The position numbers and the translations under genes are program-made. Positions 1 through 64,000 of a stretch of 64,000 nt of DNA are shown one piece after another. The notes below the pieces were generated by a model. It did not search any database and was not told the origin of the DNA. It was given only the letters and a program-made list of their open reading frames with translations. Numbering within the stretch: position 1 is the stretch's first letter; every line of letters begins with the position of its first letter. Source of the stretch: Ignavibacteriota bacterium (GTDB lineage: Bacteria; Bacteroidota; Ignavibacteria; UBA10030); the NCBI GenBank assembly GCA_003170475.1, contig PMZI01000045.1, positions 1 to 64,000 on the forward strand, given 5' to 3'.

Positions 1-1
1 C

Positions 2-22
2 CCCGCCAGACCGCGTGGCGGG
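2..22. repeat. short GC-rich palindrome at window edge
   Basis: A 6-bp perfect stem, CCCGCC at 2-7 and GGCGGG at 17-22, encloses a 9-nt loop. The same outer stem recurs in the palindromes at 466-491 and 3126-3171, which interrupt tRNA-like copies, so this is probably another member of that small family. The window edge hides what lies to the left, so its host sequence cannot be judged. Confidence 0.5.
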
Positions 23-453
23 CTGGCCGCTTAAAACGAGCGGGAATGACAATCCCTCTATTGTGAGTATTTTTGAGATGGCTTCTAGCTACCACGCAAC
101 TCTAGCTTCGTTGTTTGGCAGTCGCGCAAGCTCGAAGTTCGCTGTCAAGTTACCAAGTCACCAATCCATTGTCAACTCGACAGAAGCAGCACAAGCAACT
201 GTCGATGTGCCAGTTGTTTTTTTACTCACATACCCGTATCTTTCAGTCACCACAGAGAGTGAAAAAGTGCTGTAGAGTAGGTTGTTGAAAACTGTTGAAC
301 GATTTCAACACCTTGAGCGAGCGAACCAGTGGTTTTTGTGCCGGCTATGTGAATGTCCAACGCTGAACGCCCAATATGGAACTATGAAGTTATCGTCTCT
401 TCAGTCATAAATCGAAAATCAGCGATCGAAAATTCCTTAGCTTAAACATGTTC
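23..453. other. gene-poor stretch with a degenerate copy of the tRNA upstream block
   Basis: No convincing gene is visible; the one 86-codon open frame has no recognisable protein features. Around 285-332 the words AACTGTTGAAC, TTCAACAC and AACCAGTGGTT occur in the same order as at about 2872-2933, just upstream of the intact tRNA. This suggests that the tRNA and its 5' flank were duplicated together and the copy then decayed. Confidence 0.4.
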
Positions 454-524
454 GGGCCCTTAGCTCCCGCCAAAAGGTGAAGCATGGCGGGCAGGCAGTT
501 GGTTAGAGCAGCAGACTCATAATC
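454..524 (+). pseudogene. broken tRNA-CAU copy with a palindrome inserted in the D-arm
   Basis: Bases 454-466 match the first 13 bases of the intact tRNA at 2947-3020, from the acceptor strand into the D-stem. Bases 497-524 match the rest of the D-arm and the anticodon arm through the CTCATAA loop. Between them lie 30 extra bases (467-496) forming a CCCGCC/GGCGGG hairpin. After 524 the 3' anticodon strand, T-arm and acceptor strand cannot be recognised. A mature tRNA could not fold from this, so it is called a tRNA pseudogene. Confidence 0.7.
466..491. repeat. GC-rich palindrome inside tRNA pseudogene 1
   Basis: CCCGCC at 466-471 pairs with GGCGGG at 486-491 around a 14-nt loop. Comparison with the intact tRNA shows that about 30 bp were gained exactly in the D-arm, after the GCTC strand. 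It shares its outer stem with the elements at 2-22 and 3126-3171, while the interiors differ. It resembles REP-like or small palindromic mobile elements, but no such named family is assigned. Confidence 0.55.
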
Positions 525-874
525 GAAACGGGTCAATTGTTTCCGCCGCAGGTTCACACAAAACTGTTGTCTCTGTGCAAAGGTTGTTGAATGGCCGTTC
601 ACATGAAACCCGTTCTGCATTGTCACTGAGAGACTTTTCTCGCCTTCACCTCTTCAGCGGTTTCAACACTCAGAAGTATCAAGTTCTCTGTCATTCTGTA
701 AATCCTATCTGAAATCCACACGTCAATCGAATCACTGCTGCCCGACTTTTTTCCTCATCGGGTAAGTCCCATTCCTATCACGGATTTGCCCAAGTCACTA
801 GATCGTTGAGGATTTGACTGAAGTCATTTCCCATCCTTGGATGACATGAAGACGAAAGTCCTGACGGCGGGGAA
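525..874. other. no gene seen
   Basis: About 350 bases without a supportable gene, lying downstream of the hydrolase gene, which is read leftward and stops at 875. No good intrinsic terminator or promoter was recognised. Confidence 0.4.
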
Positions 875-1627
875 TCAAAAAGTGAATAATTCATTGATGT
901 ACTTGATGGTCAGATCAGGATGATTTATGAATATATGGTGGTCACCTTCAAGTTCTATGTGTTTAGAGTTTTCAAATCCTAATAATATATCTTCATGATA
1001 TTTGTACCATTTCCATGCTGTTGCAGACACAAGAATCACAGGTAACTTTTTGTCGATTTTAAGGCTATTCATATAGACAAGGTTTGGGATAAACTGATAC
1101 CATTCTTTGCGGTAGTTTTTCGGGAATTTTGTTTCGTACCACTCTGTGCCGCCCTTAATATATTCTGTCAACTCTCTATCAGACATGCTATTCCAACATG
1201 ATTCAGGAGCAGGATCAAGCAGCAATAGTCCTTTGACCTCATTAGGATAGGTGCTTGCAAAGTAACGAGTAATCAAACCTCCGAGTGAATGTCCTACTAA
1301 AATGTAAGGAGGATTTATGTTTTGATTCTTTAAAATGCCTCTTAACTCTAGTACCATGTTAGGAATCGTTCTTTCAAGTCTTGATGTGTCAGATTTTCCA
1401 ATATCAGCCCTGTCGTATAAGAAGACCCTAGAAAACTTTGCAACTGAATCAGGAATTGATCCCCAAATCTCTAAACTATCTGACATTCCACTTTCAAATA
1501 TGACTGTCTTTTGCCCGGTACCAAATTCTTTGATGCGGCATTTTTGTTGGTCAATAGAAACATACCTCTCTTGACCATATGTAAAAGAACAACATAGTAG
1601 TATTAGTAGTAGGGTTATTTGTTTCAT
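875..1627 (-). CDS. exported alpha/beta hydrolase
   Basis: This is a predicted secreted alpha/beta-hydrolase of about 250 residues. The ATG at 1627 is preferred over an in-frame start at 1651 because it opens directly into a signal peptide: MKQIT, a leucine/isoleucine-rich core, then a polar FTYGQE boundary. The mature part has the nucleophile elbow GHSLGG and the preceding strand PPYILV. A late acidic residue and a histidine in GDHHIF are suitable for the rest of the triad. The family includes esterases, lipases and haloperoxidase-like enzymes, and the substrate cannot be read from sequence. The gene stands alone between gene-poor flanks and its base composition is visibly more AT-rich than the rest of the window, which hints at a different origin. 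Confidence 0.8.
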   Translation of the reverse strand: MKQITLLLILLCCSFTYGQERYVSIDQQKCRIKEFGTGQKTVIFESGMSDSLEIWGSIPDSVAKFSRVFLYDRADIGKSDTSRLERTIPNMVLELRGILKNQNINPPYILVGHSLGGLITRYFASTYPNEVKGLLLLDPAPESCWNSMSDRELTEYIKGGTEWYETKFPKNYRKEWYQFIPNLVYMNSLKIDKKLPVILVSATAWKWYKYHEDILLGFENSKHIELEGDHHIFINHPDLTIKYINELFTF

Positions 1628-2008
1628 AGTCTGTGTCTTAATGGTTTGCAATATTTGTTAGAGCTATTTCCTGTTTGCGCCACCTAACTGCAGTTAGATT
1701 GATCCGAATAAGATGCAAAGTTCCAAGAACAAGAAGACTTCCTACATCGCTTCTTCACGAATCCAGAGGATTCTCCATCACATCCAACAAGGTCTTCAGA
1801 CTCGTAGGCACAAATTCTCTGAAATCAAGTTACCGAGTCACTCGTCTATTTGTCAAACGAGGGCGGGAATGTTGAGGAAATCGTGTCGATAAGAACACGA
1901 TACAGAGCCTGAGAAGTCAGCTCACAGCAGAGAAGAACAAGGAAAAGAACATCTGACTAAAGAGCCAAGAGTCAAAGCTGAACGACCGCTTACCGCGCAC
2001 AGATGATA
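1628..2008. other. no gene seen
   Basis: Intergenic stretch between two leftward genes. A short rightward open frame at 1675-1875 has no recognisable protein character and is not annotated. The promoter of the hydrolase should lie here but was not identified. Confidence 0.35.
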
Positions 2009-2620
2009 TTAGAACTGTTCAAGTTTGAAATTGTCTAGCAAGATATATTGAGTCGTATCGCTCTTAGAGTTCGGAGCAAACATCCCAATGCCTAGAGCAA
2101 AATTGTCGACTACACGACTGTCTGAAGTGTATGTTATGGTGTCTTGCTCCCAGTTCGCTGTGCGCGGCCACTTGAAAGGCAACTCATAAGAGTACGACCC
2201 CATATTCGCGCTTAGATAGATGGCATAGTGATTTTGAGTGAATTTGTCTTTAATCCAGTAAGTCAATCTGTAATTCTTGAATTGACTTGGTTGGGCTGCA
2301 TTACTGACAAGACGCAACACAGTGTCAAGTGAGTCTGGGTAATATACTTTCAATGACCATTGCCCCCCGTTGGTCGGCACCTCGCTGTCAAAAGAGTATT
2401 TTGTTCTGCGGACGCTATAGGGCGGGTATCCATCCATTCCATCCTGCCAACCTGAGAGTGAAGATTGCCCTTGAGACTCAAAACTAGATTCCATCAGAAC
2501 AGATGTCTGGTTCGTTGGATTTGTGGTGGAATCCTTACAACCGTTCAACGCAATAAGCAATATATAGCCGAATTGGCAAGATACGCCGACGAGAAGAACG
2601 GATTTCAAAATGCGATTCAT
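2009..2620 (-). CDS. hypothetical lipoprotein, beta-rich
   Basis: The function is unknown. The 203-residue product begins with a hydrophobic signal sequence and a lipobox ending in ALNGC at about residues 24-28, so it should be acylated and anchored in an envelope membrane. A Thr/Asn/Ser-rich linker follows. The rest is rich in aromatic residues and alternating hydrophobics (for example YRLTYWIKDKF and YILLDNFKLEQF), as in beta-sandwich carbohydrate-binding-like modules of Bacteroidota-type surface lipoproteins. That resemblance is general, not a family assignment. No enzyme motif was seen and there is no operon partner. Confidence 0.65.
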   Translation of the reverse strand: MNRILKSVLLVGVSCQFGYILLIALNGCKDSTTNPTNQTSVLMESSFESQGQSSLSGWQDGMDGYPPYSVRRTKYSFDSEVPTNGGQWSLKVYYPDSLDTVLRLVSNAAQPSQFKNYRLTYWIKDKFTQNHYAIYLSANMGSYSYELPFKWPRTANWEQDTITYTSDSRVVDNFALGIGMFAPNSKSDTTQYILLDNFKLEQF

Positions 2621-2946
2621 TTGCTTTCCTTGTAGTTATTGAGATGCGGCGGAAAACCTGTCCAGAACCTGATAGAGTATACCGATGATTGCACTGAGGA
2701 GTAATAGCCCAAAAGGACGAAAAGGGAGTTAATCCTTTTCAGAGATGAAGTGCGGTTGATACCGATGAGTGAAGTAGTTGTGTTGAACCTGACAAACCTC
2801 AGTTGTTTTTCCACTGATATACCTTTATCTTCATATCAAAGCGCCACAGCTGCTGAATTCTCGTGTTGACCAAACTGTTGAACCTGAGCTAGTTTTTCAA
2901 CACTTTCACCATATCAGCAAACCAGTGGTTCAATGTTTTTGCTTTC
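2621..2946. other. leader of the lipoprotein gene and tRNA upstream region
   Basis: About 326 bases without a supportable gene. The right part (2870-2946) is the block repeated in degenerate form near 285-332 and probably carries the tRNA promoter. A 65-codon leftward frame (2617-2814) lacks coding character. Confidence 0.35.
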
Positions 2947-3020
2947 GGGCCCTTAGCTCAGTTGGTTAGAGCAGCAGACTCATAATCTGCGGGTCGCTGG
3001 TTCGAGCCCAGCAGGGCCCA
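2947..3020 (+). tRNA. tRNA-CAU, probably tRNA-Ile2
   Basis: The full cloverleaf can be drawn: acceptor GGGCCCT/AGGGCCC, D-stem GCTC/GAGC, anticodon stem GCAGA/TCTGC with loop CTCATAA (anticodon CAU), a 5-nt variable loop GGGTC, T-stem GCTGG/CCAGC with loop TTCGAGC, and discriminator A. CCA is not encoded. A CAU anticodon can be Met, fMet or lysidine-modified Ile2. The D-arm, variable loop, T-arm and discriminator A closely resemble the Ile2 (ileX-type) tRNA of E. coli, and the standard initiator features are absent. Ile2 is therefore the best guess, with elongator Met as the alternative. Confidence 0.9.
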
Positions 3021-3083
3021 CAGATCATTGTCGATTTCTGACGGTTCGACTACGCTCACCACAGGTTTCCAATTGTCGATTGT

Positions 3084-3189
3084 TGAGTTAGTGCAGCAGA
3101 CTCATAATCTGCTGGTCGCTGGTTCCCCGCCCGCCCGACCATCGATTGCATGTAACGGGCGGGCCGGCGGGGAGCCCAGCAGGGCCCAC
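3084..3189 (+). pseudogene. broken tRNA-CAU copy with a palindrome in the T-loop
   Basis: Bases from about 3095 onward repeat the anticodon arm, variable region and 5' T-stem of the intact tRNA 70 bp upstream. They continue to GGTTC at 3125, then 46 foreign bases (3126-3171), then the T-loop end, 3' T-stem and 3' acceptor strand through 3189. The 5' acceptor and D-arm are replaced by unrelated sequence. It cannot give a normal tRNA. Confidence 0.75.
3126..3171. repeat. GC-rich palindrome inside tRNA pseudogene 2
   Basis: The 46-bp insert begins CCCGCC and ends GGCGGG. A second inner pair, CGCCCG with CGGGCG, makes a long imperfect stem with a loop of about 18 nt centred near 3147. It sits exactly between the TTC and GAGC of the tRNA T-loop. 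The outer stem is the same as in the elements at 2-22 and 466-491. Confidence 0.6.
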
Positions 3190-3273
3190 GAAAGAAGTAA
3201 GAAGTCTGATCCCAGACTTGCTTTCCGCTCTGTATCAGCCCTCGTGCCACCACAAGGACCTTGACCAAACGTG

Positions 3274-4905
3274 ATGCCTAAGAATACGGCTGTGACCGAT
3301 GACGTTCGCAAGGAAATTCGGCTTCATGGGCGGGTGCTCTTCACTGTCTGTGTCGCGCTCTTCGCTCTGATGTCCTACGGCGGAATCCGGTCGTCCGACA
3401 GCGAGGTAGTGTTCCGGATGGGAGAGTCGATAGCGACACGGGGTTCGCTCGCACTCGAGCATGACCTTGAAGAGTGGCATGCCTTTGGTGTCGCCTTTGG
3501 GCGAAACCACGCACTCTATTCTATCTTCGGTCCTCTGGAATCCATCGTCATCGCGCCGATCATCAAAGTCGCTGATTGGATTAATGAGACCGGGTGGTAC
3601 GTGCCGCTCACGCCGATGCTCACCCTCAGCCATTTCACAGAAGGGGGGTTCTACAACTATGTGCAAGGAGTTTCGACGAAAGTCCCGAGACCTCACGCCC
3701 TGCGGATGCTCTCGGCGATCTACAATGTTCTGGTAAGCGCGTTTGGAGTTTTCGTTTTTTGGAAGATACTCCTGATCCTGACAAAGTCGATTCCATCAAG
3801 TTTTCTGGTCTCAGTCATCTACGCTTTTGCGACTCATGTCTGGCCCTACTCCGGCACATTCTTCAGCGAACCTCTTGCGACCCTGATGGTTCTCTTTTCG
3901 TTTCTCTACCTGTTGAAATCCGATGATGTCAGTGTCGAGACAGAAGGCCTTCGGGGATATACCCCGGTGTTCTGGAGCGGTATCTGGATGGGACTGGCGA
4001 TCACGGCTCATATCACCGCTGTGCTCTATGCCCCGTTCTTCGCGTTCTATTTCTTCTGGAAGTCCGAAAGCCACAGGTCGGGGTTCTGGCAGAGAGTGGA
4101 ACGAGCCGCAGTATATTCCTTCGGAGTGTTCATTCTCGTCTTCATTCTTGGATGGTTTAACTTCTATCGTTTCGGGAGCTTCTTTGAGACTGGGCGGACC
4201 ATCAGTGCGATCTCTGGCGAGATCTTTGGTTATGGTGTGACCGTGTTTCCTCTGCAGGGATTGTTCGGCCTTCTCTTCGGAGCCGGCAAAGGAATCGTCT
4301 TCTTCATGCCTGTTCTGGTCTTGAGTTCTTTTCTCTGGAGGAGCTTTTTCAAGGAGGATCAAAAACTTTTCTGGATCGTCTTTGCCGCGGTGGCATTCAG
4401 AGTCTTGTTCATCGCTTCGAGAAGTGACTGGCATGCCGGGTTTTGCATCGGTGCCCGTTACCTTGTCATGGTAATTCCCTTCTTTCTTATTCCGTTGGCG
4501 TTCTGGTTGAAGAACCATGAGGCAACGAAATTCAACCGTGCATTTGGGCTGATTTCGGCGGCAGGTTTCTTGTTTGCTGTGGAACAGTTCTATTTCTGCC
4601 TGGCTGAGGTGTTCACATTTCTCCAGATCCTCAAATTTCGCGAGCGTTATTTCGGGATCGATGTCTTCAACAACGATCTGCTGTACCTCAATTGGAAATA
4701 CTCCCCGCTGACGAACTACGATCAAATGAGAATCTCCCCGTTTTTTCTGCGGTATTCTGGGCTCTCGTTCGGGAAACTGATGTTGGTCGGTACGATTCTG
4801 ATTGCCGTCCTGTTTGCTATCTTCTTTGTCATGGTCCGCATGATGCCGAGAAGCCTCGGCAATACTCCTCGACAGGCTGAAGAGCCGTCGTCTCATCCTC
4901 GGTGA
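3274..4905 (+). CDS. multi-pass membrane protein, GT-C glycosyltransferase-like
   Basis: This is probably a polyprenyl-phosphate-sugar-dependent glycosyltransferase of the GT-C superfamily (ArnT/PMT-like fold); the substrate is unknown. The ATG at 3274 follows an in-frame GTG at 3271 and is the more likely start. The roughly 543-residue product has a helix at about 20-40, then an extracytoplasmic stretch with acidic residues (SSDSEVVFRMGES) typical of the first loop of this superfamily. About ten further hydrophobic helices run to the C-terminus. The early GRNHALYSIFGPLES segment matches a pattern common in uncharacterised bacterial GT-C-like proteins. It is a single gene upstream of the pilus locus, from which it is separated by a promoter at 5088-5116. 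Confidence 0.6.
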   Translation: MPKNTAVTDDVRKEIRLHGRVLFTVCVALFALMSYGGIRSSDSEVVFRMGESIATRGSLALEHDLEEWHAFGVAFGRNHALYSIFGPLESIVIAPIIKVADWINETGWYVPLTPMLTLSHFTEGGFYNYVQGVSTKVPRPHALRMLSAIYNVLVSAFGVFVFWKILLILTKSIPSSFLVSVIYAFATHVWPYSGTFFSEPLATLMVLFSFLYLLKSDDVSVETEGLRGYTPVFWSGIWMGLAITAHITAVLYAPFFAFYFFWKSESHRSGFWQRVERAAVYSFGVFILVFILGWFNFYRFGSFFETGRTISAISGEIFGYGVTVFPLQGLFGLLFGAGKGIVFFMPVLVLSSFLWRSFFKEDQKLFWIVFAAVAFRVLFIASRSDWHAGFCIGARYLVMVIPFFLIPLAFWLKNHEATKFNRAFGLISAAGFLFAVEQFYFCLAEVFTFLQILKFRERYFGIDVFNNDLLYLNWKYSPLTNYDQMRISPFFLRYSGLSFGKLMLVGTILIAVLFAIFFVMVRMMPRSLGNTPRQAEEPSSHPR

Positions 4906-5087
4906 GAATTCTGTTCATCATCCAAACGTCTCTGATCGGGACAACGAATCTGCGATCTGTCCGGAAGCCTCTCGTTGGTCGGCGGAGTTTTGGAAACAAC
5001 CGGGTCAAAAGTCGAATGTCGTTCTTTTTTGCGCATCCGCGGACGGGTGACGCTGCAGCCTTCTGCTATCCCATTGGGCCGGATTGC

Positions 5088-5116
5088 TTGACAGAGACAG
5101 CGAAATATCGTATTAT
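5088..5116 (+). promoter_or_regulatory. sigma-70-type promoter of pilC-pilB
   Basis: A perfect -35 hexamer TTGACA at 5088-5093 is followed after exactly 17 bp by the -10 TATTAT at 5111-5116. Transcription would start near 5123, giving a leader of about 54 nt before the pilC ATG at 5177. The same -10 hexamer and spacing occur before pilT at 8774-8802. Confidence 0.65.
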
Positions 5117-5176
5117 CTTTAGCAAATTGGTGTCAGGTCGCTCGATTTCCACCAGACTATCTCGTAAGGGGATGTG

Positions 5177-6556
5177 ATGGCTGAATATAAGCTTGAAGGA
5201 TTGACTGTTGCTGGGAGGCCGGTTTCAGGCATGATCAGCGCGGACAATCTGAAAGACGCCAAGCAAAAAGCTTCTTTGATGTCCATTGAGAAGAAGTTCA
5301 AACTCACCGGTGTCTTTGAGCGCGTTTCGTTTCTCTATCGGGTCCAGAAGGGGACGGAAAAGCCCATCGATGGGGAGCAGAAGGCTTACACAAAAGACGA
5401 AGTCAAGCAAGCCCTCGAGAAAATGGGCTACCGGGTATTGTATGTCCGGAAAAAAATGTTTGGGAACAAGCAGCGCGCAGCACCGGCAGTCGAAATCATC
5501 ACCTTCGTGCGAATGAGCGCTGACTTGATGAGGCAAAAGTTGCCGTTCAATGAGATTCTTCTCCTTCTCATGAACGATATCACGAATCCCGCTCTCAAGG
5601 ATGCGGTGAAGGAAATCAACAGTGAACTCAAGCAGGGGAAGGACAGCGAAAAGGTCTTTCTGAAACAGGCTCCCGTCTTCGGCAAGTTTACCGCGAACAT
5701 GCTTGGACTGGCCTCCAAGAGTGGTAACATGACGGAGATATATGAGAGCACGGCGAAGTTCCTTGAGCGCAATGCACAGTTCAAACGCAATCTGAAAAGT
5801 GCGCTTATCATGCCGTTGGTCACCCTCTTCATCTTGTTCATGGCAGTTCTTTTCTACGTCGGCTACATTTTCCCGGCGACGGCGGAGATGTTTGAGAAGT
5901 TCAAGATCGATCTGCCGCCGATGACCAAGGCCACCCTCGGATTTAGTCGCTGGCTCACGGCGAATTTTGTTCCGCTGATGATCGCGGTGTTCGTTCCTAT
6001 AGGACTCTTTGTCCGGTTCATGACAACAGAACGCGGCAGGTTCCTGATGGACAAATCCATCATCAAAGTGCCTATCGTCGGGCCGCTCCTCCACAAGACT
6101 GCCATTGAGATCTACTGCCGTGTGTTCTACGCGCTGTACAGCGGATCGGGTGAGAATATCGATGTTATCCGCATGGCGGCAGAAGCGTGTGGCAACAAGT
6201 ATATGGAGCATCAGATCAAGACCATCGCCATACCCATGATGCTTGAAAAAGGAAAAGGGTTGACCGAAGCGTTTCAGGCCACCGGTGTCTTCACGCAGAC
6301 GGCCATTTCCCGTTTCAACTCAGGAGCGGAAACCGGCACCGTGAAAAATACTGCCATCCAGCTGGCAGAGTACTATGAAAAAGAGACAACCTACAAGCTG
6401 GCGAACGCGATCGAAGCAATCCAACTCGCCGTTTCGATGATCATTATGTTGGTGCTGACCGCCTTGACGCTCGTGTCGTCTGAGACGGCGACGATTCGTC
6501 CGAAGGCGCCGGGCACGATCATTCACTACTTGATGTACTACTTCGGGTTGAATTAG
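5177..6556 (+). CDS. pilC: type IV pilus inner-membrane platform protein PilC
   Basis: PilC/GspF-family protein that forms the inner-membrane platform on which the PilB and PilT motors act. The ATG at 5177 is chosen over the adjacent GTG at 5174 because the ribosome site AAGGGG (5166-5171) lies 5 nt before it. The 459-residue product has an unusually long N-terminal soluble part, two cytoplasmic GspF domains (about 110-235 and 315-440), and membrane segments near 212-235, 262-282 and the C-terminal VSMIIMLVLTALTLV. It is the first gene of a two-gene unit with pilB. Confidence 0.88.
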   Translation: MAEYKLEGLTVAGRPVSGMISADNLKDAKQKASLMSIEKKFKLTGVFERVSFLYRVQKGTEKPIDGEQKAYTKDEVKQALEKMGYRVLYVRKKMFGNKQRAAPAVEIITFVRMSADLMRQKLPFNEILLLLMNDITNPALKDAVKEINSELKQGKDSEKVFLKQAPVFGKFTANMLGLASKSGNMTEIYESTAKFLERNAQFKRNLKSALIMPLVTLFILFMAVLFYVGYIFPATAEMFEKFKIDLPPMTKATLGFSRWLTANFVPLMIAVFVPIGLFVRFMTTERGRFLMDKSIIKVPIVGPLLHKTAIEIYCRVFYALYSGSGENIDVIRMAAEACGNKYMEHQIKTIAIPMMLEKGKGLTEAFQATGVFTQTAISRFNSGAETGTVKNTAIQLAEYYEKETTYKLANAIEAIQLAVSMIIMLVLTALTLVSSETATIRPKAPGTIIHYLMYYFGLN

Positions 6557-6623
6557 CCCGGGGCTGAATTCTGGATTAAAGATGTGTGCGTGAAGAACAT
6601 TTGTATGTAAGGAGAGTCCATCT

Positions 6624-8420
6624 ATGCCAGAAATAGATATAACTGATAAAATCGGTTATACTCTCTTGAAAAAGGGGATCATTGATTTTGAAACCCTTGA
6701 GAAGTCGCTGAAGCTGAAGGACTCCGACGACAACAAGAAGAACCGCAAAAACCTCGGACAAATCCTCGTTTCGGAATTTGGCGCTGACCATGACGCCGTC
6801 TTCCGTGAAGTAGCCAATCTCTACGCCTTTCGCGAAATATACCTGGCCGACGAAAAGACGGACGATGGCCGTATCGCGTTCGTCAAGAAGCTTGTGGATG
6901 CATTGCCTGAGCAGCAGAGGGATATGATGGTTCAGGCCAAGATGCTCCCGTTCAAGTACGACGAGCGACAGCCCGACAAGCTTGTCATTGTAGCGGCCGA
7001 TCCAACAGACCGGAATCTTCCGGTTGTTGCTCGCAGCTTCAGTGTGAAAAAGTACGAGATCTGCTACGTCCGGCTGAAGGACCTCCAGGGACTGATGGAA
7101 AAAGTCGTCCCCGCTCAAAATGAGTTCCTGAAGCTGCTCCAACAGGATGGAGAGATGAAGGTTGATGATGGCTCGACCACGGGCGAGGACCTTGTTGACG
7201 AAGAGGTGCTTGAAGCTGAGATCAACAAGAGTGCACTTGTCAATTTGTTCGAAGGATGTCTGGTGGAGGCCGTACGGCGGGACGTAAGCGATGTTCACAT
7301 CGTGCCGGCGGAAGGGCACAAGACGAACTTCCTGTTCCGCGTTGACGGAAATCTGCAGGTCTGGCATTGTCAGGAAAACACGATGCCCGAAGCTGTCATG
7401 GCCGTCGTCAAGGACAGAACAAAGAACGTCGACCGGTTTGAGCGTGAGATGACGCAGGATGGGTTCATCCAGCGCGTGATCGATGGTCATCAGTTGCGCT
7501 TCCGCGTGTCGATCATGCCGATCGTGACAACGGAATTTAGCACCAAGTTCGAGAGCTGCGTGATCCGTGTGCTCGATGACCGAAAAGTCATCACCGATCT
7601 CGAAAAGCTCGGTCTTCAGGGTCCTGCACGTGCGTTCTTCTACAAGGCGATTCAGAAGCCGCAGGGTATCATCATCCTCACCGGTCCTACAGGATCCGGC
7701 AAGTCCACGACGCTGATTGCGGCACTCTATCAGGTTATCGATCCGACAGTAAATGTGTTGACGATTGAAGAGCCGGTGGAATATATCATCAAGGGAGCGC
7801 GTCAGCTGAAGATCGGTCCGAAGATGGGGTTCGAACAGGCCATCAGAGGTATCCTGCGCCATGATCCTGATATCGTGCTCGTCGGTGAAATGCGCGACAA
7901 GATAACCGCAGAGACTGCGATCAAGCTCGCCAACACAGGACACCTGGTGTTCTCGACGCTTCACACGAACGATGCACCAAGCGCAGTTGCCCGTTTGTAC
8001 AAAATGGGTATTGAGCCCTTCCTGATTGCCTATGCAATCAACATCATCGTGGCGCAGCGTCTTATTCGGACGCTCTGCAAGAAATGTAAAGAGCCGGTTG
8101 ACAGCAGTGACTTCAATGACCTGATGAAGTTCGGATTTTCCGAAGAAGAACTGAGTTCTCACACATTCTACAAGGCTGTCGGCTGCGACAAATGCAACGG
8201 TGGCTACAAAGGACGAGCTGCGATCCACGAGGCGCTCTTCTTCACCAAGCAGATCAAGAATATGATCCTGAATGCGGGTGAAAAAGTCGACGAAAACGGC
8301 ATTCGCGAACAGGCCGCCAAGGACGGGATGTGGACCCTGCGACGTTCTGGGATGGAACGCATGATGGAAGGAACGACGACACTGGAAGAAATCATTTCCA
8401 CAACCGTCGAAGACGAATAG
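6624..8420 (+). CDS. pilB: type IV pilus extension ATPase PilB
   Basis: Secretion ATPase of the GspE/PilB family that powers pilus polymerisation. The 598-residue product has an N-terminal MshEN-like domain (about 1-150), then the T2SSE ATPase. The Walker A motif GPTGSGKSTT starts near residue 354, followed by the Asp box and the Walker B-like segment DPDIVLVGEMRD, and the His box STLHTNDAPSA. A C-terminal zinc module is shown by CKKC and CDKC, which separates PilB from PilT. The start has a clear AAGGAG at 6608-6613. It is followed by a strong terminator, which makes pilC-pilB a closed transcription unit. Confidence 0.93.
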   Translation: MPEIDITDKIGYTLLKKGIIDFETLEKSLKLKDSDDNKKNRKNLGQILVSEFGADHDAVFREVANLYAFREIYLADEKTDDGRIAFVKKLVDALPEQQRDMMVQAKMLPFKYDERQPDKLVIVAADPTDRNLPVVARSFSVKKYEICYVRLKDLQGLMEKVVPAQNEFLKLLQQDGEMKVDDGSTTGEDLVDEEVLEAEINKSALVNLFEGCLVEAVRRDVSDVHIVPAEGHKTNFLFRVDGNLQVWHCQENTMPEAVMAVVKDRTKNVDRFEREMTQDGFIQRVIDGHQLRFRVSIMPIVTTEFSTKFESCVIRVLDDRKVITDLEKLGLQGPARAFFYKAIQKPQGIIILTGPTGSGKSTTLIAALYQVIDPTVNVLTIEEPVEYIIKGARQLKIGPKMGFEQAIRGILRHDPDIVLVGEMRDKITAETAIKLANTGHLVFSTLHTNDAPSAVARLYKMGIEPFLIAYAINIIVAQRLIRTLCKKCKEPVDSSDFNDLMKFGFSEEELSSHTFYKAVGCDKCNGGYKGRAAIHEALFFTKQIKNMILNAGEKVDENGIREQAAKDGMWTLRRSGMERMMEGTTTLEEIISTTVEDE

Positions 8421-8447
8421 CCGAATTTTTTCCCCTGATCAATTCTG

Positions 8448-8487
8448 AGAGGCACTCATGTCATGAGTGCCTCTTTTCATTTTTGGG
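8448..8487 (+). terminator. intrinsic terminator after pilB
   Basis: A perfect 13-bp inverted repeat (8448-8460 AGAGGCACTCATG against 8462-8474) is followed by a T-rich tract ending in TTTTT. In RNA the central bases would open to form a loop. Confidence 0.85.
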
Positions 8488-8773
8488 AGACACCGCGGTG
8501 AGCGGAAATTGCCAAGATTGGTGATCATGAGATCAGGTGCACCTCGATTGTCCTGCGTCACAACACTTTCATCTGCAAGGTCTTACATACAATGGCTACC
8601 TGAAGCAGAATTGGGAGAACTGACAGCCGGAACAGGATGTGGATATCTTTTTACGGTCCGTGGGCTGTCAAGGGTCTAAAATTCGCGCAATTTTAGAGGT
8701 CCGTTCCAAAGGGAGTGAAGTCCCTACGTGAGAACGATATGAGGGAAACTCTAAAAATTTCCCTTTAAGAGAG
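8488..8773. other. untranslated region between the two pilus units, with an inverted repeat
   Basis: No gene is supported here. At 8676-8696 a perfect 8-bp inverted repeat CTAAAATT/AATTTTAG surrounds CGCGC, and GGGA/TCCC pairs lie near 8711-8725. The repeat sits about 80 bp upstream of the -35 box at 8774, where an activator or repressor site could lie. No riboswitch class was recognised. Confidence 0.4.
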
Positions 8774-8802
8774 TTGCATTTTCGTTTGGAGTTTCTTATT
8801 AT
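8774..8802 (+). promoter_or_regulatory. sigma-70-type promoter of the pilT operon
   Basis: TTGCAT at 8774-8779 and TATTAT at 8797-8802 are separated by 17 bp. Transcription would start near 8809, about 76 nt before the pilT ATG. Confidence 0.55.
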
Positions 8803-8884
8803 CACAGGAAGAGGGGAGCTCCACACATTCATCCCGTTGCGATTTCGAAAGGTGAATCAAGCCAGAAAAGGCTAAACGCATAGA

Positions 8885-10201
8885 ATGACGACTCCAGTTC
8901 AAAACCCGGCGGCCTTTCGGTCACAGTCTTCTGATCCACCACCGTCAATGTTGGCGCCAGAACCCCCGTTTGTCTCGGAAGCTAGGAGACTGCTGAAGGA
9001 ATTTGCTGCCCAGTTGCCGACGACGGTTACGGGACTTGAGCGCCAGATGATGATTGGCGACGTTCTCGGCCGCATGGATGAGGCGGATAAGCAGAAACTC
9101 AGAGCATTGCTCAATTACTTCCTCATGCGGATGCTGACAATCAACGCATCTGATATCGACATGGGTGGATACGGGACTTCAGGACTGATTTGGTACAGAG
9201 TGTATGGCTCAAAAAAGCCTGACAAAACGCTCGGTCAGTTCAATCCCGACGAGATGAACTATTTGATTCAAAGCGTTTTGGGAGAGAGGCAGCGGACATT
9301 CCTGTATGAAAACAGGAATCTCGATTTTTCCCACATGCTCTATCTTGAGAACGGAGAGTTTCGCCGCTTCCGCGCAGATGCATACTTCGATCTCGATCAA
9401 CTTGGTCTCAACATGCGGGCGATCAACAACAACGTCCGCCCGTACAAAGCGCTTGAGCTTCACCAGAATGTCACGAGAAACCTCAGCCTCGCCGGAACCA
9501 AAGAAGGATTGTGTCTCATTACCGGAATCACGGGCTCAGGAAAAAGCACGACGCTCGATTCCATCATCGATGCGAACAATCACGCTGTCGACGCTCACAT
9601 CGTGATCATTGCATCACCAATCGAGTATGTTCACAAATCGGATCGCTGCATTATCCGTCACCGTGAAGTGGGGAGAGACGTTCTTTCGTTTAAAGATGGA
9701 GCTGTCCAGGCATTGCGTCAGGATCCGGACATCATTATGATCGGCGAGTTGCGCGATCCGGAAACAATCATGACCGCGCTGGAAATCACCGATTCTGGGC
9801 ACAAAGTGTTTTCGACACTGCACACGGCATCGGCAGTGGAGAGTATCGACAGGATCATCGGTGAGACTCCTCCGGTGGAGCAGGAGCGAGTGCGAAACCG
9901 TCTTGCGGACACCTTGCGTTGTGTGATGTCGCAGAAACTTGTTCCGAGTCTCGATGGAAAACGAGTACTGGCGAAGGAAGTGATGCTGGGGATTCCGTCG
10001 GTTCGTGCGGCAATCAAGAACAACAACACCGGTGAAATTTACCAGATGATTTCTGAGGGCCTGGATCAGGGGATGATTACGATGGAGCAAGACCTCAGAC
10101 GGTTGTACTTGCAGAAAAAAATATCCTTGGAAAGTGCGATCAACTATGCGAACAACAAACGCCGAATCCAGCAACTTCTTCAGGTGAATCCGTCGGAGTG
10201 A
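8885..10201 (+). CDS. pilT: type IV pilus retraction ATPase PilT-like
   Basis: PilT/PilU-family ATPase that depolymerises pili and drives retraction. The 438-residue product has an N-terminal PAS-like domain (about 60-190) and a RecA-like domain with Walker A GITGSGKSTT near residue 214, the Walker B region DPDIIMIGELRDPET, and STLHTASAVES in place of the PilB His box. The C-terminal zinc module of PilB is absent, which supports PilT. The first 35 residues are Pro/Ser-rich and extra compared with classical PilT of about 350 residues. It is the first gene of the second pilus unit. Confidence 0.88.
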   Translation: MTTPVQNPAAFRSQSSDPPPSMLAPEPPFVSEARRLLKEFAAQLPTTVTGLERQMMIGDVLGRMDEADKQKLRALLNYFLMRMLTINASDIDMGGYGTSGLIWYRVYGSKKPDKTLGQFNPDEMNYLIQSVLGERQRTFLYENRNLDFSHMLYLENGEFRRFRADAYFDLDQLGLNMRAINNNVRPYKALELHQNVTRNLSLAGTKEGLCLITGITGSGKSTTLDSIIDANNHAVDAHIVIIASPIEYVHKSDRCIIRHREVGRDVLSFKDGAVQALRQDPDIIMIGELRDPETIMTALEITDSGHKVFSTLHTASAVESIDRIIGETPPVEQERVRNRLADTLRCVMSQKLVPSLDGKRVLAKEVMLGIPSVRAAIKNNNTGEIYQMISEGLDQGMITMEQDLRRLYLQKKISLESAINYANNKRRIQQLLQVNPSE

Positions 10202-10270
10202 CGGGTCCGGTGTGTTTCCGTACCGTAAGCCACTATAACGAACTACTCACAACAAGGGACATAGCTCGAA

Positions 10271-11866
10271 ATGCCATATCAGCCTGGTCAAGGCAAAACT
10301 GCGGTTGCGTTGTTCGTCGATGGTCTGGAACTCAAGTTTGTCCAGCTGTCGATGAAAGCCGGCAGGGTTACGCTGCGGGACTACAAGACTGTGGCGTTGG
10401 TTCGAAAGTTCGAGGAAAAGCAAGGGGGTCCTGAGGAGGGTGGATCGGACATGCAGGATCTGGCTACAGCTGAGTCATTTGCTGAGCCAACGATGCCCAC
10501 GGAAATGGAGCAACAGGAAGGGCAGAACAATGCCTCTGTGCTCCTGAGCGTTTTAACTGATCTCCCGTCTTCGAAGTACACTCTGTCGTACGCACTCAGT
10601 GAGCCGGCAGTCACGTACCAAGAGTTCGAAAGCGACTCTGGCCTCAAGGGCACCAAACTCAAGAAACATGTTGCCCTGGAACTCTCTTCCATGCGGTCTT
10701 CGACGCCGCCCCTCGACGCCCTTGATTTCATCCCGACGGCTCAAGGGGGCATCCTCAGTGTTGTAAGGGAAGATGGGATGCACCTGTTCGGTCTTTTGGA
10801 GGAGATCAAACCCTTCATCGGCAACCGGGTCCCGAAGATCCAGATAATTGACAGTGCGGATACAGCCGTGATTGGCCTCGTGCGCAGTTGCTACGAGCTC
10901 CAGGACGAGGAAGTTTCTGTGCTGGTCTATGTTGGCAATGATTTCAGCCGACTGATCTTCATGCAGGGGAAGAACTATCTTCACTTTGCACCGATCATCA
11001 GTGAAGGGTATGGTTCGTCGAACATCGAGAATACGATCTACAGCCGTATTCTCCTCGAGCAGGACAACATTGCCCTCACCCGAATCGACCGGATCATCCT
11101 TTGCGGTGAAAGTCACAAGGTCAACCTGCGTGAGTCGTTGGCACCGCAGTTCTCGAGCGCAAGTGTTGAGTATTTGCAGACGCCGGACCTCGACCTGAGT
11201 GTCTATGAAGGTCTAGTGGGTGAGGCGATCTCGGAATACGCTATTCCTCTTGCCACTGCCTGGCGCGCGCTCGACACGAAGAAGCAGGGACTCTATGATC
11301 TCAATCTTTGCCCGATCCTCATTACGGAGGGGCAGAAAGCGTTCAAACTTGCCTGGCACGGATGGGTGCTTGCACTGATGATCATCGGTTCGATTGTCTT
11401 CTTTTATACATCGATCCAGAATCGCACATCGGAGATCAGGCGTCAGAAGGAGCTTCTCGGTCGGAAACAGAATGAGCTCGCCGATCTCGAAAAGTTACGA
11501 GCGCGTCGAGCTGACCTCACGTCGGATATCGAGCGGTATTCGAAGGCAGCCACTGTCTATGACAGTACTGCACCCGGAAGTGATCGATGGAGCAGAGTCC
11601 TTCATTATCTCGCGAATAGTGTCGAGGATCTCAATGCGATTTGGCTCTATAAGATGAATCGCGACGAGCAGACTCCGGGCGCGTTGAGAATCAGCGGGAA
11701 GTCGATCTATCGTACTCGGATCTCCCGTCTGGCAAGTCTCTTTGAAAAGGCAACTCTGAAACAAGTGCGAACCACGGTGATCAGGGACAAAGTCGTGTAT
11801 GATTTTGACTTGATCGTGGAGCAGATTGACAAGGGTGATGTCGGGTCTTCCAACAAAATACGGTAA
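10271..11866 (+). CDS. PilM-PilN fusion, pilus alignment subcomplex
   Basis: Links the cytoplasmic pilus machinery to the inner membrane. The 531-residue product looks like PilM and PilN in one chain. Residues 1-350 form an actin-like cytoplasmic part, recognised mainly by position and weak pattern (VALFVDGLELKFVQLS at the N-terminus). One membrane helix follows near 362-382 (GWVLALMIIGSIVFFY), then a heptad-rich coiled coil and a C-terminal ferredoxin-like PilN domain. In most type IV pilus loci pilM and pilN are separate genes; the fused order resembles GspL of type II secretion. It is placed between pilT and a pilO-like gene. Confidence 0.72.
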   Translation: MPYQPGQGKTAVALFVDGLELKFVQLSMKAGRVTLRDYKTVALVRKFEEKQGGPEEGGSDMQDLATAESFAEPTMPTEMEQQEGQNNASVLLSVLTDLPSSKYTLSYALSEPAVTYQEFESDSGLKGTKLKKHVALELSSMRSSTPPLDALDFIPTAQGGILSVVREDGMHLFGLLEEIKPFIGNRVPKIQIIDSADTAVIGLVRSCYELQDEEVSVLVYVGNDFSRLIFMQGKNYLHFAPIISEGYGSSNIENTIYSRILLEQDNIALTRIDRIILCGESHKVNLRESLAPQFSSASVEYLQTPDLDLSVYEGLVGEAISEYAIPLATAWRALDTKKQGLYDLNLCPILITEGQKAFKLAWHGWVLALMIIGSIVFFYTSIQNRTSEIRRQKELLGRKQNELADLEKLRARRADLTSDIERYSKAATVYDSTAPGSDRWSRVLHYLANSVEDLNAIWLYKMNRDEQTPGALRISGKSIYRTRISRLASLFEKATLKQVRTTVIRDKVVYDFDLIVEQIDKGDVGSSNKIR

Positions 11867-11872
11867 GACACT

Positions 11873-12784
11873 ATGTCCTTTAAGATACGAAATACGATCG
11901 TCCTCGTCGTTGTGTTTGTAATCATCACGGGTGGCGGCATGTTCTACTGGTTGTATATGCAACCGAAGCAGTTGAAGGCTGCCGTGAGAGAGATCCAGAG
12001 GATTGAAAAGGAACTCGTGGATTTTCCACAGACAGTCAACGCCGTAGAGACGCTTACGAACCAGCTTGCCGATACGAAACGCCGGTATGATTCTCGCAGC
12101 AAGGAAATTCCGGCCTTTGATATTACGTCACAAACCTATGCCTACATAAGCAAAGGTATCGACGAAGCAGGGATCACGGGGGAGAACGAGTATGTCAAGA
12201 TCGGGACGTTGACTTTTGAAGGAACGAGGAATTTCGGATCCATCGGATACAACGTTTACCAGCTGACAGATGGCGAATCGGTCTTTGAGAGTCTTTACAA
12301 ATTCGTCTATTTCCTTGAGAACGGAAGTCGGCTCTACAAGATTGCCTGGATCAATATGGAGAACAAGGAAGCCGTCAACGCTGATACGAAAGAGACGAGA
12401 AAGTATCTCGTTTTCAACATGGAGCTTCATGCCTACTTCACGAATATCAAAGAGCTGAACACCTCCATCGCTGCGAAATCGCTGACGTTCACGCAGTCCC
12501 CGTTCGATCCTTTCGAGCCGATTATCCTTGGAGCGATATCATCGGAAGCTCCTCCCGGCGAGATGGATGTCAAGGGGTTTGACATAAGGGCCATTCTCCC
12601 GGGGAAAGCTATTGTCATGTATAGCGGCGATCTGATGGTGCTGCATCTCGGCGACAAGGTATGGAGGGGTTTCGTGAGCCGAATCAGCCCTGCGGACAAC
12701 AAAGTTGAGTTTACATTGAATGAGGGGGGCATCGTAAAGAAGGTGACAAAGACAATGGTGTTTGCCAAAAAGAAACGTCAATGA
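11873..12784 (+). CDS. PilO-like protein with PilP-like C-terminal domain
   Basis: Periplasmic alignment protein that probably pairs with the PilN part of the preceding protein and reaches the secretin. The 303-residue chain has one N-terminal helix (about 8-28), a coiled coil (30-75), and a PilO-like alpha/beta domain to about 195. After a Pro-rich linker a small beta domain (about 220-300) follows, containing VLHLGDKVWRGFVSRISP and VEFTLNEGG. That last part is like the beta-sandwich of PilP, and no separate pilP is present, so a PilO-PilP fusion is inferred. It lies 6 bp after the PilM-N gene. Confidence 0.65.
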   Translation: MSFKIRNTIVLVVVFVIITGGGMFYWLYMQPKQLKAAVREIQRIEKELVDFPQTVNAVETLTNQLADTKRRYDSRSKEIPAFDITSQTYAYISKGIDEAGITGENEYVKIGTLTFEGTRNFGSIGYNVYQLTDGESVFESLYKFVYFLENGSRLYKIAWINMENKEAVNADTKETRKYLVFNMELHAYFTNIKELNTSIAAKSLTFTQSPFDPFEPIILGAISSEAPPGEMDVKGFDIRAILPGKAIVMYSGDLMVLHLGDKVWRGFVSRISPADNKVEFTLNEGGIVKKVTKTMVFAKKKRQ

Positions 12785-12791
12785 GGGAGTT

Positions 12792-14030
12792 ATGAAAAAA
12801 CGATCGACGATGTTTATTGCAATCACCCTGCTCCTTCTCGCGAATCTCGAGTTCGCGACGAGTCAGAATCAGGAGTTGTCGAGAATGAAACGCGCCGCCA
12901 CGGGGAAAGACTCTTACTCCCAGGATGAACTGGTTTCCTTCAAGAGCGACGTCCCCTACAAACAGGCTCTCGAGGCTCTCAGCGCATTGAGCAAGAAATA
13001 CGCCAGGAAGCCGATCATTGATCCTCAGCCACTGACGACAACGATCAATGTCGAAATCCAGTCATTCTACTGGAAAGATGCGCTGGAGTTGATTCTCCGA
13101 ACAAACAATCTATGGTACACGGAGTCGGACGATTACTTCCAGGTATCTCCTGTCGGACAAATTGCGCAGAATGGGGTGCCGACCCCGGGCGGGATGACAG
13201 CGGTGATTGACTCAGGCATGATCGTCGCCAAGGCGAGGGAAGTGACAATCTCTTGTGTTTTTCTCGAGATCAATACCGTCAAATTGAGAGAGAGTGGCTT
13301 CAACTTCAATATCTTCCGCGGAAAAGATCTGAATCTCGGAGTGACGTTCACAGGAGCGGACAATGTTTCGAACAATATTTTCGGCGTGACAGCTTCGCCA
13401 TCGTCGAAGAATCTGACAGTCAATATTGATGCTGCACTGAAGATTTTTGAAGACGAACAAATTGGGGAAGTTATCGCGCGACCGCAGACGACGGTCAGGT
13501 CAGGCAATAAAGGGCGATTGCAGGTGGGTGTCGATTTTTCAATCAAGGAAAAGGATTTCTCTGGCAACATTATTGACAGGTTCTACAGCACGGGAACGAT
13601 CCTGGAAGTCACGCCCAAGATCTACACATACGGAACAACGACCATCATTGATCTTCCCTACAAAGCAACTCGGAGCACTGTATCGCCGGGATCCGTGAGC
13701 ACGCTGATCAATAAGTCCGAAGGCGAGGGTCGGGCCATTCTCCTCGATGGAGAAGAGACATTCGTCGGCGGTCTTTACACAAATGAGGAAGACATCGAAC
13801 GAACAGGGATTCCGATCCTAAAGGATCTGCCTTGGTGGTTCTTTGGACTCCGGTACATTTTTGGCTACGACAAGCTGCAAGTGACCCGCAAAGATCTGAT
13901 CATCCTTCTGAAAGCTGAGATGGTTCCTACGATCGAAGACCGCATGAAGGACCTGATGAAGGAACGGAATATTTTACAGAACAAGTTGAAAGCAGACCGG
14001 GAAGACAGCGAAAAGAGACTAAAAAAATAG
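12792..14030 (+). CDS. pilQ: PilQ-like secretin
   Basis: Outer-membrane secretin through which the pilus exits. The ATG at 12792 is chosen because it follows GAGGGAG closely and opens into a signal peptide (MKKRSTMFIAITLLLLANLEF). An upstream in-frame start would overlap the previous gene. The 412-residue product has an N-terminal secretin/STN-like domain (DALELILRTNNLWYTE), then a C-terminal secretin domain with beta-barrel strands and the conserved EGEGRAILLDGEETFVGGL and GIPILKDLPW motifs. It is shorter than classical PilQ (about 700 residues) because AMIN and extra N domains are lacking. A charged coiled coil forms the last 40 residues. Confidence 0.82.
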   Translation: MKKRSTMFIAITLLLLANLEFATSQNQELSRMKRAATGKDSYSQDELVSFKSDVPYKQALEALSALSKKYARKPIIDPQPLTTTINVEIQSFYWKDALELILRTNNLWYTESDDYFQVSPVGQIAQNGVPTPGGMTAVIDSGMIVAKAREVTISCVFLEINTVKLRESGFNFNIFRGKDLNLGVTFTGADNVSNNIFGVTASPSSKNLTVNIDAALKIFEDEQIGEVIARPQTTVRSGNKGRLQVGVDFSIKEKDFSGNIIDRFYSTGTILEVTPKIYTYGTTTIIDLPYKATRSTVSPGSVSTLINKSEGEGRAILLDGEETFVGGLYTNEEDIERTGIPILKDLPWWFFGLRYIFGYDKLQVTRKDLIILLKAEMVPTIEDRMKDLMKERNILQNKLKADREDSEKRLKK

Positions 14031-14080
14031 TGTCCATCGAATCTGAACGGCAATAACTTTAAGTACTTGGGGAGTTCGTC

Positions 14081-17000
14081 ATGAACGTCCGTACAATCTT
14101 GTTGTGGGGGATCATCATCGTCCTGATGTTGCTATCAGGCTGCACGAATGCGTCGGCGCCGGATCAGAGCCAGATTACGCCGATTCCGACAAAGGTCAGC
14201 GGCATCGTAATTCGGAATGACAACCTCACTCCGATTGCCAACGCGCTCATCTTTGATATCGCCGGGCTGGCCCGCGACACGTCAAAGAGCGATGGCAAGT
14301 TCAGCATGGTGTACCAGCTTCTGGCCCAGACAAAGACGACCATCGTGGGAAGCCGTTCGGGCTTCGGGAACGATACTGCTTTTGTCACGCTGAATCCTGG
14401 AGTAGACACTACTGTTACCCTGCGGCTGAAGGCTGACAGTTCGAGTCCGTCGGGTCCGATTTCCTCCGGGAAGGCTGCAAACATCGTTCTCATCGCATCG
14501 AGTGGAGAGAATATTTCCATCCGCGGCACAGGTTCCAATGAGACGGCGCTTCTGACGTTTGAAGTGAGAGACTCCCTTGGGATCCCCATCGGCGGCTCCA
14601 ACAAACTTGCTGTGAATTTTTCCATTCTCGGAGGCCCCGGTGGCGGAGAGTATGTATTTCCGCCTTCGGCCACGACGGATGCGCTGACTGGTCGCGTGTC
14701 GACACGTGTGAATAGTGGAACCAAAGCTGGTGTATTGCAGGTCTTCGCAACTGCCACTGTGCCGGGTGTGCCGGTGGTGACGATCAAATCCAGCCCGGTC
14801 AAGATCACGATCTCCGGTGGATTGCCGGTTGCGGATCATTTCTCCGTGAGCCGGAAGCCTTTGAATATCGCGGGCGGTGTGTATGACAACCTTCGTGCCC
14901 AGATCATGGTTATCGCGGGTGACAAAGATGGAAATCCTGTGCAGCAAGGGACAGCAGTGTCGTTCTCAACAACGGGTGGTATCATCCAGCCCAATGCGAT
15001 CACTGACAAAGATGGCATTGCGACGGTTGACCTTATCTCCGGCAATCCTCGACCGGCAAACTCTGTTGCCGTTGTGACTGCGACGACGATCGGAGACAGT
15101 GGGACCGTGATTCGGAAGTCAGCATCGGTGCTGTTCTCGGGTGCAACCCGAATCCTCACTCCCGCATCGACGATCATTATTCCCGACAGCGGATCCGCGT
15201 CGTTCACGTATCGTGTTCAGGATCCGAATGGATTCCCGCTGGTTGTCGGGACTTCCATTGCTGTGACTGTTGATGGCCCTGGTGCCGGACAGCTGAAACT
15301 CTTCGGTGATGTTTCAAAGAACCTGGAAGATACCGACGATCCGAACTCGACGACCTTCAAGGTTACGGTTTCGGACAACATTCTCAAGGGACCTGCCGGC
15401 AACGTGACGTTCAAGATTAGCGTCACAAGTCAGAATGGCAACGCGTCGGCTACATTCCCGGGTCTCGTTCTCGCTGATACGTCGGTAGTGCCGCCGATTC
15501 TGACGCCGGTTACCTCAGGTTACGCCTCTAGTCTAATTTTGGTTGGAACTCCCATTCAAAATGTTTCGGTGCGAGGGACAGGGAGGAGTGAGTCCTCAAA
15601 GATCACGTTCGTAGCTCTAGATTCTGTGGGCAATCCTGTCGAAATTCGTAGAAGACCCTTCGTCTCTTTCTCCATCATGCCTTCCGGCGGGCTCGGAGGG
15701 AGTGAGTTCGTTTTTCCGATTGCGGACTCTACAGATGCGTATGGACAAGTGAGCACGACATTTAATTCAGGAACGCGCTCCGGCGTTCTTCAAATTGTTG
15801 CGCAAGCTGTTGTAAATGGACGATTGATAAAGTCAGCTCCGGTACTGATGACCATATCATCGGGGCTCCCAGACGATGCTCACTTCACTGCATATCTAAG
15901 TCCGACCAACATGCCGGGTTGGGGAGTGCCCCCGGGGACTGTTGTGGGCAGTGTAACTGTCCTAGTGGGAGACAAATTTGGTAATCCAGTTCAACCACAA
16001 ACTGCTCTCTATTTCACAACATCGGGTGGAATTATTGGTGCAACTGCCTTCACCGATGCCACGGGAAAAGCGGGCGTCAGTATGGCTGCTGGAAATCCGA
16101 TTCCTCAAGACGGAACCCTAGGCTTTGGCCATGTCATAGTGACAACTGTCAGTGAAAGTGGAAACCCAATTGTGAGATCACTTCCCTTCTTGTTCTCGGG
16201 AACAGGCACAGTTTCAGTGACGAGCCTTCCTGGACCGAATGACACAATCAAGGTTTTTGATGGAGGATCGGTCGATGTTCCGTATGTCGTCGGTGATATC
16301 AATGGCAATCCAATCGCTGGCGGGAATCATGTGACAGTCTCGGTGTCTGGGCTCGGAGCTGCTGGGGTGGCTCTTTCTGGTGACTTAAACGTTACGACGA
16401 GCGACAGTCAGGACAAGAATACACAGCGTTACACCTTCAGAGTGTCAGATGCGGTGCCGAATGGAGGTCCCAGTGGCCCGCTGCTGTTCACGATAGCAGT
16501 GAATGGCACGACTGTGAGAAGTATTCAGGGTGTGCTCTTCGCGCCTGGTGTCACGACGGTTGTGCCGGCAAGCGCCCGAGAGCCATCGCAGATCGCTTTT
16601 CTTGGAATCACGAACTCGGATCTCTACGTCGCCGGCGTGGGCAACACCGAGAATACGGTGATCACGTATGAGGTACGCGATTCACTCGGACTTCCTATTG
16701 ACAAAGCCAGGCGCGCCTTTGCCAGGTTTACCATGTCATTCTTCCCCAATAGCTATTTTGGGGGGGGCACACCGCCGAGTGTCATTCCGGGGGCAGACAG
16801 TACCGACGACAGCGGGAAGCTTCGCGTATCGATTGTCAGCGGCACGCAAGCCGGCGTCATACAGCTCATCGCAAGAATAGTGCTTCCGAGCGGCAAGGTT
16901 ATTCTCTCTCAACCTGTCAAGGTGTCGATCCATGCCGGCTTCCCCGATCAGAATCACTTTACATTGATTCCAAGCCGGTTCGTCTTCCCGGGGATCGATG

Positions 17001-17707
17001 GATTCAATCAGGTGGGATTTACAGCCGTAGTTGGCGATAGGTTCAGTAACCCCGTTCAAGCTGGGACGGCGGTCTACTTCCAATCGCAAGCCGGTGTGAT
17101 GAATACCGGGACCACAGGAGCGACGAATGGAAAGGCGTCTTATACCGATGCAACGGGGGTTGCAACGGGCACGCTCTTTACGGTCAATCCGAAACCCATA
17201 TCCGTTCCTTGGTATGATCCGAGTTATGGCAGACTCGGATATCAATGGATTTATGCGCAGACGGAAGGGAACGCCGGTGTCTTTGTTACAGACAGCGTGC
17301 TCGTCGTGTGGAACAAGGCTCCGATCATTGTCACAGGAATTCCGGCGACGGTCGTGACGATTCCGCGGGGTTCAACCTCAAATCCCATCAGCATCACGGT
17401 GACGGATGCGAACGGCAATCCGCTTTGCGATGGCACGACGATTTCCGCGAGCATCACATTTACGTCGGATGTTGTTGGGATCAAATTCGGAGTCTCTGGC
17501 GATCTTTCAGATGTTGTACAGTTTTTGATGCCAGTTGCTTCGTATGCGAGATTCCCCGGACCTGGAGTGACTTTCTTCACGTTCAACGTTTCCGACTTGT
17601 CAACGAACGGAGGCGCTAGCGTTGGACAAACAGTTATCGTGCAACTTACTATTACGTCGCCGGGGCTGGCCACTCGGGTAGTATCGTTCGCTTGCGTTGT
17701 GCAATAG
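14081..17707 (+). CDS. giant three-module Ig-like lipoprotein in the pilus operon
   Basis: A probable surface adhesin or pilus-associated protein, but its function is unproven. The 1208-residue product starts with a signal peptide and lipobox LLSGC (Cys about residue 21), then a carboxypeptidase-regulatory-like domain (about 35-125). Three copies of one long module follow, starting near residues 132, 483 and 834, a constant spacing of 351 residues. Each has invasin/Big_1-like Ig subdomains with recurring DKDGNPVQ, TDATG and SGTxxGVLQ motifs. It is encoded 50 bp after the secretin gene and ahead of a terminator, so it is likely co-transcribed. By eye the middle module uses more A+T than its neighbours. 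Confidence 0.75.
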   Translation: MNVRTILLWGIIIVLMLLSGCTNASAPDQSQITPIPTKVSGIVIRNDNLTPIANALIFDIAGLARDTSKSDGKFSMVYQLLAQTKTTIVGSRSGFGNDTAFVTLNPGVDTTVTLRLKADSSSPSGPISSGKAANIVLIASSGENISIRGTGSNETALLTFEVRDSLGIPIGGSNKLAVNFSILGGPGGGEYVFPPSATTDALTGRVSTRVNSGTKAGVLQVFATATVPGVPVVTIKSSPVKITISGGLPVADHFSVSRKPLNIAGGVYDNLRAQIMVIAGDKDGNPVQQGTAVSFSTTGGIIQPNAITDKDGIATVDLISGNPRPANSVAVVTATTIGDSGTVIRKSASVLFSGATRILTPASTIIIPDSGSASFTYRVQDPNGFPLVVGTSIAVTVDGPGAGQLKLFGDVSKNLEDTDDPNSTTFKVTVSDNILKGPAGNVTFKISVTSQNGNASATFPGLVLADTSVVPPILTPVTSGYASSLILVGTPIQNVSVRGTGRSESSKITFVALDSVGNPVEIRRRPFVSFSIMPSGGLGGSEFVFPIADSTDAYGQVSTTFNSGTRSGVLQIVAQAVVNGRLIKSAPVLMTISSGLPDDAHFTAYLSPTNMPGWGVPPGTVVGSVTVLVGDKFGNPVQPQTALYFTTSGGIIGATAFTDATGKAGVSMAAGNPIPQDGTLGFGHVIVTTVSESGNPIVRSLPFLFSGTGTVSVTSLPGPNDTIKVFDGGSVDVPYVVGDINGNPIAGGNHVTVSVSGLGAAGVALSGDLNVTTSDSQDKNTQRYTFRVSDAVPNGGPSGPLLFTIAVNGTTVRSIQGVLFAPGVTTVVPASAREPSQIAFLGITNSDLYVAGVGNTENTVITYEVRDSLGLPIDKARRAFARFTMSFFPNSYFGGGTPPSVIPGADSTDDSGKLRVSIVSGTQAGVIQLIARIVLPSGKVILSQPVKVSIHAGFPDQNHFTLIPSRFVFPGIDGFNQVGFTAVVGDRFSNPVQAGTAVYFQSQAGVMNTGTTGATNGKASYTDATGVATGTLFTVNPKPISVPWYDPSYGRLGYQWIYAQTEGNAGVFVTDSVLVVWNKAPIIVTGIPATVVTIPRGSTSNPISITVTDANGNPLCDGTTISASITFTSDVVGIKFGVSGDLSDVVQFLMPVASYARFPGPGVTFFTFNVSDLSTNGGASVGQTVIVQLTITSPGLATRVVSFACVVQ

Positions 17708-17730
17708 CATCGCGACGCAGTCTTTTCATG

Positions 17731-17775
17731 ACTCCGTCTCCTCAGAACCTCGGGGAGACGGAGTTTCTATTTTCG
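17731..17775 (+). terminator. intrinsic terminator closing the pilus operon
   Basis: An 11-bp perfect stem ACTCCGTCTCC (17731-17741) and GGAGACGGAGT (17754-17764) with a 12-nt loop is followed by TTCTATTTT. It lies between convergent genes and may also serve the leftward epimerase gene, although the T-tract favours the plus strand. Confidence 0.8.
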
Positions 17776-17801
17776 CGCGAATTGAAAAGACGACGGGAGG
17801 G

Positions 17802-18785
17802 CTACAATAGTCCGTTGTTGCAGAACCAAGCAAATGCTTTTTCGACGGCTTCAGGAAATGGCGTTCGTGTATATCCGAGCTCAACTTCCGCTTTTCGACA
17901 GCTGAAGTGATAGTTGAAATGGCTTCCTGCGAGGAGTTCCCGCGTGACCCAGGGGCGTCGTCCCAGCCTGTTAGCGATTCCCTCTGAAATTGCAGCCACC
18001 ATCCTCACACATGCCTGTGGCATTTGAAACAGGGGCTTGATGCCCCCGACGACCCGGGCAATGGTGGAGATGATTTCTCTGTGAGTGAGGTTCTCTCCGC
18101 TGAGAATGTATCGCTCGCCTGAGCGACCGCGTTCCGCTGCCAGAATCTGACCACGGACGACATCACCGACGTAGACGATGTTCATTCCTCCCGCGACGTA
18201 GTAGAAAATCTTTCTGTGATAGACATCCCGCACCAATTGTCCGCCATGGAAATGAATGTCTCTCTCTCCGATTACTACAGAAGGATTGACCGTGACCGCA
18301 TGAAGCCCCCGTTCAACTCCTCGGCGCACTTCTTTCTCCGCTTCGAATTTTGATATCCGATAACCGACATCGAAACGCTCCCAGTTGAACGAGTTTGTCT
18401 CGTCGGCAGTCGTTCCGTTCTCAGCGAATCCTATGGCGGCAATAGAGCTTGTATGAACGAGTGTCTCGATGCCGAGCTCAAGACAAGAATCGACCACGTT
18501 TCGAGTGCCTCGGATGTTCACGTCGAACATGAGAGGCCGTTCTTTCTTCCAGTAGGAAACGATTGCTGCGGTGTGGAAAACAGTATCGCACCCCTTCATG
18601 GCAGCCATCACTGAGGCCGCGTCTCGCACATCACCGATCGCATGCTCTACCTCGAGGCTCCCGACGGCGCGAAGATCGGAATCGGTTCGCCGAAGAATCC
18701 GGACGTTGCAGCCCTGCTTCATGAGAGCTGCGGCCAGATTCGAACCGATGAATCCCGTACCGCCGGTGACAAGGACGTTTCTCAT
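17802..18785 (-). CDS. NAD-dependent epimerase/dehydratase family protein
   Basis: Extended short-chain dehydrogenase/reductase of 327 residues. The N-terminal nucleotide-binding motif is VTGGTGFIGSN, and the active-site pattern is YxxxK in YRISK, with SSIAAIG upstream supplying the Ser. Similar proteins include dihydroflavonol-4-reductase-like and hopanoid-associated sugar epimerases, and the substrate is not determined. It is the last gene of a leftward group and starts 3 bp after the stop of the GT-C/TPR gene, which suggests joint transcription and perhaps a shared role in envelope glycan or lipid metabolism. Confidence 0.8.
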   Translation of the reverse strand: MRNVLVTGGTGFIGSNLAAALMKQGCNVRILRRTDSDLRAVGSLEVEHAIGDVRDAASVMAAMKGCDTVFHTAAIVSYWKKERPLMFDVNIRGTRNVVDSCLELGIETLVHTSSIAAIGFAENGTTADETNSFNWERFDVGYRISKFEAEKEVRRGVERGLHAVTVNPSVVIGERDIHFHGGQLVRDVYHRKIFYYVAGGMNIVYVGDVVRGQILAAERGRSGERYILSGENLTHREIISTIARVVGGIKPLFQMPQACVRMVAAISEGIANRLGRRPWVTRELLAGSHFNYHFSCRKAEVELGYTRTPFPEAVEKAFAWFCNNGLL

Positions 18786-18788
18786 GGT

Positions 18789-21272
18789 CTAGGGGATGTT
18801 CCTCGTGAGAGCCTTCACCTTCGCAATCGGATGTTCCGCGTCGACGAGCAATGCTTGACCATAAGCCCAGCGGGCGGCAAAGGGAAGATGTTTTTCCTCG
18901 AAGAGCCTTCCTTGGAAGATCCAGGCTTCGACATTGCGAGGATTCTCACGAAGCGATCGTTGTGCCTCGTCGATTGCCTCATCGGGGAGATCGACGGTCT
19001 TAAACGATTGCGCAATGGCGAGATGAAACCTGCTGCGATGCACAGGATCAGGGTCGCGCCGAAGTGAATCTGCGGTCTGGTCGATCAAGGTGAATTGCTG
19101 CACCACCGGGTTGGTTCTGTCGATTCGGACGAGGTTGCGCAGATACGCCTTCACCTGTGCAGTGTCACCTCGCTGCATTCCGTAATCCCAGCCCCAGAGC
19201 AAAGCCGTGAAATAGGTGGAATCTACGGCGAGTTGTGCTTTCAGCAGGGAATATGCTGCACTGTAGTAGCCGAGGTTCCAATAGAATGATGCGAAATCTG
19301 TCATCGAGAGGGAGCGCTGAACGCTATTGTCGATTTGCTCAACCTGACTCTTGCTCACGGCAACGGCAAGATGTTTCGTCGCGAGCGGCGTATAGGTTGT
19401 TGACTGTGCAAAGGCGAACAAGTGTTGCACTTCTTCGGAAGCCTCCGTAATCCTGCCGCCCATGGCATATGCTACGCTCAGTTGATAGGGGATCATGGCT
19501 TGCCCGGGTGCGCGGTGCTTCGCCAGAAGGAGTGATGAGATCGCATCTTCGTATTGTCCTCGCAAGATCTCTCCACGCCCTTTTCTCAGGAGACCGTTGG
19601 CCGTAACGGTGTCGACTGCCATGCGTTTGGTGGTGAGCCAGACTTCTTTCGGAGTGAGGTACGTTGGATGAATCTTGAAGAGTTGCATCCCTGCCATCTG
19701 GACGACCGGTTCGAACCAGAAGCGACGCGATTCGCCCATCTGAAACTCATAGGACTGAAAGTCATCCCACGAGTTCGTCGCCATCAGGTAGTCTGCGGCA
19801 TAGGCTCTCAGGAAAGAGTCGAATGTTGTGACGGGGACGCCGTTGTTCAGCTCGAGAAGTTTTCGGTTTCCGATGAAGATGCTGATATCTTTAGCTGAAC
19901 CCGCGATGATCGAACCGTCAGGTGTATGATCTCTGATCGATTGCCCGAGCGTCTTCCAGGGTTTCGTAAACATATTCTTGTTCAGTCCCACCTGCTGTAA
20001 ATGGTTGTAGAATCCGATGGGATCCGTCGAGTAACGGATATTGGTTCGCTCAAGTTCAAAGATGCAGATGAGATTAGGAACGATGAGAAGACCTGCGACC
20101 GTGATGCCGATCCAGCGTACGGTGCGCCCCCTCTCCTGCAGCCAGCGTTGCTGAATCCACACGAAGCCAGCGATGACGTAGAAGATCATGATGGGAAAGA
20201 TGGGAAGAAGGAACCGGACGTCATGCACGGGATACACAAGAATGATCAGAAGGTAACCAACGACAAACAGGATGCGTGCAAATCCGGTCGACCGATCGCT
20301 GATGTCGCGCCAAATGCCGAGGAACAGCATGGGCAAGAACACGACCGGGATCACAAATTTGGCGATGATCATCACTCGGAAATACGCGAGAAAGATGCCA
20401 GTCGGTTCCACGATTAACACTTCCGGGAGAGGATAGAAAAGCAATCCAGAAAGGTGAATGGCATAGCCGTTCATGTTGTTCACAATCCGGAGCCCGAACT
20501 CCTGAAGAAGGGGAGCCTGAGCCGGCGTGAGGAAATGTTCGAACACGAAGTTGAGATTCGTGGCCTGAGATGAGGGCGGAGCCCCCACAAGAACGAGATT
20601 CCTGAAGAGCCATGCTCCAAAGAACACTGCGAACCCGGCCAGAACCAGGAGGGTTCTCTTGTACTGCTTTCGGACCAGGAGGTACAGAAGAATCGAACCT
20701 ACGAGGGCGATGGCGACTTCGCGGAGCAGGACGATGAAGGACGTAACAAGAAGCAGGAAGAACAGATCGCGTTTGTTCGCCTCGCCATCATGCTCGAGTC
20801 GCTCGAGTGCCAGGAAGGCGACGCAGACGAATGTGAGAAATGCTGCCTCCGACAGGACTTCCGTGGTCAGCAACAGGAGGAGGGGATTGAACACGATCGG
20901 CAGAATGCCGAAGATCGCCGCCGCTTTGCCGAAGAAATGAAGTAGCATTGCATAGAAGGCCAGGATGAATCCTATCCCCCAGAGAAGTGTCCAGACCTTT
21001 GCGGCCAGCAATGACGAAGGGAACAAGAGGAGCGCCGGCGAAATAAGCACCGAAAAGAGAGGAGCGTTGACGACATAGCGTTCAGGATCCGGCTGTGTCT
21101 CGTCGATGAAACCTCTGGCATGGGCAAACGACGTCCCCCAGATAACATATCTGGTGCTGTCCGTGTAAAGCGACAGGTCATTGAGCCTGAGAGCTCCGAG
21201 GGTCAGAAAGAGGAGTGAGAGAAGAACCACCCAACGATGTGTGCGCACGAGTCTTGCCAGTTTCGATGTCAT
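18789..21272 (-). CDS. GT-C-type membrane glycosyltransferase with C-terminal TPR region
   Basis: Predicted membrane glycosyltransferase of the GT39/PMT-like type. The 827-residue chain has a first helix near 15-35, then a loop with SLYTDSTRYVIWG supplying the acidic residue typical of the superfamily. About a dozen membrane helices run to residue 410. A soluble region follows, and after about 560 helix-turn-helix repeats with TPR spacing (for example YSAAYSLLKAQLAVDST and PDEAIDEAQRSLRENPRNVEAW). Fusion of a GT-C core to TPRs is uncommon and suggests protein partners. Its start is 1 bp from the end of the uracil-DNA glycosylase gene. Confidence 0.65.
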   Translation of the reverse strand: MTSKLARLVRTHRWVVLLSLLFLTLGALRLNDLSLYTDSTRYVIWGTSFAHARGFIDETQPDPERYVVNAPLFSVLISPALLLFPSSLLAAKVWTLLWGIGFILAFYAMLLHFFGKAAAIFGILPIVFNPLLLLLTTEVLSEAAFLTFVCVAFLALERLEHDGEANKRDLFFLLLVTSFIVLLREVAIALVGSILLYLLVRKQYKRTLLVLAGFAVFFGAWLFRNLVLVGAPPSSQATNLNFVFEHFLTPAQAPLLQEFGLRIVNNMNGYAIHLSGLLFYPLPEVLIVEPTGIFLAYFRVMIIAKFVIPVVFLPMLFLGIWRDISDRSTGFARILFVVGYLLIILVYPVHDVRFLLPIFPIMIFYVIAGFVWIQQRWLQERGRTVRWIGITVAGLLIVPNLICIFELERTNIRYSTDPIGFYNHLQQVGLNKNMFTKPWKTLGQSIRDHTPDGSIIAGSAKDISIFIGNRKLLELNNGVPVTTFDSFLRAYAADYLMATNSWDDFQSYEFQMGESRRFWFEPVVQMAGMQLFKIHPTYLTPKEVWLTTKRMAVDTVTANGLLRKGRGEILRGQYEDAISSLLLAKHRAPGQAMIPYQLSVAYAMGGRITEASEEVQHLFAFAQSTTYTPLATKHLAVAVSKSQVEQIDNSVQRSLSMTDFASFYWNLGYYSAAYSLLKAQLAVDSTYFTALLWGWDYGMQRGDTAQVKAYLRNLVRIDRTNPVVQQFTLIDQTADSLRRDPDPVHRSRFHLAIAQSFKTVDLPDEAIDEAQRSLRENPRNVEAWIFQGRLFEEKHLPFAARWAYGQALLVDAEHPIAKVKALTRNIP

Positions 21273-21273
21273 A

Positions 21274-21975
21274 TCAGTTCCGGGGAGAGCCAGTTGTTTT
21301 TAAGAGTGAGCCTGCCCTGCGAAAAATCGCATCGAACATTGGCTCGGTGAGCCTTCCGGTAAACGTATTTTGCTGACTTGGATGAAACGAAGCCAGAAGG
21401 GTGAGCGTTGCTGTGATAGGATATTCTGCGCCATGAGAGAATCGGAGCCTGGTTGTTTCCTTTCGTACGCCGAGGTCGCGAAGTGCAGACACAGCCGAGT
21501 CAAATCCAACTCTTCCCAATCCGACGATCACTCTCATATTTTTGAGCATCGCCATCTCTTTGATGAGGTAAGGTCGGCAACGGAGGACCTCACTTGGCAG
21601 AAGTTTATTCTGCGGAGGAGCACATCGACAGGTTGCCGTGATGTAACAATTCTTCAGCCTTAACCCGTCGTCGCGTGACACGGAGGTTGGTTGATTCGCA
21701 AATCCGAATTTATGGAGCGCGCGGTAGAGCCAGTCGCCGCTACGGTCACCCGTAAACATCCTGCCTGTCCGATTGCCGCCATGTGCTGCAGGAGCGAGTC
21801 CTACAAGGAGGAGTTGAGCGCCTGGATCGCCGAAGCTTGGATTGGGCTTACCCCAATACCTCCACTCTTCGAATCGTTTCGTCTTCTCGGTCGCAACCTG
21901 CTCGCGCCAGCTCACAAGCCGCGGGCAAAGGCGGCAATGAATAATGCGCTGTTGAAGCTTTTCGAGCTCGGTCAT
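21274..21975 (-). CDS. udgB: uracil-DNA glycosylase, family 5 (UdgB)
   Basis: DNA repair glycosylase that removes uracil and some other deaminated bases. The 233-residue product has the family 5 signature GLAPAAHGGNRTGRMFTG followed by DRSGDWLYRAL (about residues 58-85), with Ala in place of the catalytic Asp/Glu of other families. The C-terminal motif is HPSQQNTFTGRL. Cysteines in CRLCPR (14-19), in ATCRC and in LRCRP fit the [4Fe-4S] site of families 4 and 5. The neighbours are not repair genes, so the link is positional only. Confidence 0.9.
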   Translation of the reverse strand: MTELEKLQQRIIHCRLCPRLVSWREQVATEKTKRFEEWRYWGKPNPSFGDPGAQLLLVGLAPAAHGGNRTGRMFTGDRSGDWLYRALHKFGFANQPTSVSRDDGLRLKNCYITATCRCAPPQNKLLPSEVLRCRPYLIKEMAMLKNMRVIVGLGRVGFDSAVSALRDLGVRKETTRLRFSHGAEYPITATLTLLASFHPSQQNTFTGRLTEPMFDAIFRRAGSLLKTTGSPRN

Positions 21976-22001
21976 CCGGTTCTCGTGGGGAAGAGGCCTG
22001 A

Positions 22002-22799
22002 CTACATCATCCGATTGAGGAAATCGATCAGGTGTCTGTTGAAATCCGGCGCGTTCTCCAGATTGGTCATATGTCCCGCCTTGCTGATGATATGCAACTC
22101 CGATCCGGCGATCTGCTTCTGCATATATTCTGAAGCGGAGGGAGGGGTGAGTTTGTCATGCTCGCCGACGAGAATCAGTGTCGGTACCCGGATTGTCGTG
22201 AGAACGCCGGTGGTATCCGTCCGGGCTGCCAGTGCAAGTACTGCGCCGGAGATCCCGATGGGAGAAGTAGCTCGGATGGTTTGCTTGATGGACTCGATCA
22301 CTTCCGGATGATTCTGGAAGGTCTCGGGAGCGAAGATCCCTTTTACGAAATCGTCGGCGAATACGGCGACTCCCTCTGACTTGACAGACTTGAGGGTGGC
22401 TGACCGCTTGATTTTCCCCTCATTGGTATCGGCCTCGCTTTTCGTATCGCAGAGGACGAGCGCCTTGAACCTCTCCGGGTGACGTTCAAAGGCGCGCAAG
22501 GCAATGTAGCCTCCCATCGACAATCCGCACAAAACCGTTTTGTCGATCACCAGATGGTCCAGTAACGCGATGAGGTCATCGACGAAGAACTCGATGGTGT
22601 ACTGGCCGTCGCCAACATCGCTTCCGCCATGACCACGCACGTCATAGGTGATGGCTCTGAAGTGATTCGGCAACGCCTTCATTTGAGGATCCCACATCCT
22701 GTGGTCGAATGGGAATCCATGCACGAACATCACAGGCAAGCCCTGCGGCAAACCCCGTTCAGCGTAATTGATCGCGCAATTATTCAGTCTGATTTCCAT
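22002..22799 (-). CDS. alpha/beta hydrolase, cytoplasmic
   Basis: Soluble alpha/beta-hydrolase of 265 residues without a signal peptide. The oxyanion region HGFPFDHRMW (about 26-35) and the nucleophile elbow GLSMGGY (about 94-100) are clear. An Asp/Glu in LVGEHDKLTPP and a His in SKAGHMTNLE complete the triad. The closest general resemblance is to 3-oxoadipate enol-lactonase/haloperoxidase-like enzymes, but no catabolic neighbours support a specific reaction. It lies between the citrate synthase and UdgB genes on the same strand. Confidence 0.8.
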   Translation of the reverse strand: MEIRLNNCAINYAERGLPQGLPVMFVHGFPFDHRMWDPQMKALPNHFRAITYDVRGHGGSDVGDGQYTIEFFVDDLIALLDHLVIDKTVLCGLSMGGYIALRAFERHPERFKALVLCDTKSEADTNEGKIKRSATLKSVKSEGVAVFADDFVKGIFAPETFQNHPEVIESIKQTIRATSPIGISGAVLALAARTDTTGVLTTIRVPTLILVGEHDKLTPPSASEYMQKQIAGSELHIISKAGHMTNLENAPDFNRHLIDFLNRMM

Positions 22800-22883
22800 G
22801 GCGCTCCCGGAGATGTCGTTGGTGTATGCATCGGGCGAACCGCAATCGTCATCGCTATGCCTGGTCCTGCATGGAAGCTGAAA

Positions 22884-24170
22884 TCATCGCTTGCCGATGG
22901 GCTGCCACGTCTGGCCCCTGAGACCGAGATAGACCTGCCGGGGTCGGGTGATTTTCTGCTCCTGATCCAAAATGTGCTCCTGCCAGTGTGCGAGCCAGCC
23001 CGCGATGCGGGGAATGGCGAACAACACAGGAAAGAAGTTCATCCTAAACCCCATGGCTTCGTAGATCAAGCCCGAGTAGAAATCAACATTTGGATAGAGT
23101 TTCCGCTTGATAAAGTATTCGTCTTCGAGCGCAATACGTTCGAGTTCGAGTGCGATGTCAAGCTTTCGGTTTCTTCCTGTAACAGCAAAGACCTGGTCGG
23201 CAAGTTTCTTGATGACTTTCGCGCGAGGGTCATAGTTCTTATACACGCGATGGCCAAAACCCATCAACTTTCGTTTGCCAGCCTTTACGTCATTGATGAT
23301 CGACGGAACGTTCGTCACCGAACCGATTTCTTCGAGCATGTGGATGACTGCCTCGTTCGCTCCTCCATGGAGCGGACCCCAAAGAGCAGCCGCTGCACCT
23401 GCGACCGCGGAATACGGATCGACGTGAGAGCTCCCTATGCTTCGCATGACGTTCGTGCTGCAGTTTTGCTCATGATCCGCGTGGAGGATGAAAAGCACAG
23501 TGAGCGCACGTTCAAAGACGGGGTCAACATCGTACCTCGACTCGCCGACCTTGAACATCATATTGAGGAAGTTTCCGGTGTATGATAAATCGCCGGCCGG
23601 ATACACAAAGGGCCTGCCCAAGGAGTGGCAATAGGTGAACGCGGCAATCGTTGTCGCTTTGCCGATGAGCCGATGGATTTGCTTCATCCTCGTCTCAGCA
23701 TTGAAAATGTCTTTTGCCTCGGGATAGAATGTTGTCAGGGCAGCGATGGTGCTAATGAACGTCCCCATGGGATGTGCATCATATCGAAATCCCTCGGTGA
23801 GTTTTTTGATGTTCTCATGAATGAACGTGTGCCGCTGTATGTCCGCACGCCAAGCCTCAAGCTGTAGTTGATTTGGCAGCTGACCGACGATCAAGAGATA
23901 GGCGATTTCGGAGTACGATGATGAGTTCTCCGCCAACTGTTCAATCGGATAACCACGGTACTCCAGAATCCCTTTGTCGCCGTCGATATAGGTGATATGG
24001 CTCTTGACCGAGGCAGTATTCATGAGTGCCGGATCGTAACTGAGCATACCAAAGTCGTCATCGCTGACCTTGATTTGGCGTAGATCCGCCGCCCTGATTG
24101 TGTCATTTTCAATGGGGATTTCGTACTTCTTGCCTGTTCTATTGTCGAGAATCGATAGTGTATCTGGCAT
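22884..24170 (-). CDS. gltA: citrate synthase
   Basis: Condenses oxaloacetate and acetyl-CoA to citrate. The 428-residue type II-like enzyme has all three catalytic residues: His268 in GPLHGGANEAV, His307 in MGFGHRVYKNYDPRA and Asp363 in VDFYSG. The N-terminal beta domain (residues 1-60) typical of the Gram-negative hexameric form is present. A second citrate synthase begins at 63708, and their first 95 residues are closely similar. The gene is divergent from nifJ and shares a 490-bp intergenic region with it. Downstream genes on the same strand may be co-transcribed. Confidence 0.95.
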   Translation of the reverse strand: MPDTLSILDNRTGKKYEIPIENDTIRAADLRQIKVSDDDFGMLSYDPALMNTASVKSHITYIDGDKGILEYRGYPIEQLAENSSSYSEIAYLLIVGQLPNQLQLEAWRADIQRHTFIHENIKKLTEGFRYDAHPMGTFISTIAALTTFYPEAKDIFNAETRMKQIHRLIGKATTIAAFTYCHSLGRPFVYPAGDLSYTGNFLNMMFKVGESRYDVDPVFERALTVLFILHADHEQNCSTNVMRSIGSSHVDPYSAVAGAAAALWGPLHGGANEAVIHMLEEIGSVTNVPSIINDVKAGKRKLMGFGHRVYKNYDPRAKVIKKLADQVFAVTGRNRKLDIALELERIALEDEYFIKRKLYPNVDFYSGLIYEAMGFRMNFFPVLFAIPRIAGWLAHWQEHILDQEQKITRPRQVYLGLRGQTWQPIGKR

Positions 24171-24452
24171 TCATCCACCTTTTTAAGAAGCATACTCAAA
24201 GCCTGCAATGTGAAGAAACGAAGAATTGGCCAAATCTTCCAGAGAATACGGCATCTTGAGTGATAAACATGACATTGCTGATCAAGGAGTATTCAAGTCC
24301 ATCGGACATTCTGGGTCAATGCGCGGTGATATTGAGAAGGGATCTGCTCCGTCCTTCGTTCATTTGACGGAAACACTCTCCAATCTCGCATTCCGTCGAG
24401 TCCTGACTCCTAGCGACGAACAGGGACCAACCGGTTTCTGACTTATTTGACG

Positions 24453-24537
24453 TGAGAGAAAATCTCAATTCCCACTCCTGATTGATCATTTATTCATTCT
24501 GGCAAATGAAGCATTGATGTTCCCGAAAGTGGGAATA
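24453..24537 (+). promoter_or_regulatory. inverted repeats upstream of nifJ (candidate activator sites)
   Basis: Two features precede the sigma-54 site. TGAGA/TCTCA lies at 24453-24467 with a 5-nt spacer. A wider pair, AATTCCCACT at 24467-24476 and AGTGGGAATA at 24528-24537, matches in 9 of 10 positions; the latter also forms TTCCC-6-GGGAA locally. They lie about 60-145 bp upstream of the -24 element, the usual range for NtrC-type enhancer sites. The regulator is inferred. The rest of 24171-24661 shows no gene. Confidence 0.4.
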
Positions 24538-24595
24538 ATGTCCCGCTTTTCGCCGGTTTTTCAGGGAATTTTGAGGCAACACAGCACGCGTCGGC

Positions 24596-24610
24596 TGGAA
24601 TAGTTCTTGC
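24596..24610 (+). promoter_or_regulatory. candidate sigma-54 promoter of nifJ
   Basis: TGGAATAGTTCTTGC has the invariant GG and GC exactly 10 bp apart and the preferred TTGC at -12. It differs at only two positions from the element before the rubrerythrin gene (32253-32267). The ATG follows 51 bp later. Confidence 0.55.
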
Positions 24611-24661
24611 GTGGATTCGTCCGACTAGCTATTCATCCCAACGAGAAAGGCACGACGAACG

Positions 24662-27600
24662 ATGTCAGATCAAGCACTTCCCAAAACGAAGCGAAAGATG
24701 GTAACCATTGATGGCAACGAGGCTGCGGCATATTCCGCACATAAGACCAATGAAGTCATTGCCATTTATCCTATCACCCCTTCTTCAACGATGGGCGAGT
24801 GGGCAGACGAATGGTCAGCCCAGGGTAAGAAGAACATCTGGGGGACAGTACCCCTGGTGGTCGAGATGCAGAGTGAGGGAGGTGCCGCAGGTGCCGTCCA
24901 TGGAGCGCTGCAAACCGGAGCGCTGTCGACGACATTCACGGCTTCTCAGGGATTGTTGTTGATGATTCCCAACATGTTCAAGATTGCCGGGGAACTTACA
25001 GCCACGGTATTTCATGTGTCGGCCCGGACTGTTGCGACGCACGCACTATCGATCTTCGGTGATCACAGCGATGTCATGGCCGTTCGCTCGACGGGTTGGG
25101 GCATGCTCGCATCAAATTCAGTGCAAGAGATCCACGATTTTGCACTCATCGCCCAGGCCGCCACGCTTGAAGCGCGCGTTCCCATCGTGCACTTCTTCGA
25201 CGGTTTCCGATCGTCCGCAGAAGTCATGAAGATGGAGCAGCTCACGGACGACGACATTCGTCAGATGATCGACGATACGCTTGTGCACCAGCATCGACAA
25301 CGTGCATTGTCACCGGACCATCCGGTATTGCGCGGCTCCGCACAGAACCCCGACGTATTCTTCCAGGCCCGCGAAACAGCGAATTCATTCTACACTGCAT
25401 TCCCTGCCATTATGCAGAAGGCCATGGACAAGTTCGCTGCTATTGTTGGCCGACAGTACAAGCTCTATGAATATTTTGGAGCTCCCGACGCCGAACGCGT
25501 CATCATCATGATGGGGTCAGGAGCCGAGACTGCACATGAAACCGTTGAGTACCTGAACTCCCATGGAGAAAAGGTTGGTTTGCTGAAAGTTCGTCTCTTC
25601 AGACCGTTTGCCGTCGAACAATTTGTCGAAGCTCTCCCGAAGAGCGTGAAGCAAGTCGCCGTCCTCGATCGTACAAAGGAGCCCGGAGCAATCGGTGATC
25701 CGTTGTATTGCGATGTCATCACAGCACTGAGCGAAAGTATGGTTTCGGGCACGTCGCCGCTGAAGACCATGCCGCATATTGTGGGGGGGCGATTTGGTTT
25801 GTCATCGAAGGAATTCACCCCGTCGATGGTGAAGACGGTCTTCGATGAATTGAAAAAAGATCAGCCGAAGAATCACTTCACGGTCGGTATCAATGATGAC
25901 GTCACGCACACGAGTTTGACGTACGATCCAGCGTTCGGCATCGAGCCGGATGATGTGGTCCGCGCATTGTTCTTCGGCCTCGGGGCCGACGGAACAGTCG
26001 GTGCGAACAAGAATTCCATTAAGATCATCGGTGAAGACACTGAGAACTTTGCTCAGGGATACTTCGTCTACGATTCCAAGAAATCAGGATCGACGACGGT
26101 ATCCCATCTCAGGTTTGGTCCTCGTCCGATCCACTCTTGCTACCTGGTCAATCAAGCGAACTTCATCGCATGTCACCAGTGGTTCTTCCTTGAGAAGATC
26201 GACGTCCTCGAAGCATCCGTGAAGGGTGGCACGTTCTTGCTGAACAGTATCTACGGTCCTGACGAAGTGTGGGACAAGCTCCCTCGTCATATTCAGAAGG
26301 GAATTATCGAGAAGCAGCTGAAGTTGTATGTCATCGACGGATACAAAGTAGCATCGTCGACAGGAATGGGTGGACGCGTCAACACGATTATGCAGACCTG
26401 TTTCTTCGCGATCTCCGGTGTATTGCCAAAAGACCAGGCGATTCAGGCCATCAAAGCCTCGATCAAAAAGACGTATGGCAGGAAGGGCGAGTCGGTTGTT
26501 CAGAAGAACTTCGCGGCCGTCGATGCGACGCTGGCAAACCTGTTCCAGGTGAAAGTCCCTGAAAAAGTTTCCAGCACCATTGAACTGCCACCGGTCGTGT
26601 CTCCACTTGCTCCGGAGTTTGTACAGAAAACGACAGCCAAAATGATCGCCGGGAAGGGCGATGATCTTCCTGTCAGCCGGTTGCCGATAGATGGAACATT
26701 CCCGACATCGACCGCACAATGGGAGAAGAGAAATATCGCCCTGGAAATTCCCGTGTGGGAGATGGACATCTGCATTCAGTGCAATAAGTGTGCTCTGGTG
26801 TGTCCACATGCTTCGATCCGAGTCAAGATCTTTGATCCGGCGGAACTCAAGAACGCACCTCCGACGTTCAAGTCTATGGATTACAAGGGGGTGGAATACA
26901 AAGGGAAGAAGTATTCGCTACAGGTTGCCCCGGAAGATTGCACCGGCTGTTCGCTCTGCGTAGAGGTTTGTCCTGCAAAGAGCAAGTCGCAAGTCAAGGT
27001 TAAGGCGATCAATATGAAACCTCAGCCGGCGATTCGCGAGCAGGAACGCACCAACTACGAGTACTTCCTGAACTTGCCGGAACTCGATCGTCGGACTGTA
27101 AAAGTCGATACGGTGAAAGGTTCGCAATTTCTGCAACCACTCTTCGAGTATTCGGGCGCTTGCTCGGGTTGCGGTGAGACACCGTACGTCAAACTTGTCA
27201 GCCAACTCTTTGGAGATCGGACGGTCATCGCGAACGCAACAGGCTGTTCATCTATCTACGGCGGCAATTTGCCAACGACACCGTGGACGAAGAATCTGGA
27301 TGGTCGCGGCCCGGCATGGTCGAATTCTCTCTTTGAGGACAACGCGGAATTTGGACTCGGGATGCGATTGACGATCGACAAGCTGACCGAAATGGCGAAG
27401 GAAATGGTTGAGAAGATGGCGAATGAGGTCGGCAATGAGCTTGCGACGTCATTGCTTCTGGCGGACCAGAATGATGAAGCTGGTATCCACGATCAGCGCG
27501 AGCGGGTCAAGATGCTGAAAGAGAAACTCACGCAGCTCAAGAGCGCTGACGCAATGAACCTGCTGAACATTGCTGATAATCTCGTGAAACGAAGCGTCTG

Positions 27601-28261
27601 GATCATGGGCGGCGACGGATGGGCCTATGACATCGGCTATGGCGGGCTGGACCACGTTTTGGCCTCAGGCCGCAATGTCAACATCCTCGTGCTTGACACA
27701 GAAGTCTACTCGAACACAGGCGGGCAGATGTCGAAGGCAACATTCCGATCTGCCATTGCGAAGTTTGCTGCAGCCGGCAAATCGACCGAGAAGAAGGATC
27801 TGGCGCTGATGGGCGTGATGTACGGAAATGTCTACGTCGCGAAGATTGCCATGGGAGCCAGCGATGCACAGACGGTAAGGGCGATCATCGAAGCCGAAGC
27901 TTACAACGGCCCGTCGCTGATCATTGCTTACAGCCACTGTATTGCTCATGGTATTGACATGGCGCGTGGAATGACGAATCAGAGACTCGCTGTCGAGACC
28001 GGATACTTCCCGCTCTTCCGGTACAACCCAACGCTCGCAGCGGAGGGCAAAAACCCATTCAAGCTCGATTCCAAGGCTCCGAAACTACCGTTAACGGATT
28101 TTACCTCACTCGAGACGCGATTCAATATGCTGGAGAAGATCTATCCCGACCGTGCCAGAGATCTCAACAAGTTGGCAGCCGAAGATATTCGAACTCGGTG
28201 GGCAATGTTGGAACAACTCGCAGGCGGTGATGGAGAAAAGGAAAAAACACCGACCGCATAA
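24662..28261 (+). CDS. nifJ: pyruvate:ferredoxin (flavodoxin) oxidoreductase
   Basis: Converts pyruvate and CoA to acetyl-CoA and CO2 with reduction of ferredoxin, or runs in reverse. At 1199 residues it is a full-length single-chain homodimeric enzyme. The domains are: the N-terminal pyrimidine-binding domain (YPITPSSTMGEW near residue 37), the transketolase C-like and gamma-type domains, a ferredoxin domain with CIQCNKC near 704 and CTGCSLC near 760, the proximal-cluster Cys in ACSGCGETPY, and the TPP motif starting GDGWAYDIGYGG near 984 and ending NTGGQ. A candidate sigma-54 promoter precedes it. The DHOD-like gene follows after 69 bp. It is probably the main ferredoxin source for the Hdr/hydrogenase systems downstream. 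Confidence 0.97.
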   Translation: MSDQALPKTKRKMVTIDGNEAAAYSAHKTNEVIAIYPITPSSTMGEWADEWSAQGKKNIWGTVPLVVEMQSEGGAAGAVHGALQTGALSTTFTASQGLLLMIPNMFKIAGELTATVFHVSARTVATHALSIFGDHSDVMAVRSTGWGMLASNSVQEIHDFALIAQAATLEARVPIVHFFDGFRSSAEVMKMEQLTDDDIRQMIDDTLVHQHRQRALSPDHPVLRGSAQNPDVFFQARETANSFYTAFPAIMQKAMDKFAAIVGRQYKLYEYFGAPDAERVIIMMGSGAETAHETVEYLNSHGEKVGLLKVRLFRPFAVEQFVEALPKSVKQVAVLDRTKEPGAIGDPLYCDVITALSESMVSGTSPLKTMPHIVGGRFGLSSKEFTPSMVKTVFDELKKDQPKNHFTVGINDDVTHTSLTYDPAFGIEPDDVVRALFFGLGADGTVGANKNSIKIIGEDTENFAQGYFVYDSKKSGSTTVSHLRFGPRPIHSCYLVNQANFIACHQWFFLEKIDVLEASVKGGTFLLNSIYGPDEVWDKLPRHIQKGIIEKQLKLYVIDGYKVASSTGMGGRVNTIMQTCFFAISGVLPKDQAIQAIKASIKKTYGRKGESVVQKNFAAVDATLANLFQVKVPEKVSSTIELPPVVSPLAPEFVQKTTAKMIAGKGDDLPVSRLPIDGTFPTSTAQWEKRNIALEIPVWEMDICIQCNKCALVCPHASIRVKIFDPAELKNAPPTFKSMDYKGVEYKGKKYSLQVAPEDCTGCSLCVEVCPAKSKSQVKVKAINMKPQPAIREQERTNYEYFLNLPELDRRTVKVDTVKGSQFLQPLFEYSGACSGCGETPYVKLVSQLFGDRTVIANATGCSSIYGGNLPTTPWTKNLDGRGPAWSNSLFEDNAEFGLGMRLTIDKLTEMAKEMVEKMANEVGNELATSLLLADQNDEAGIHDQRERVKMLKEKLTQLKSADAMNLLNIADNLVKRSVWIMGGDGWAYDIGYGGLDHVLASGRNVNILVLDTEVYSNTGGQMSKATFRSAIAKFAAAGKSTEKKDLALMGVMYGNVYVAKIAMGASDAQTVRAIIEAEAYNGPSLIIAYSHCIAHGIDMARGMTNQRLAVETGYFPLFRYNPTLAAEGKNPFKLDSKAPKLPLTDFTSLETRFNMLEKIYPDRARDLNKLAAEDIRTRWAMLEQLAGGDGEKEKTPTA

Positions 28262-28330
28262 CCAATCAACGGCTGGACGCGATGGTGTACAGCACACTGA
28301 ACTCAGAAATTGAATGAAGGAAACGGTATC

Positions 28331-29320
28331 ATGGATCTCAAAACTACGTATCTCGGATTAAAACTCAAGAATCCTATTGTTGCTTCGGCGAGCCCTCTTT
28401 CACGGAACCTCGACAGTATGAAGCGGCTGGAAGATGCAGGATGTGCCGCCGTTGTCATGTATTCGCTGTTCGAAGAGCAGATTGAACATGAGGCTGCTGA
28501 ACTCGACCACTATGTGAAGTCCGGTGCTAACAGTCACGCCGAAGCCGTCGACTACTTCCCAACTCCGGAAGAGTATAATCTCGGTCCCGAACAATACATC
28601 GAGCTCCTCGGGAAGGCGAAGAAATCACTCGGAATCCCTGTCATCGGCAGCCTGAACGGGATTTCCGTTGGAGGATGGATTGACTACGCTCAAAAGATGG
28701 AACAAGCAGGCGCTGATGCTATCGAACTCAATATCTACTATATTCCCACGGACCCTGCCCTGACGAGCCAGGAAGTGGAGGACCGCTATATCAACGTGCT
28801 TCATGCGGTGAAGCGTGCCGTTAAGATCCCAGTTGCCGTGAAACTGAGCCCGTATTTCAGTTCGCTGGCGCATGTGGCATCGCGACTGGACCGCGCAGGC
28901 GCAAATGGACTGGTTCTTTTCAACAGGTTCTACCAACCGGATTTCGATCTCGATGCACTGGAAGTGAAGCCGGATGTTGTTCTGAGCACCTCTGAAGCAA
29001 TGCGGCTACCGTTGCGGTGGATTGCCATACTGCACGGAATGGTGAAGACGAGCCTGGCCGGAACATCAGGGATCCACACCGCATCGGATGTTATCAAAAT
29101 GGTGATGGCTGGCGCCGATGTTGCGATGATGTGCTCTGCTCTTCTGCACCACGGGCCGAAACATGTGACAGCGGTCCTCGAAGATCTTAACAAGTGGATG
29201 GTGGAACACGAATACCTCTCAATCGAACAGATGAAAGGGAGCATGAGTCAGGCTTCCGTTATTGATCCTGCGGCCTTTGAACGTGCGAACTACATGAAGG
29301 CATTGAATCGATTCAAATAA
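28331..29320 (+). CDS. dihydroorotate dehydrogenase-like FMN protein
   Basis: FMN-binding TIM-barrel protein of 329 residues, similar to class 1 dihydroorotate dehydrogenases and to PreA. The ATG at 28331 has GAAGGAAA about 8 nt upstream; an earlier TTG is less likely. Visible elements are the N-terminal [15 protein letters not shown], a mid-barrel VAVKLSP (Lys for FMN), and late glycine-rich [18 protein letters not shown] (phosphate site). The enzyme's real reaction is uncertain: proteins of this subgroup often sit beside nifJ rather than pyrimidine genes, which suggests a ferredoxin-linked role. That is inference from context. Confidence 0.7.
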
Positions 29321-29364
29321 ATCCTCGTTTCCAATCCCTCTCCAGAAGAAATGTGCGGGTGACC

Positions 29365-29742
29365 ATGGCGCGAACATCGAAAAGGAAATCGAAACCGGCG
29401 ACTGTCAAGAAGTTAAGAACAGTGCTGACCGAAATTGCAGTGTCTGCTCCTTCAGGGGCATTTGCTGAAGGGGAGAAGTTCGTTTGCTCCGTGTGCCAAC
29501 TTCCCGTGAAGCTTTGCAACACCGATCCCATGAAGCGCTGCGAGCACATGATGCTCGAAGGGACGGAACTTCAACTGCTGCGGCAGGCCGGCAAGCAGCA
29601 GGTGGTGAGGTGCATTCGTTGCGGTGATGTCATTCCGCAGCGGGCGCTCAAGAAGGATCCGCTCGCAGAGCTTTGCCCAAACTGTCAATCATCTATATCG
29701 ACATCGAAGCCGCAACGGCGTTCGAAAGGAGCATCGCTATGA
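29365..29742 (+). CDS. DksA/TraR-type zinc finger protein
   Basis: Small protein of about 125 residues. The ATG at 29365 gives a Lys/Arg-rich N-terminus ([12 protein letters not shown]); two upstream GTG codons are possible. The C-terminal [17 protein letters not shown] followed by LCPNCQ is the C4 zinc finger of the DksA/TraR family, and a second Cys group, CSVC and MKRCEHM, lies before it. DksA relatives act on RNA polymerase, but the long coiled coil of true DksA is not visible, so the role is unproven. Its stop overlaps the maeB start by ATGA, implying translational coupling. Confidence 0.65.
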
Positions 29743-32060
29743 TACGCAAGCAAGAAGCTCTCGATTATCATGCGCTTGGTCGACGGGGAAAGATCGAAGT
29801 GAACTCCACGAAACCGTGTCAAACGCAACGTGATCTCTCTATGGCCTATACGCCGGGCGTGGCAGAGCCATGTCGTGAGATAGAAGCCAATCCAGATGAC
29901 GCGTATCTCTACACGTCAAAAGGAAACTTGGTTGCGGTGATATCCAATGGGACGGCTGTGCTTGGTCTCGGAGACATCGGAGCTCTTGCCGGGAAGCCGG
30001 TGATGGAGGGAAAGGGTGTGTTGTTCAAAAGATTTGCCGACATCGATGTGTTCGACATCGAACTCAATTCTCACAACTCGGACGACATCATCAAGGCCGT
30101 ACAGATGCTTGAGCCCACGTTCGGTGGCATCAACCTCGAAGATATCAAAGCGCCGGAGTGTTTCTATATTGAAGAAGAGCTCAAGAAGACCATGAATATC
30201 CCGGTGTTCCATGATGACCAGCACGGCACGGCGATCATCAGCGGCGCAGCTTTGGTCAATGCTCTTGAGATCGTGGGGAAGAAACCTGACAAGGTGAAGG
30301 TCGTTTTCAGCGGTGCAGGAGCGGCAGGGATTGCGTGCGCGAAACTCTGGGAGAAACTTGGCATTCTCAGGAAAAATATGATCCTTGTTGACACGAAAGG
30401 AGTTGTTCACAAAGGCCGCAAGGAAGGAATGAACCCCTACAAGGATTATTTCGCGGTCGATACATCAGCCCGGACACTTGCTGATGCCATCAAGGGTGCT
30501 GATGTCTTCTGCGGCGTTTCGGCCAAAGGCATCGTGACGAAAGAGATGGTCCGGTCGATGGCTGACAATCCGATTGTTTTTGCCATGGCGAATCCTGATC
30601 CGGAGATCACCTACGATGATGCCAAGAGCGCGCGTGATGACGTCATTATGGCGACCGGTCGGTCTGATTACCCGAATCAAGTCAACAACGTGCTTGGATT
30701 CCCGTTCATTTTCCGCGGGGCACTGGATGTCCGCGCAAAGATGATTAATGACGAGATGAAGATAGCAGCTTCGCGCGCGTTGGCAACATTGGCAAAGACG
30801 GAAGTCCCCGATTCTGTCCTTCGCGCGTATGGCGGGAAGAAGATAGAATTCGGAAGGGAGTACATTATTCCGAAGCCCTTCGATCCGCGCGTTCTTATTT
30901 GGGAAGCTACTGCAGTGGCCAAGGCTGCCATGGAATCCGGGGTCGCACGGATGCCCATCAAAGACTTCGAACAATATCGCGATTCGCTGGAAGCCCGTCT
31001 CGGCAAGTCCAGGGAGATCATGCGGTTCTTCGTCCACAAGGCGCAGACCGAACCCAAGCGCATCGTGTTCCCGGAAGGAGAGGAAGAGAAAATCCTTCGC
31101 GCCGCACAACAGATTCTTGATGAGGGAGTTGCAAAGCCGATTCTTCTTGGGAGTCGCACACTTATCAACCAGCGAGTAGCCGATCTCGGGTTGGACTTGA
31201 CCGGAGCTGAGATCATCAATCCGGGGAAGTCGCCTCGGTTCGATGAATACATTACCGCCTTCTATGCAATGCGGCAGCGCAAAGGTCTCACCCGTGTTGA
31301 CGCGGAGCATCAGATGAAATCACACAATGTGTTTGGCATGATGATGGTCGAGATGGATGATGCCGACGGTTTGATTTCCGGGCTTACCCAGCATTATCCG
31401 GAGACTGTTCGTCCGGCCTTGCAGATCATCGGCAAGAAAGACGGGGCGCGCATCATCGCCGGACTTTACATGATGGTCTTCAAGAACCAGACGGTTTTCA
31501 TTGCTGATGCGACGGTCAATATCGAGCCCACAGCCGAAGACTTGGCGGAGATTGCACTCCTCGCCGCCGAAAAAGTGAAGCAGATGGACATGGAACCGCG
31601 CGTTGCCATGTTGTCGTTCAGCAATTTCGGTGGAACGAAACACCCGTTGACCGAAAAGGTGCGCCTGGCCACAGAGATCGTGAAACGTCGTGCACCGGGA
31701 TTGGTTGTCGATGGTGAGATGCAGGCAGACACCGCAGTTTCTTCAGAAATCATATCGGAAGTATATCCGTTCACTTCGCTCAAAGGCGCGGCGAATGTCT
31801 TGATCTGCCCTGATCTCACGTCGGCGAACATTGCTTACAAGCTTCTTGCGAAACTTGGGGGCGCAGTGGCGATTGGGCCGATGCTGGTAGGTATGCGGAA
31901 GCCTGTATACCTCCTCATCCCGGGATCGGATGTGTCCGATATCGTCAATATCACCGCAATGGCGGTCTTTGAATCACAGCAACAGAACAAGTCGGGTCAA
32001 AAGGGAGGAGATCTCCTCGCTCGTTTGAAATCCTCGATGCAGGGTGTCGAGGCGAAGTAG
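29739..32060 (+). CDS. maeB: NADP-dependent malic enzyme with phosphotransacetylase-like domain
   Basis: Oxidative decarboxylation of malate to pyruvate, probably with NADP. The ATG at 29739 is chosen because of GAAAGGAG at 29723-29730 and the ATGA overlap; it gives 773 residues, the usual MaeB length. The N-terminal malic enzyme domain shows [13 protein letters not shown], the substrate-binding HDDQHGTA and a Rossmann motif [15 protein letters not shown]. The C-terminal part (about 430-770) is the phosphotransacetylase-like domain ([16 protein letters not shown]), which is regulatory and usually inactive in MaeB. It links the C4 pool to pyruvate near nifJ. Confidence 0.95.
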
Positions 32061-32124
32061 GAGATCTGGGGGAATCTTTGGCCCGGTTCCATGGGGCCCA
32101 AACTCTTCCTTCTCCATAATTGAG

Positions 32125-32206
32125 AATGTGAGGATTGTCATTTTCTTACATCTTTTGCGAAAATCTCGATGTCGGGTTCGCAAAAATGAATGGCAAACCT
32201 CACATT
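32125..32206 (+). promoter_or_regulatory. nested inverted repeats upstream of the rubrerythrin promoter
   Basis: Two perfect 9-bp repeats are nested: AATGTGAGG (32125-32133) with CCTCACATT (32198-32206), and inside it TTTTGCGAA (32153-32161) with TTCGCAAAA (32177-32185). The block ends 47 bp before the sigma-54 element, which fits an enhancer-type regulatory region. The remaining 32061-32332 holds no gene. Confidence 0.5.
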
Positions 32207-32252
32207 TCTCTTTTTTGGCCCTCACTTCTTGCTCATAATCCCATACTTGCAG

Positions 32253-32267
32253 TGGAATGATTCTTGC
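32253..32267 (+). promoter_or_regulatory. candidate sigma-54 promoter of the rubrerythrin/hydrogenase unit
   Basis: TGGAATGATTCTTGC has GG and GC separated by 10 bp and is identical at 13 of 15 positions to the nifJ element. The rubrerythrin ATG lies 65 bp downstream. The hydrogenase genes follow without another obvious promoter, so they may depend on it. Confidence 0.6.
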
Positions 32268-32332
32268 AGCCGTATAATCAACGCGATCTGAAGTGAAGTC
32301 CATCTCTACATCAACACGAGGAGGGAAAGGCC

Positions 32333-33004
32333 ATGAAAAGTCACTTGTCTGCCACCCGTCTATTTGTCGTTCTTGCCCTGACGATGTCATTGATTCTCTC
32401 CTTCAATGGCTGCTCAAAGAAGGAAGAGCCGAAGCAACAGGCAAAGATCGAGAAGAAGTTGGAAGGGAAAGCAACAGCCACCACCGAGAATCTCAAATTG
32501 GCATATTTATCGGAAGTGAAGCATGCGTCGTGGTATGAGACCTTTGCGAAGCAGGCTCAGAAGGAAAACCTGGGCGAGGTGGCGGTGATGTTCCGTGCAC
32601 TTTCTCAGTCGGAAAAGGTTCACGCCGACAACATGGCCAGTCTCCTGAAAGCAAAAGGTATCGAGGCAGTGGCGCCCGCGGTGGAAGCCCCCCCTGCCGG
32701 GAAAACGAAACAGTACTTGAAGTCGGCAATGAGCAGCGAAGGTGTGGAAACCGAATCGATGTATCCGGCATTCATCCAGAAAGCAGAGCTCGAGCAGGAT
32801 TCTGTGGCAGCAACGTTGTTCAAGCAGACACTCGAGGCTGACGCACGGCACGGTCGACTGGTAAAAAGAGCGATGGAGCAGGAGACGAACATTTCGCACC
32901 TTCCGTACATGATGTGTCCCAAGTGTGGCTACATCATAGGATCGGAGAAGGATGAAGAATGTCGTGTCTGTAAGGCAAAGAAGGAAACATTCAAGAAACT
33001 TTGA
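32333..33004 (+). CDS. exported rubrerythrin lipoprotein
   Basis: Predicted diiron/rubredoxin-type protein for peroxide or oxygen detoxification outside the cytoplasm. The 223-residue product starts with a signal peptide and lipobox LSFNGCSKK (Cys about residue 27), so it should be lipid-anchored. The ferritin-like bundle (about 50-185) has Glu in EVKHASWYE, an ExxH in SEKVHADN, a second Glu pair in the EGVETESMY region, and EADARHGRL. A C-terminal rubredoxin-like site has MMCPKCGYI and ECRVCKAK. Ordinary rubrerythrins are cytoplasmic, so the lipobox is unusual. It has a strong ribosome site and lies 71 bp before the hydrogenase operon. Confidence 0.8.
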   Translation: MKSHLSATRLFVVLALTMSLILSFNGCSKKEEPKQQAKIEKKLEGKATATTENLKLAYLSEVKHASWYETFAKQAQKENLGEVAVMFRALSQSEKVHADNMASLLKAKGIEAVAPAVEAPPAGKTKQYLKSAMSSEGVETESMYPAFIQKAELEQDSVAATLFKQTLEADARHGRLVKRAMEQETNISHLPYMMCPKCGYIIGSEKDEECRVCKAKKETFKKL

Positions 33005-33075
33005 ACTGGAGGAGCGTTCCGGACGCACGGTTCATGTCACCATAGCTCTACACATCGAACAACCAATAGATTCCA

Positions 33076-34248
33076 ATGTCGACACTGATGACGTATCGAA
33101 TTGAACATGATGCTCTCAACGAACTCATTCAAGAACTTCGAAAAGAAAAGTACAATGTTATTGGCCCGACCCCTCGAGGGGAGGCAATCGTACTTGACGA
33201 AATCACCTCCGCATTAGAACTGCCTATCGGCAAGACCGATGAGCAGTCGCCCGCCCAGTACCATCTCAAAGACAGGACGGACAAGGCATATTTCGGCTTT
33301 TCGGCCGGACCTCATTCCTGGAAGAAGTATCTCTTTCCTCCTATCCTCAGGCTCGTCACGGCGAGTGGGAATGGCAGCGATCTCCAAATCTCCGACGACG
33401 CAAGCAAGCCAAATGAGGAGGAAAAGTACGCGCTTTTCGGTGTTCGTGCCTGCGATCTCAGCGCCATTCACATTCAAGACCAGGTCTTTGGTGACGGAAC
33501 CTACAAGGATCCGGCGTACCTTCGGGTGAGAAATCAGGCATTTATCGTTGCCGTCAACTGCACGAGGGCCGGGGGCACTTGTTTCTGCTCGTCGGTGCGA
33601 ACAGGACCACGTGCGCGTGTAGGCTTTGACCTGGCACTGAGCGAAGTGATTGACAACGAGCACTACTTTATCGTGGAAGTTGGCACCGAGCGAGGCGAAA
33701 AAGTGATGAGCAGTGTGAGCCGCCGTCCTGCTGGAGATACTGAAATGGAGAAAGCTGATCGGCTGATTCGTGCTGCTGCGCAATTGACAGGCCGCTCTCT
33801 CGAACCCGACAACACACGTGAGATTCTGTATCAAAACACCGAGCATCCACGTTGGGATGTTGTCGCTGCCCGATGCCTCTCCTGTGCAAACTGCACAATG
33901 GTCTGTCCGACCTGCTTTTGTGCCACAGTCGAAGACACAACCGATCTCACAGGCACGGAAGCCCAACGCACACGCAAGTGGGATTCCTGCTTCACCATGG
34001 ACTTCTCCTACATCCACGGTGGAAGTGTTCGCCCTTCAGCCAGAGGACGCTATCGTCACTGGCTCACTCATAAACTCGCCTCTTGGGTCGACCAGTTCGG
34101 CACAATTGGCTGCGTGGGGTGCGGGCGGTGCATCACCTGGTGCCCGGTGGGTATCGACATTACCGAAGAATTTCGAGTTATCCGCGAGACGTATCTCATG
34201 ACCAGTCGCGTCAGTTCAACCAAGGAGGCTACCCATGGAAACTCTTGA
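33076..34248 (+). CDS. hydB: group 3b hydrogenase beta subunit, 4Fe-4S (HydB/HyhB-like)
   Basis: Electron-transfer subunit of a cytoplasmic NAD(P)-linked [NiFe] hydrogenase (sulfhydrogenase type). The 390-residue product has an N-terminal alpha/beta region with [15 protein letters not shown], central Cys in [13 protein letters not shown], and a C-terminal two-cluster ferredoxin domain: [16 protein letters not shown] near 270-285 and [16 protein letters not shown] near 350-365. It begins the hydrogenase block, and its end overlaps the start of the cyclic-nucleotide-domain gene. It would pass electrons between the small subunit and the FAD subunit. Confidence 0.85.
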
Positions 34249-34696
34249 ACGCATTCTCGGCCAGCATCCATTCTTCAAGGATCTCGGACCTGATTATCTG
34301 CAGCTTGTCACCGGCTGCGCGTCGAATGTTCGGTTTGAACAAGATACCTTCATCTTCCGCGAAGGGGAAGAGGCAAATCAGTTCTATCTCATCAGGGAAG
34401 GGCGGGTTGCCCTCCAGGTATTCTCTCCTGAACGAGGACACATCACGGTCGAGACGCTGGGAGAAGGTGACATCCTTGGCTGGTCCTGGCTGATTCCTCC
34501 GTACAATTGGCACTTCGACGCCAAGGCGCTTGATCTCACCCGGGCGATTGCTCTCGACGGAAAATGCCTGCGCCGCAAATGCGAGGAAGATCATCATCTG
34601 GGATATGAAATCCTCAAGCGCTTCGCTCATATCATCGAACAGCGACTTGAATCCACTCGACTACAATTACTTGATCTCTATGGCGTCCGTTCTTGA
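34235..34696 (+). CDS. cyclic nucleotide-binding domain protein in hydrogenase operon
   Basis: A 153-residue Crp-like sensor domain without any DNA-binding domain. Visible is the beta-roll with [20 protein letters not shown] and [14 protein letters not shown], followed by a helix that would be the dimer helix; no helix-turn-helix follows. Such short cNMP-fold proteins are known as neighbours of group 3b hydrogenase genes. AAGGAGG at 34222-34228 serves it. It overlaps hydB by 14 bp and hydG by 17 bp, so translation is probably coupled and the protein may regulate or dock on the enzyme. Confidence 0.8.
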
Positions 34697-35546
34697 AGTT
34701 CCATCTGACACAACGTTCGTTTCCGCCGGCCCGATGGTGCCGCGGCCTTTCGTGGTGAAACGGTTTCGCAAGGAAACGGATGATACGTTCACACTTGAAC
34801 TCGAGCCCAAAGAGGGTCGATCCCGGTTTGTCTTCGGTCCGGGTCAATTCAACATGGTCTATGTGTACGGCGTTGGCGAAGTCCCCATCTCCATCAGTGG
34901 GTCGCCATCAACCCCCGGGCTAATCCACACTACGCGTGCGGTAGGCACCGTCACGAAGGCCATGGCGAAGCTCAAGAAAGGCGATATCGTTGGGATTCGC
35001 GGTCCCTATGGTACAACGTGGCCGGTGAAAGAAGCACGATCTCACGACGTTGTGATCGTGGCTGGAGGTATCGGTCTCCCTCCGCTGCGAGGGGCAATCT
35101 ACGAGATCCTCTCGAACCGCAAAGACTATGGCAAGGTAGTCTTGCTGTATGGAGTACGGACACCGGCGGATATCCTCTTCAAAGACGAACTGGAACAGTG
35201 GCGTGCCCGGTTCGACATGGAGGTGTTCATCACAGTCGATCGCGCGGTCTCTGAGTGGAGAGGAAACGTTGGCGTTGTAACCACCCTGATCTCGAAGGCT
35301 GGGTTTGACCCTCAGAATACGATTGCCATGATCGTGGGGCCTGAAGTCATGATGCGGTTCACGGCGCTCGAATTCATCAAACGTAGCGTGAAACCCGACT
35401 CGATCTATTTGTCCATGGAACGAAACATGAAGTGTGGAATAGGTCTTTGCGGGCATTGTCAGTTCGGCCCGATGTTTGTGTGCAAAGATGGTCCCGTGTT
35501 CCGGTACACTCAAATCAAGGACTTACTGGTGAAGTGGGAAATCTGA
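34680..35546 (+). CDS. hydG: group 3b hydrogenase gamma subunit, FAD/NAD(P)-binding (HydG-like)
   Basis: Diaphorase subunit of the group 3b hydrogenase, carrying FAD, NAD(P) and a 2Fe-2S cluster. The ATG at 34680 (288 residues) is chosen because it starts the conserved protein; longer frames run into the previous gene. It has a ferredoxin-reductase-type FAD domain (FVFGPGQFNMVYV, PISISGSPS), an NAD(P)-binding region with VIVAGGIGLPPLRGAI, and a C-terminal Cys group CGIGLCGHC followed by a Cys in MFVCKDGP. The family is close to dihydroorotate dehydrogenase electron-transfer subunit PyrK, but the hydrogenase context decides. Confidence 0.87.
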   Translation: MASVLEVPSDTTFVSAGPMVPRPFVVKRFRKETDDTFTLELEPKEGRSRFVFGPGQFNMVYVYGVGEVPISISGSPSTPGLIHTTRAVGTVTKAMAKLKKGDIVGIRGPYGTTWPVKEARSHDVVIVAGGIGLPPLRGAIYEILSNRKDYGKVVLLYGVRTPADILFKDELEQWRARFDMEVFITVDRAVSEWRGNVGVVTTLISKAGFDPQNTIAMIVGPEVMMRFTALEFIKRSVKPDSIYLSMERNMKCGIGLCGHCQFGPMFVCKDGPVFRYTQIKDLLVKWEI

Positions 35547-35625
35547 GCGGGCTTGATTTGCATTCGAAGAAGTTTCGCTGCCAAACACCTATACTCTGAA
35601 TCAAACATAGATCCTCCAAGAAATC

Positions 35626-36405
35626 ATGAAGAAACAACGAAAACCAAAATTGGCAGTCTGGAAGTTCTCTTCGTGCGACGGATGCCAGTTAAGTCTCCTT
35701 GATTGCGAAGATGAACTCCTTGCCGTCGCTGAGAATATCGAGATTGCGAATTTCGTCGAGGCATCACGAAATGTCGTGAAGGGGCCGTACGACCTCTCGC
35801 TCGTGGAAGGTTCGATCACAACTCCCCACGACGCCGAACGGATTCATCAGGTGCGACGATCATCGAAAGTGCTGATCACGATTGGTGCCTGTGCAACGGC
35901 AGGGGGAATCCAGGCGCTTCGGAATTTCAAGGATGTCCGGGAATTCACGTCGATCGTCTATGCGACACCGTCGTACATCGAGACCCTGAATAAGTCGACT
36001 GCGATTGCGGATCACGTGTTTGTCGACTTCGAACTTCGGGGGTGTCCGATCAGCAAGCAGCAGCTCGTGGAGGTGTTGAGTGCGTTTCTGAATGGTCGCA
36101 AACCTGCCACGCCGTCCTACAGCGTTTGCCTTGAATGCAAGCGCCGGGGAACCGTGTGCGGTCTTGTGACGAACGGTCCTCCGTGCCTGGGTCCTGTGAC
36201 GCAGGCGGGATGCAACGCTCTGTGTCCCTCGTACAATCGGGGATGCTTCGGTTGCTTCGGCCCGAAAGAGACACCCAATACCAACTCGTTGGCATCATAC
36301 TGGAAGAGTCTTGGCACGAAGGATCCAGAACTTCTCAGGCTCTTCCGCAGCTACAACGCATATGCGGAATCCTTCCGGAAAGAAAGCGAAGCACATGAAA
36401 AGTAG
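35626..36405 (+). CDS. hydD: group 3b [NiFe] hydrogenase small (delta) subunit
   Basis: Small subunit with Fe-S clusters that carry electrons from the NiFe site. The 259-residue product begins with the proximal-cluster motif [12 protein letters not shown] near residue 15, has [10 protein letters not shown] and a later GCPISKQQ. A Cys-rich C-terminal half ([28 protein letters not shown] and RGCFGC) would bind medial and distal clusters. There is no Tat signal, so the enzyme is cytoplasmic. The large subunit gene overlaps its 3' end. Confidence 0.9.
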
Positions 36406-37678
36406 ATCGATCAAGGTTGACTACCTCGCCAGGGTTGAAGGTGAGGGAGGCATATCCATCAAGATTCAAGACAAGCTCGTCACGGATGTTGAGTTCGATA
36501 TTTTCGAACCGCCTCGCTTCTTTGAGGCTTTCCTCCGGGGAAGGTATTTCACAGAAGCGCCGGATATCACCGCGCGGATCTGTGGCATCTGTCCGGTTGC
36601 CTATCAGATGAGTTCCATTCACGCGATGGAAAATGCTTGCGGCGTGGCAATCACGGGCCAGCTCAGAGCGCTTCGGCGTCTGACCTACTGCGGAGAATGG
36701 ATCGAAAGCCACGCTCTGCACGTCTTCATGCTGCATGCACCTGATTTTCTGGGGTACGAAGATGCGATTCAAATGGCACGGGATCATGGCGATGTTGTTA
36801 AGAAAGCGCTGAAACTCAAGAAGGCTGGTAATGATCTCGTCGCTTTGGTCGGTGGACGGGAAATTCATCCTATCAACGTGAAGGTCGGCGGGTTCTATCG
36901 GGTTCCGACCAAGCGGGAGCTCAACTCCCTTGTAGATCGCTTGAAGTGGGCTCGGGATGCAGCCCTCGAAGCCGTCCAACTGACGGCCACGTTCCCATTT
37001 CCCGATTTCGAACGCGATTATGAATTCATCTCCCTGCGCCACGAAAGTGAATATCCCTTTAACGAAGGAAGGCTTGTTTCTAACAAAGGCCTCAATATTC
37101 CTATCGCGGAATACGAGAATAATTTTACCGAGGAACACGTGTCATACTCGAATGCGCTCCATTCGGTATTGAAGTCGCGCGGCGCATACCATGTTGGGCC
37201 TCTTGCCCGGTTCAATCTGAACTTCGATCGCCTTACTCCCATTGCTCAGGAAGCAGCAAAGTCTGTCGGCCTTCTTCCACCCATCACCAATCCGTTCAAG
37301 AGCATCGTGGTTCGAAGTGTGGAAACCGTCTACGCATGTGAAGAAGCCCTGCGGATTATTCAAGAATATGAGGCGCCCGAAGCACCTTCTGTTGATGTTC
37401 AGCCGAAGGCTGGGGTGGGATACGGATGCACAGAAGCTCCCCGCGGCTTCCTGTACCACCGCTATCGAATCAACGAAAAGGGCCTGATCATGGACGCGAA
37501 GATCGTGCCCCCGACTTCCCAGAATCAGAAGACGATGGAACAGGATCTCAGGGAGTTCGTCCCGCCACGGCTACACCTGACACAGGAGAAGCTTACGTGG
37601 CAGTGCGAGCAGGCGATCCGCAATTACGATCCATGCATCTCCTGCGCCACGCATTTCATTCGGTTGGAGATCAAGTAG
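36395..37678 (+). CDS. hydA: group 3b [NiFe] hydrogenase large (alpha) subunit
   Basis: Catalytic subunit that binds the NiFe(CN)2CO centre. The ATG at 36395 overlaps the small-subunit gene by 11 bp and starts at the conserved [14 protein letters not shown]; 427 residues. The N-terminal ligand motif is [11 protein letters not shown] (about 62-72) and the C-terminal one DPCISCATH, followed by only seven residues. The tail to be cut by a maturation protease is therefore short. A matching protease gene lies at 38374. With hydB, hydG and hydD it makes a complete four-subunit enzyme expected to exchange electrons with NADP(H). Confidence 0.92.
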
Positions 37679-37772
37679 CTGAATCGTCGTTTCTTGTGAA
37701 GCCTTGTGAAGGGGATCTTTGAAGCACGATCACTGCTGAGAACAGCAAACTTCCATTCAGAGGGAGGCAGCC

Positions 37773-38267
37773 ATGGCCAAGATGACCGATTTGTTGCGGT
37801 ATCTGAACAGCAACAAGGTCGATTTTCAGGTGATCGAACACGACCCGGCGTTCTCTGCCCATGACGTAGCGATGGCAACGCATGTCCCGGAAGGGGAAAT
37901 GGCGAAGGCGATTGTTGTTCGGATCGACGATCATTTCTGGATGGCCGTCCTTCGTTCTGACCAACGCATCAATCCGCAAATGATCCGAAGGGTCTTCGGA
38001 GCGAAAAACGTTCACCTCGCTCACGAAGAAGATCTCGAAGTGCTCTTTCCTGATTGCCAGATTGGAGCAATGCCGCCGTTCGGTCATCTCTATGGGCTTC
38101 CCGTCATGGTGGAGGAAGAACTCGCGGATGACGATGAGATTATGTTCAATGCCTGCACGCATACTAAGTCGATCAAAATGAAATTCAAAGACTTCCGCCG
38201 GCTTGCGAAACCTGTGATCGCGGGTTTTGCAGACTCCGTTGTTGCGATGGAGTTCCGCAATTTGTAG
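37773..38267 (+). CDS. YbaK/EbsC-type aminoacyl-tRNA deacylase
   Basis: Predicted trans-editing hydrolase of the YbaK/ProX family that clears misacylated tRNA. The 164-residue product shows the family pattern: EHDPAFSAHDVA near the N-terminus, a conserved Lys in GEMAKAIVV, the mid-domain GAKNVHLAHEEDL, and IGAMPPFG (the family's G-x-x-P-P-x-G signature). It is preceded by GAGGGAGG. It lies between hydrogenase structural and protease genes, but a functional link to hydrogenase is not obvious. Confidence 0.8.
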   Translation: MAKMTDLLRYLNSNKVDFQVIEHDPAFSAHDVAMATHVPEGEMAKAIVVRIDDHFWMAVLRSDQRINPQMIRRVFGAKNVHLAHEEDLEVLFPDCQIGAMPPFGHLYGLPVMVEEELADDDEIMFNACTHTKSIKMKFKDFRRLAKPVIAGFADSVVAMEFRNL

Positions 38268-38373
38268 GGAAGCGAGTGGTAGCTTATTCTGGAAGCCATG
38301 GTACGGCGGTCGCTTGTGTAACGACGACGTCGAAACAGAAAAGAGGATCATTCATGGCATCCGAGGAGTCTCA

Positions 38374-38859
38374 GTGAAGGCGTTGGTGGTTGGGATCGGA
38401 AATGATCTTCGCGGCGACGACGATGCTGGTTTGGCCGTTGCGAGAGTGATGAAAAGCGAACAGCCCGCCGGCGTGACGATCCTCGAAATCAACAACGATG
38501 TAACAACGCTTCTCGATCATCTTCCGGGTTTCGACGTCGCCATGATTGTTGACACGACGCAATCCGGTTCCCCTCCCGGCACTATCCATCGTTTCGACGC
38601 AAGCACGACCCCTCTTCCTGAAACACGATCGATGAGATCGACCCATGGTATGACGGTGGGTTCGATTCTCGAATTGGCGCGCCTTCAGCGGCAGCTTCCC
38701 AAGAGAGTGCTCGTCTATGGGATAGAGGGAAAGCAGTTCATCCATGGTTCTTCTCTCACACCGGAGGTAGAAAAAGCCGTTAGAATTGTGGCGCAGATGG
38801 TGTATGGAGATCTGGGCGCGGAAGCTCAATCCGATGCCTTGAACAATTCTGTTTCCTGA
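38374..38859 (+). CDS. [NiFe] hydrogenase maturation protease
   Basis: Endopeptidase of the HycI/HyaD/FrxA type that removes the C-terminal tail of the large subunit after nickel insertion. The start is the GTG at 38374, with GAGGAG at 38363-38368; the 161-residue product begins KALVVGIGNDLRGDDDAG, the nickel-recognition motif with its conserved Asp. A second Asp in FDVAMIVDTTQSG and a His in STHGMTVG complete the metal site. It most likely processes the group 3b large subunit, since a second protease is encoded in the other hydrogenase operon. Confidence 0.88.
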   Translation: MKALVVGIGNDLRGDDDAGLAVARVMKSEQPAGVTILEINNDVTTLLDHLPGFDVAMIVDTTQSGSPPGTIHRFDASTTPLPETRSMRSTHGMTVGSILELARLQRQLPKRVLVYGIEGKQFIHGSSLTPEVEKAVRIVAQMVYGDLGAEAQSDALNNSVS

Positions 38860-38896
38860 TTATGGAATGAGCGTTTGTACCTATCGGAGTAGACTC

Positions 38897-39709
38897 ATGA
38901 GTGAACCGCTTCGGCAAACGTCCTTGGGATCCACGGGCATGAAGGTCTCCGTGTTGGGGCTCAGTGCCAGCTATCGGCCCGGAATCAAAACGATTCACGC
39001 CGCCGTGGATGAAGGAGTGTCTTTCTTTTTCGGTTTCGGTATCGATACGCAGCTTGTCAAGGTGCTCAGGGATGTTTTCAAAGGAAATCGAGAGCGATTT
39101 GTCCTGGCGACGGGCGCGTACAATCTGATCGTAGGCTATCCCAATCTTCGACGCACTCTGGAAAAACGTCTGCGGCAATTTGAGACAGAGTACATTGACG
39201 CGTTCATGTTCCTCGGTGTGATGAAGGAGAAGGAATTCCCCCCGAAAGTGCTGGAAGAACTTGTTCGGTTCAAAGAAGAAGGAAAGGTGAAATCCATCGG
39301 CATTTCTTGTCATAACCGTCCTTTTTTGGGTAAATTGGCGGCTGAAGGGACTCTGGATGTTCTGATGCTCCGCTACAATGCGGCTCACCGGGGTGCCGAA
39401 AAGGATGTTTTTCCCTATCTTCAAACTCACAACCCGGGGATCGTCAGCTATACAGCGACTCGATGGACTGAATTGATGCGGAGGCCGAAAGGCTGGCCGA
39501 AGGATGAGCGTATTCCCGACGCCGGGATGGCATACCGGTTCGTATTGTCCAATCCGAGTGTACATGTGTGTCTCAGTGCTCCGGCGAATGAAAAACAGCT
39601 CAGAGAGAATATCGCCGCAGTGCAGCGTGGCCCTCTCGATGAAGATGAAATGCAGTTTATGAAACGGTTTGGAGATGCAGTCTATTCACGTCGCAAGTGG
39701 TTCATGTGA
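38897..39709 (+). CDS. aldo/keto reductase-fold protein lacking the catalytic tetrad
   Basis: Recognisable as aldo/keto reductase family by RQTSLGSTGMKVSVLGLS at the N-terminus, the RRTLEKRLRQFETEYIDAF region and VKSIGISCHN. The ATG at 38897 (270 residues) is chosen for its GGAG; an earlier ATG at 38867 is possible. The expected active-site residues are not seen: the Asp/Tyr stretch reads FFFGFGID, the Lys position reads LATGAY, and the His position reads AFMFLGV. It may be a pseudoenzyme or bind a ligand without reducing it. It lies directly after the hydrogenase protease gene. Confidence 0.7.
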   Translation: MSEPLRQTSLGSTGMKVSVLGLSASYRPGIKTIHAAVDEGVSFFFGFGIDTQLVKVLRDVFKGNRERFVLATGAYNLIVGYPNLRRTLEKRLRQFETEYIDAFMFLGVMKEKEFPPKVLEELVRFKEEGKVKSIGISCHNRPFLGKLAAEGTLDVLMLRYNAAHRGAEKDVFPYLQTHNPGIVSYTATRWTELMRRPKGWPKDERIPDAGMAYRFVLSNPSVHVCLSAPANEKQLRENIAAVQRGPLDEDEMQFMKRFGDAVYSRRKWFM

Positions 39710-39817
39710 AGATGTGGTAAAGAGAGTTCCCCGGATCGATCCATGGGGTATTTCAGCGGCTCTCTGCAGACAGGTGGCACGACTCGATTTCTCATTCTCA
39801 GATTGAACTGAACGTCT

Positions 39818-40846
39818 ATGCTGATCCTACAAGTTGTCGCTGTCGTATTGGCCGCAGTCATGCTCGCACGTGCTCTCAATCTTATCTTGCTCTTGCGATG
39901 GTATGCAAAGCCGAAGTCCCCGGGAGAAGTGATCTTCCTTAATGACAAGAGGATGTACTACACGGTGAAAGGGAACGGAACACCAACGATCGTGATGGAA
40001 GCCGGTCTGGGCGCGTCATCAGCGGAATGGTGGGCTCTGCAGGATCAATTATCTTCGTCCGTTCGCGTACTGACGTATGACAGGGCTGGTTGCGGGTGGA
40101 GCGAATCGACCCAGGGTCCTCGTACGAGCCGTCAGGTCGCTGTGGAATTGAAGACGCTACTGGAAGCGCTCAAGATTGATCCTCCGTATATCTTTGTCGG
40201 TCATTCTCAAGGGGGTCTGTATGTGAATCATTTCTGCCGCCTCTATCCCAATGTCGTTGGCGGCGTGGTGTTGATCGATCCCATGTCACCGGATGATGTC
40301 CGCTTCAGGCAAGAACTTCCACCCCGAGTCTACAAGAGGAGTGCTGTCGACAAATCGGGATTCTTGAAGATGCAGGGATGGGTTTCCGGGTTTGGGTTCC
40401 TCAGACTTATGAAGCCATTTCTTCTCAAGTCCCCCCGGTTTGAACCTTTTCGCACGTTGCGCCGAGACGCTTTTCGCGCATTCTGGAACAATCTCTTGAC
40501 ACCGAAGACTCCGCAAACCGCTTTGAATGAATACATCCAGGCCCATGATCCGCGAAACATGGTTGATCTCAAGAACTCCGGGAGTTTTCCAGCTGTCCCT
40601 CTGCGAGTTCTGGTCCACAATTCCATTGCAATGCGCGATACCATTGTTCGCATAGCCGATCTCTCTCGAGACGAAGCAGACAAAGTGGAAAACTTGTGGC
40701 AGGAACTCATGCGCGCTTATGGCGGCCTCTCCCCTCGGGGCAGGATTGTCGAGGCGGAAACGGGCAGCCACTTCATCCATCTGACCCAACCTGACATGGT
40801 CGTCCGGAATATCCTCGAAATTGTGCAGGAATCGGCTCGAGGTTAA
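39818..40846 (+). CDS. membrane-anchored alpha/beta hydrolase
   Basis: A 342-residue hydrolase with an N-terminal hydrophobic helix (residues 2-24, LILQVVAVVLAAVMLARALN) that may act as an uncleaved anchor. The hydrolase domain has the oxyanion segment VMEAGLGASSAEW, the nucleophile elbow GHSQGG near residue 130, and a late His in ETGSHFIH. The cap region is rich in basic and aromatic residues. The substrate is unknown. It is the last clear gene before a decayed stretch and the minus-strand regulators. Confidence 0.75.
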   Translation: MLILQVVAVVLAAVMLARALNLILLLRWYAKPKSPGEVIFLNDKRMYYTVKGNGTPTIVMEAGLGASSAEWWALQDQLSSSVRVLTYDRAGCGWSESTQGPRTSRQVAVELKTLLEALKIDPPYIFVGHSQGGLYVNHFCRLYPNVVGGVVLIDPMSPDDVRFRQELPPRVYKRSAVDKSGFLKMQGWVSGFGFLRLMKPFLLKSPRFEPFRTLRRDAFRAFWNNLLTPKTPQTALNEYIQAHDPRNMVDLKNSGSFPAVPLRVLVHNSIAMRDTIVRIADLSRDEADKVENLWQELMRAYGGLSPRGRIVEAETGSHFIHLTQPDMVVRNILEIVQESARG

Positions 40847-40893
40847 GATTCGTCGGTGAGCGTGCTTGACTTCGGTTCTGTGCCGAGAACTCA

Positions 40894-41088
40894 GGCGTCG
40901 AAATCGTTGTTCCCTATCTCACGCATCCACGCCACGGTCAAGCGTTCAATCATGTGAAGCTCACAATCTAGGACGACAACGCGGTGGAATTCACTGCCCG
41001 TGCTCTGTCGCCGACGACCTATCAGATCGTCATGGATGAAACGTTCTACGGCAAGATAAGCTCGGGCAATGCCGACAACGGCGTGTAG
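40894..41088 (+). pseudogene. fragment of a decayed gene
   Basis: One frame from 40894 reads as a plausible protein tail: GVEIVVPYLTHPRHGQAF, then HVKLTI, a TAG stop at 40969-40971, then DDNAVEFTARALSPTTYQIV and METFYGKISSGNADNG-like residues to a TAG at 41086. Coding-like composition on both sides of the internal stop suggests a remnant of a longer gene with no start in place. The family is not recognised. The rest of 40847-41148 shows nothing else. Confidence 0.4.
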
Positions 41089-41148
41089 TTGTTCAAGTAT
41101 TGATCAAGAGGGTAGCGGCAGAGAAGCTGATGGAGCATTGTGCGGAAA

Positions 41149-41195
41149 TGAAAAAGGGGGTAGACGGGCGGTACTGAGCCGACGCGTCTACCCCC
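41149..41195 (-). terminator. intrinsic terminator of the two-receiver regulator gene
   Basis: An 11-bp perfect stem, GGGGGTAGACG at 41156-41166 and CGTCTACCCCC at 41185-41195, lies next to AAAAA at 41151-41155, which reads TTTTT on the minus strand. It sits 18 bp after the regulator stop codon. Confidence 0.85.
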
Positions 41196-41212
41196 TGACT
41201 ATGGTTGGAGTC

Positions 41213-42385
41213 TTACGCGGCCAGGGCTTCGACCGCAACCTTCGCAAGTTCGTTCGGAGTAAAGGGCTTCGGTATGAAATTGAAAGCGCCGAGCTTTGTA
41301 GCCTCAATGGCTGTCTCAATCGTGCCGTGACCGGTGACTATGATGACCGGCAGCTCAGGCCATTGAGCCTTGATGGATTTGAGCACTTCCATCCCGCTGC
41401 GTTTCGGCATCTTAAGATCGAGCAAGACCAGATCGAACTTCTGCAATCGCATTTTCTGAAGCGCTGCATCGACATCGAACACTTCTTCGACTGCGCAACT
41501 TTGTTTCGAGAGTATCTTCCGGACGCTATGGCACACGATGGGCTCGTCATCAACGACGAGGACAGAATACTTGGCTGTCGCATCCCTTCCATACAAGCCT
41601 GCAAGAGGAATATCTGATCGGGTCAGGCAGTTGAGATAGTCTGTACCCGTGACGTGTTCGACCTCGGCCATGTTGAACGGCATGTCCACATCGATAAGAT
41701 CATTGGAGAACTTCTTCACCCTGGCGCCGCTCTTTGCACGCTCTTTCTCCTTCTTCAGGAGGATGCATTCCCCAGGGCATTCCCGACCTTCCAGCACCAG
41801 TCGCCGGCATTCACGGGCCCCCGTGTAGCAGTAGGCTTTCTCAGCGGTCTTCTTTGGAAGCGGAACATCAGAATGGGTGAGAGTCTCGACGAATTGTTGT
41901 GACGTTTGCTTCGCCACCGCTCGAGCGTTGAATGGCATATCAACATCGATGTTTTCATCAGGGATGTCATCTGATACGGACTGTGTCCTCTGTGCAGGTT
42001 TTGCTTTCACACGAATCATGCGGTTGGCGAGGGCATGTTCGGTGACCTTTGTCAGTTCGTCTGGGGTAAATGGTTTGGGAAGGTATGCACTCGCGCCCAG
42101 TTTTGTCGCCTTAACGGCGGACTCGATGGAAGCATAGCCTGTGATCATGATGACGTCGAGTTCGGGATACTTTTCACGGATGATCTGGACCAAATCCATG
42201 CCGCTCGTCCCAGGTATCATCAGGTCGGTGATGACAAGATCAAAAGTCATGTCATTGATGAGTTTTACAGCGTCATCGACCGTAAGAGCCTGCGAGACTT
42301 GGTACCCTTTCCGGCTGAGAATCTTTTTCACGCTTTGGCACACATTTTCTTCGTCGTCAACTACCAGAATTTTTTTCGTAATCAT
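41213..42385 (-). CDS. double-receiver response regulator with duplicated DVDMPF motif
   Basis: A 390-residue regulator with two CheY-like receiver domains and no DNA-binding or enzymatic output. The start at 42385 is the ATG just before KKILVVDDEE. Receiver 1 (1-120) has Asp54 and Lys104; receiver 2 (273-388) has Asp323 and Lys373, so both look phosphorylatable. The linker holds a 30-residue motif twice, at 147-176 and 232-261, beginning DVDMPFN and ending LTxSD(V/I)PL. Between the copies are four Cys (186, 193, 203, 207) in a CYTGAREC / RECPGEC arrangement that could bind metal. No known output domain was recognised. It has its own candidate sigma-54 promoter and terminator. Confidence 0.8.
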   Translation of the reverse strand: MITKKILVVDDEENVCQSVKKILSRKGYQVSQALTVDDAVKLINDMTFDLVITDLMIPGTSGMDLVQIIREKYPELDVIMITGYASIESAVKATKLGASAYLPKPFTPDELTKVTEHALANRMIRVKAKPAQRTQSVSDDIPDENIDVDMPFNARAVAKQTSQQFVETLTHSDVPLPKKTAEKAYCYTGARECRRLVLEGRECPGECILLKKEKERAKSGARVKKFSNDLIDVDMPFNMAEVEHVTGTDYLNCLTRSDIPLAGLYGRDATAKYSVLVVDDEPIVCHSVRKILSKQSCAVEEVFDVDAALQKMRLQKFDLVLLDLKMPKRSGMEVLKSIKAQWPELPVIIVTGHGTIETAIEATKLGAFNFIPKPFTPNELAKVAVEALAA

Positions 42386-42443
42386 TGTCGGGACCTCTTT
42401 GTTGTGCGGAGCACTTGATCTTACCGTAACTGCAGATAAACCT

Positions 42444-42458
42444 GCAATGATCATGCCA
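42444..42458 (-). promoter_or_regulatory. candidate sigma-54 promoter of the two-receiver regulator
   Basis: On the minus strand the sequence is TGGCATGATCATTGC, nearly consensus at -24 (TGGCA) with GG and GC 10 bp apart and TTGC at -12. The regulator ATG lies 58 bp downstream. The neighbouring NtrC-type activator gene supplies a plausible activator. Confidence 0.65.
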
Positions 42459-42652
42459 CATGCAACTATAACGCTTCAAACAAGTCAAGTGATGACTGTG
42501 TAAGGAATTATCAGATATCAAGAATGATTTGCACAATGTGGAAAACTGTGTGGGCCGGAACGTGGAAGAGCGGGAACCACTGAAAATGGGGAGAAAACGA
42601 AACAAAGCGGGGCGCTTGAGTGCACAAATCAATTACACATCTGCACATCCAA

Positions 42653-44053
42653 TTATGCGGGCGGCAGTTGTTTCTTGATACCGTACTTTCTCATCAAGGC
42701 TTGGAAATTCGAGCGCTGCATGCTCACATCCCGAGCCGCTTTGGAAACATTCCAATTGTTACGGATAAGGGACTCTTCAATGAAGAGCTTTTCAAGTTCC
42801 TGAACCGAGGACTCGCGGATTTTCCGCTTGAGATTCTTCAACTCCTCGCTCGTTTTCGGAATCATGGAACGAATCGCCGAATCGGTTCTGTAAAGAGCGG
42901 CTGAGATATGAATCGGTTCGATCTCATCACCGTCAACGAGGATCGTCAATCTCTCCACGACATGTTCGAGTTCCCGCACGTTACCGGGCCAATGGTACTC
43001 CATCAGCAATTCCATTGCCTCGGCGCGCACCCTGGGCATTGTTCGTTGAACGGCATCGCAGTACTTTTGCAGAAAATGATGCACAAGTTCCGGAATATCC
43101 TCATTTCGTTCCCGTAAGCTCGGCAGCCTAAGCGGAAACACATTGAGACGATAGTAGAGATCTTCCCTGAACTTCCCCTCTATGACGAGTTGCTTGAGGT
43201 TCTGATTCGTGGCAAAGATCAACCTGAGGTCAACCTTCTTGACTGACGTGCTTCCGACGGGCATGAACTCTTTTTGCTGGAGTACGCGGAGCAGACGCGC
43301 CTGCGTATCGATAGGAAGGTTTCCGATCTCATCGAGAAAGATGGTCCCCTGGTCCGCCACCTCGAACACCCCTGGTCTATCAGAGGTCGCACCGGTGAAC
43401 GAGCCCTTGACATGGCCGAAGAGTTCACTTTCGAGGATTGTGCTGGAGAGGGTGGAGATGTCAATCGCGAAGAATTTGTTATTCTTCCTTTTGCTGCGTT
43501 CGTGAATTGCCTTGGCAGTCAGATCCTTTCCGGTCCCGCTCTCTCCGATGATAAGAACCGTGCTGTCAGTCGGTCCAACCTTTTGAATAAGGCTGTACAC
43601 CTCGCGCATCGCGTTACTGGTGCCAATCATCCCTTCAAATCCGCCGGAATCGTTGTATTCAAACTCGGGCTCTGCCATGAGAAGCAGCTTACGTCTTTCG
43701 AGCGCTCTATCCAGAACAGCAATCAGCTCCCCGGCAGTAAAAGGCTTCGGCAGATAGTCGAACGCCCCCGACCTCATGGTTTCGACTGCTGAGGCGATGG
43801 TTGCATATCCGGTGATGATGACGACAACCGTTGTCGGGTAATGTTCTTTGATGTTTTGGAGGACTTCCAGCCCACCCATGTCCATCATCTTAAGATCGGT
43901 GAAAACGACGTCATAGGTCTCTGCCTTGAGCATGGCAAGGGCTGCGCGTCCGGAAGTGGCTGAACCAACGGTGTGACCTGAGCGGCGGAAAACCTTTTCG
44001 CAGCTTTTACAAATGACGGGTTCGTCGTCGACGATGAGTATATGAGCATTCAT
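42653..44053 (-). CDS. NtrC-family sigma-54-dependent response regulator
   Basis: Transcriptional activator of 466 residues: receiver (Asp53, Lys103), AAA+ domain and Fis-type helix-turn-helix. The Walker A motif reads GESGTGKD near residue 173, and Walker B has [11 protein letters not shown]. The sigma-54 contact loop reads GSFTGA instead of GAFTGA. The arginine-finger region and R-rich sensor II ([14 protein letters not shown]) are present. The C-terminal HTH is [20 protein letters not shown]. It starts 4 bp after the kinase stop, so the two form a cognate pair. It is the natural candidate to activate the sigma-54-type promoters in this window. Confidence 0.93.
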
Positions 44054-44057
44054 GAGA

Positions 44058-46034
44058 TTAGGAGGAAGCTTCGTTTGTCAGAACTGGGAGCGAGATGGTG
44101 AATGTCGAGCCTTTGCCAGGGTTGCTGTCGACACTGATGGTTCCGCCGTGCTGTTCGACGATTCCGTAACTGATCGACAGGCCGAGGCCAGTGCCGTGTT
44201 CCTTGGTGGTGTAGAATGGATCGAAAATGCGCTCCCGCACCTCTTCGGAGATTCCAGGACCTGTATCGGCAAATGTGATGACGATCGATTCACGATCCGC
44301 CGATCGAGCCGATCGGATCTTCAGCGATCCGCCTTTCGTCATTGCTTCTGCAGCGTTCAGGATGATATTCACAAACACTTGCTGAATCTGGTCCGGATCA
44401 ACGAGAATGTCGGGGATGTCGGCAGAAAGGTCCTTCTCGATCAGGATATTGCGGAAAGATGTCTGGTTGCGCACCAGCAGAATGATGTTGTCAATCAAAG
44501 CGTTGATGCTGGCGAGGCGTTTTTGCGGCCTTGTTTGGCGAGCAAAATCAAGCAGTCGTTTTACGATCTCCCGGCATCGGATGGTCTCTTTCACCATCAC
44601 TTCGACGTCCTCGTATTTTGGATCGTCTTTCTCCATGTCTTCGAGGAGTAAGCTGCTATTCGTGAGAATGCCCGTCAGCGGATTATTGATCTCGTGCGCA
44701 ACACCGGCAGCGAGCTTTCCAAGGGATGCCAGCTTCTCAGACCGGAACAACTGCGCATTGATCTTCTTCATCTCGTCAGCGCGTTCACTGACTTTCTTTT
44801 CCAACGTGGTTCCCCACTCCTCGAGCTCCCGTTTCTCCTGTTCAAGCTGCTTCGCCATCTTGTCCAAGGATCGCGCAAGATGTTCAATTTCTCGCGGTCC
44901 TTTCACCTTGAAGTCGTGTCTGTATTCGCCGTCCGAAATGCGCTGTGAACTCTCTTCAAGCTTTCGCAGCGGAAGCGAGAATCGTTTCGCGAGAAAGATG
45001 GACACGAGAACGATGCTCAAGACTCCGAGGAGAGCGATGCCGAGAAATGTGATGATGCCTCGCTGAAGGACATCATCAAAGGGTTGCTTGAGGACTCCCA
45101 CGTACAGCATCCCAATAATGCCGCCATTGAGGTCCCGTATCGGTTCGTAGGCGGTAATGTAGGTGGCATTGACCACGAATGCTTCACCCACCCATCGTTT
45201 GCCCTCCTTGAGCACGGCATCGTACACCTCGCTGGAGACAAGTGTGCCAAGAGCTCTTGATCCGTCCGCGTTTTTGACATTGGTCGAAATGCGGAGATCG
45301 CCCTGGAAGATTGTCGCGGTCCCGATTTCTTTCCCTTGATAGATCTGTCCTTCATGGACGATTTCCTTGATCTTGTCGACAACTTCGAAGTTGCGATTGA
45401 GCAACACGCCGCCGATGAGAACGCCAAGGAAATGATCGTTGTCGTCAAAGACGGGAACAGCGGAAGCCATCATCATGCCGGACGTCTCTTCGTGTTCCTT
45501 TCGTTCCTTGGCCTTCGGTGTGGGAATGACTTGCATCGATGCCTGGGCTGCGAGATCGGGAGAAGCCTTTATCAGGAGGTCGCGGCTGAGCAGATCGGTT
45601 CCGCTGACGGGCTGGCGGGTCCTGATGACACGTTCGATGAATCTGTCCTCGAGAATGTTGTCACCATACATCGCAGGGTTACGCCCCCGTGCGATGACAT
45701 TGCCTCGGCTGTCTGTGATCGAAAGAATGTCGAGTTTCTCCCGCCGCAGAATGCCTGTGAAGTCCTTTGTGAGAAAATTGTGATCGTGGTTGACCAGGGC
45801 TGCTCGGACGAGTCGGCGTACCGCAGTCAGGCGTGTGATGCTGTGAATCTCTGAAATCTTATTGCGATAGATTTCGCGCGCGGAGTTCAGATCGGATATG
45901 GTCTTGGTTTCTGCTCGGGTGATTGTCTGATCAGAGATGATCCTCATCCCAACGTACATTGTGACGATAGCCGGAACGAGAATGGCGATAGAGAAGGCAA
46001 GGATGAGTTGGGACTGAATCGTTTTCACGATCAT
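44058..46034 (-). CDS. sensor histidine kinase with periplasmic Cache-type domain
   Basis: Membrane sensor paired with the NtrC-type regulator. The ATG at 46034 is preferred (658 residues) because the first helix (LILAFSIAILVPAIVTMYVG) follows at once; a GTG at 46103 is possible. A large extracytoplasmic region (about 30-300) looks like a double-Cache domain, with a second helix near 325-345, then HAMP, a coiled coil, and HisKA with the phospho-His in AAGVAHEINNPL near residue 447. HATPase motifs follow (ILNAAEAM, FADTGPGI, GTGLGLSIS). The ligand is not deducible; small organic acids are typical for Cache sensors. Confidence 0.88.
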   Translation of the reverse strand: MIVKTIQSQLILAFSIAILVPAIVTMYVGMRIISDQTITRAETKTISDLNSAREIYRNKISEIHSITRLTAVRRLVRAALVNHDHNFLTKDFTGILRREKLDILSITDSRGNVIARGRNPAMYGDNILEDRFIERVIRTRQPVSGTDLLSRDLLIKASPDLAAQASMQVIPTPKAKERKEHEETSGMMMASAVPVFDDNDHFLGVLIGGVLLNRNFEVVDKIKEIVHEGQIYQGKEIGTATIFQGDLRISTNVKNADGSRALGTLVSSEVYDAVLKEGKRWVGEAFVVNATYITAYEPIRDLNGGIIGMLYVGVLKQPFDDVLQRGIITFLGIALLGVLSIVLVSIFLAKRFSLPLRKLEESSQRISDGEYRHDFKVKGPREIEHLARSLDKMAKQLEQEKRELEEWGTTLEKKVSERADEMKKINAQLFRSEKLASLGKLAAGVAHEINNPLTGILTNSSLLLEDMEKDDPKYEDVEVMVKETIRCREIVKRLLDFARQTRPQKRLASINALIDNIILLVRNQTSFRNILIEKDLSADIPDILVDPDQIQQVFVNIILNAAEAMTKGGSLKIRSARSADRESIVITFADTGPGISEEVRERIFDPFYTTKEHGTGLGLSISYGIVEQHGGTISVDSNPGKGSTFTISLPVLTNEASS

Positions 46035-46525
46035 ACGCTCGCTGGAATCACAAGATGCGCGGCACGCGCCTTCACTTGTAGAGAGAACTTGCGGATGCGC
46101 CACGCAATCGACATGTCAATATGGTCAAAAGCGTCGAGGTTTTCAAATTCCTTCGAAGACGATTTCAGATGGATTGTTGGGCGCGAGAAATCGTATTCTC
46201 ATTCACGATACGATCATGTTCCGCGAGTGCAATCAGAGGTTTTGGAGTTTCCTCATCATGAGAATCAGTTGAATGACGTCGCGGTCCGTCGCTGAACTCT
46301 TTCGCGTGGGCCAAGGAGACGAAGACGGCATGGAACGCTTCGGCGAGGAACATTTTTTGAAGAGATCTCTACTCATCAGGTGGTTCGAACTGCGGATGAT
46401 TGAGTTGAGGGTCGCCAAATGTGACCAGATATGACACTGTTGAATAATTCAGCAGCTGTGTGCTTTCTCATCATAATCATCAATAAGAATGGGCTTTTTT
46501 GAAGCATAGGCCTCAATAGTTTCGT
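46035..46525. other. intergenic region with possible gene remnant and inverted repeat
   Basis: No intact gene is seen. On the minus strand, 46418-46165 shows two overlapping short frames whose pieces (SRDLFKK, then FHAVFVSLAHAKEFSDG, then RDVIQLILMMRKLQNL) could be one small protein broken by frameshifts; this is weak. At 46436-46454 the near-palindrome CTGTTGAAT-A-ATTCAGCAG (8 of 9 pairs) lies about 72 bp before the candidate promoter of the MarR gene and could be its operator. Confidence 0.3.
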
Positions 46526-46540
46526 TTGCACAATATTTGC
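46526..46540 (+). promoter_or_regulatory. weak candidate sigma-54 promoter of the MarR/Hdr operon
   Basis: TTGCACAATATTTGC has correct spacing and a perfect -12 TTGC, but the invariant GG at -24 reads TG. The GTG start of the MarR gene lies 37 bp downstream. The support is mainly by analogy with the three better elements in the window. Confidence 0.3.
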
Positions 46541-46577
46541 CTATAGGAAAGGGATTTGAACAAAAGGCGTCGAAATC

Positions 46578-46997
46578 GTGGAAGGAACAGAACCGAGATT
46601 TGGAGCTGGACTCCTGAGGCTGACCCGCCGATGCCGAGGCATCGACAAGTACGTCTCGTCAAGAGCGCAACTCACGATAGATGAGTTGCACTGCCTCAGC
46701 GTACTGTTCTCTGAGCATCCCTCTTCGGTGAAGAGGCTCAGCGAGCTGATTAATGTCAGCACGACACGGGCCTCAAAGATTCTTAAAGACCTGGAGCAGC
46801 GCGGCTATCTTTCTCGCACTCCCGACTCAGAGGATCGCCGAAAGGAGCAGGTTCTCCTCACGGAGACAGGCGCCATGACGGTGCAGAAGATCCTATCGTT
46901 CTATACTGAGATCGGTAGCGAGTTGCTTACAAGCTGGCGGCATGAACTTGCGCAGGATTTTTCCTGGCTGCTGCAGTCGGTACATCAACCCAAATGA
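46578..46997 (+). CDS. MarR-family transcriptional regulator
   Basis: Winged-helix regulator of 139 residues. From a GTG start the chain has a first dimer helix, then the DNA-binding wing: LSELINVSTTRASKILKDL followed by RGYLSRTPDSEDRRKEQVLL, the DxRxxxxxLT signature of the family. It is the first gene of the long Hdr/hydrogenase operon and most likely controls it, perhaps through the near-palindrome at 46436-46454. No Cys pair suggestive of thiol sensing is present. Confidence 0.85.
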   Translation: MEGTEPRFGAGLLRLTRRCRGIDKYVSSRAQLTIDELHCLSVLFSEHPSSVKRLSELINVSTTRASKILKDLEQRGYLSRTPDSEDRRKEQVLLTETGAMTVQKILSFYTEIGSELLTSWRHELAQDFSWLLQSVHQPK

Positions 46998-47007
46998 TTC
47001 AACTCTG

Positions 47008-47556
47008 ATGCTCATTCCCAATGACGTTCGTCAACAGAAGCGCCTCACGATCATCGGACTCGGCAATGAAATGCTCTCCGACGACGGATTGGGGATCAAG
47101 GTCGTCCGCGAACTCAAGAATCGTCTTCACGATCCCTCGGTGGTATTTGAAGAACTTTCCGTGGGAGGGCTTCAACTGTTCGATCATCTCATCGGAACTG
47201 ACGAGTGCATTATTGTCGATGCCATCATGACCGGGGTGCAACCAGCGGGCACCATGGTACGATTTGTCCAGACCGCTGATCGCGAGCCGGTGAAACTCAC
47301 TTCTTCTCATCAAATCGATCTTGGTCAAATCCTGGGACTTGCGCGATTCATGGGAGCACCTCTCCCGAAGAGACTCACCGTCTATGGAATAGAAGCGGAC
47401 GACATAACGACGTTTAGAGAACAGTGCACCTCTCAAGTGTCTCAAGCAATTCCGAAGCTTGTAGAAGCAATCTGCGACGACGTGCAAACGGATCGCGCTG
47501 AACTCCTGCCATGCAACGACGAATGGCAAATTATCTCTGATCTTGTAACAGACTGA
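47008..47556 (+). CDS. [NiFe] hydrogenase maturation protease (second copy)
   Basis: HycI/HyaD-type protease of about 182 residues that should process the group 3c-like large subunit at 58040. The ATG at 47008 is 10 bp after the MarR stop. The motif IIGLGNEMLSDDGLG supplies the first metal ligand, DECIIVDAIMTG the second Asp, and SSHQIDLGQ the His. Compared with the protease at 38374 it has a longer C-terminal tail. The presence of two proteases fits two distinct hydrogenases. Confidence 0.87.
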   Translation: MLIPNDVRQQKRLTIIGLGNEMLSDDGLGIKVVRELKNRLHDPSVVFEELSVGGLQLFDHLIGTDECIIVDAIMTGVQPAGTMVRFVQTADREPVKLTSSHQIDLGQILGLARFMGAPLPKRLTVYGIEADDITTFREQCTSQVSQAIPKLVEAICDDVQTDRAELLPCNDEWQIISDLVTD

Positions 47557-47573
47557 CGGACAACGGAGCCTTT

Positions 47574-48260
47574 ATGGAACATGCCACGCATCAACTCCCC
47601 GGACTGATGACCCGAACTGAAGCCGACCTGAGACAAATCTTCCTCAGGCAGGTGGAAGCCATTCCGGCTGGCGAGCGTATCAAGCGATGTATCCAGTGCG
47701 GGACGTGCACAGGTTCATGCCCCGTGAGCTACGCTATGGATATCTCACCTCGACAGCTTATTGCGCTCTTCCGCGCGGGCGAACTGGAAACCGTGATGAA
47801 AAGTCGCTCCATCTGGATCTGTGCTTCGTGCTATGCGTGTACAACGCGATGCCCGTCTGGTATCAAGATCACGGATGTCATCTACGCACTGAAGCGCACA
47901 GTCATGGAGAAGGGGTATGAGTCGAAGGCGCCTCAGGTTCAGGTGCTTGCGAGATTGTTCGTCGATAACCTGATGAGCTACGGTCGATTGCATGAGGGAA
48001 CCCTGATCAGGAAATACTACATGAAGACCGGCATCTTCAAGCTCTTTGGGTTTGTCCCGCTGGTAATAAAAATGTTTGAAACGAAACGACTTGCATTATT
48101 TCCGAAGAAGATCAAGGAACACAAGTCGTTGTCCCGCATTATCAAGAAGGCGCAGGAAATCGAGATGCGACACGTTCCGGAAAAGCTTGAATACTCGCCC
48201 GAGTTTGTCGGCTACCGAGGACTCGGTGAGATGAAACTCGAATCCAGAAAAGGAGAGTGA
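47574..48260 (+). CDS. hdrC: heterodisulfide reductase subunit C-like
   Basis: Iron-sulfur subunit that passes electrons from HdrA to HdrB. The 228-residue product has two [4Fe-4S] motifs: CIQCGTCTGSCP near residue 39 and CASCYACTTRCP near 83. The following ITDVIYALKRTVMEKG and the helical C-terminal half match HdrC. No membrane helix is present, so it is the soluble type. The gene is 17 bp after the protease gene and overlaps hdrB, consistent with one operon. Confidence 0.9.
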   Translation: MEHATHQLPGLMTRTEADLRQIFLRQVEAIPAGERIKRCIQCGTCTGSCPVSYAMDISPRQLIALFRAGELETVMKSRSIWICASCYACTTRCPSGIKITDVIYALKRTVMEKGYESKAPQVQVLARLFVDNLMSYGRLHEGTLIRKYYMKTGIFKLFGFVPLVIKMFETKRLALFPKKIKEHKSLSRIIKKAQEIEMRHVPEKLEYSPEFVGYRGLGEMKLESRKGE

Positions 48261-48262
48261 CC

Positions 48263-49144
48263 GTGAAATACGCGTATTACCCCGGTTGCAGCCTCGAAAA
48301 AACGCAGCGAGGCTATGATGAATCCGTGAGGGAAGTGTTCAAGGCGCTGGACCAGGAGCTGATAGAAATTGACGACTGGAATTGCTGTGGCGCGACGATG
48401 TACATGTCAGTGAAAGAAACCGTCTCCCTTGCTGTCTCGGCTCGCAATCTGGCGTTGGCAGAGAGAATGGGGCTCGACATTCTTGCCCCATGCAGCTCAT
48501 GTTTCACCACACTTTCCAAGACTAACCGGATCCTGAATCAGATTCCCGAAATGCATCGGGATGTCAATGAGGCTCTGGCTGAGGGGGGATTGAGTTACAG
48601 CGGTAAGGTTCGGGTCCGCCACCCTCTGGATATCCTGATGAACGATATCGGTCTGGAGACGGTTCGGGCCAAGTTCAAGAGAAACCTGAATGGACTGAAG
48701 ATTGCCCCGTATTACGGTTGCCAAATTGTACGACCGGACAAGACCTTTGATGACCGGGAAAACCCCATGCTGTTGGATCGGCTGTTTCGTGCATGCGGTG
48801 GTGAGCCTGTCTATTTTCCCATGAAGGTGCGATGTTGCGGCGGAATGTTGATGACCACATTCGAAGAGACCGCATTGAAGCTCAACAAGGAACTTCTCGA
48901 GTGCGCGATGGACAACGGCGCTGATGTGATGGTCACCACCTGCCCGCTTTGTCATTTTAACCTCGAGGCCTACCAGGGCAAAATCAACAATTTCTACAAA
49001 ACCAAGTTCAATGTTCCTGTCATGTACTTCACACAGTTGCTAGGAATTGCCCTCGGTCTTCCGGCCAAAGGTCTGGGGTTGGATTCCTCGTTCATACCCC
49101 TGGGGGAGAAGATCAATTCGTTAGCGGAGGCTCACTATGCCTGA
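48263..49144 (+). CDS. hdrB: heterodisulfide reductase subunit B-like
   Basis: Catalytic-type subunit with two CCG domains that in methanogens hold non-cubane [4Fe-4S] clusters for disulfide reduction. The GTG at 48263 has AGGAG 7 nt upstream; a GTG at 48257 is an alternative. The first CCG domain shows YYPGCSLEK, WNCCGATMY and PCSSCF. The second shows YYGCQIVRP, RCCGGMLMT and TTCPLCHFNL. All expected Cys are present, so it is probably active, although the natural disulfide in a non-methanogen is unknown. It overlaps the HdrA N-half gene by 8 bp. Confidence 0.9.
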   Translation: MKYAYYPGCSLEKTQRGYDESVREVFKALDQELIEIDDWNCCGATMYMSVKETVSLAVSARNLALAERMGLDILAPCSSCFTTLSKTNRILNQIPEMHRDVNEALAEGGLSYSGKVRVRHPLDILMNDIGLETVRAKFKRNLNGLKIAPYYGCQIVRPDKTFDDRENPMLLDRLFRACGGEPVYFPMKVRCCGGMLMTTFEETALKLNKELLECAMDNGADVMVTTCPLCHFNLEAYQGKINNFYKTKFNVPVMYFTQLLGIALGLPAKGLGLDSSFIPLGEKINSLAEAHYA

Positions 49145-50015
49145 GAATCTTAAGCCTACCAACGGCAACGGTCACATCAAGATCGGCGTCTACATTTGTC
49201 ATTGCGGGGTGAATATTTCCTCAACGGTGAATGTCACGCAAGTCCGTGATTTTGCCGCGAAGCAGCCGCATGTGGCTATCGCCCGCGACTACAAGTTCAT
49301 GTGCTCCGACCCGGGGCAAGATTTGATCAAGCAAGACATCAAGAACATGGGTGTCAACAGAGTGGTTGTGGCCGCATGCTCGCCCTTGATGCATGAGCTG
49401 ACATTTCGTATGGCGGCCGAATCAGCCGGGTTGAACCGCTATCTTGTCCAGATCGCGAATATCCGTGAGCATTGTTCTTGGGTGCACGACGATCGCGAGG
49501 CAGCGACGATGAAGGCATGTGCGTTGGTGAATGCTGCGATTCGCCGTGTTGCTCTCCAGGTGCCGATGCAGATCACGAAACAGCCGGTAAACAAGGCGAC
49601 GATGATTGTCGGTGGAGGAATCGCCGGCATCCAGGCGGCACTCGAGATCGCGAATGCGGGGCATCATGTGTACCTTGTCGAGAAAGAACCCACCATCGGC
49701 GGAAGAATGGGTCAGTTCGACAAGACGTTTCCGACCTTGGATTGCGCAGCGTGTATCCTGACACCGAAGATGGTTTCGGTCGGCCATCGGAAAGACATTA
49801 CGTTGCTGACATATTCGGAGGTGGAAAGTGTCTCCGGTTACATCGGCAATTTCAAGATACGCGTTCGGAAGAAAGCGCGATACGTCGATACTGAAAAGTG
49901 TACAGGATGCGGTCAGTGCTGGAGCAATTGTCCCGCAGTTCGCATTCCATCGGGCCGCTCCATTACGATCGGGGATCAACTTATCAATGAGATCTCCACG
50001 CGACCGCAGGAATAG
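49137..50015 (+). CDS. hdrA: HdrA N-terminal half (FAD part), split gene
   Basis: The 292-residue product matches only the first half of HdrA (usually about 650 residues). Visible are the N-terminal HdrA domain (YICHCGVNIS, MCSDPGQ, ACSPLMHE, NIREHCSWVH), the FAD Rossmann motif GGGIAGIQAA near 159, KTFPTLDCAACILTPKM, and one ferredoxin motif CTGCGQCWSNCP near 255. It then stops, just where the protein encoded at 54775 takes over. The two should assemble into one flavoprotein. The stop is followed at once by the next gene with its own ribosome site, so this is not a simple sequencing frameshift. Confidence 0.85.
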   Translation: MPENLKPTNGNGHIKIGVYICHCGVNISSTVNVTQVRDFAAKQPHVAIARDYKFMCSDPGQDLIKQDIKNMGVNRVVVAACSPLMHELTFRMAAESAGLNRYLVQIANIREHCSWVHDDREAATMKACALVNAAIRRVALQVPMQITKQPVNKATMIVGGGIAGIQAALEIANAGHHVYLVEKEPTIGGRMGQFDKTFPTLDCAACILTPKMVSVGHRKDITLLTYSEVESVSGYIGNFKIRVRKKARYVDTEKCTGCGQCWSNCPAVRIPSGRSITIGDQLINEISTRPQE

Positions 50016-50017
50016 AA

Positions 50018-51445
50018 ATGTTCGTCGTACTTCGTCACGACTTGACTGTCAGGACGATGTTCGATACGCCAGGGATGAAAGCAGAAGAGTTGCAGTGGTC
50101 ATCAACATCAACGAGACAAATGAAGCCGGACTTTCGCTCAATACGGATCGATACAGAGAAATGCACAGGTCGGATGAAATGCCTCCGCAGTTGTCCGACG
50201 CAGGCATTGCGTGTGCGTAACGGGAAGGCGAAGCTGTTGAGCGATCGTTGCATCGATTGCGGCGAATGCGTGCGCGTGTGCCCCAACCACGCCTTCATCC
50301 CGCAGACCAGTTCGTTCAGCGATTTCTCCGGGTTCAAATATACGATCGCGCTGCCGTCACCGGTATTCTATTCTCAGTTCGGCAAGGATGTAGAGCCGTC
50401 GGCGATCCTCGAAGCGCTCAAGACAGTGGGGTTTGATGACGCGTATGACGTGGCGTGTGCATCCGAATCTGTCAGCATTGCGATTCAGGAGTACCTCGAC
50501 ACGAATGGAACACCCCGGCCGCTGATCTCTCCGTTTTGTCCTACGATTGTGAGACTGATTCAAGTCCGATATCCCAATCTTCTGGACAATCTGATACCGA
50601 TTGAGTCCCCCATGGAGATCGCCGCTCGTGAGGCAAAACGGGCGAAAATGCATGAACTGGGTTTGAAGGAACACGAGATAGGGGCTATCTATCTGGCCCC
50701 ATGTCCCTCGAAGATGATTGCATTGAAGAATCCTCCGCGGAAGAAGCACTCGTTCCTCGATGGAGTGATGCCGATTGCTGACATCTATCCGAATATGTTG
50801 CGTGCGCTCGCGCATTCTGAACACACGACGGGCATGTCGGAAATCCGGGGTTTGGGACTCGGGTGGCCAATTGTCGGTGGACAGGTCTCGAGTCTGAAAG
50901 CTGAAGAGTCGATCGCTATCGCTGGACTCGCGGATGTGATGAGGGTCTTTGACGAGATCGAAAATGGGAAACTCAAGGACATCCAATATATCGAATGCCA
51001 TTCTTGCCCGACAGCGTGCGTTGGAGGCTCCCTGACCGTTGAAAACCCCTACATCGCAAGGGGAAGGGTTCTTCGCATGGTGGAGAAATATGGTCAACAA
51101 CCATGTCAGGATCGACAAAAGATTCGCGATCTGTATCAGAAGAACTTTTTTTCGCTCGTCGGAAGAATTGCGCCAAGTCCCAGCCAACCTCTAGATGAAG
51201 ACTTGTCGAGAGGTATTCAGAAAATGCATCGGCGGCAACAAACGTATGACATCCTTCCGAAAATCGACTGTGGTGCATGTGGCGCCCCCTCTTGTCTGAC
51301 GTTTGCGGAAGACGTGGTGAAAGGGAATGCCGAAGCCGATGAATGCGTCTTCCTTGCGATGAAATCATTCGAATCGATGTCCACGAACCTTCTGGATGTT
51401 GTCGGTAAACACAGCAAGAAGATTCGAAGCAACATTTCGAGTTGA
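50018..51445 (+). CDS. [FeFe]-hydrogenase-like protein with degenerate H-cluster site
   Basis: A 475-residue protein with the large-subunit C-terminal domain of [FeFe] hydrogenases but altered active-site motifs. Motif 1 reads SPFCPTIV (first Cys lost), motif 2 APCPSKMIAL, and motif 3 ECHSCPTACVGG. The N-terminal ferredoxin has CTGRMKCLRSCP near 49 (second Cys replaced by Arg) and an intact CIDCGECVRVCP near 79. A C-terminal Fe-S domain has CGACGAPSC near 418 and a later Cys. Proteins of this kind may act as redox or H2 sensors rather than catalysts. AGGA lies 6 nt before the ATG. Confidence 0.8.
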   Translation: MFVVLRHDLTVRTMFDTPGMKAEELQWSSTSTRQMKPDFRSIRIDTEKCTGRMKCLRSCPTQALRVRNGKAKLLSDRCIDCGECVRVCPNHAFIPQTSSFSDFSGFKYTIALPSPVFYSQFGKDVEPSAILEALKTVGFDDAYDVACASESVSIAIQEYLDTNGTPRPLISPFCPTIVRLIQVRYPNLLDNLIPIESPMEIAAREAKRAKMHELGLKEHEIGAIYLAPCPSKMIALKNPPRKKHSFLDGVMPIADIYPNMLRALAHSEHTTGMSEIRGLGLGWPIVGGQVSSLKAEESIAIAGLADVMRVFDEIENGKLKDIQYIECHSCPTACVGGSLTVENPYIARGRVLRMVEKYGQQPCQDRQKIRDLYQKNFFSLVGRIAPSPSQPLDEDLSRGIQKMHRRQQTYDILPKIDCGACGAPSCLTFAEDVVKGNAEADECVFLAMKSFESMSTNLLDVVGKHSKKIRSNISS

Positions 51446-51493
51446 GAAGATGACGCTGAGCGATGCTCTTGCGGATGTCGGCGAAGGCCACTC

Positions 51494-52036
51494 ATGGAAG
51501 ATCTGTCACTACATGTTCTCGACATAGCTGAAAACTCCGTCCGCGCGGGAGCCAAGAACATCAGCATTCTTGTCGTGGAAAACGTTGGAGAGGATTGCTT
51601 GACGATTGAAATTCGAGATGATGGTAAGGGAATGAGTGCCGAGAACGTAGAGCGGGCTGCAGATTCTTCTTACACAACACGGAAGAATGCCCGGGCCGGA
51701 ATGGGCCTCGCACTTTTGAAAGAAGCAGCCGAGATGGCGAAGGGGAGATTGGAGCTTCATTCCGTTCCGAACTCAGGGACGACTGTGCGAGCGACTTTCC
51801 AGCTGAGCAGTGTGGAAAGGAAGCCTCTCGGAAATATGGCGGAAACGATCACAGCAATCCTTGCGACGGAGAATCAGGTGAATGTCTTCTACCGACATTC
51901 TCGCGGTGGAAAAAGTATCACTTTCGATTCGCAGCATGCTGAAAATCAATTGGGAGATATACTGTTGGGTTCGATTGAGGCGTTGAGCCTCGTTCGCACA
52001 TTTCTGGAACAGGAAGAGTCGAGTTTGACACAATAA
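51494..52036 (+). CDS. small HATPase-domain protein in hydrogenase operon
   Basis: A GHKL-type ATP-binding protein of 180 residues without a phospho-acceptor or sensor domain. The N-box is IAENSVRAGAKNI, G1 is IRDDGKGMS, and G2 is ARAGMGLALLKEAAEM. Similar stand-alone ATPase genes occur in clusters of bifurcating [FeFe] hydrogenases of Firmicutes and Thermotogae, next to NuoE-like and NuoF-like genes. With the degenerate hydrogenase protein upstream it could form a signalling pair, for example as an anti-sigma-like or partner kinase. Function inferred only. Confidence 0.75.
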   Translation: MEDLSLHVLDIAENSVRAGAKNISILVVENVGEDCLTIEIRDDGKGMSAENVERAADSSYTTRKNARAGMGLALLKEAAEMAKGRLELHSVPNSGTTVRATFQLSSVERKPLGNMAETITAILATENQVNVFYRHSRGGKSITFDSQHAENQLGDILLGSIEALSLVRTFLEQEESSLTQ

Positions 52037-52051
52037 GTCAGAGGAGATCTC

Positions 52052-52504
52052 ATGAACGCCCAAATGCTTGAAACAATACTCCACCGACATCCGAAAGATC
52101 CGAGTTCAATCATTCAGGTTATGCTCGATATACAGAATGAGCTCTACTACCTTCCTCGGGATGTTCTGAACTACGTCTCGGAGTATTTGAACGTGCCTCT
52201 CAGCAGAACGTACAATCTTGCGACGTTCTACAAGGCCTTCAGTCTCAAGCCGAAAGGCAAATATCCGATCGCTGTGTGCACGGGTACAGCATGTCATGTG
52301 CAGGGGGCGATCAAGATCATGGAGCAGATTGAACGGGAGCTTCATATCAAAGAAGGAGAGACCACGCCGGATAAGAAGTTCAGCGTGGAGAGCGTGAGAT
52401 GCCTCGGGTGCTGCGGGTTGGCTCCGGTGGTGACCGTCGGAAAGAATCTCCATGGAAGAATACCGACATCTAAAGTTTCCAAGATCCTCAAGCAATATGA
52501 ATAG
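52052..52504 (+). CDS. NuoE/HydC-like 2Fe-2S subunit
   Basis: Thioredoxin-fold 2Fe-2S subunit of a NADH-linked bifurcating complex (HydC or NuoE type). The 150-residue product has a helical N-terminus (IQVMLDIQNELYYLP), then Cys ligands in CTGTACHVQG and CLGCCGLAP. It lies 15 bp after the HATPase gene with GGAGAT at the ribosome site, and ahead of ferredoxin-like and NuoF-like genes, the usual gene order of HydABC-type complexes. Confidence 0.9.
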   Translation: MNAQMLETILHRHPKDPSSIIQVMLDIQNELYYLPRDVLNYVSEYLNVPLSRTYNLATFYKAFSLKPKGKYPIAVCTGTACHVQGAIKIMEQIERELHIKEGETTPDKKFSVESVRCLGCCGLAPVVTVGKNLHGRIPTSKVSKILKQYE

Positions 52505-52516
52505 GAGGAGTATTCG

Positions 52517-52906
52517 ATGGGCAAGATGAACATAGAAGACCTGGAAAAGATTCGTGAGCAGGGGCGATACAAGATGGCTCTCCGCCAGGGAACGGGCCGC
52601 GTCAGAATTATTGTGCATATGGGAACCTGCGGTATCGCAGCAGGGGCGAGGGGTATCCTGACGGCCGCAATGAAAGAAATCGAATTGCGGGGTCTGCATG
52701 ATGTCATTGTCACCAATGCGGGTTGTGCGGGTCTGTGCAGCCACGAGCCGATGATGACTGTCGAGGTGCTCGGTGAATCAGCGCCCGTGAAATATGTTTA
52801 TCTGACGGCGGAAAAGGTGAAGAGGATCTTCGATTCACACGTTCTGAAAGGGCAAGTAACGAAAGAATTCGCCCTGGAAGTCGTCAGCGAGAAAACACAT
52901 TCATGA
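52517..52906 (+). CDS. thioredoxin-like 2Fe-2S ferredoxin
   Basis: A 129-residue (2Fe-2S) protein of the thioredoxin-like ferredoxin family. Cys ligands lie in HMGTCGIAAGAR and NAGCAGLCSHEP. Such a small protein is commonly encoded between NuoE-like and NuoF-like genes in bifurcating hydrogenase clusters; it resembles the N-terminal domain of HydB/NuoF-type subunits. The start follows GGAGGAG, and the gene is 12 bp after its upstream neighbour. Confidence 0.85.
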   Translation: MGKMNIEDLEKIREQGRYKMALRQGTGRVRIIVHMGTCGIAAGARGILTAAMKEIELRGLHDVIVTNAGCAGLCSHEPMMTVEVLGESAPVKYVYLTAEKVKRIFDSHVLKGQVTKEFALEVVSEKTHS

Positions 52907-52933
52907 AGTTGTTGTGACTAAGGAGACGCTCTC

Positions 52934-54760
52934 ATGGCGTATAGATCGTACTTGATGGTGTGTGCAGGCACGGGGTGTGTCGCCAACCAATCAATGAAAA
53001 TTAAGGAGAAACTGGAGACCGAAATCCGAAAGAAAGGTCTGCAGGAGGAAGTCGCCGTCGTGACGACGGGGTGCAACGGATTCTGCGCTGTCGGGCCTCT
53101 GATGGTGGTCCAACCCGATGGGATCTTCTATCAGCTCCTGAAAGAAACGGACATCCCGTACATTGTTGAGGAGCATTTCATCAAAGGCCGGCCGGTGAAA
53201 GAGCTGATGTTCACGCCGCCGAAAGAGAAGACTCCGATCCCGAAGCTGTCCGACATACCATTCTTCGCAGATCAAACGCCGATCGTGCTTCGTAATCGCG
53301 GAGTGATCAATCCCGAAAACATCGATGACTACATCGCTCGAGGCGGGTATGAAGCCATTGCAAAAGTTCTGACTTCGATGACTCCGGAGCAAGTGATTCA
53401 GGAGATCAAGACCTCCGGTTTGCGGGGTAGAGGGGGTGGAGGATTCCCAACAGGAATCAAATGGGAAACCTGCAGGAATATCCCGGCTGACAAACACTAC
53501 ATCATCTGTAACGCAGATGAAGGTGATCCCGGTGCCTTTATGGATCGGAGTACGGTCGAATCAGATCCGCACGCCGTGATCGAAGGGATGTTGATCGGCG
53601 GATATGCCATCGGCTCGTCTGAAGGTTACGTCTACATTCGGAATGAATACCCCATCGCGCTCGACAGGCTTCAGACAGCCATTCAGCATGCGCGTGAGTA
53701 CGGCCTCCTGGGCACGAACATCCTTGACAAAGGCTTCGATTTTGAAATCAAGATTGCCCGGGGAGCAGGTGCATTTGTGTGCGGTGAGTCTACGGCGCTG
53801 ATGGCTTCCATTGAGGGTCGGCCCGGAGAACCCAGGGCAAAGTACGTGCATACTGTTGAGAAGGGTCTTTGGGATAAGCCGACGTGCCTCAACAATGTTG
53901 AAACGTGGGCAAACGTACCGCAGATCATTCTCCGCGGTGCAGAGTGGTTTTCCAGCATCGGAACAGGCGATGTCTCCGGCGATCCGTGGGGTGGTAGCAA
54001 GGGGACAAAGGTGTTCTCTTTGTCAGGAAAAGTGAATAACACCGGTCTCATCGAAGTGCCGATGGGTATTACGCTGCGGAAGATTATTTTCGATATCGGC
54101 GGCGGGATCAAGGACGGTAAGAAATTCAAGGCTGTTCAGACGGGTGGGCCCTCAGGAGGTTTCATCCCCGAAAGTCTCCTCGATCTCCCGGTCGACTATG
54201 AGGAGCTCACAAAAGTCGGATCCATGATGGGTTCAGGCGGCATGGTCGTCGCCGATGAGAACAACTGCATGGTCGACATGGCCAAGTATTTTCTCTCCTT
54301 CACGCAGACTGAGTCGTGCGGAAAGTGCGTGCCGTGTCGCGAAGGCACCAAACGCATGTTGGACATCCTCGAAAAGATCACCGAAGGAGAAGGAACTGAA
54401 GAAGATCTGGTGCTTCTCGAAGAGCTGTCGAACGTGGTCGTCGAGTCGTCATTGTGTGCCCTCGGCGGGTCGGCGCCAAATCCGGTCTTGACAACACTCA
54501 AGTACTTCCGGGAAGAATATGAAGCCCACGTGAAAGACAAGAAGTGTCCGGGTCACGCTTGCAGGAAACTCATCACCTATACGATCGATCCGCACGTGTG
54601 CGTGGACAAAGGTCATGGCTGTCATGTCTGTGCGAAGAACTGCCCGGATGGTGCGATTCTTGGTGAGACGAAACAAGTTCACACGATCGACGTCGAGAAA
54701 TGCGGAAAATGCGGCATCTGCTACGACGTCTGCAAATTCGATGCAATCTCTGTCGAGTAA
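52934..54760 (+). CDS. NuoF/HydB-like NADH- and FMN-binding subunit
   Basis: NAD(H)-oxidising or reducing subunit that in HydABC complexes is the likely bifurcation site. The 608-residue chain has an N-terminal thioredoxin-like 2Fe-2S domain (CAGTGC, TTGCNGFCAVGP), the NADH/FMN core with GLRGRGGGGFPTG near 168 and CNADEGDPGAFMDRS, an SLBB region, the cluster motif SCGKCVPCREGT near 460, and a C-terminal two-cluster ferredoxin (CHVCAKNCP, CGKCGICYDVC). This full set is that of HydB from bifurcating hydrogenases rather than of respiratory NuoF, which lacks the outer domains. Confidence 0.93.
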   Translation: MAYRSYLMVCAGTGCVANQSMKIKEKLETEIRKKGLQEEVAVVTTGCNGFCAVGPLMVVQPDGIFYQLLKETDIPYIVEEHFIKGRPVKELMFTPPKEKTPIPKLSDIPFFADQTPIVLRNRGVINPENIDDYIARGGYEAIAKVLTSMTPEQVIQEIKTSGLRGRGGGGFPTGIKWETCRNIPADKHYIICNADEGDPGAFMDRSTVESDPHAVIEGMLIGGYAIGSSEGYVYIRNEYPIALDRLQTAIQHAREYGLLGTNILDKGFDFEIKIARGAGAFVCGESTALMASIEGRPGEPRAKYVHTVEKGLWDKPTCLNNVETWANVPQIILRGAEWFSSIGTGDVSGDPWGGSKGTKVFSLSGKVNNTGLIEVPMGITLRKIIFDIGGGIKDGKKFKAVQTGGPSGGFIPESLLDLPVDYEELTKVGSMMGSGGMVVADENNCMVDMAKYFLSFTQTESCGKCVPCREGTKRMLDILEKITEGEGTEEDLVLLEELSNVVVESSLCALGGSAPNPVLTTLKYFREEYEAHVKDKKCPGHACRKLITYTIDPHVCVDKGHGCHVCAKNCPDGAILGETKQVHTIDVEKCGKCGICYDVCKFDAISVE

Positions 54761-54774
54761 AGAGCGAGACAACT

Positions 54775-56535
54775 ATGGTAACGATCAATATTGATGGAAG
54801 AACTGTAGAAGTTCCTGAAGACACCACAATCCTCAAGGCCGCGGATCAAGCGGGCGTGTGGATTCCGACGATGTGCCACAGCGAGTATTTCGAGCCCTAC
54901 GGCGTCTGCCGACTCTGCAGTGTCGAGGTGGTTCGTGGAAAGCGAAGCCGCATCGTCACCGCATGCAACTACCCGATACGCAATGGCATGACCATTCACA
55001 CCAATTCGGAACGCGTCAAGTGGCTCCGAAAGGTCATCATGGAAATGTTGATTTCCCGATGGCCGAATGTCAAGGTGGTGAAAGACCTGGCTGAGCGTCT
55101 GGGGATCGAGAAATCGCGCTTCACGAGCCTTGAGCGGGATGAATCGGAGAACGCTTGCATCCTCTGTGGCATGTGCGTGAATATGTGCAACGATGTCGTC
55201 AAGGCGAATGTTCTCGGGTTTGCGCACACCGGCATCGAGCGTAAGGTAGTTCGGCCGTTCGATGAAAAAACGGATCAGTGCATTGTGTGTGGATCCTGTG
55301 CTCATGTGTGCCCGACGGGGCACATCAAGATGGTGCTCGAGGATTACCGGGGGAAGAAGTCAGAGTTCACCCTTGGCCCGAAAACGCCGATCTACGTACC
55401 GACGTTGCAGGCGGTTCCACGCGTGCCGGTCATCGACGCGGAATCGTGTATCCACTTCCAGACGGGCGGGTGCGAGAATTGTGCGAAGGTCTGCGAACCA
55501 AACGCGATCAATTATAAGATGGAGGATGAGATTGTCGAAATTGATGTCGGCCAGGTTTTGATTACGACGGGATTCGATCTCTTCGATGCGAGCCCCATGG
55601 CGCAATACGGGTATGGCCGTCTGGACAATGTCTACAGCTCGCTCGAATTTGAGTCGATTCTGAATTCCACGGGGCCGACCGGCGGCAACATCGTGATGAA
55701 GAACGGGAAAGAGCCTCGCGCAGTCGGGATAATTCACTGCATCGGGTCGCGGGATACGAACCATCACGCATACTGTTCACGTGTCTGCTGTATGTACGCT
55801 TTGAAGTTCGCCCATCTCGTGCGGGATCGGACCGACGCTGCCATTTACCAGTTCTATATCGATATGCGCGCCTTTGGGAAGGGGTACGAGGAATTCTACA
55901 ATCGTCTGCTCGATGAAGGCGTCACGATGATCCGTGGCAAGGCCGCTGAAATCGTTGAGGGTGCGTGGAACGAAAACGGTGATCCCTCCCTGAAGATCCG
56001 GTGCGAGGATACACTGATTGGGAAATTCCGAGAGATCCCGGTCGATATGGTCGTTCTTTGTAACGCGATGGAGCCTCGGAAGGACAGCGACGCCATACGC
56101 AGACTGTTCTCCATCAGCAAGAGCCCGGATGGATTCTTCCTTGAAAGACATCCGAAGCTTGATCCGACTTCCACTGCGACTGAAGGAGTGTTTATCGCCG
56201 GCTGCTCACAGGGACCGAAGGATATTCCGGACACCGTCGCGCAAGCCAGTTCTGCGGCGGCTCGTATCCTCTCGTTGATTTCGAAGGGAGAGGTGGAAAT
56301 CGAGCCTGTCCGCGCCATGGTCCAGGACGAGTACTGCAGCGGATGCAAGATCTGCAATAACATGTGTCCGTATGGGGCCATTGAGTTCATAGAAGAAAAG
56401 AAGATCTCGCATGTGAATGAGGCGCTCTGCAAAGGATGTGGGACGTGTGTCGCGGCGTGTCCATCGGGCGCGATGACCGGGAACGGTTTCACCGACGAGC
56501 AGATTCTCGCCGAGTTGGAAGGACTGATGCTGTAG
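54775..56535 (+). CDS. HoxU/NuoG-like ferredoxin module fused to the C-terminal half of HdrA
   Basis: A 586-residue fusion. Residues 1-195 are NuoG/HydA-like: 2Fe-2S ligands Cys34, 45, 48, 64, then CILCGMCVNMC near 128 and CIVCGSCAHVCP near 169; the His/Cys site of the N5 cluster is absent. From about 198 the chain is HdrA: TPIYVPTLQAVP, CENCAKVCEP, ITTGFDLFD, SGPTGGNI-like STGPTGG, CIGSRD, YCSRVCCMYALK, DMRAFGKGYEEFY, AGCSQGPKDIPDTVAQ, and two C-terminal clusters (CSGCKICNNMCP, CKGCGTCVAACP). It supplies the half missing from the protein at 49137. The ATG at 54775 is chosen over a longer frame that overlaps the NuoF-like gene. Confidence 0.9.
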   Translation: MVTINIDGRTVEVPEDTTILKAADQAGVWIPTMCHSEYFEPYGVCRLCSVEVVRGKRSRIVTACNYPIRNGMTIHTNSERVKWLRKVIMEMLISRWPNVKVVKDLAERLGIEKSRFTSLERDESENACILCGMCVNMCNDVVKANVLGFAHTGIERKVVRPFDEKTDQCIVCGSCAHVCPTGHIKMVLEDYRGKKSEFTLGPKTPIYVPTLQAVPRVPVIDAESCIHFQTGGCENCAKVCEPNAINYKMEDEIVEIDVGQVLITTGFDLFDASPMAQYGYGRLDNVYSSLEFESILNSTGPTGGNIVMKNGKEPRAVGIIHCIGSRDTNHHAYCSRVCCMYALKFAHLVRDRTDAAIYQFYIDMRAFGKGYEEFYNRLLDEGVTMIRGKAAEIVEGAWNENGDPSLKIRCEDTLIGKFREIPVDMVVLCNAMEPRKDSDAIRRLFSISKSPDGFFLERHPKLDPTSTATEGVFIAGCSQGPKDIPDTVAQASSAAARILSLISKGEVEIEPVRAMVQDEYCSGCKICNNMCPYGAIEFIEEKKISHVNEALCKGCGTCVAACPSGAMTGNGFTDEQILAELEGLML

Positions 56536-56598
56536 GTGAATCTCCACAAGACAAACAAGAACGAAAGAGTTTAGAGGAATCGAGAAAGGCATTTCGAC

Positions 56599-57039
56599 AT
56601 GGCATTCGAACCAAGAATCATAGGCTTCCTGTGCAATTGGTGCTCTTACACCGGTGCGGACCTTGCCGGAGTATCCCGAATTAAGTCAGCTCCGAATGTC
56701 CGGATCCTGCGTACAATGTGCAGCGGCAGAGTGGACCCGGCGTTTATCTTGAAAGCGTTTCAGCTCGGGGCAGACGGCGTCATCGTGATGGGATGTCATC
56801 TAGGAGACTGTCACTATCAGGAGGGGAATTACAAGACCATCCGGCGATTGCCGTTCCTGAAACGCCTCGTGAAGGATTTCGGGATTGATCCTCGTCGATT
56901 GAGACTCGAGTGGGTTTCAGCGTCGGAAGGCGACAAGTTTGCAAAAATCGTAAACGAAATGACGGAGGAAATCCGTCAACTCGGCCCGCTGAAACTCACG
57001 GTACACAGGGAGATTGAACGGGCGATTGCACAACCATAA
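56599..57039 (+). CDS. mvhD: MvhD-type iron-sulfur adaptor subunit
   Basis: Small 2Fe-2S protein that connects the [NiFe] hydrogenase to HdrA in HdrABC-MvhADG complexes. The 146-residue product has FLCNWCSYTGAD near residue 11, RTMCSGRVDP near 38, and GCHLGDCHYQEGN near 64, the characteristic Cys pattern of the family. It is placed between the HdrA C-terminal fusion and the hydrogenase small subunit, as expected for the bridging role. Confidence 0.93.
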   Translation: MAFEPRIIGFLCNWCSYTGADLAGVSRIKSAPNVRILRTMCSGRVDPAFILKAFQLGADGVIVMGCHLGDCHYQEGNYKTIRRLPFLKRLVKDFGIDPRRLRLEWVSASEGDKFAKIVNEMTEEIRQLGPLKLTVHREIERAIAQP

Positions 57040-57077
57040 GTTGATCAAGGTTTGAAAAAGGATAGAAGGAGATTATC

Positions 57078-58043
57078 ATGGCGAAGCCGAAGTTAGCGTT
57101 GTACTGGGCAGCAAGTTGCGGCGGATGTGAAATCGCTGTGCTGGATATTCACGAGAAGATCCTCGACGTTGCCGCTGCATTTGATATCGTATTCTGGCCC
57201 TGTGCTATGGACTTCAAGTATCAAGACGTCCGGGCGATGGAGGACAAGAGCATTGACCTTTGTCTATTCAACGGGTCGATCCGGAACTCCGAAGCTGCTG
57301 AAATCGCCCATATGCTTCGAGCAAAATCAAAAGTGGTCGTTGCGTTCGGGTCGTGCGCGTTGGAAGGCGGTATTCCGGGTCTTGCCAATCTCACCACGAA
57401 GGAAGATATCTTGAGAGTTGTCTATAAAGACACTCCTTCGACGGTGACGCAGAATGGTGGTGTCTATCCTCAGACTCATTCCAAGATGAAAGAAGGCTCG
57501 ATCGAAATCCCGGAACTCTGGGAGACGGTCAAGTCCCTCGACCAGGTCATTGACGTCGAATACTACGTGCCCGGCTGCCCGCCGCAGCCCGAGCAGATCT
57601 GGGCCGTGATTGAACATGTCATCAGCGGAAGACCGCTTCCGCCCAAAGGATCAATTCTCGGGGCCACGGACAAAACCTGTTGCGATGAATGTCCGAGGGA
57701 TCGGAAAGAAAAGAAGATCAAGCAGTTCTATCGCCCGTTCGAGATTCAGACTGATCCGAACGAATGCCTGCTCGATCAGGGGATGGTTTGCATGGGTCCG
57801 GCGACGAGAAGCGGTTGCGGTGCTCTCTGCACAAAAGCCAACATGCCGTGCCGAGGATGCTATGGTCCGCCCCCGCACATTGTCGACCAAGGTGCAAAGA
57901 TGGTAAGCGCTTTGGCTTCTGTGATCGATTCTACGGAACCGGAAGAGATTGAACGGATCCTCGACCAGATAGCAGATCCCATGGGTACATTCTACAGATT
58001 TTCTCTTGCTCACTCGATTCTCCGGAGGGTTGAAAAGGTATGA
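57078..58043 (+). CDS. mvhG: group 3c-like [NiFe] hydrogenase small subunit (MvhG/HydS)
   Basis: Cytoplasmic small subunit that carries three Fe-S clusters. The 321-residue product begins with ALYWAASCGGCEIAVLD (proximal cluster), has AFGSCALEGGIPG and PGCPPQPEQIW, and then CCDECPR, MVCMGPATRSGCGALC and MPCRGCYGPPP for the other clusters. No Tat signal is present. Its stop overlaps the large-subunit ATG (ATGA), so the two subunits are translationally coupled. Confidence 0.93.
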   Translation: MAKPKLALYWAASCGGCEIAVLDIHEKILDVAAAFDIVFWPCAMDFKYQDVRAMEDKSIDLCLFNGSIRNSEAAEIAHMLRAKSKVVVAFGSCALEGGIPGLANLTTKEDILRVVYKDTPSTVTQNGGVYPQTHSKMKEGSIEIPELWETVKSLDQVIDVEYYVPGCPPQPEQIWAVIEHVISGRPLPPKGSILGATDKTCCDECPRDRKEKKIKQFYRPFEIQTDPNECLLDQGMVCMGPATRSGCGALCTKANMPCRGCYGPPPHIVDQGAKMVSALASVIDSTEPEEIERILDQIADPMGTFYRFSLAHSILRRVEKV

Positions 58044-59503
58044 AGCAGATCAAGATTGATCCGATTACGCGTCTCGAAGGTCACGGCAAGATCGATATTT
58101 TCCTCAATGATGATGGTGAGGTGGAGAACACGTACTTCCAAATTCCAGAATTGCGCGGGTTCGAGCAGTTCTGCGTTGGAAGACCGGTGGAGGAATTGCC
58201 TCGAATCACGACACGCATCTGCGGCGTTTGCCCTGAGGCTCATCACATGGCATCTGCCAAAGCGTGCGATGCCGTGTTCCACGTTGATCCACCCCCGACA
58301 GCCAAGAAACTCCGTCAGCTGCTTTACAATGTCTTCTTTGCCGGCGATCATACGACACATTTCTATGCCTTAGGCGGACCGGATTTCATCGTCGGGCCAT
58401 CTGCGCCTGCCAGCGAACGGAACATCCTCGGCGTTGTGAAGAAAGTCGGACTTGAGGTCGGTGGCAAAGTTATCGAGATGAGGAAACGCACGCAAGCGGT
58501 TCTGAAAGTCCTCGGTGGAAAGCAGACGCATCAGGTGACGTCCTTGCCGGGAGGAGTCAGCAAGGGGATCACTCAGGAGGAAGCGAAAGAGATCGAGCAG
58601 CACTGTTTGTGGTTCGTGGAGTTTGGGAAATTCACGATCCAGGCGTTCAATGACATTGTCCTGAAGAATCAGGAATACGTCGATCTCATCCTTTCCGATG
58701 CGTTTGCTCACAAGACATACTACATGGGACTTGTCGACGCAAACAATCGGGTGAACTTCTATGACGGAATGGTGCGTGTCGTTGATCCCGAGGGGAAGGA
58801 ATTTGTTAAATATTCGCCAAATGAGTACCTCGACAACATCTCGGAACACGTTGAGTCGTGGACCTATCTTAAGTTTCCCTTCCTGAAAAAAGTTGGCTGG
58901 AAAGGACTCGTTGACGGCAAAGACAGCGGAGTGTATCGAGCCACGCCGCTTTCGCGGCTGAATGCTTCCGACGGCATGCCCACTCCTTTTGCCCAGGCCG
59001 AGTACGAAAAAATGTACTCAACCCTCGGGGGAAAACCTGTCCACGCGACTCTGGCAACGCATTGGGCCCGTGTTATCGAACTCCTGAGTGCAGCCGAAAT
59101 GGCTCTCGATCTGGTGAGAGACCCTGAGATCACAGGGACGAACATACGGACGATCCCGACGGAAATACCGACAGAAGGTGTTGGCATCGTCGAAGCTCCC
59201 CGGGGGACGTTGACTCATCATTATACGACAGATGCAAAAGGGATGGTGACAAAGGTCAACCTGATCGTCGGCACGACGAACAACTACGCTCCCATTTCGA
59301 TGTCGATCAACAAGGCGGCCCGTGGACTCATCAAGAAGGGTGTAGAGGTAACAGAGGGAACCCTGAACATGATCGAAATGGCGTTCCGTGCATATGATCC
59401 ATGCTTCGGCTGTGCCACGCATACGTTGCCAGGGCAGATGCCGCTCATCGTTCGCATCCATGACACGAACGGAGAGATTTTGGACGAAATAAAACGAAAC
59501 TAG
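58040..59503 (+). CDS. mvhA: group 3c-like [NiFe] hydrogenase large subunit (MvhA/HydL)
   Basis: Catalytic NiFe subunit of 487 residues, splitting or making H2 for the bifurcating complex. The N-terminal ligand motif is RICGVCPEAHH near residue 58 and the C-terminal motif DPCFGCATH near 453. The latter is followed by about 26 residues (from TLPGQMPL) that a protease could remove after nickel insertion. The first lines (KIDPITRLEGHGKI) are typical of the family. It is the last gene of the operon, followed by an inverted repeat at 59541-59592. Confidence 0.95.
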   Translation: MKQIKIDPITRLEGHGKIDIFLNDDGEVENTYFQIPELRGFEQFCVGRPVEELPRITTRICGVCPEAHHMASAKACDAVFHVDPPPTAKKLRQLLYNVFFAGDHTTHFYALGGPDFIVGPSAPASERNILGVVKKVGLEVGGKVIEMRKRTQAVLKVLGGKQTHQVTSLPGGVSKGITQEEAKEIEQHCLWFVEFGKFTIQAFNDIVLKNQEYVDLILSDAFAHKTYYMGLVDANNRVNFYDGMVRVVDPEGKEFVKYSPNEYLDNISEHVESWTYLKFPFLKKVGWKGLVDGKDSGVYRATPLSRLNASDGMPTPFAQAEYEKMYSTLGGKPVHATLATHWARVIELLSAAEMALDLVRDPEITGTNIRTIPTEIPTEGVGIVEAPRGTLTHHYTTDAKGMVTKVNLIVGTTNNYAPISMSINKAARGLIKKGVEVTEGTLNMIEMAFRAYDPCFGCATHTLPGQMPLIVRIHDTNGEILDEIKRN

Positions 59504-59540
59504 CACAATCAACAACGTCGATTTCTGCACGTAGCCGTAT

Positions 59541-59592
59541 GAGAATCGCTGCCCATGATCCGCTTGTCGAGGGACAGAAAGCAGCGATTCTC
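59541..59592 (+). terminator. perfect 12-bp inverted repeat after the hydrogenase operon
   Basis: GAGAATCGCTGC (59541-59552) pairs perfectly with GCAGCGATTCTC (59581-59592) across a 28-nt loop. There is no run of T after it, so it may be a weak terminator, an RNA-stabilising end or a processing site rather than a classical intrinsic terminator. A smaller repeat, AATTATC/GATAATT, occurs near 59681-59706. No gene is seen in 59504-59789. Confidence 0.5.
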
Positions 59593-59789
59593 ATTTATGG
59601 CAAACATTTCATTGGCGTCACTTCCCAGCAGAGGCGACGTGTGCGTCTCCGGCTCCGGAGATTGCGTCCATTGAGAAAGAGAATTATCATTGTGCACGAC
59701 GATAATTGAGCATCACGAAAATCTCCCCAGCATATCTTTCTGCGGGTTCTGGAAATTGTTTCCTCCCGAAGCTCGAAAGGAGAAAGCGC

Positions 59790-60293
59790 ATGTCGGATAT
59801 CAAAAACGATGGTCTCACTTGCAGTGATTGCAACAACGAGGGAGCAGAGGGCGATGAGTTTTGTCCCAACTGTGGCCACGCGTTCGTCAAGAATCTGAGA
59901 TGTTCGAACCACGCTGATGTTGAGGCTTCAGGAGTCTGCATTATCTGCTGTCTGCCGTTCTGCAGAAAGTGCGGCGGAAGGGTCAACAAACTTTTCCTCT
60001 GCGGGGATCACGAGGATTACGAGATCTATGAGGGTCGGGCAAGAGTATTTGGTGTCAGCGACGAGGTAACGGCACAGTATGCACAGGAGTGTCTTAAGCA
60101 TGGGGGTCTGCATCCGTTTCTGTTCTCACGGAAAGCCAGTTCGCTTTCAATGGGCGGGCCGGATCACACGACGTTTCGCGCGTCCGGAGAGTACGACGGT
60201 CATATCATCAACGAGGTGAAGGTTCTCGTTCCTTGCCAGGAGGTTCCCAGGGCAGAGAGGCTCCTGAGGGATCTTGAGTTCAAAGAGAAATGA
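59790..60293 (+). CDS. zinc-ribbon and DUF2007-like signalling protein
   Basis: A 167-residue protein with the ATG at 59790 set by GAAAGGAG at 59775-59782. The N-terminal zinc ribbon has CSDCN and CPNCGHAF. A second Cys/His-rich B-box-like stretch (RCSNHADVEASGVC, CRKCGG and FLCGDHEDY) follows. The C-terminal about 80 residues (ARVFGVSDEVTAQYAQECL to ERLLRDLEF) resemble the DUF2007 putative signal-transducing domain. Its role is unknown. It heads a group of small rightward genes. Confidence 0.65.
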   Translation: MSDIKNDGLTCSDCNNEGAEGDEFCPNCGHAFVKNLRCSNHADVEASGVCIICCLPFCRKCGGRVNKLFLCGDHEDYEIYEGRARVFGVSDEVTAQYAQECLKHGGLHPFLFSRKASSLSMGGPDHTTFRASGEYDGHIINEVKVLVPCQEVPRAERLLRDLEFKEK

Positions 60294-60323
60294 GGTGTTC
60301 GCAAAGACGAAGGAAGGCTCAAC

Positions 60324-60806
60324 ATGACGACATCACAAGCGGCAGTTCAGGAAATCCTCTCCCAGCGAACGCTGGCTCTCGTTGGCGTCTCACGGGGAGG
60401 GAAGAAATTCGGCAATGCAATTTATCGGGAGCTTAAGGGGAAGGGATACAAGGTCTTTCCAGTGCATCCCCAGGCGGAGAACATCGAAGGCGACGTATGC
60501 TATCGGAGCCTGAAGGCGTTGCCAGAAAAAGTCGGGGCAGTGGTGATTTGTGTGCCTTCGGCTCAGACAGAGCGAGTTGTGCAGGAGGCATTTGATGCGG
60601 GCATCACAAGAGTGTGGATGCAGCAGGGAGCAGAATCATATGACGCCATACGTTTTTGCGAGAATCACGAAATGACGACGATTCATGGGCAATGCATCAT
60701 GATGTTTGCCGAACCGGTTCGATCGTTGCACGGTATCCACCGTTGGCTGTGGAAACTGATCGGCAAATATCCCTCATCTTCCCCTCATCATACCTCGCAA
60801 GAGTAA
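60324..60806 (+). CDS. CoA-binding domain protein (YccU-like)
   Basis: Small stand-alone CoA-binding Rossmann protein of 160 residues. The pattern is TLALVGVSRGGKKFGNAIYR at the N-terminus, GYKVFPVHPQAENIEG, VGAVVICVPS, and a late CIMMFAEP. This is the architecture of the YccU family, structurally like the N-terminal part of succinyl-CoA synthetase alpha; the biochemical role is not known. It starts 30 bp after the preceding gene. Confidence 0.8.
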   Translation: MTTSQAAVQEILSQRTLALVGVSRGGKKFGNAIYRELKGKGYKVFPVHPQAENIEGDVCYRSLKALPEKVGAVVICVPSAQTERVVQEAFDAGITRVWMQQGAESYDAIRFCENHEMTTIHGQCIMMFAEPVRSLHGIHRWLWKLIGKYPSSSPHHTSQE

Positions 60807-60821
60807 CCGGGAGTGTGCCTC

Positions 60822-61451
60822 ATGTTGAAAAAGATCGACTTGAAAAAGGATCTGAAGTACCTCTATCAACCGTCGCCTGCTGAAGTGGAGCTCGTTCGGG
60901 TTCCGAAGTTCAACTTTCTGATGATTGACGGAGAGGGGGATCCCAACAACTCGCCGTCTTTTCAGGAAGCGGTTCAGGCGCTCTACACCATGGCGTATAC
61001 GCTGAAGTTCATGGTCAAGAGAGAGAAGAGCATTGAGTATCCCGTGATGGCCCTTGACGGTCTGTGGTGGATGGATGATATGTCGCGATTCAGCATGGAA
61101 AACAGGGCTGCGTGGAGATGGACGTTGATGATACTCCAACCTGCGGTCATCACGAAGTCACTCTTCGCGAAAGCGCTGAAGCAGGCGAAGGAAAAGAAAG
61201 GCATTCCTGCATTGGTGAACGTGCGGCTGGAACCCTACTCAGAAGGTCTGTCCGTTCAGATCATGTACGTTGGGCCGTATGCAGATGAGGGCCCCACCAT
61301 CCAGAAACTTCATGCCGTTGCTCGCGAACGCGGTTGTGAGCTGCGCGGCAAGCATCACGAAATCTATCTCGGCGATCCACGCAAGAGCAAACCGGAGAGG
61401 TTGAAAACGGTCGTCCGCCAGCCTATTCACAAGATCCGTTCTGGTTCGTAA
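60822..61451 (+). CDS. GyrI-like small-molecule-binding domain protein
   Basis: A 209-residue protein of the GyrI-like/SHV fold. The ATG at 60822 is preferred to a GTG at 60813. Typical parts are KIDLKKDLKYLYQPS and VPKFNFLMIDGEGDPNNSP at the N-terminus, a Trp-rich centre (LDGLWWMDDMSRF) and a C-terminal LRGKHHEIYLGDPRKSKPER, as in the YdhR/GyrI-like hydrolase or ligand-binding group. The ligand is unknown. It is separated by 15 bp from the CoA-binding gene and by 13 bp from the next, so it belongs to the same transcript. Confidence 0.75.
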   Translation: MLKKIDLKKDLKYLYQPSPAEVELVRVPKFNFLMIDGEGDPNNSPSFQEAVQALYTMAYTLKFMVKREKSIEYPVMALDGLWWMDDMSRFSMENRAAWRWTLMILQPAVITKSLFAKALKQAKEKKGIPALVNVRLEPYSEGLSVQIMYVGPYADEGPTIQKLHAVARERGCELRGKHHEIYLGDPRKSKPERLKTVVRQPIHKIRSGS

Positions 61452-61464
61452 TACGGGAACCTCT

Positions 61465-62001
61465 ATGATGAATGTCGTGGAGATTTGGATTCTTGCTATC
61501 GCAACGATCGCGCTGGCGGTCTTCAACTGGGAGTTTTCAATCAAGGCGCGTCGATTCCACGGAGTCTACCGGTTCTTCTCGTTCGAGTCGATTGTCATTC
61601 TCCTCCTGATCAATTGGCGCTTCTGGTTCATCGACCCGTTTTCCTGGAGCCAGATCGTTTCCTGGATCCTTCTGTTCGGATCCATTCCGCTCGCCTTAGG
61701 AGGATTTCGTCTCCTCCGGAACGTCGGCAGACCTCTGGGCCAATTCGAGAACACGACGAAACTCGTTACAGGAGGAGTGTACCGGTACATCCGGCACCCG
61801 CTCTATGCGTCGTTAATTCTTCTGGGACTTGGGGTGTTATTCAAGGATATCTCTTCAATTGGAGTTGTGCTCGCCATGGTGAATCTTGGAGCGATGATTG
61901 CCACAGCGAAAACAGAGGAGCGAGAAATGGTCCGGGCCTTTGGAACTGAGTATGAAGACTACATGCAACGAACGAAAATGTTTATTCCACATGTCATCTA
62001 A
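61465..62001 (+). CDS. isoprenylcysteine methyltransferase-type membrane protein
   Basis: Integral membrane methyltransferase-like protein (ICMT/PEMT superfamily), 178 residues with about five hydrophobic helices. The S-adenosylmethionine-binding signature is visible: GGVYRYIRHPLYASL near residue 110 and EEREMVRAFGTEYEDYMQRT near the C-terminus. Bacterial members methylate lipids or unidentified membrane substrates. The start carries two adjacent ATG codons (61465 and 61468), either of which may be used. Confidence 0.8.
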   Translation: MMNVVEIWILAIATIALAVFNWEFSIKARRFHGVYRFFSFESIVILLLINWRFWFIDPFSWSQIVSWILLFGSIPLALGGFRLLRNVGRPLGQFENTTKLVTGGVYRYIRHPLYASLILLGLGVLFKDISSIGVVLAMVNLGAMIATAKTEEREMVRAFGTEYEDYMQRTKMFIPHVI

Positions 62002-62020
62002 CGAAAGCAAGGAGGTAACG

Positions 62021-63247
62021 ATGAAGAAGCTATTTTTTGTTTTGTTGACTGTGCTCATGGCTCTTCCGATTGGGTTGCAGGGCCAGGTCTCGCGTCGAGA
62101 CAAAGCGGTGTTTGTCACGCCGAGAAATGAATTCATGGACTCGGTTCGCAAGGAAGCATCGAATTTCATTGCGAAACCAGAAGCCGTCAGGAAACAACTC
62201 CAGCTCGATTTCACCGGATTGTATCATCCGACGTCTACAGACGACTTCAAGAAGTACTGGCACAACAAACCGGTGTCGCAAGCCATTTCGGGGATGTGTT
62301 GGTGTTTTTCGACGACGTCATTCTTCGAATCGGAAATCTATCGTCTTACGAAGCGCGAGATGAAGCTGTCGGAACTGTACACGGTGTACTGGGAATACGT
62401 GGAAAAAGCGAAACGGTTTGTCGCTGAGCGCGGCAATTCGGCTTTTGGCGAAGGATCGGAAGCCAATGCTGTCATGAGGATCTGGAAGACCTACGGAATC
62501 GTGCCGGCGGATGCGTATACAGGAAAGAAACCGGGCCAAAAGTATCACGATCACAGCAAACTGTTCGATGAAATGAATGCATATCTTCAATCGCTCAAAG
62601 TCAACAATGCATGGTCGGAAGAGGCGGCGGTCAACACCATCAAATCCATTCTGAACCACTACCTGGGCGAACCACCGAAGACTTTTGTTGTCAACGGCAA
62701 GGACGTCACACCGAAGGAGTATTTCGAAACTGTGGTCAAGTTAGACGTAGATGACTATGTTGAGATCATGTCGCTTTTGGAAAAACCGTATTACCAGATG
62801 GCGGAGTATGAAGTGCCGGACAATTGGTGGCACAGCAAAGAGTATTTCAACGTGCCCCTGGATGATTTCATGGGAACCATCAAAAAAATCATTCGAACGG
62901 GAGGGACCGTTTGCATTGGCGGCGACGTCTCTGAGCCGGGATATGAGGGACATGCGGGAGTAGCGATCGTCCCCACGTTCGACATCCCATCGGAGTACAT
63001 TGATGAAAATTCCCGCCAGTTCCGGTTTAGCAACGGGACTACGTCGGACGACCATGGAATCCATGTGGTGGGTTACCTCGAAAAAGATGGCAAAGACTGG
63101 TACCTCATAAAGGACTCAGGTTCGGGTTCTCGCAACAATCCACATCCGGGATATTACTTCTATTCAGAAGACTATGTGAAACTCAAGATGCTCGGGATTA
63201 CGGTCCACAAAGATTTCGTGAAAGACCTGCTGAAGAAACAGAAGTAG
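62021..63247 (+). CDS. exported papain-fold (C1B, bleomycin-hydrolase-like) protein
   Basis: Secreted cysteine-peptidase-like protein of 408 residues. The ATG at 62021 has a perfect GGAGGT at 62011-62016 and opens into a signal peptide (MKKLFFVLLTVLMALPIGL). The N-terminal active-site segment SQAISGMCWCFSTTSFFES carries the oxyanion Gln and catalytic Cys. The His lies in DDHGIHVVGYLEKDG. The place of the usual Asn (IKNSWG) reads IKDSGSGS, so Asn is replaced by Asp. Activity is therefore uncertain. Relatives include aminopeptidase C, which is normally cytoplasmic. Confidence 0.75.
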   Translation: MKKLFFVLLTVLMALPIGLQGQVSRRDKAVFVTPRNEFMDSVRKEASNFIAKPEAVRKQLQLDFTGLYHPTSTDDFKKYWHNKPVSQAISGMCWCFSTTSFFESEIYRLTKREMKLSELYTVYWEYVEKAKRFVAERGNSAFGEGSEANAVMRIWKTYGIVPADAYTGKKPGQKYHDHSKLFDEMNAYLQSLKVNNAWSEEAAVNTIKSILNHYLGEPPKTFVVNGKDVTPKEYFETVVKLDVDDYVEIMSLLEKPYYQMAEYEVPDNWWHSKEYFNVPLDDFMGTIKKIIRTGGTVCIGGDVSEPGYEGHAGVAIVPTFDIPSEYIDENSRQFRFSNGTTSDDHGIHVVGYLEKDGKDWYLIKDSGSGSRNNPHPGYYFYSEDYVKLKMLGITVHKDFVKDLLKKQK

Positions 63248-63300
63248 CAGCCAAGAGTTGAAAACGCTGCTCCTTTGCGGGTATGCTCATCGGGGGAACG

Positions 63301-63329
63301 CCTGGGTTGGACCTCATTGCCAACCCAGG
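63301..63329. repeat. perfect 10-bp inverted repeat downstream of the peptidase-like gene
   Basis: CCTGGGTTGG (63301-63310) and CCAACCCAGG (63320-63329) enclose a 9-nt loop. It lies 54 bp after the stop at 63247. No T-run follows, so it is only a possible terminator. From 63330 to 63707 no gene was found; a 121-codon frame at 63283-63648 lacks protein-like features. Confidence 0.5.
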
Positions 63330-63592
63330 ACTTTCCCTGCCACTCCTCCCTTGCCTGCCATTGTCCTCTCTCCGTCCGATTTCCATTCTTGAGAATGACC
63401 TCAGTGATTCTATCATCATTGAGAACAATTCGCGAGTTGACGTTTTCTACACCTCATTTCTGTTGAGTCTTTCGGCGATTGCTCCAATGGCACGATTATT
63501 GAACAAAATCGAAGGTTGTCCGCCGTTTCCCGAGGGGCATTTGTTTCCTTTTCCCGATTTTGACACATTCCCTCAGAGATTCCTATTCATAA

Positions 63593-63607
63593 TGGTGGCT
63601 GGTTTGC
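63593..63607 (+). promoter_or_regulatory. weak candidate sigma-54 promoter of the second citrate synthase
   Basis: TGGTGGCTGGTTTGC has GG and GC 10 bp apart and TTTGC at -12, but the -24 half lacks the preferred CA. The ATG is 100 bp downstream. Further upstream TTGAGAATG (63391-63399) repeats a word also present upstream of the rubrerythrin promoter (32120-32128). Confidence 0.3.
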
Positions 63608-63707
63608 GCAATAGCCTGAGAACGGAAAGCACTCAAAACTTTTTTTGATCAGCTGAATACATTCGGCAAGTTCTTCACTACACCATCGTACGAGGAGGAA
63701 AAACGCT

Positions 63708-64000
63708 ATGCCTGATCAGCTTCTAATAAAAGACAGTCGGACCAACAAAGAAATCGCTGTGCCTATCACCAATGACACCATCAAGGCCACCGATCTGCGA
63801 CAGATCAAGGTTAAAGATGACGATTTCGGAATGATGACGTACGACCCCGCCTTCATGAACACGGCCTCGTGTGTCAGCAGAATCACGTTCATCGACGGCG
63901 ACAAGGGAATTCTGCGTTACCGCGGCTATCCCATAGAACAGCTTGCCGGGAAATGCAGCTATCTCGAGGTGGCGTATCTGCTTCTTCATGGCGAATTGCC
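63708..64000 (+). CDS. second citrate synthase, 5' part only
   Basis: The frame opens at an ATG with GAGGAGG 9 nt upstream and continues past the window end; about 97 codons are visible. The sequence ([49 protein letters not shown]) closely parallels residues 1-95 of the citrate synthase at 22884-24170. The active-site residues lie beyond the edge, so whether it is a citrate or methylcitrate synthase cannot be judged. Confidence 0.88.

Follow-up and report, generated by a model that had tools for sequence, protein, structure and literature searches.

A conserved twin-receiver protein with a cysteine-bearing linker, encoded beside an NtrC-type activator and hydrogenase genes in Ignavibacteria

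FrzZ of Myxococcus is a receiver-only protein with two REC domains, which belongs to a chemotaxis-like system and is not known to have a conserved Cys linker. The HupT/HupR and HoxJ/HoxA systems each consist of a kinase and an NtrC-family regulator encoded beside hydrogenase genes, and we know of no third protein of the twin-receiver kind in them. One-kinase/two-regulator phosphate-sink circuits have been established elsewhere and give thresholds (PMC4214558). Receiver-only regulators that act through partner binding are known as well, according to the available part of PMC12802240. The NiFe-HydABCSL operon of Acetomicrobium mobile, as given in the available part of PMC8880783, encodes HydB- and HydA-like proteins, [NiFe] S and L subunits, and the accessory proteins HydD, HydP, and HisK.

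We analyzed a gene in a 64,000-nucleotide stretch (the window) of contig PMZI01000045.1 from an Ignavibacteriota bacterium (GCA_003170475.1). Its product, P0001, is similar to FrzZ in having two CheY-like receivers and no DNA-binding output. Unlike FrzZ, it carries a conserved Cys-bearing linker, and its gene is a predicted sigma-54 target beside that of an NtrC-type regulator. In contrast to HupT/HupR and HoxJ/HoxA, the kinase of the P0001 system is of the membrane Cache-domain type, and it is the twin-receiver gene that has the conserved sigma-54 site, none being clear for the hydrogenase operon. As in the circuits of PMC4214558, there are one kinase, one output regulator, and one regulator without obvious output, with receivers of common origin. 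The differences are that the putative sink would here itself be induced by the output regulator, that it carries a conserved Cys module, and that the present circuit is known from sequence. The hydrogenase cluster of the window resembles the bifurcating NiFe-HydABCSL enzyme of A. mobile in its HydB- and HydA-like proteins, [NiFe] S and L subunits, and accessory genes, but adds HdrCBA-like genes and a [FeFe]-like Fe-S protein. The kinase–NtrC–twin-receiver unit belongs to the window, and the available part of that source does not mention one for the A. mobile operon (PMC8880783). The locus appears to hold a compact circuit from an under-studied class, in which a kinase, a sigma-54 activator, and a twin-receiver protein very probably induced by that activator are inherited with a hydrogenase module.

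Receivers, two-component partners, and regulatory DNA

The gene, its partners, and the predicted regulatory elements are located as follows.

41147-41196, reverse strand: predicted intrinsic terminator directly 3′ of the P0001 gene, with a T run after a hairpin of −27.3 kcal/mol
41213-42385, reverse strand: twin-receiver protein P0001, 390 aa, REC1 - linker - REC2
41240-41563, reverse strand: REC2, residues 275-382
42041-42373, reverse strand: REC1, residues 5-115
42443-42458, reverse strand: predicted sigma-54 (−24/−12) promoter TGGCATGATCATTGCA, 73 bases upstream of the P0001 start codon
42632-42649, reverse strand: inverted repeat GATGTGCAGATGTGTAAT upstream of P0001, putative enhancer for the NtrC-type activator
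42653-44053, reverse strand: NtrC-type sigma-54-dependent response regulator (REC - Sigma54_activat - HTH_8), the next gene upstream of P0001
44058-46103, reverse strand: membrane histidine kinase (sCache_3, HAMP, HisKA with HEINN box, HATPase)

The preliminary description had given an ORF starting at 42385, with two receivers and no known output domain, and our ORF check and Pfam search agreed with it. An alternative 413-aa ORF starts inside the sigma-54 promoter. Both receivers matched PF00072 above the cut-off (113 and 104 bits) and were the only Pfam matches. No AAA+, HTH, or other output domain was found with Pfam or NCBIfam, the NCBIfam matches being receiver families far under their cut-offs. 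The acidic pair, phosphoacceptor Asp, Thr/Ser, and Lys are present in both receivers of the family, and the phosphoacceptor Asp of each is invariant in 24 out of 24 intact members. D10, D11, D54, T82, and K104 of REC1 are invariant, as are D279, D280, and D323 of REC2; T/S351 and K373 occur in all members complete there, those truncated at these positions being left out of the counts.

The gene order kinase–NtrC–P0001 is kept in the family, with NtrC as the neighbour in all 24 members and the kinase present wherever the contig reaches. In a receiver tree that took in 18 other receivers of the same genome and two NtrC receivers only, the REC1 and REC2 clades are sisters (support 96/87), and the receiver of the NtrC partner is the sister of the two together (97/93). 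The receivers fit a duplication from that of the NtrC partner and a shared kinase. The HEINN box is typical of bifunctional kinase/phosphatases, and the HisKA domain fits such an enzyme. Two loci (L080 and L078, in G058 and G015) encode another kinase of the same family near the system, followed by a gene common to both.

We searched for −24/−12 sites with the pattern TGGCAC-N5-TTGCA. In 23 out of 24 members, a site with up to two mismatches precedes the start codon by 48-85 bases, and 21 out of 24 had one with at most one mismatch, a level reached by 0.23% of shuffles. Genome-wide, no excess of sigma-54 sites was found (15 vs. 15 in the control). The inverted repeat, with the family consensus aaTATGCAnnTGCATAtt, came from an unsupervised motif search of intergenic DNA and had a log-likelihood of 128, against 24-28 in shuffles. 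It mostly lies near the ntrC stop codon. When 430 kb of loci were scanned, nearly all of its intergenic matches sat upstream of a P0001-family gene, and in most loci this was its sole intergenic occurrence. The motif from the first enhancer search was the coding end of ntrC and was rejected as an artefact.

Of the 21 members that could be evaluated, 16 have a strong terminator after the gene, among them the one in the window; the result for G479 is invalid (contig end). RpoN is encoded in the genome. With promoter, inverted repeat, terminator, and RpoN all present, the P0001 gene very probably forms a sigma-54 transcription unit of its own, under the control of the neighbouring NtrC-type activator. 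The earlier account of the protein as a regulator stands as to architecture, but it had left out this separate sigma-54 unit behind the gene of the activator, which is the most telling feature of the locus. The conserved pair of putative enhancer and promoter provides a handle for finding further targets of this activator.

The linker and the distribution of the family

The conserved parts of the linker are the following.

41603-41692, reverse strand: motif copy 2, residues 232-261, DVDMPFN...LTRSDIPL, holding the invariant Cys253 (41627-41629)
41765-41830, reverse strand: cysteine segment Cys186-x6-Cys193-x9-Cys203-x3-Cys207
41858-41947, reverse strand: motif copy 1, residues 147-176, DVDMPFN...LTHSDVPL

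REC1 and REC2 are separated by a linker of about 120 residues (125 in the conservation count). The preliminary description had noticed in it a twofold motif with four cysteines in between, and both observations extend to the family: the two copies and Cys186, Cys193, Cys203, and Cys207 are kept in 24 out of 24 intact homologues. The copies are 30 residues each and identical at 15 out of 30 positions, and the ungapped BLOSUM62 self-match of the linker scored 77, compared with a maximum of 39 in 500 linker shuffles. A fifth invariant cysteine (24 out of 24), Cys253, had been overlooked; it lies inside copy 2 only. D147, D149, P151, and F152 of copy 1 and D232, D234, P236, and F237 of copy 2 are invariant as well. 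Altogether, 26 of the 125 linker positions are invariant at an overall linker identity of about 50-60%, and residues 123-146, 216-231, and 262-273 are variable.

By sequence, the Cys module is unmatched in Pfam and the PDB. Searched alone, the linker had no Pfam hit with E up to 1 and gave no convincing PDB match, and the motif matched no known domain there. With the cysteines conserved as well, neither of the two refuting outcomes named in the preliminary description occurred. The spacing C-x6-C-x9-C-x3-C matched no family tested. A structure prediction had also been proposed; AlphaFold, given the full-length protein (24 sequences) and, separately, the isolated linker, modelled the receivers well and the linker with low confidence (pLDDT about 30-70, mostly 30-60), so convergence of the cysteines cannot be shown. 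At this low confidence, two short helices follow the extended DVDMPF stretch in each copy. The linker would plausibly be a metal or redox module, a docking site, or both; probably it combines the first role with the docking of a partner. A general docking element was not borne out: the motif was found in no other protein architecture, and is thus part of one lineage-restricted protein.

A profile search with the linker, close to what the preliminary description had advised, recovered relatives together with their neighbours. There were 24 intact homologues, all in the class Ignavibacteria, with 55 to 93% identity to P0001. The linker profile was positive in 17 out of 98 genomes of the order, in 27 out of 391 of the class (one of the 27 being a weak fragment match), and in 4 out of 395 of an even draw over the phylum, all four in class Ignavibacteria. 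A pattern scan of one genome per bacterial or archaeal species gave close relatives only under Ignavibacteria, Ignavibacteriales, Bacteroidetes, or unnamed-bacterium labels, mostly on contigs of genomes already found by the profile. The weaker relatives (L022-L046) lacked the motif and were rejected. Viral contigs and plasmids contained no relatives. Within its own genome, P0001 alone has the motif; the next match (E 0.009, one internal stop) lay in an apparently unrelated gene and was rejected. The P0001 family is real, conserved, and lineage-restricted, has a strong regulatory context, and is previously undescribed, no description having been found among the open-access papers listed (subscription journals were outside the scope).

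The gene of the Fe-S protein at 50018-51445 was used as a marker standing for the Hdr/[NiFe]-hydrogenase module. Within the order, it was present in 13 of the 17 linker-carrying genomes and in 1 of the 81 others (Fisher 6e-12, a value uncorrected for phylogeny that overstates the evidence; the members are scattered over several families). All of the nine further members outside the order had it. The link to hydrogenase genes, first drawn from their proximity in the window, is thus borne out as co-inheritance. Four genomes with the linker but without the marker are the exceptions, two with intact copies (G037 and G058) and two with broken ones (G001 and G051). The copy in G001 is without REC1 and part of motif copy 1, and that in G051 is frameshifted in its assembly. 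That the broken copies are in marker-less genomes suggests joint decay. The decayed remnant in G001 (L014/L089) lies beside a hydrogenase large-subunit gene, with no kinase or NtrC neighbour in the stretch examined.

Proposed circuit and alternative readings

We propose, with a probability of roughly 0.45, that P0001 is a receiver-only protein which is induced through sigma-54 and feeds back on the upstream two-component system as a phosphate sink or threshold device. The regulatory circuit around P0001 is well supported; the sink function and the metal of the linker we infer from the sequences. Judging from domains and gene order, the membrane kinase (44058-46103) would phosphorylate the NtrC-type activator (42653-44053). 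The activator would bind the inverted repeat at 42632-42649 and drive RNA polymerase-sigma-54 at 42443-42458 to give P0001 as a single-gene transcript; both DNA elements are backed by conservation. Both P0001 receivers would then compete for the phosphate of the same kinase, which would make them a sink or threshold that limits the response. A feedback sink would be expected to look like this: a receiver-only protein induced by an activator with a similar receiver. The linker, with its five invariant cysteines and two motif copies, may bind a metal or respond to redox, dock a partner, or both, and Cys invariance and co-inheritance are the basis on which it might tune phosphate flow in cells running the Hdr/[NiFe]-hydrogenase. 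Some observations speak against a sink. A plain sink needs no conserved 120-residue linker with five invariant cysteines, the intact members of G037 and G058 are in genomes without the hydrogenase marker, and G054, G557, and G578 have at best a weak copy of the inverted repeat.

A receiver-only protein can also be an effector. Phosphorylation of P0001 might expose or hide the Cys linker, which would bind one of the enzymes or regulators in the Hdr/[NiFe]-hydrogenase module and control it post-translationally. This is possible, and we hold it tentatively. It accords with the P0001 gene standing out as the one target whose sigma-54 elements are conserved across nearly all loci, with the co-inheritance, with a linker conserved like a binding surface, and with the precedent of partner-binding receiver-only regulators in the available part of PMC12802240. 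However, its binding partner is hypothetical, two intact members are without the marker gene, and the common origin of the receivers with that of NtrC fits the feedback sink equally.

In a reading that takes up the metal or Fe-S site of the preliminary description, the linker would be the primary redox or metal sensor, with Fe-S or Zn on Cys186/193/203/207 and Cys253, and would gate the receivers; this would be compatible with both a sink and an effector. The cysteines are invariant, and the neighbourhood is full of Fe-S and hydrogenase proteins; on the other hand, their spacing fits no tested family, the linker is poorly ordered in the models, and invariant cysteines may be structural. We likewise regard such a sensor as possible and hold it tentatively. 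A redox- or metal-responsive linker would tie cell redox state directly to two-component phosphate flow. It is doubtful that an Fe-S- or zinc-binding Cys-motif domain makes the phosphate flow of the proposed feedback partner redox-dependent, in a loop dedicated to the bifurcating Hdr/[NiFe]-hydrogenase of Ignavibacteria. A mere structural spacer or dimerisation element for the two receivers, with a structural Zn site, is improbable: the variable parts and low predicted order would suit it, but motif cores and five cysteines invariant at this linker identity are beyond the needs of a spacer.

The adjoining hydrogenase genes

The divergent operon upstream of the kinase gene contains the following genes.

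46578-46997, forward strand: MarR-type regulator, first gene of the divergent hydrogenase operon
46942-47556, forward strand: HycI-type hydrogenase maturation protease
47574-51445, forward strand: HdrC-like, HdrB-like (CCG), HdrA-like N-terminal part, and [FeFe]-hydrogenase-like Fe-S protein (50018-51445)
51494-59503, forward strand: HATPase protein, HydB-like (NuoF), HydA-like (NuoG-type), and [NiFe] small and large subunits, a NiFe-HydABCSL-like hydrogenase

The Fe-S protein at 50018-51445 (Fe_hyd_lg_C + Fer4 + FeS) adjoins the HATPase gene. By eye it is without the usual H-cluster motifs, FCPTIVRL replacing TSCCPxW, and it is probably no hydrogenase by itself. The window has two separate [NiFe] clusters, one at 33076-37678 (Fer4_22-containing, with small and large subunits) and the HydABCSL-like one at 52934-59503.

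Sigma-54 control of the hydrogenase operon in the window was rejected, as only weak sites within the shuffle range were found. The site upstream of the MarR gene in G000, G002, and G015 was also rejected; it lies within a palindromic stretch more like a MarR operator or an ordinary promoter. Palindromic stretches at 46420-46545 (TGTTGAATAATTCAGCA; CAATAG...CTATTG-like in G002), partly common to G002 and G015, lie upstream of the MarR gene and are likely a MarR operator. A better sigma-54 site at the hydrogenase operon is common to G033, G066, and G052, with no enhancer match there; use of sigma-54 by this operon is weakly indicated.

A hydrogenase cluster of this kind, with DRTGG and PHP proteins in addition, follows the P0001 gene on the same strand in family f16. 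The terminators after the twin-receiver gene speak against transcription running on from it into the hydrogenase operon in such same-strand genomes. In four loci of family f2 (L085, L087, L088, and L090), the gene lies beside sugar-nucleotide (dTDP-sugar type) genes with no adjoining hydrogenase cluster. The marker gene is missing in G051 and located elsewhere in the three other genomes, and the kinase and NtrC accompany the twin-receiver gene in three out of these four loci.
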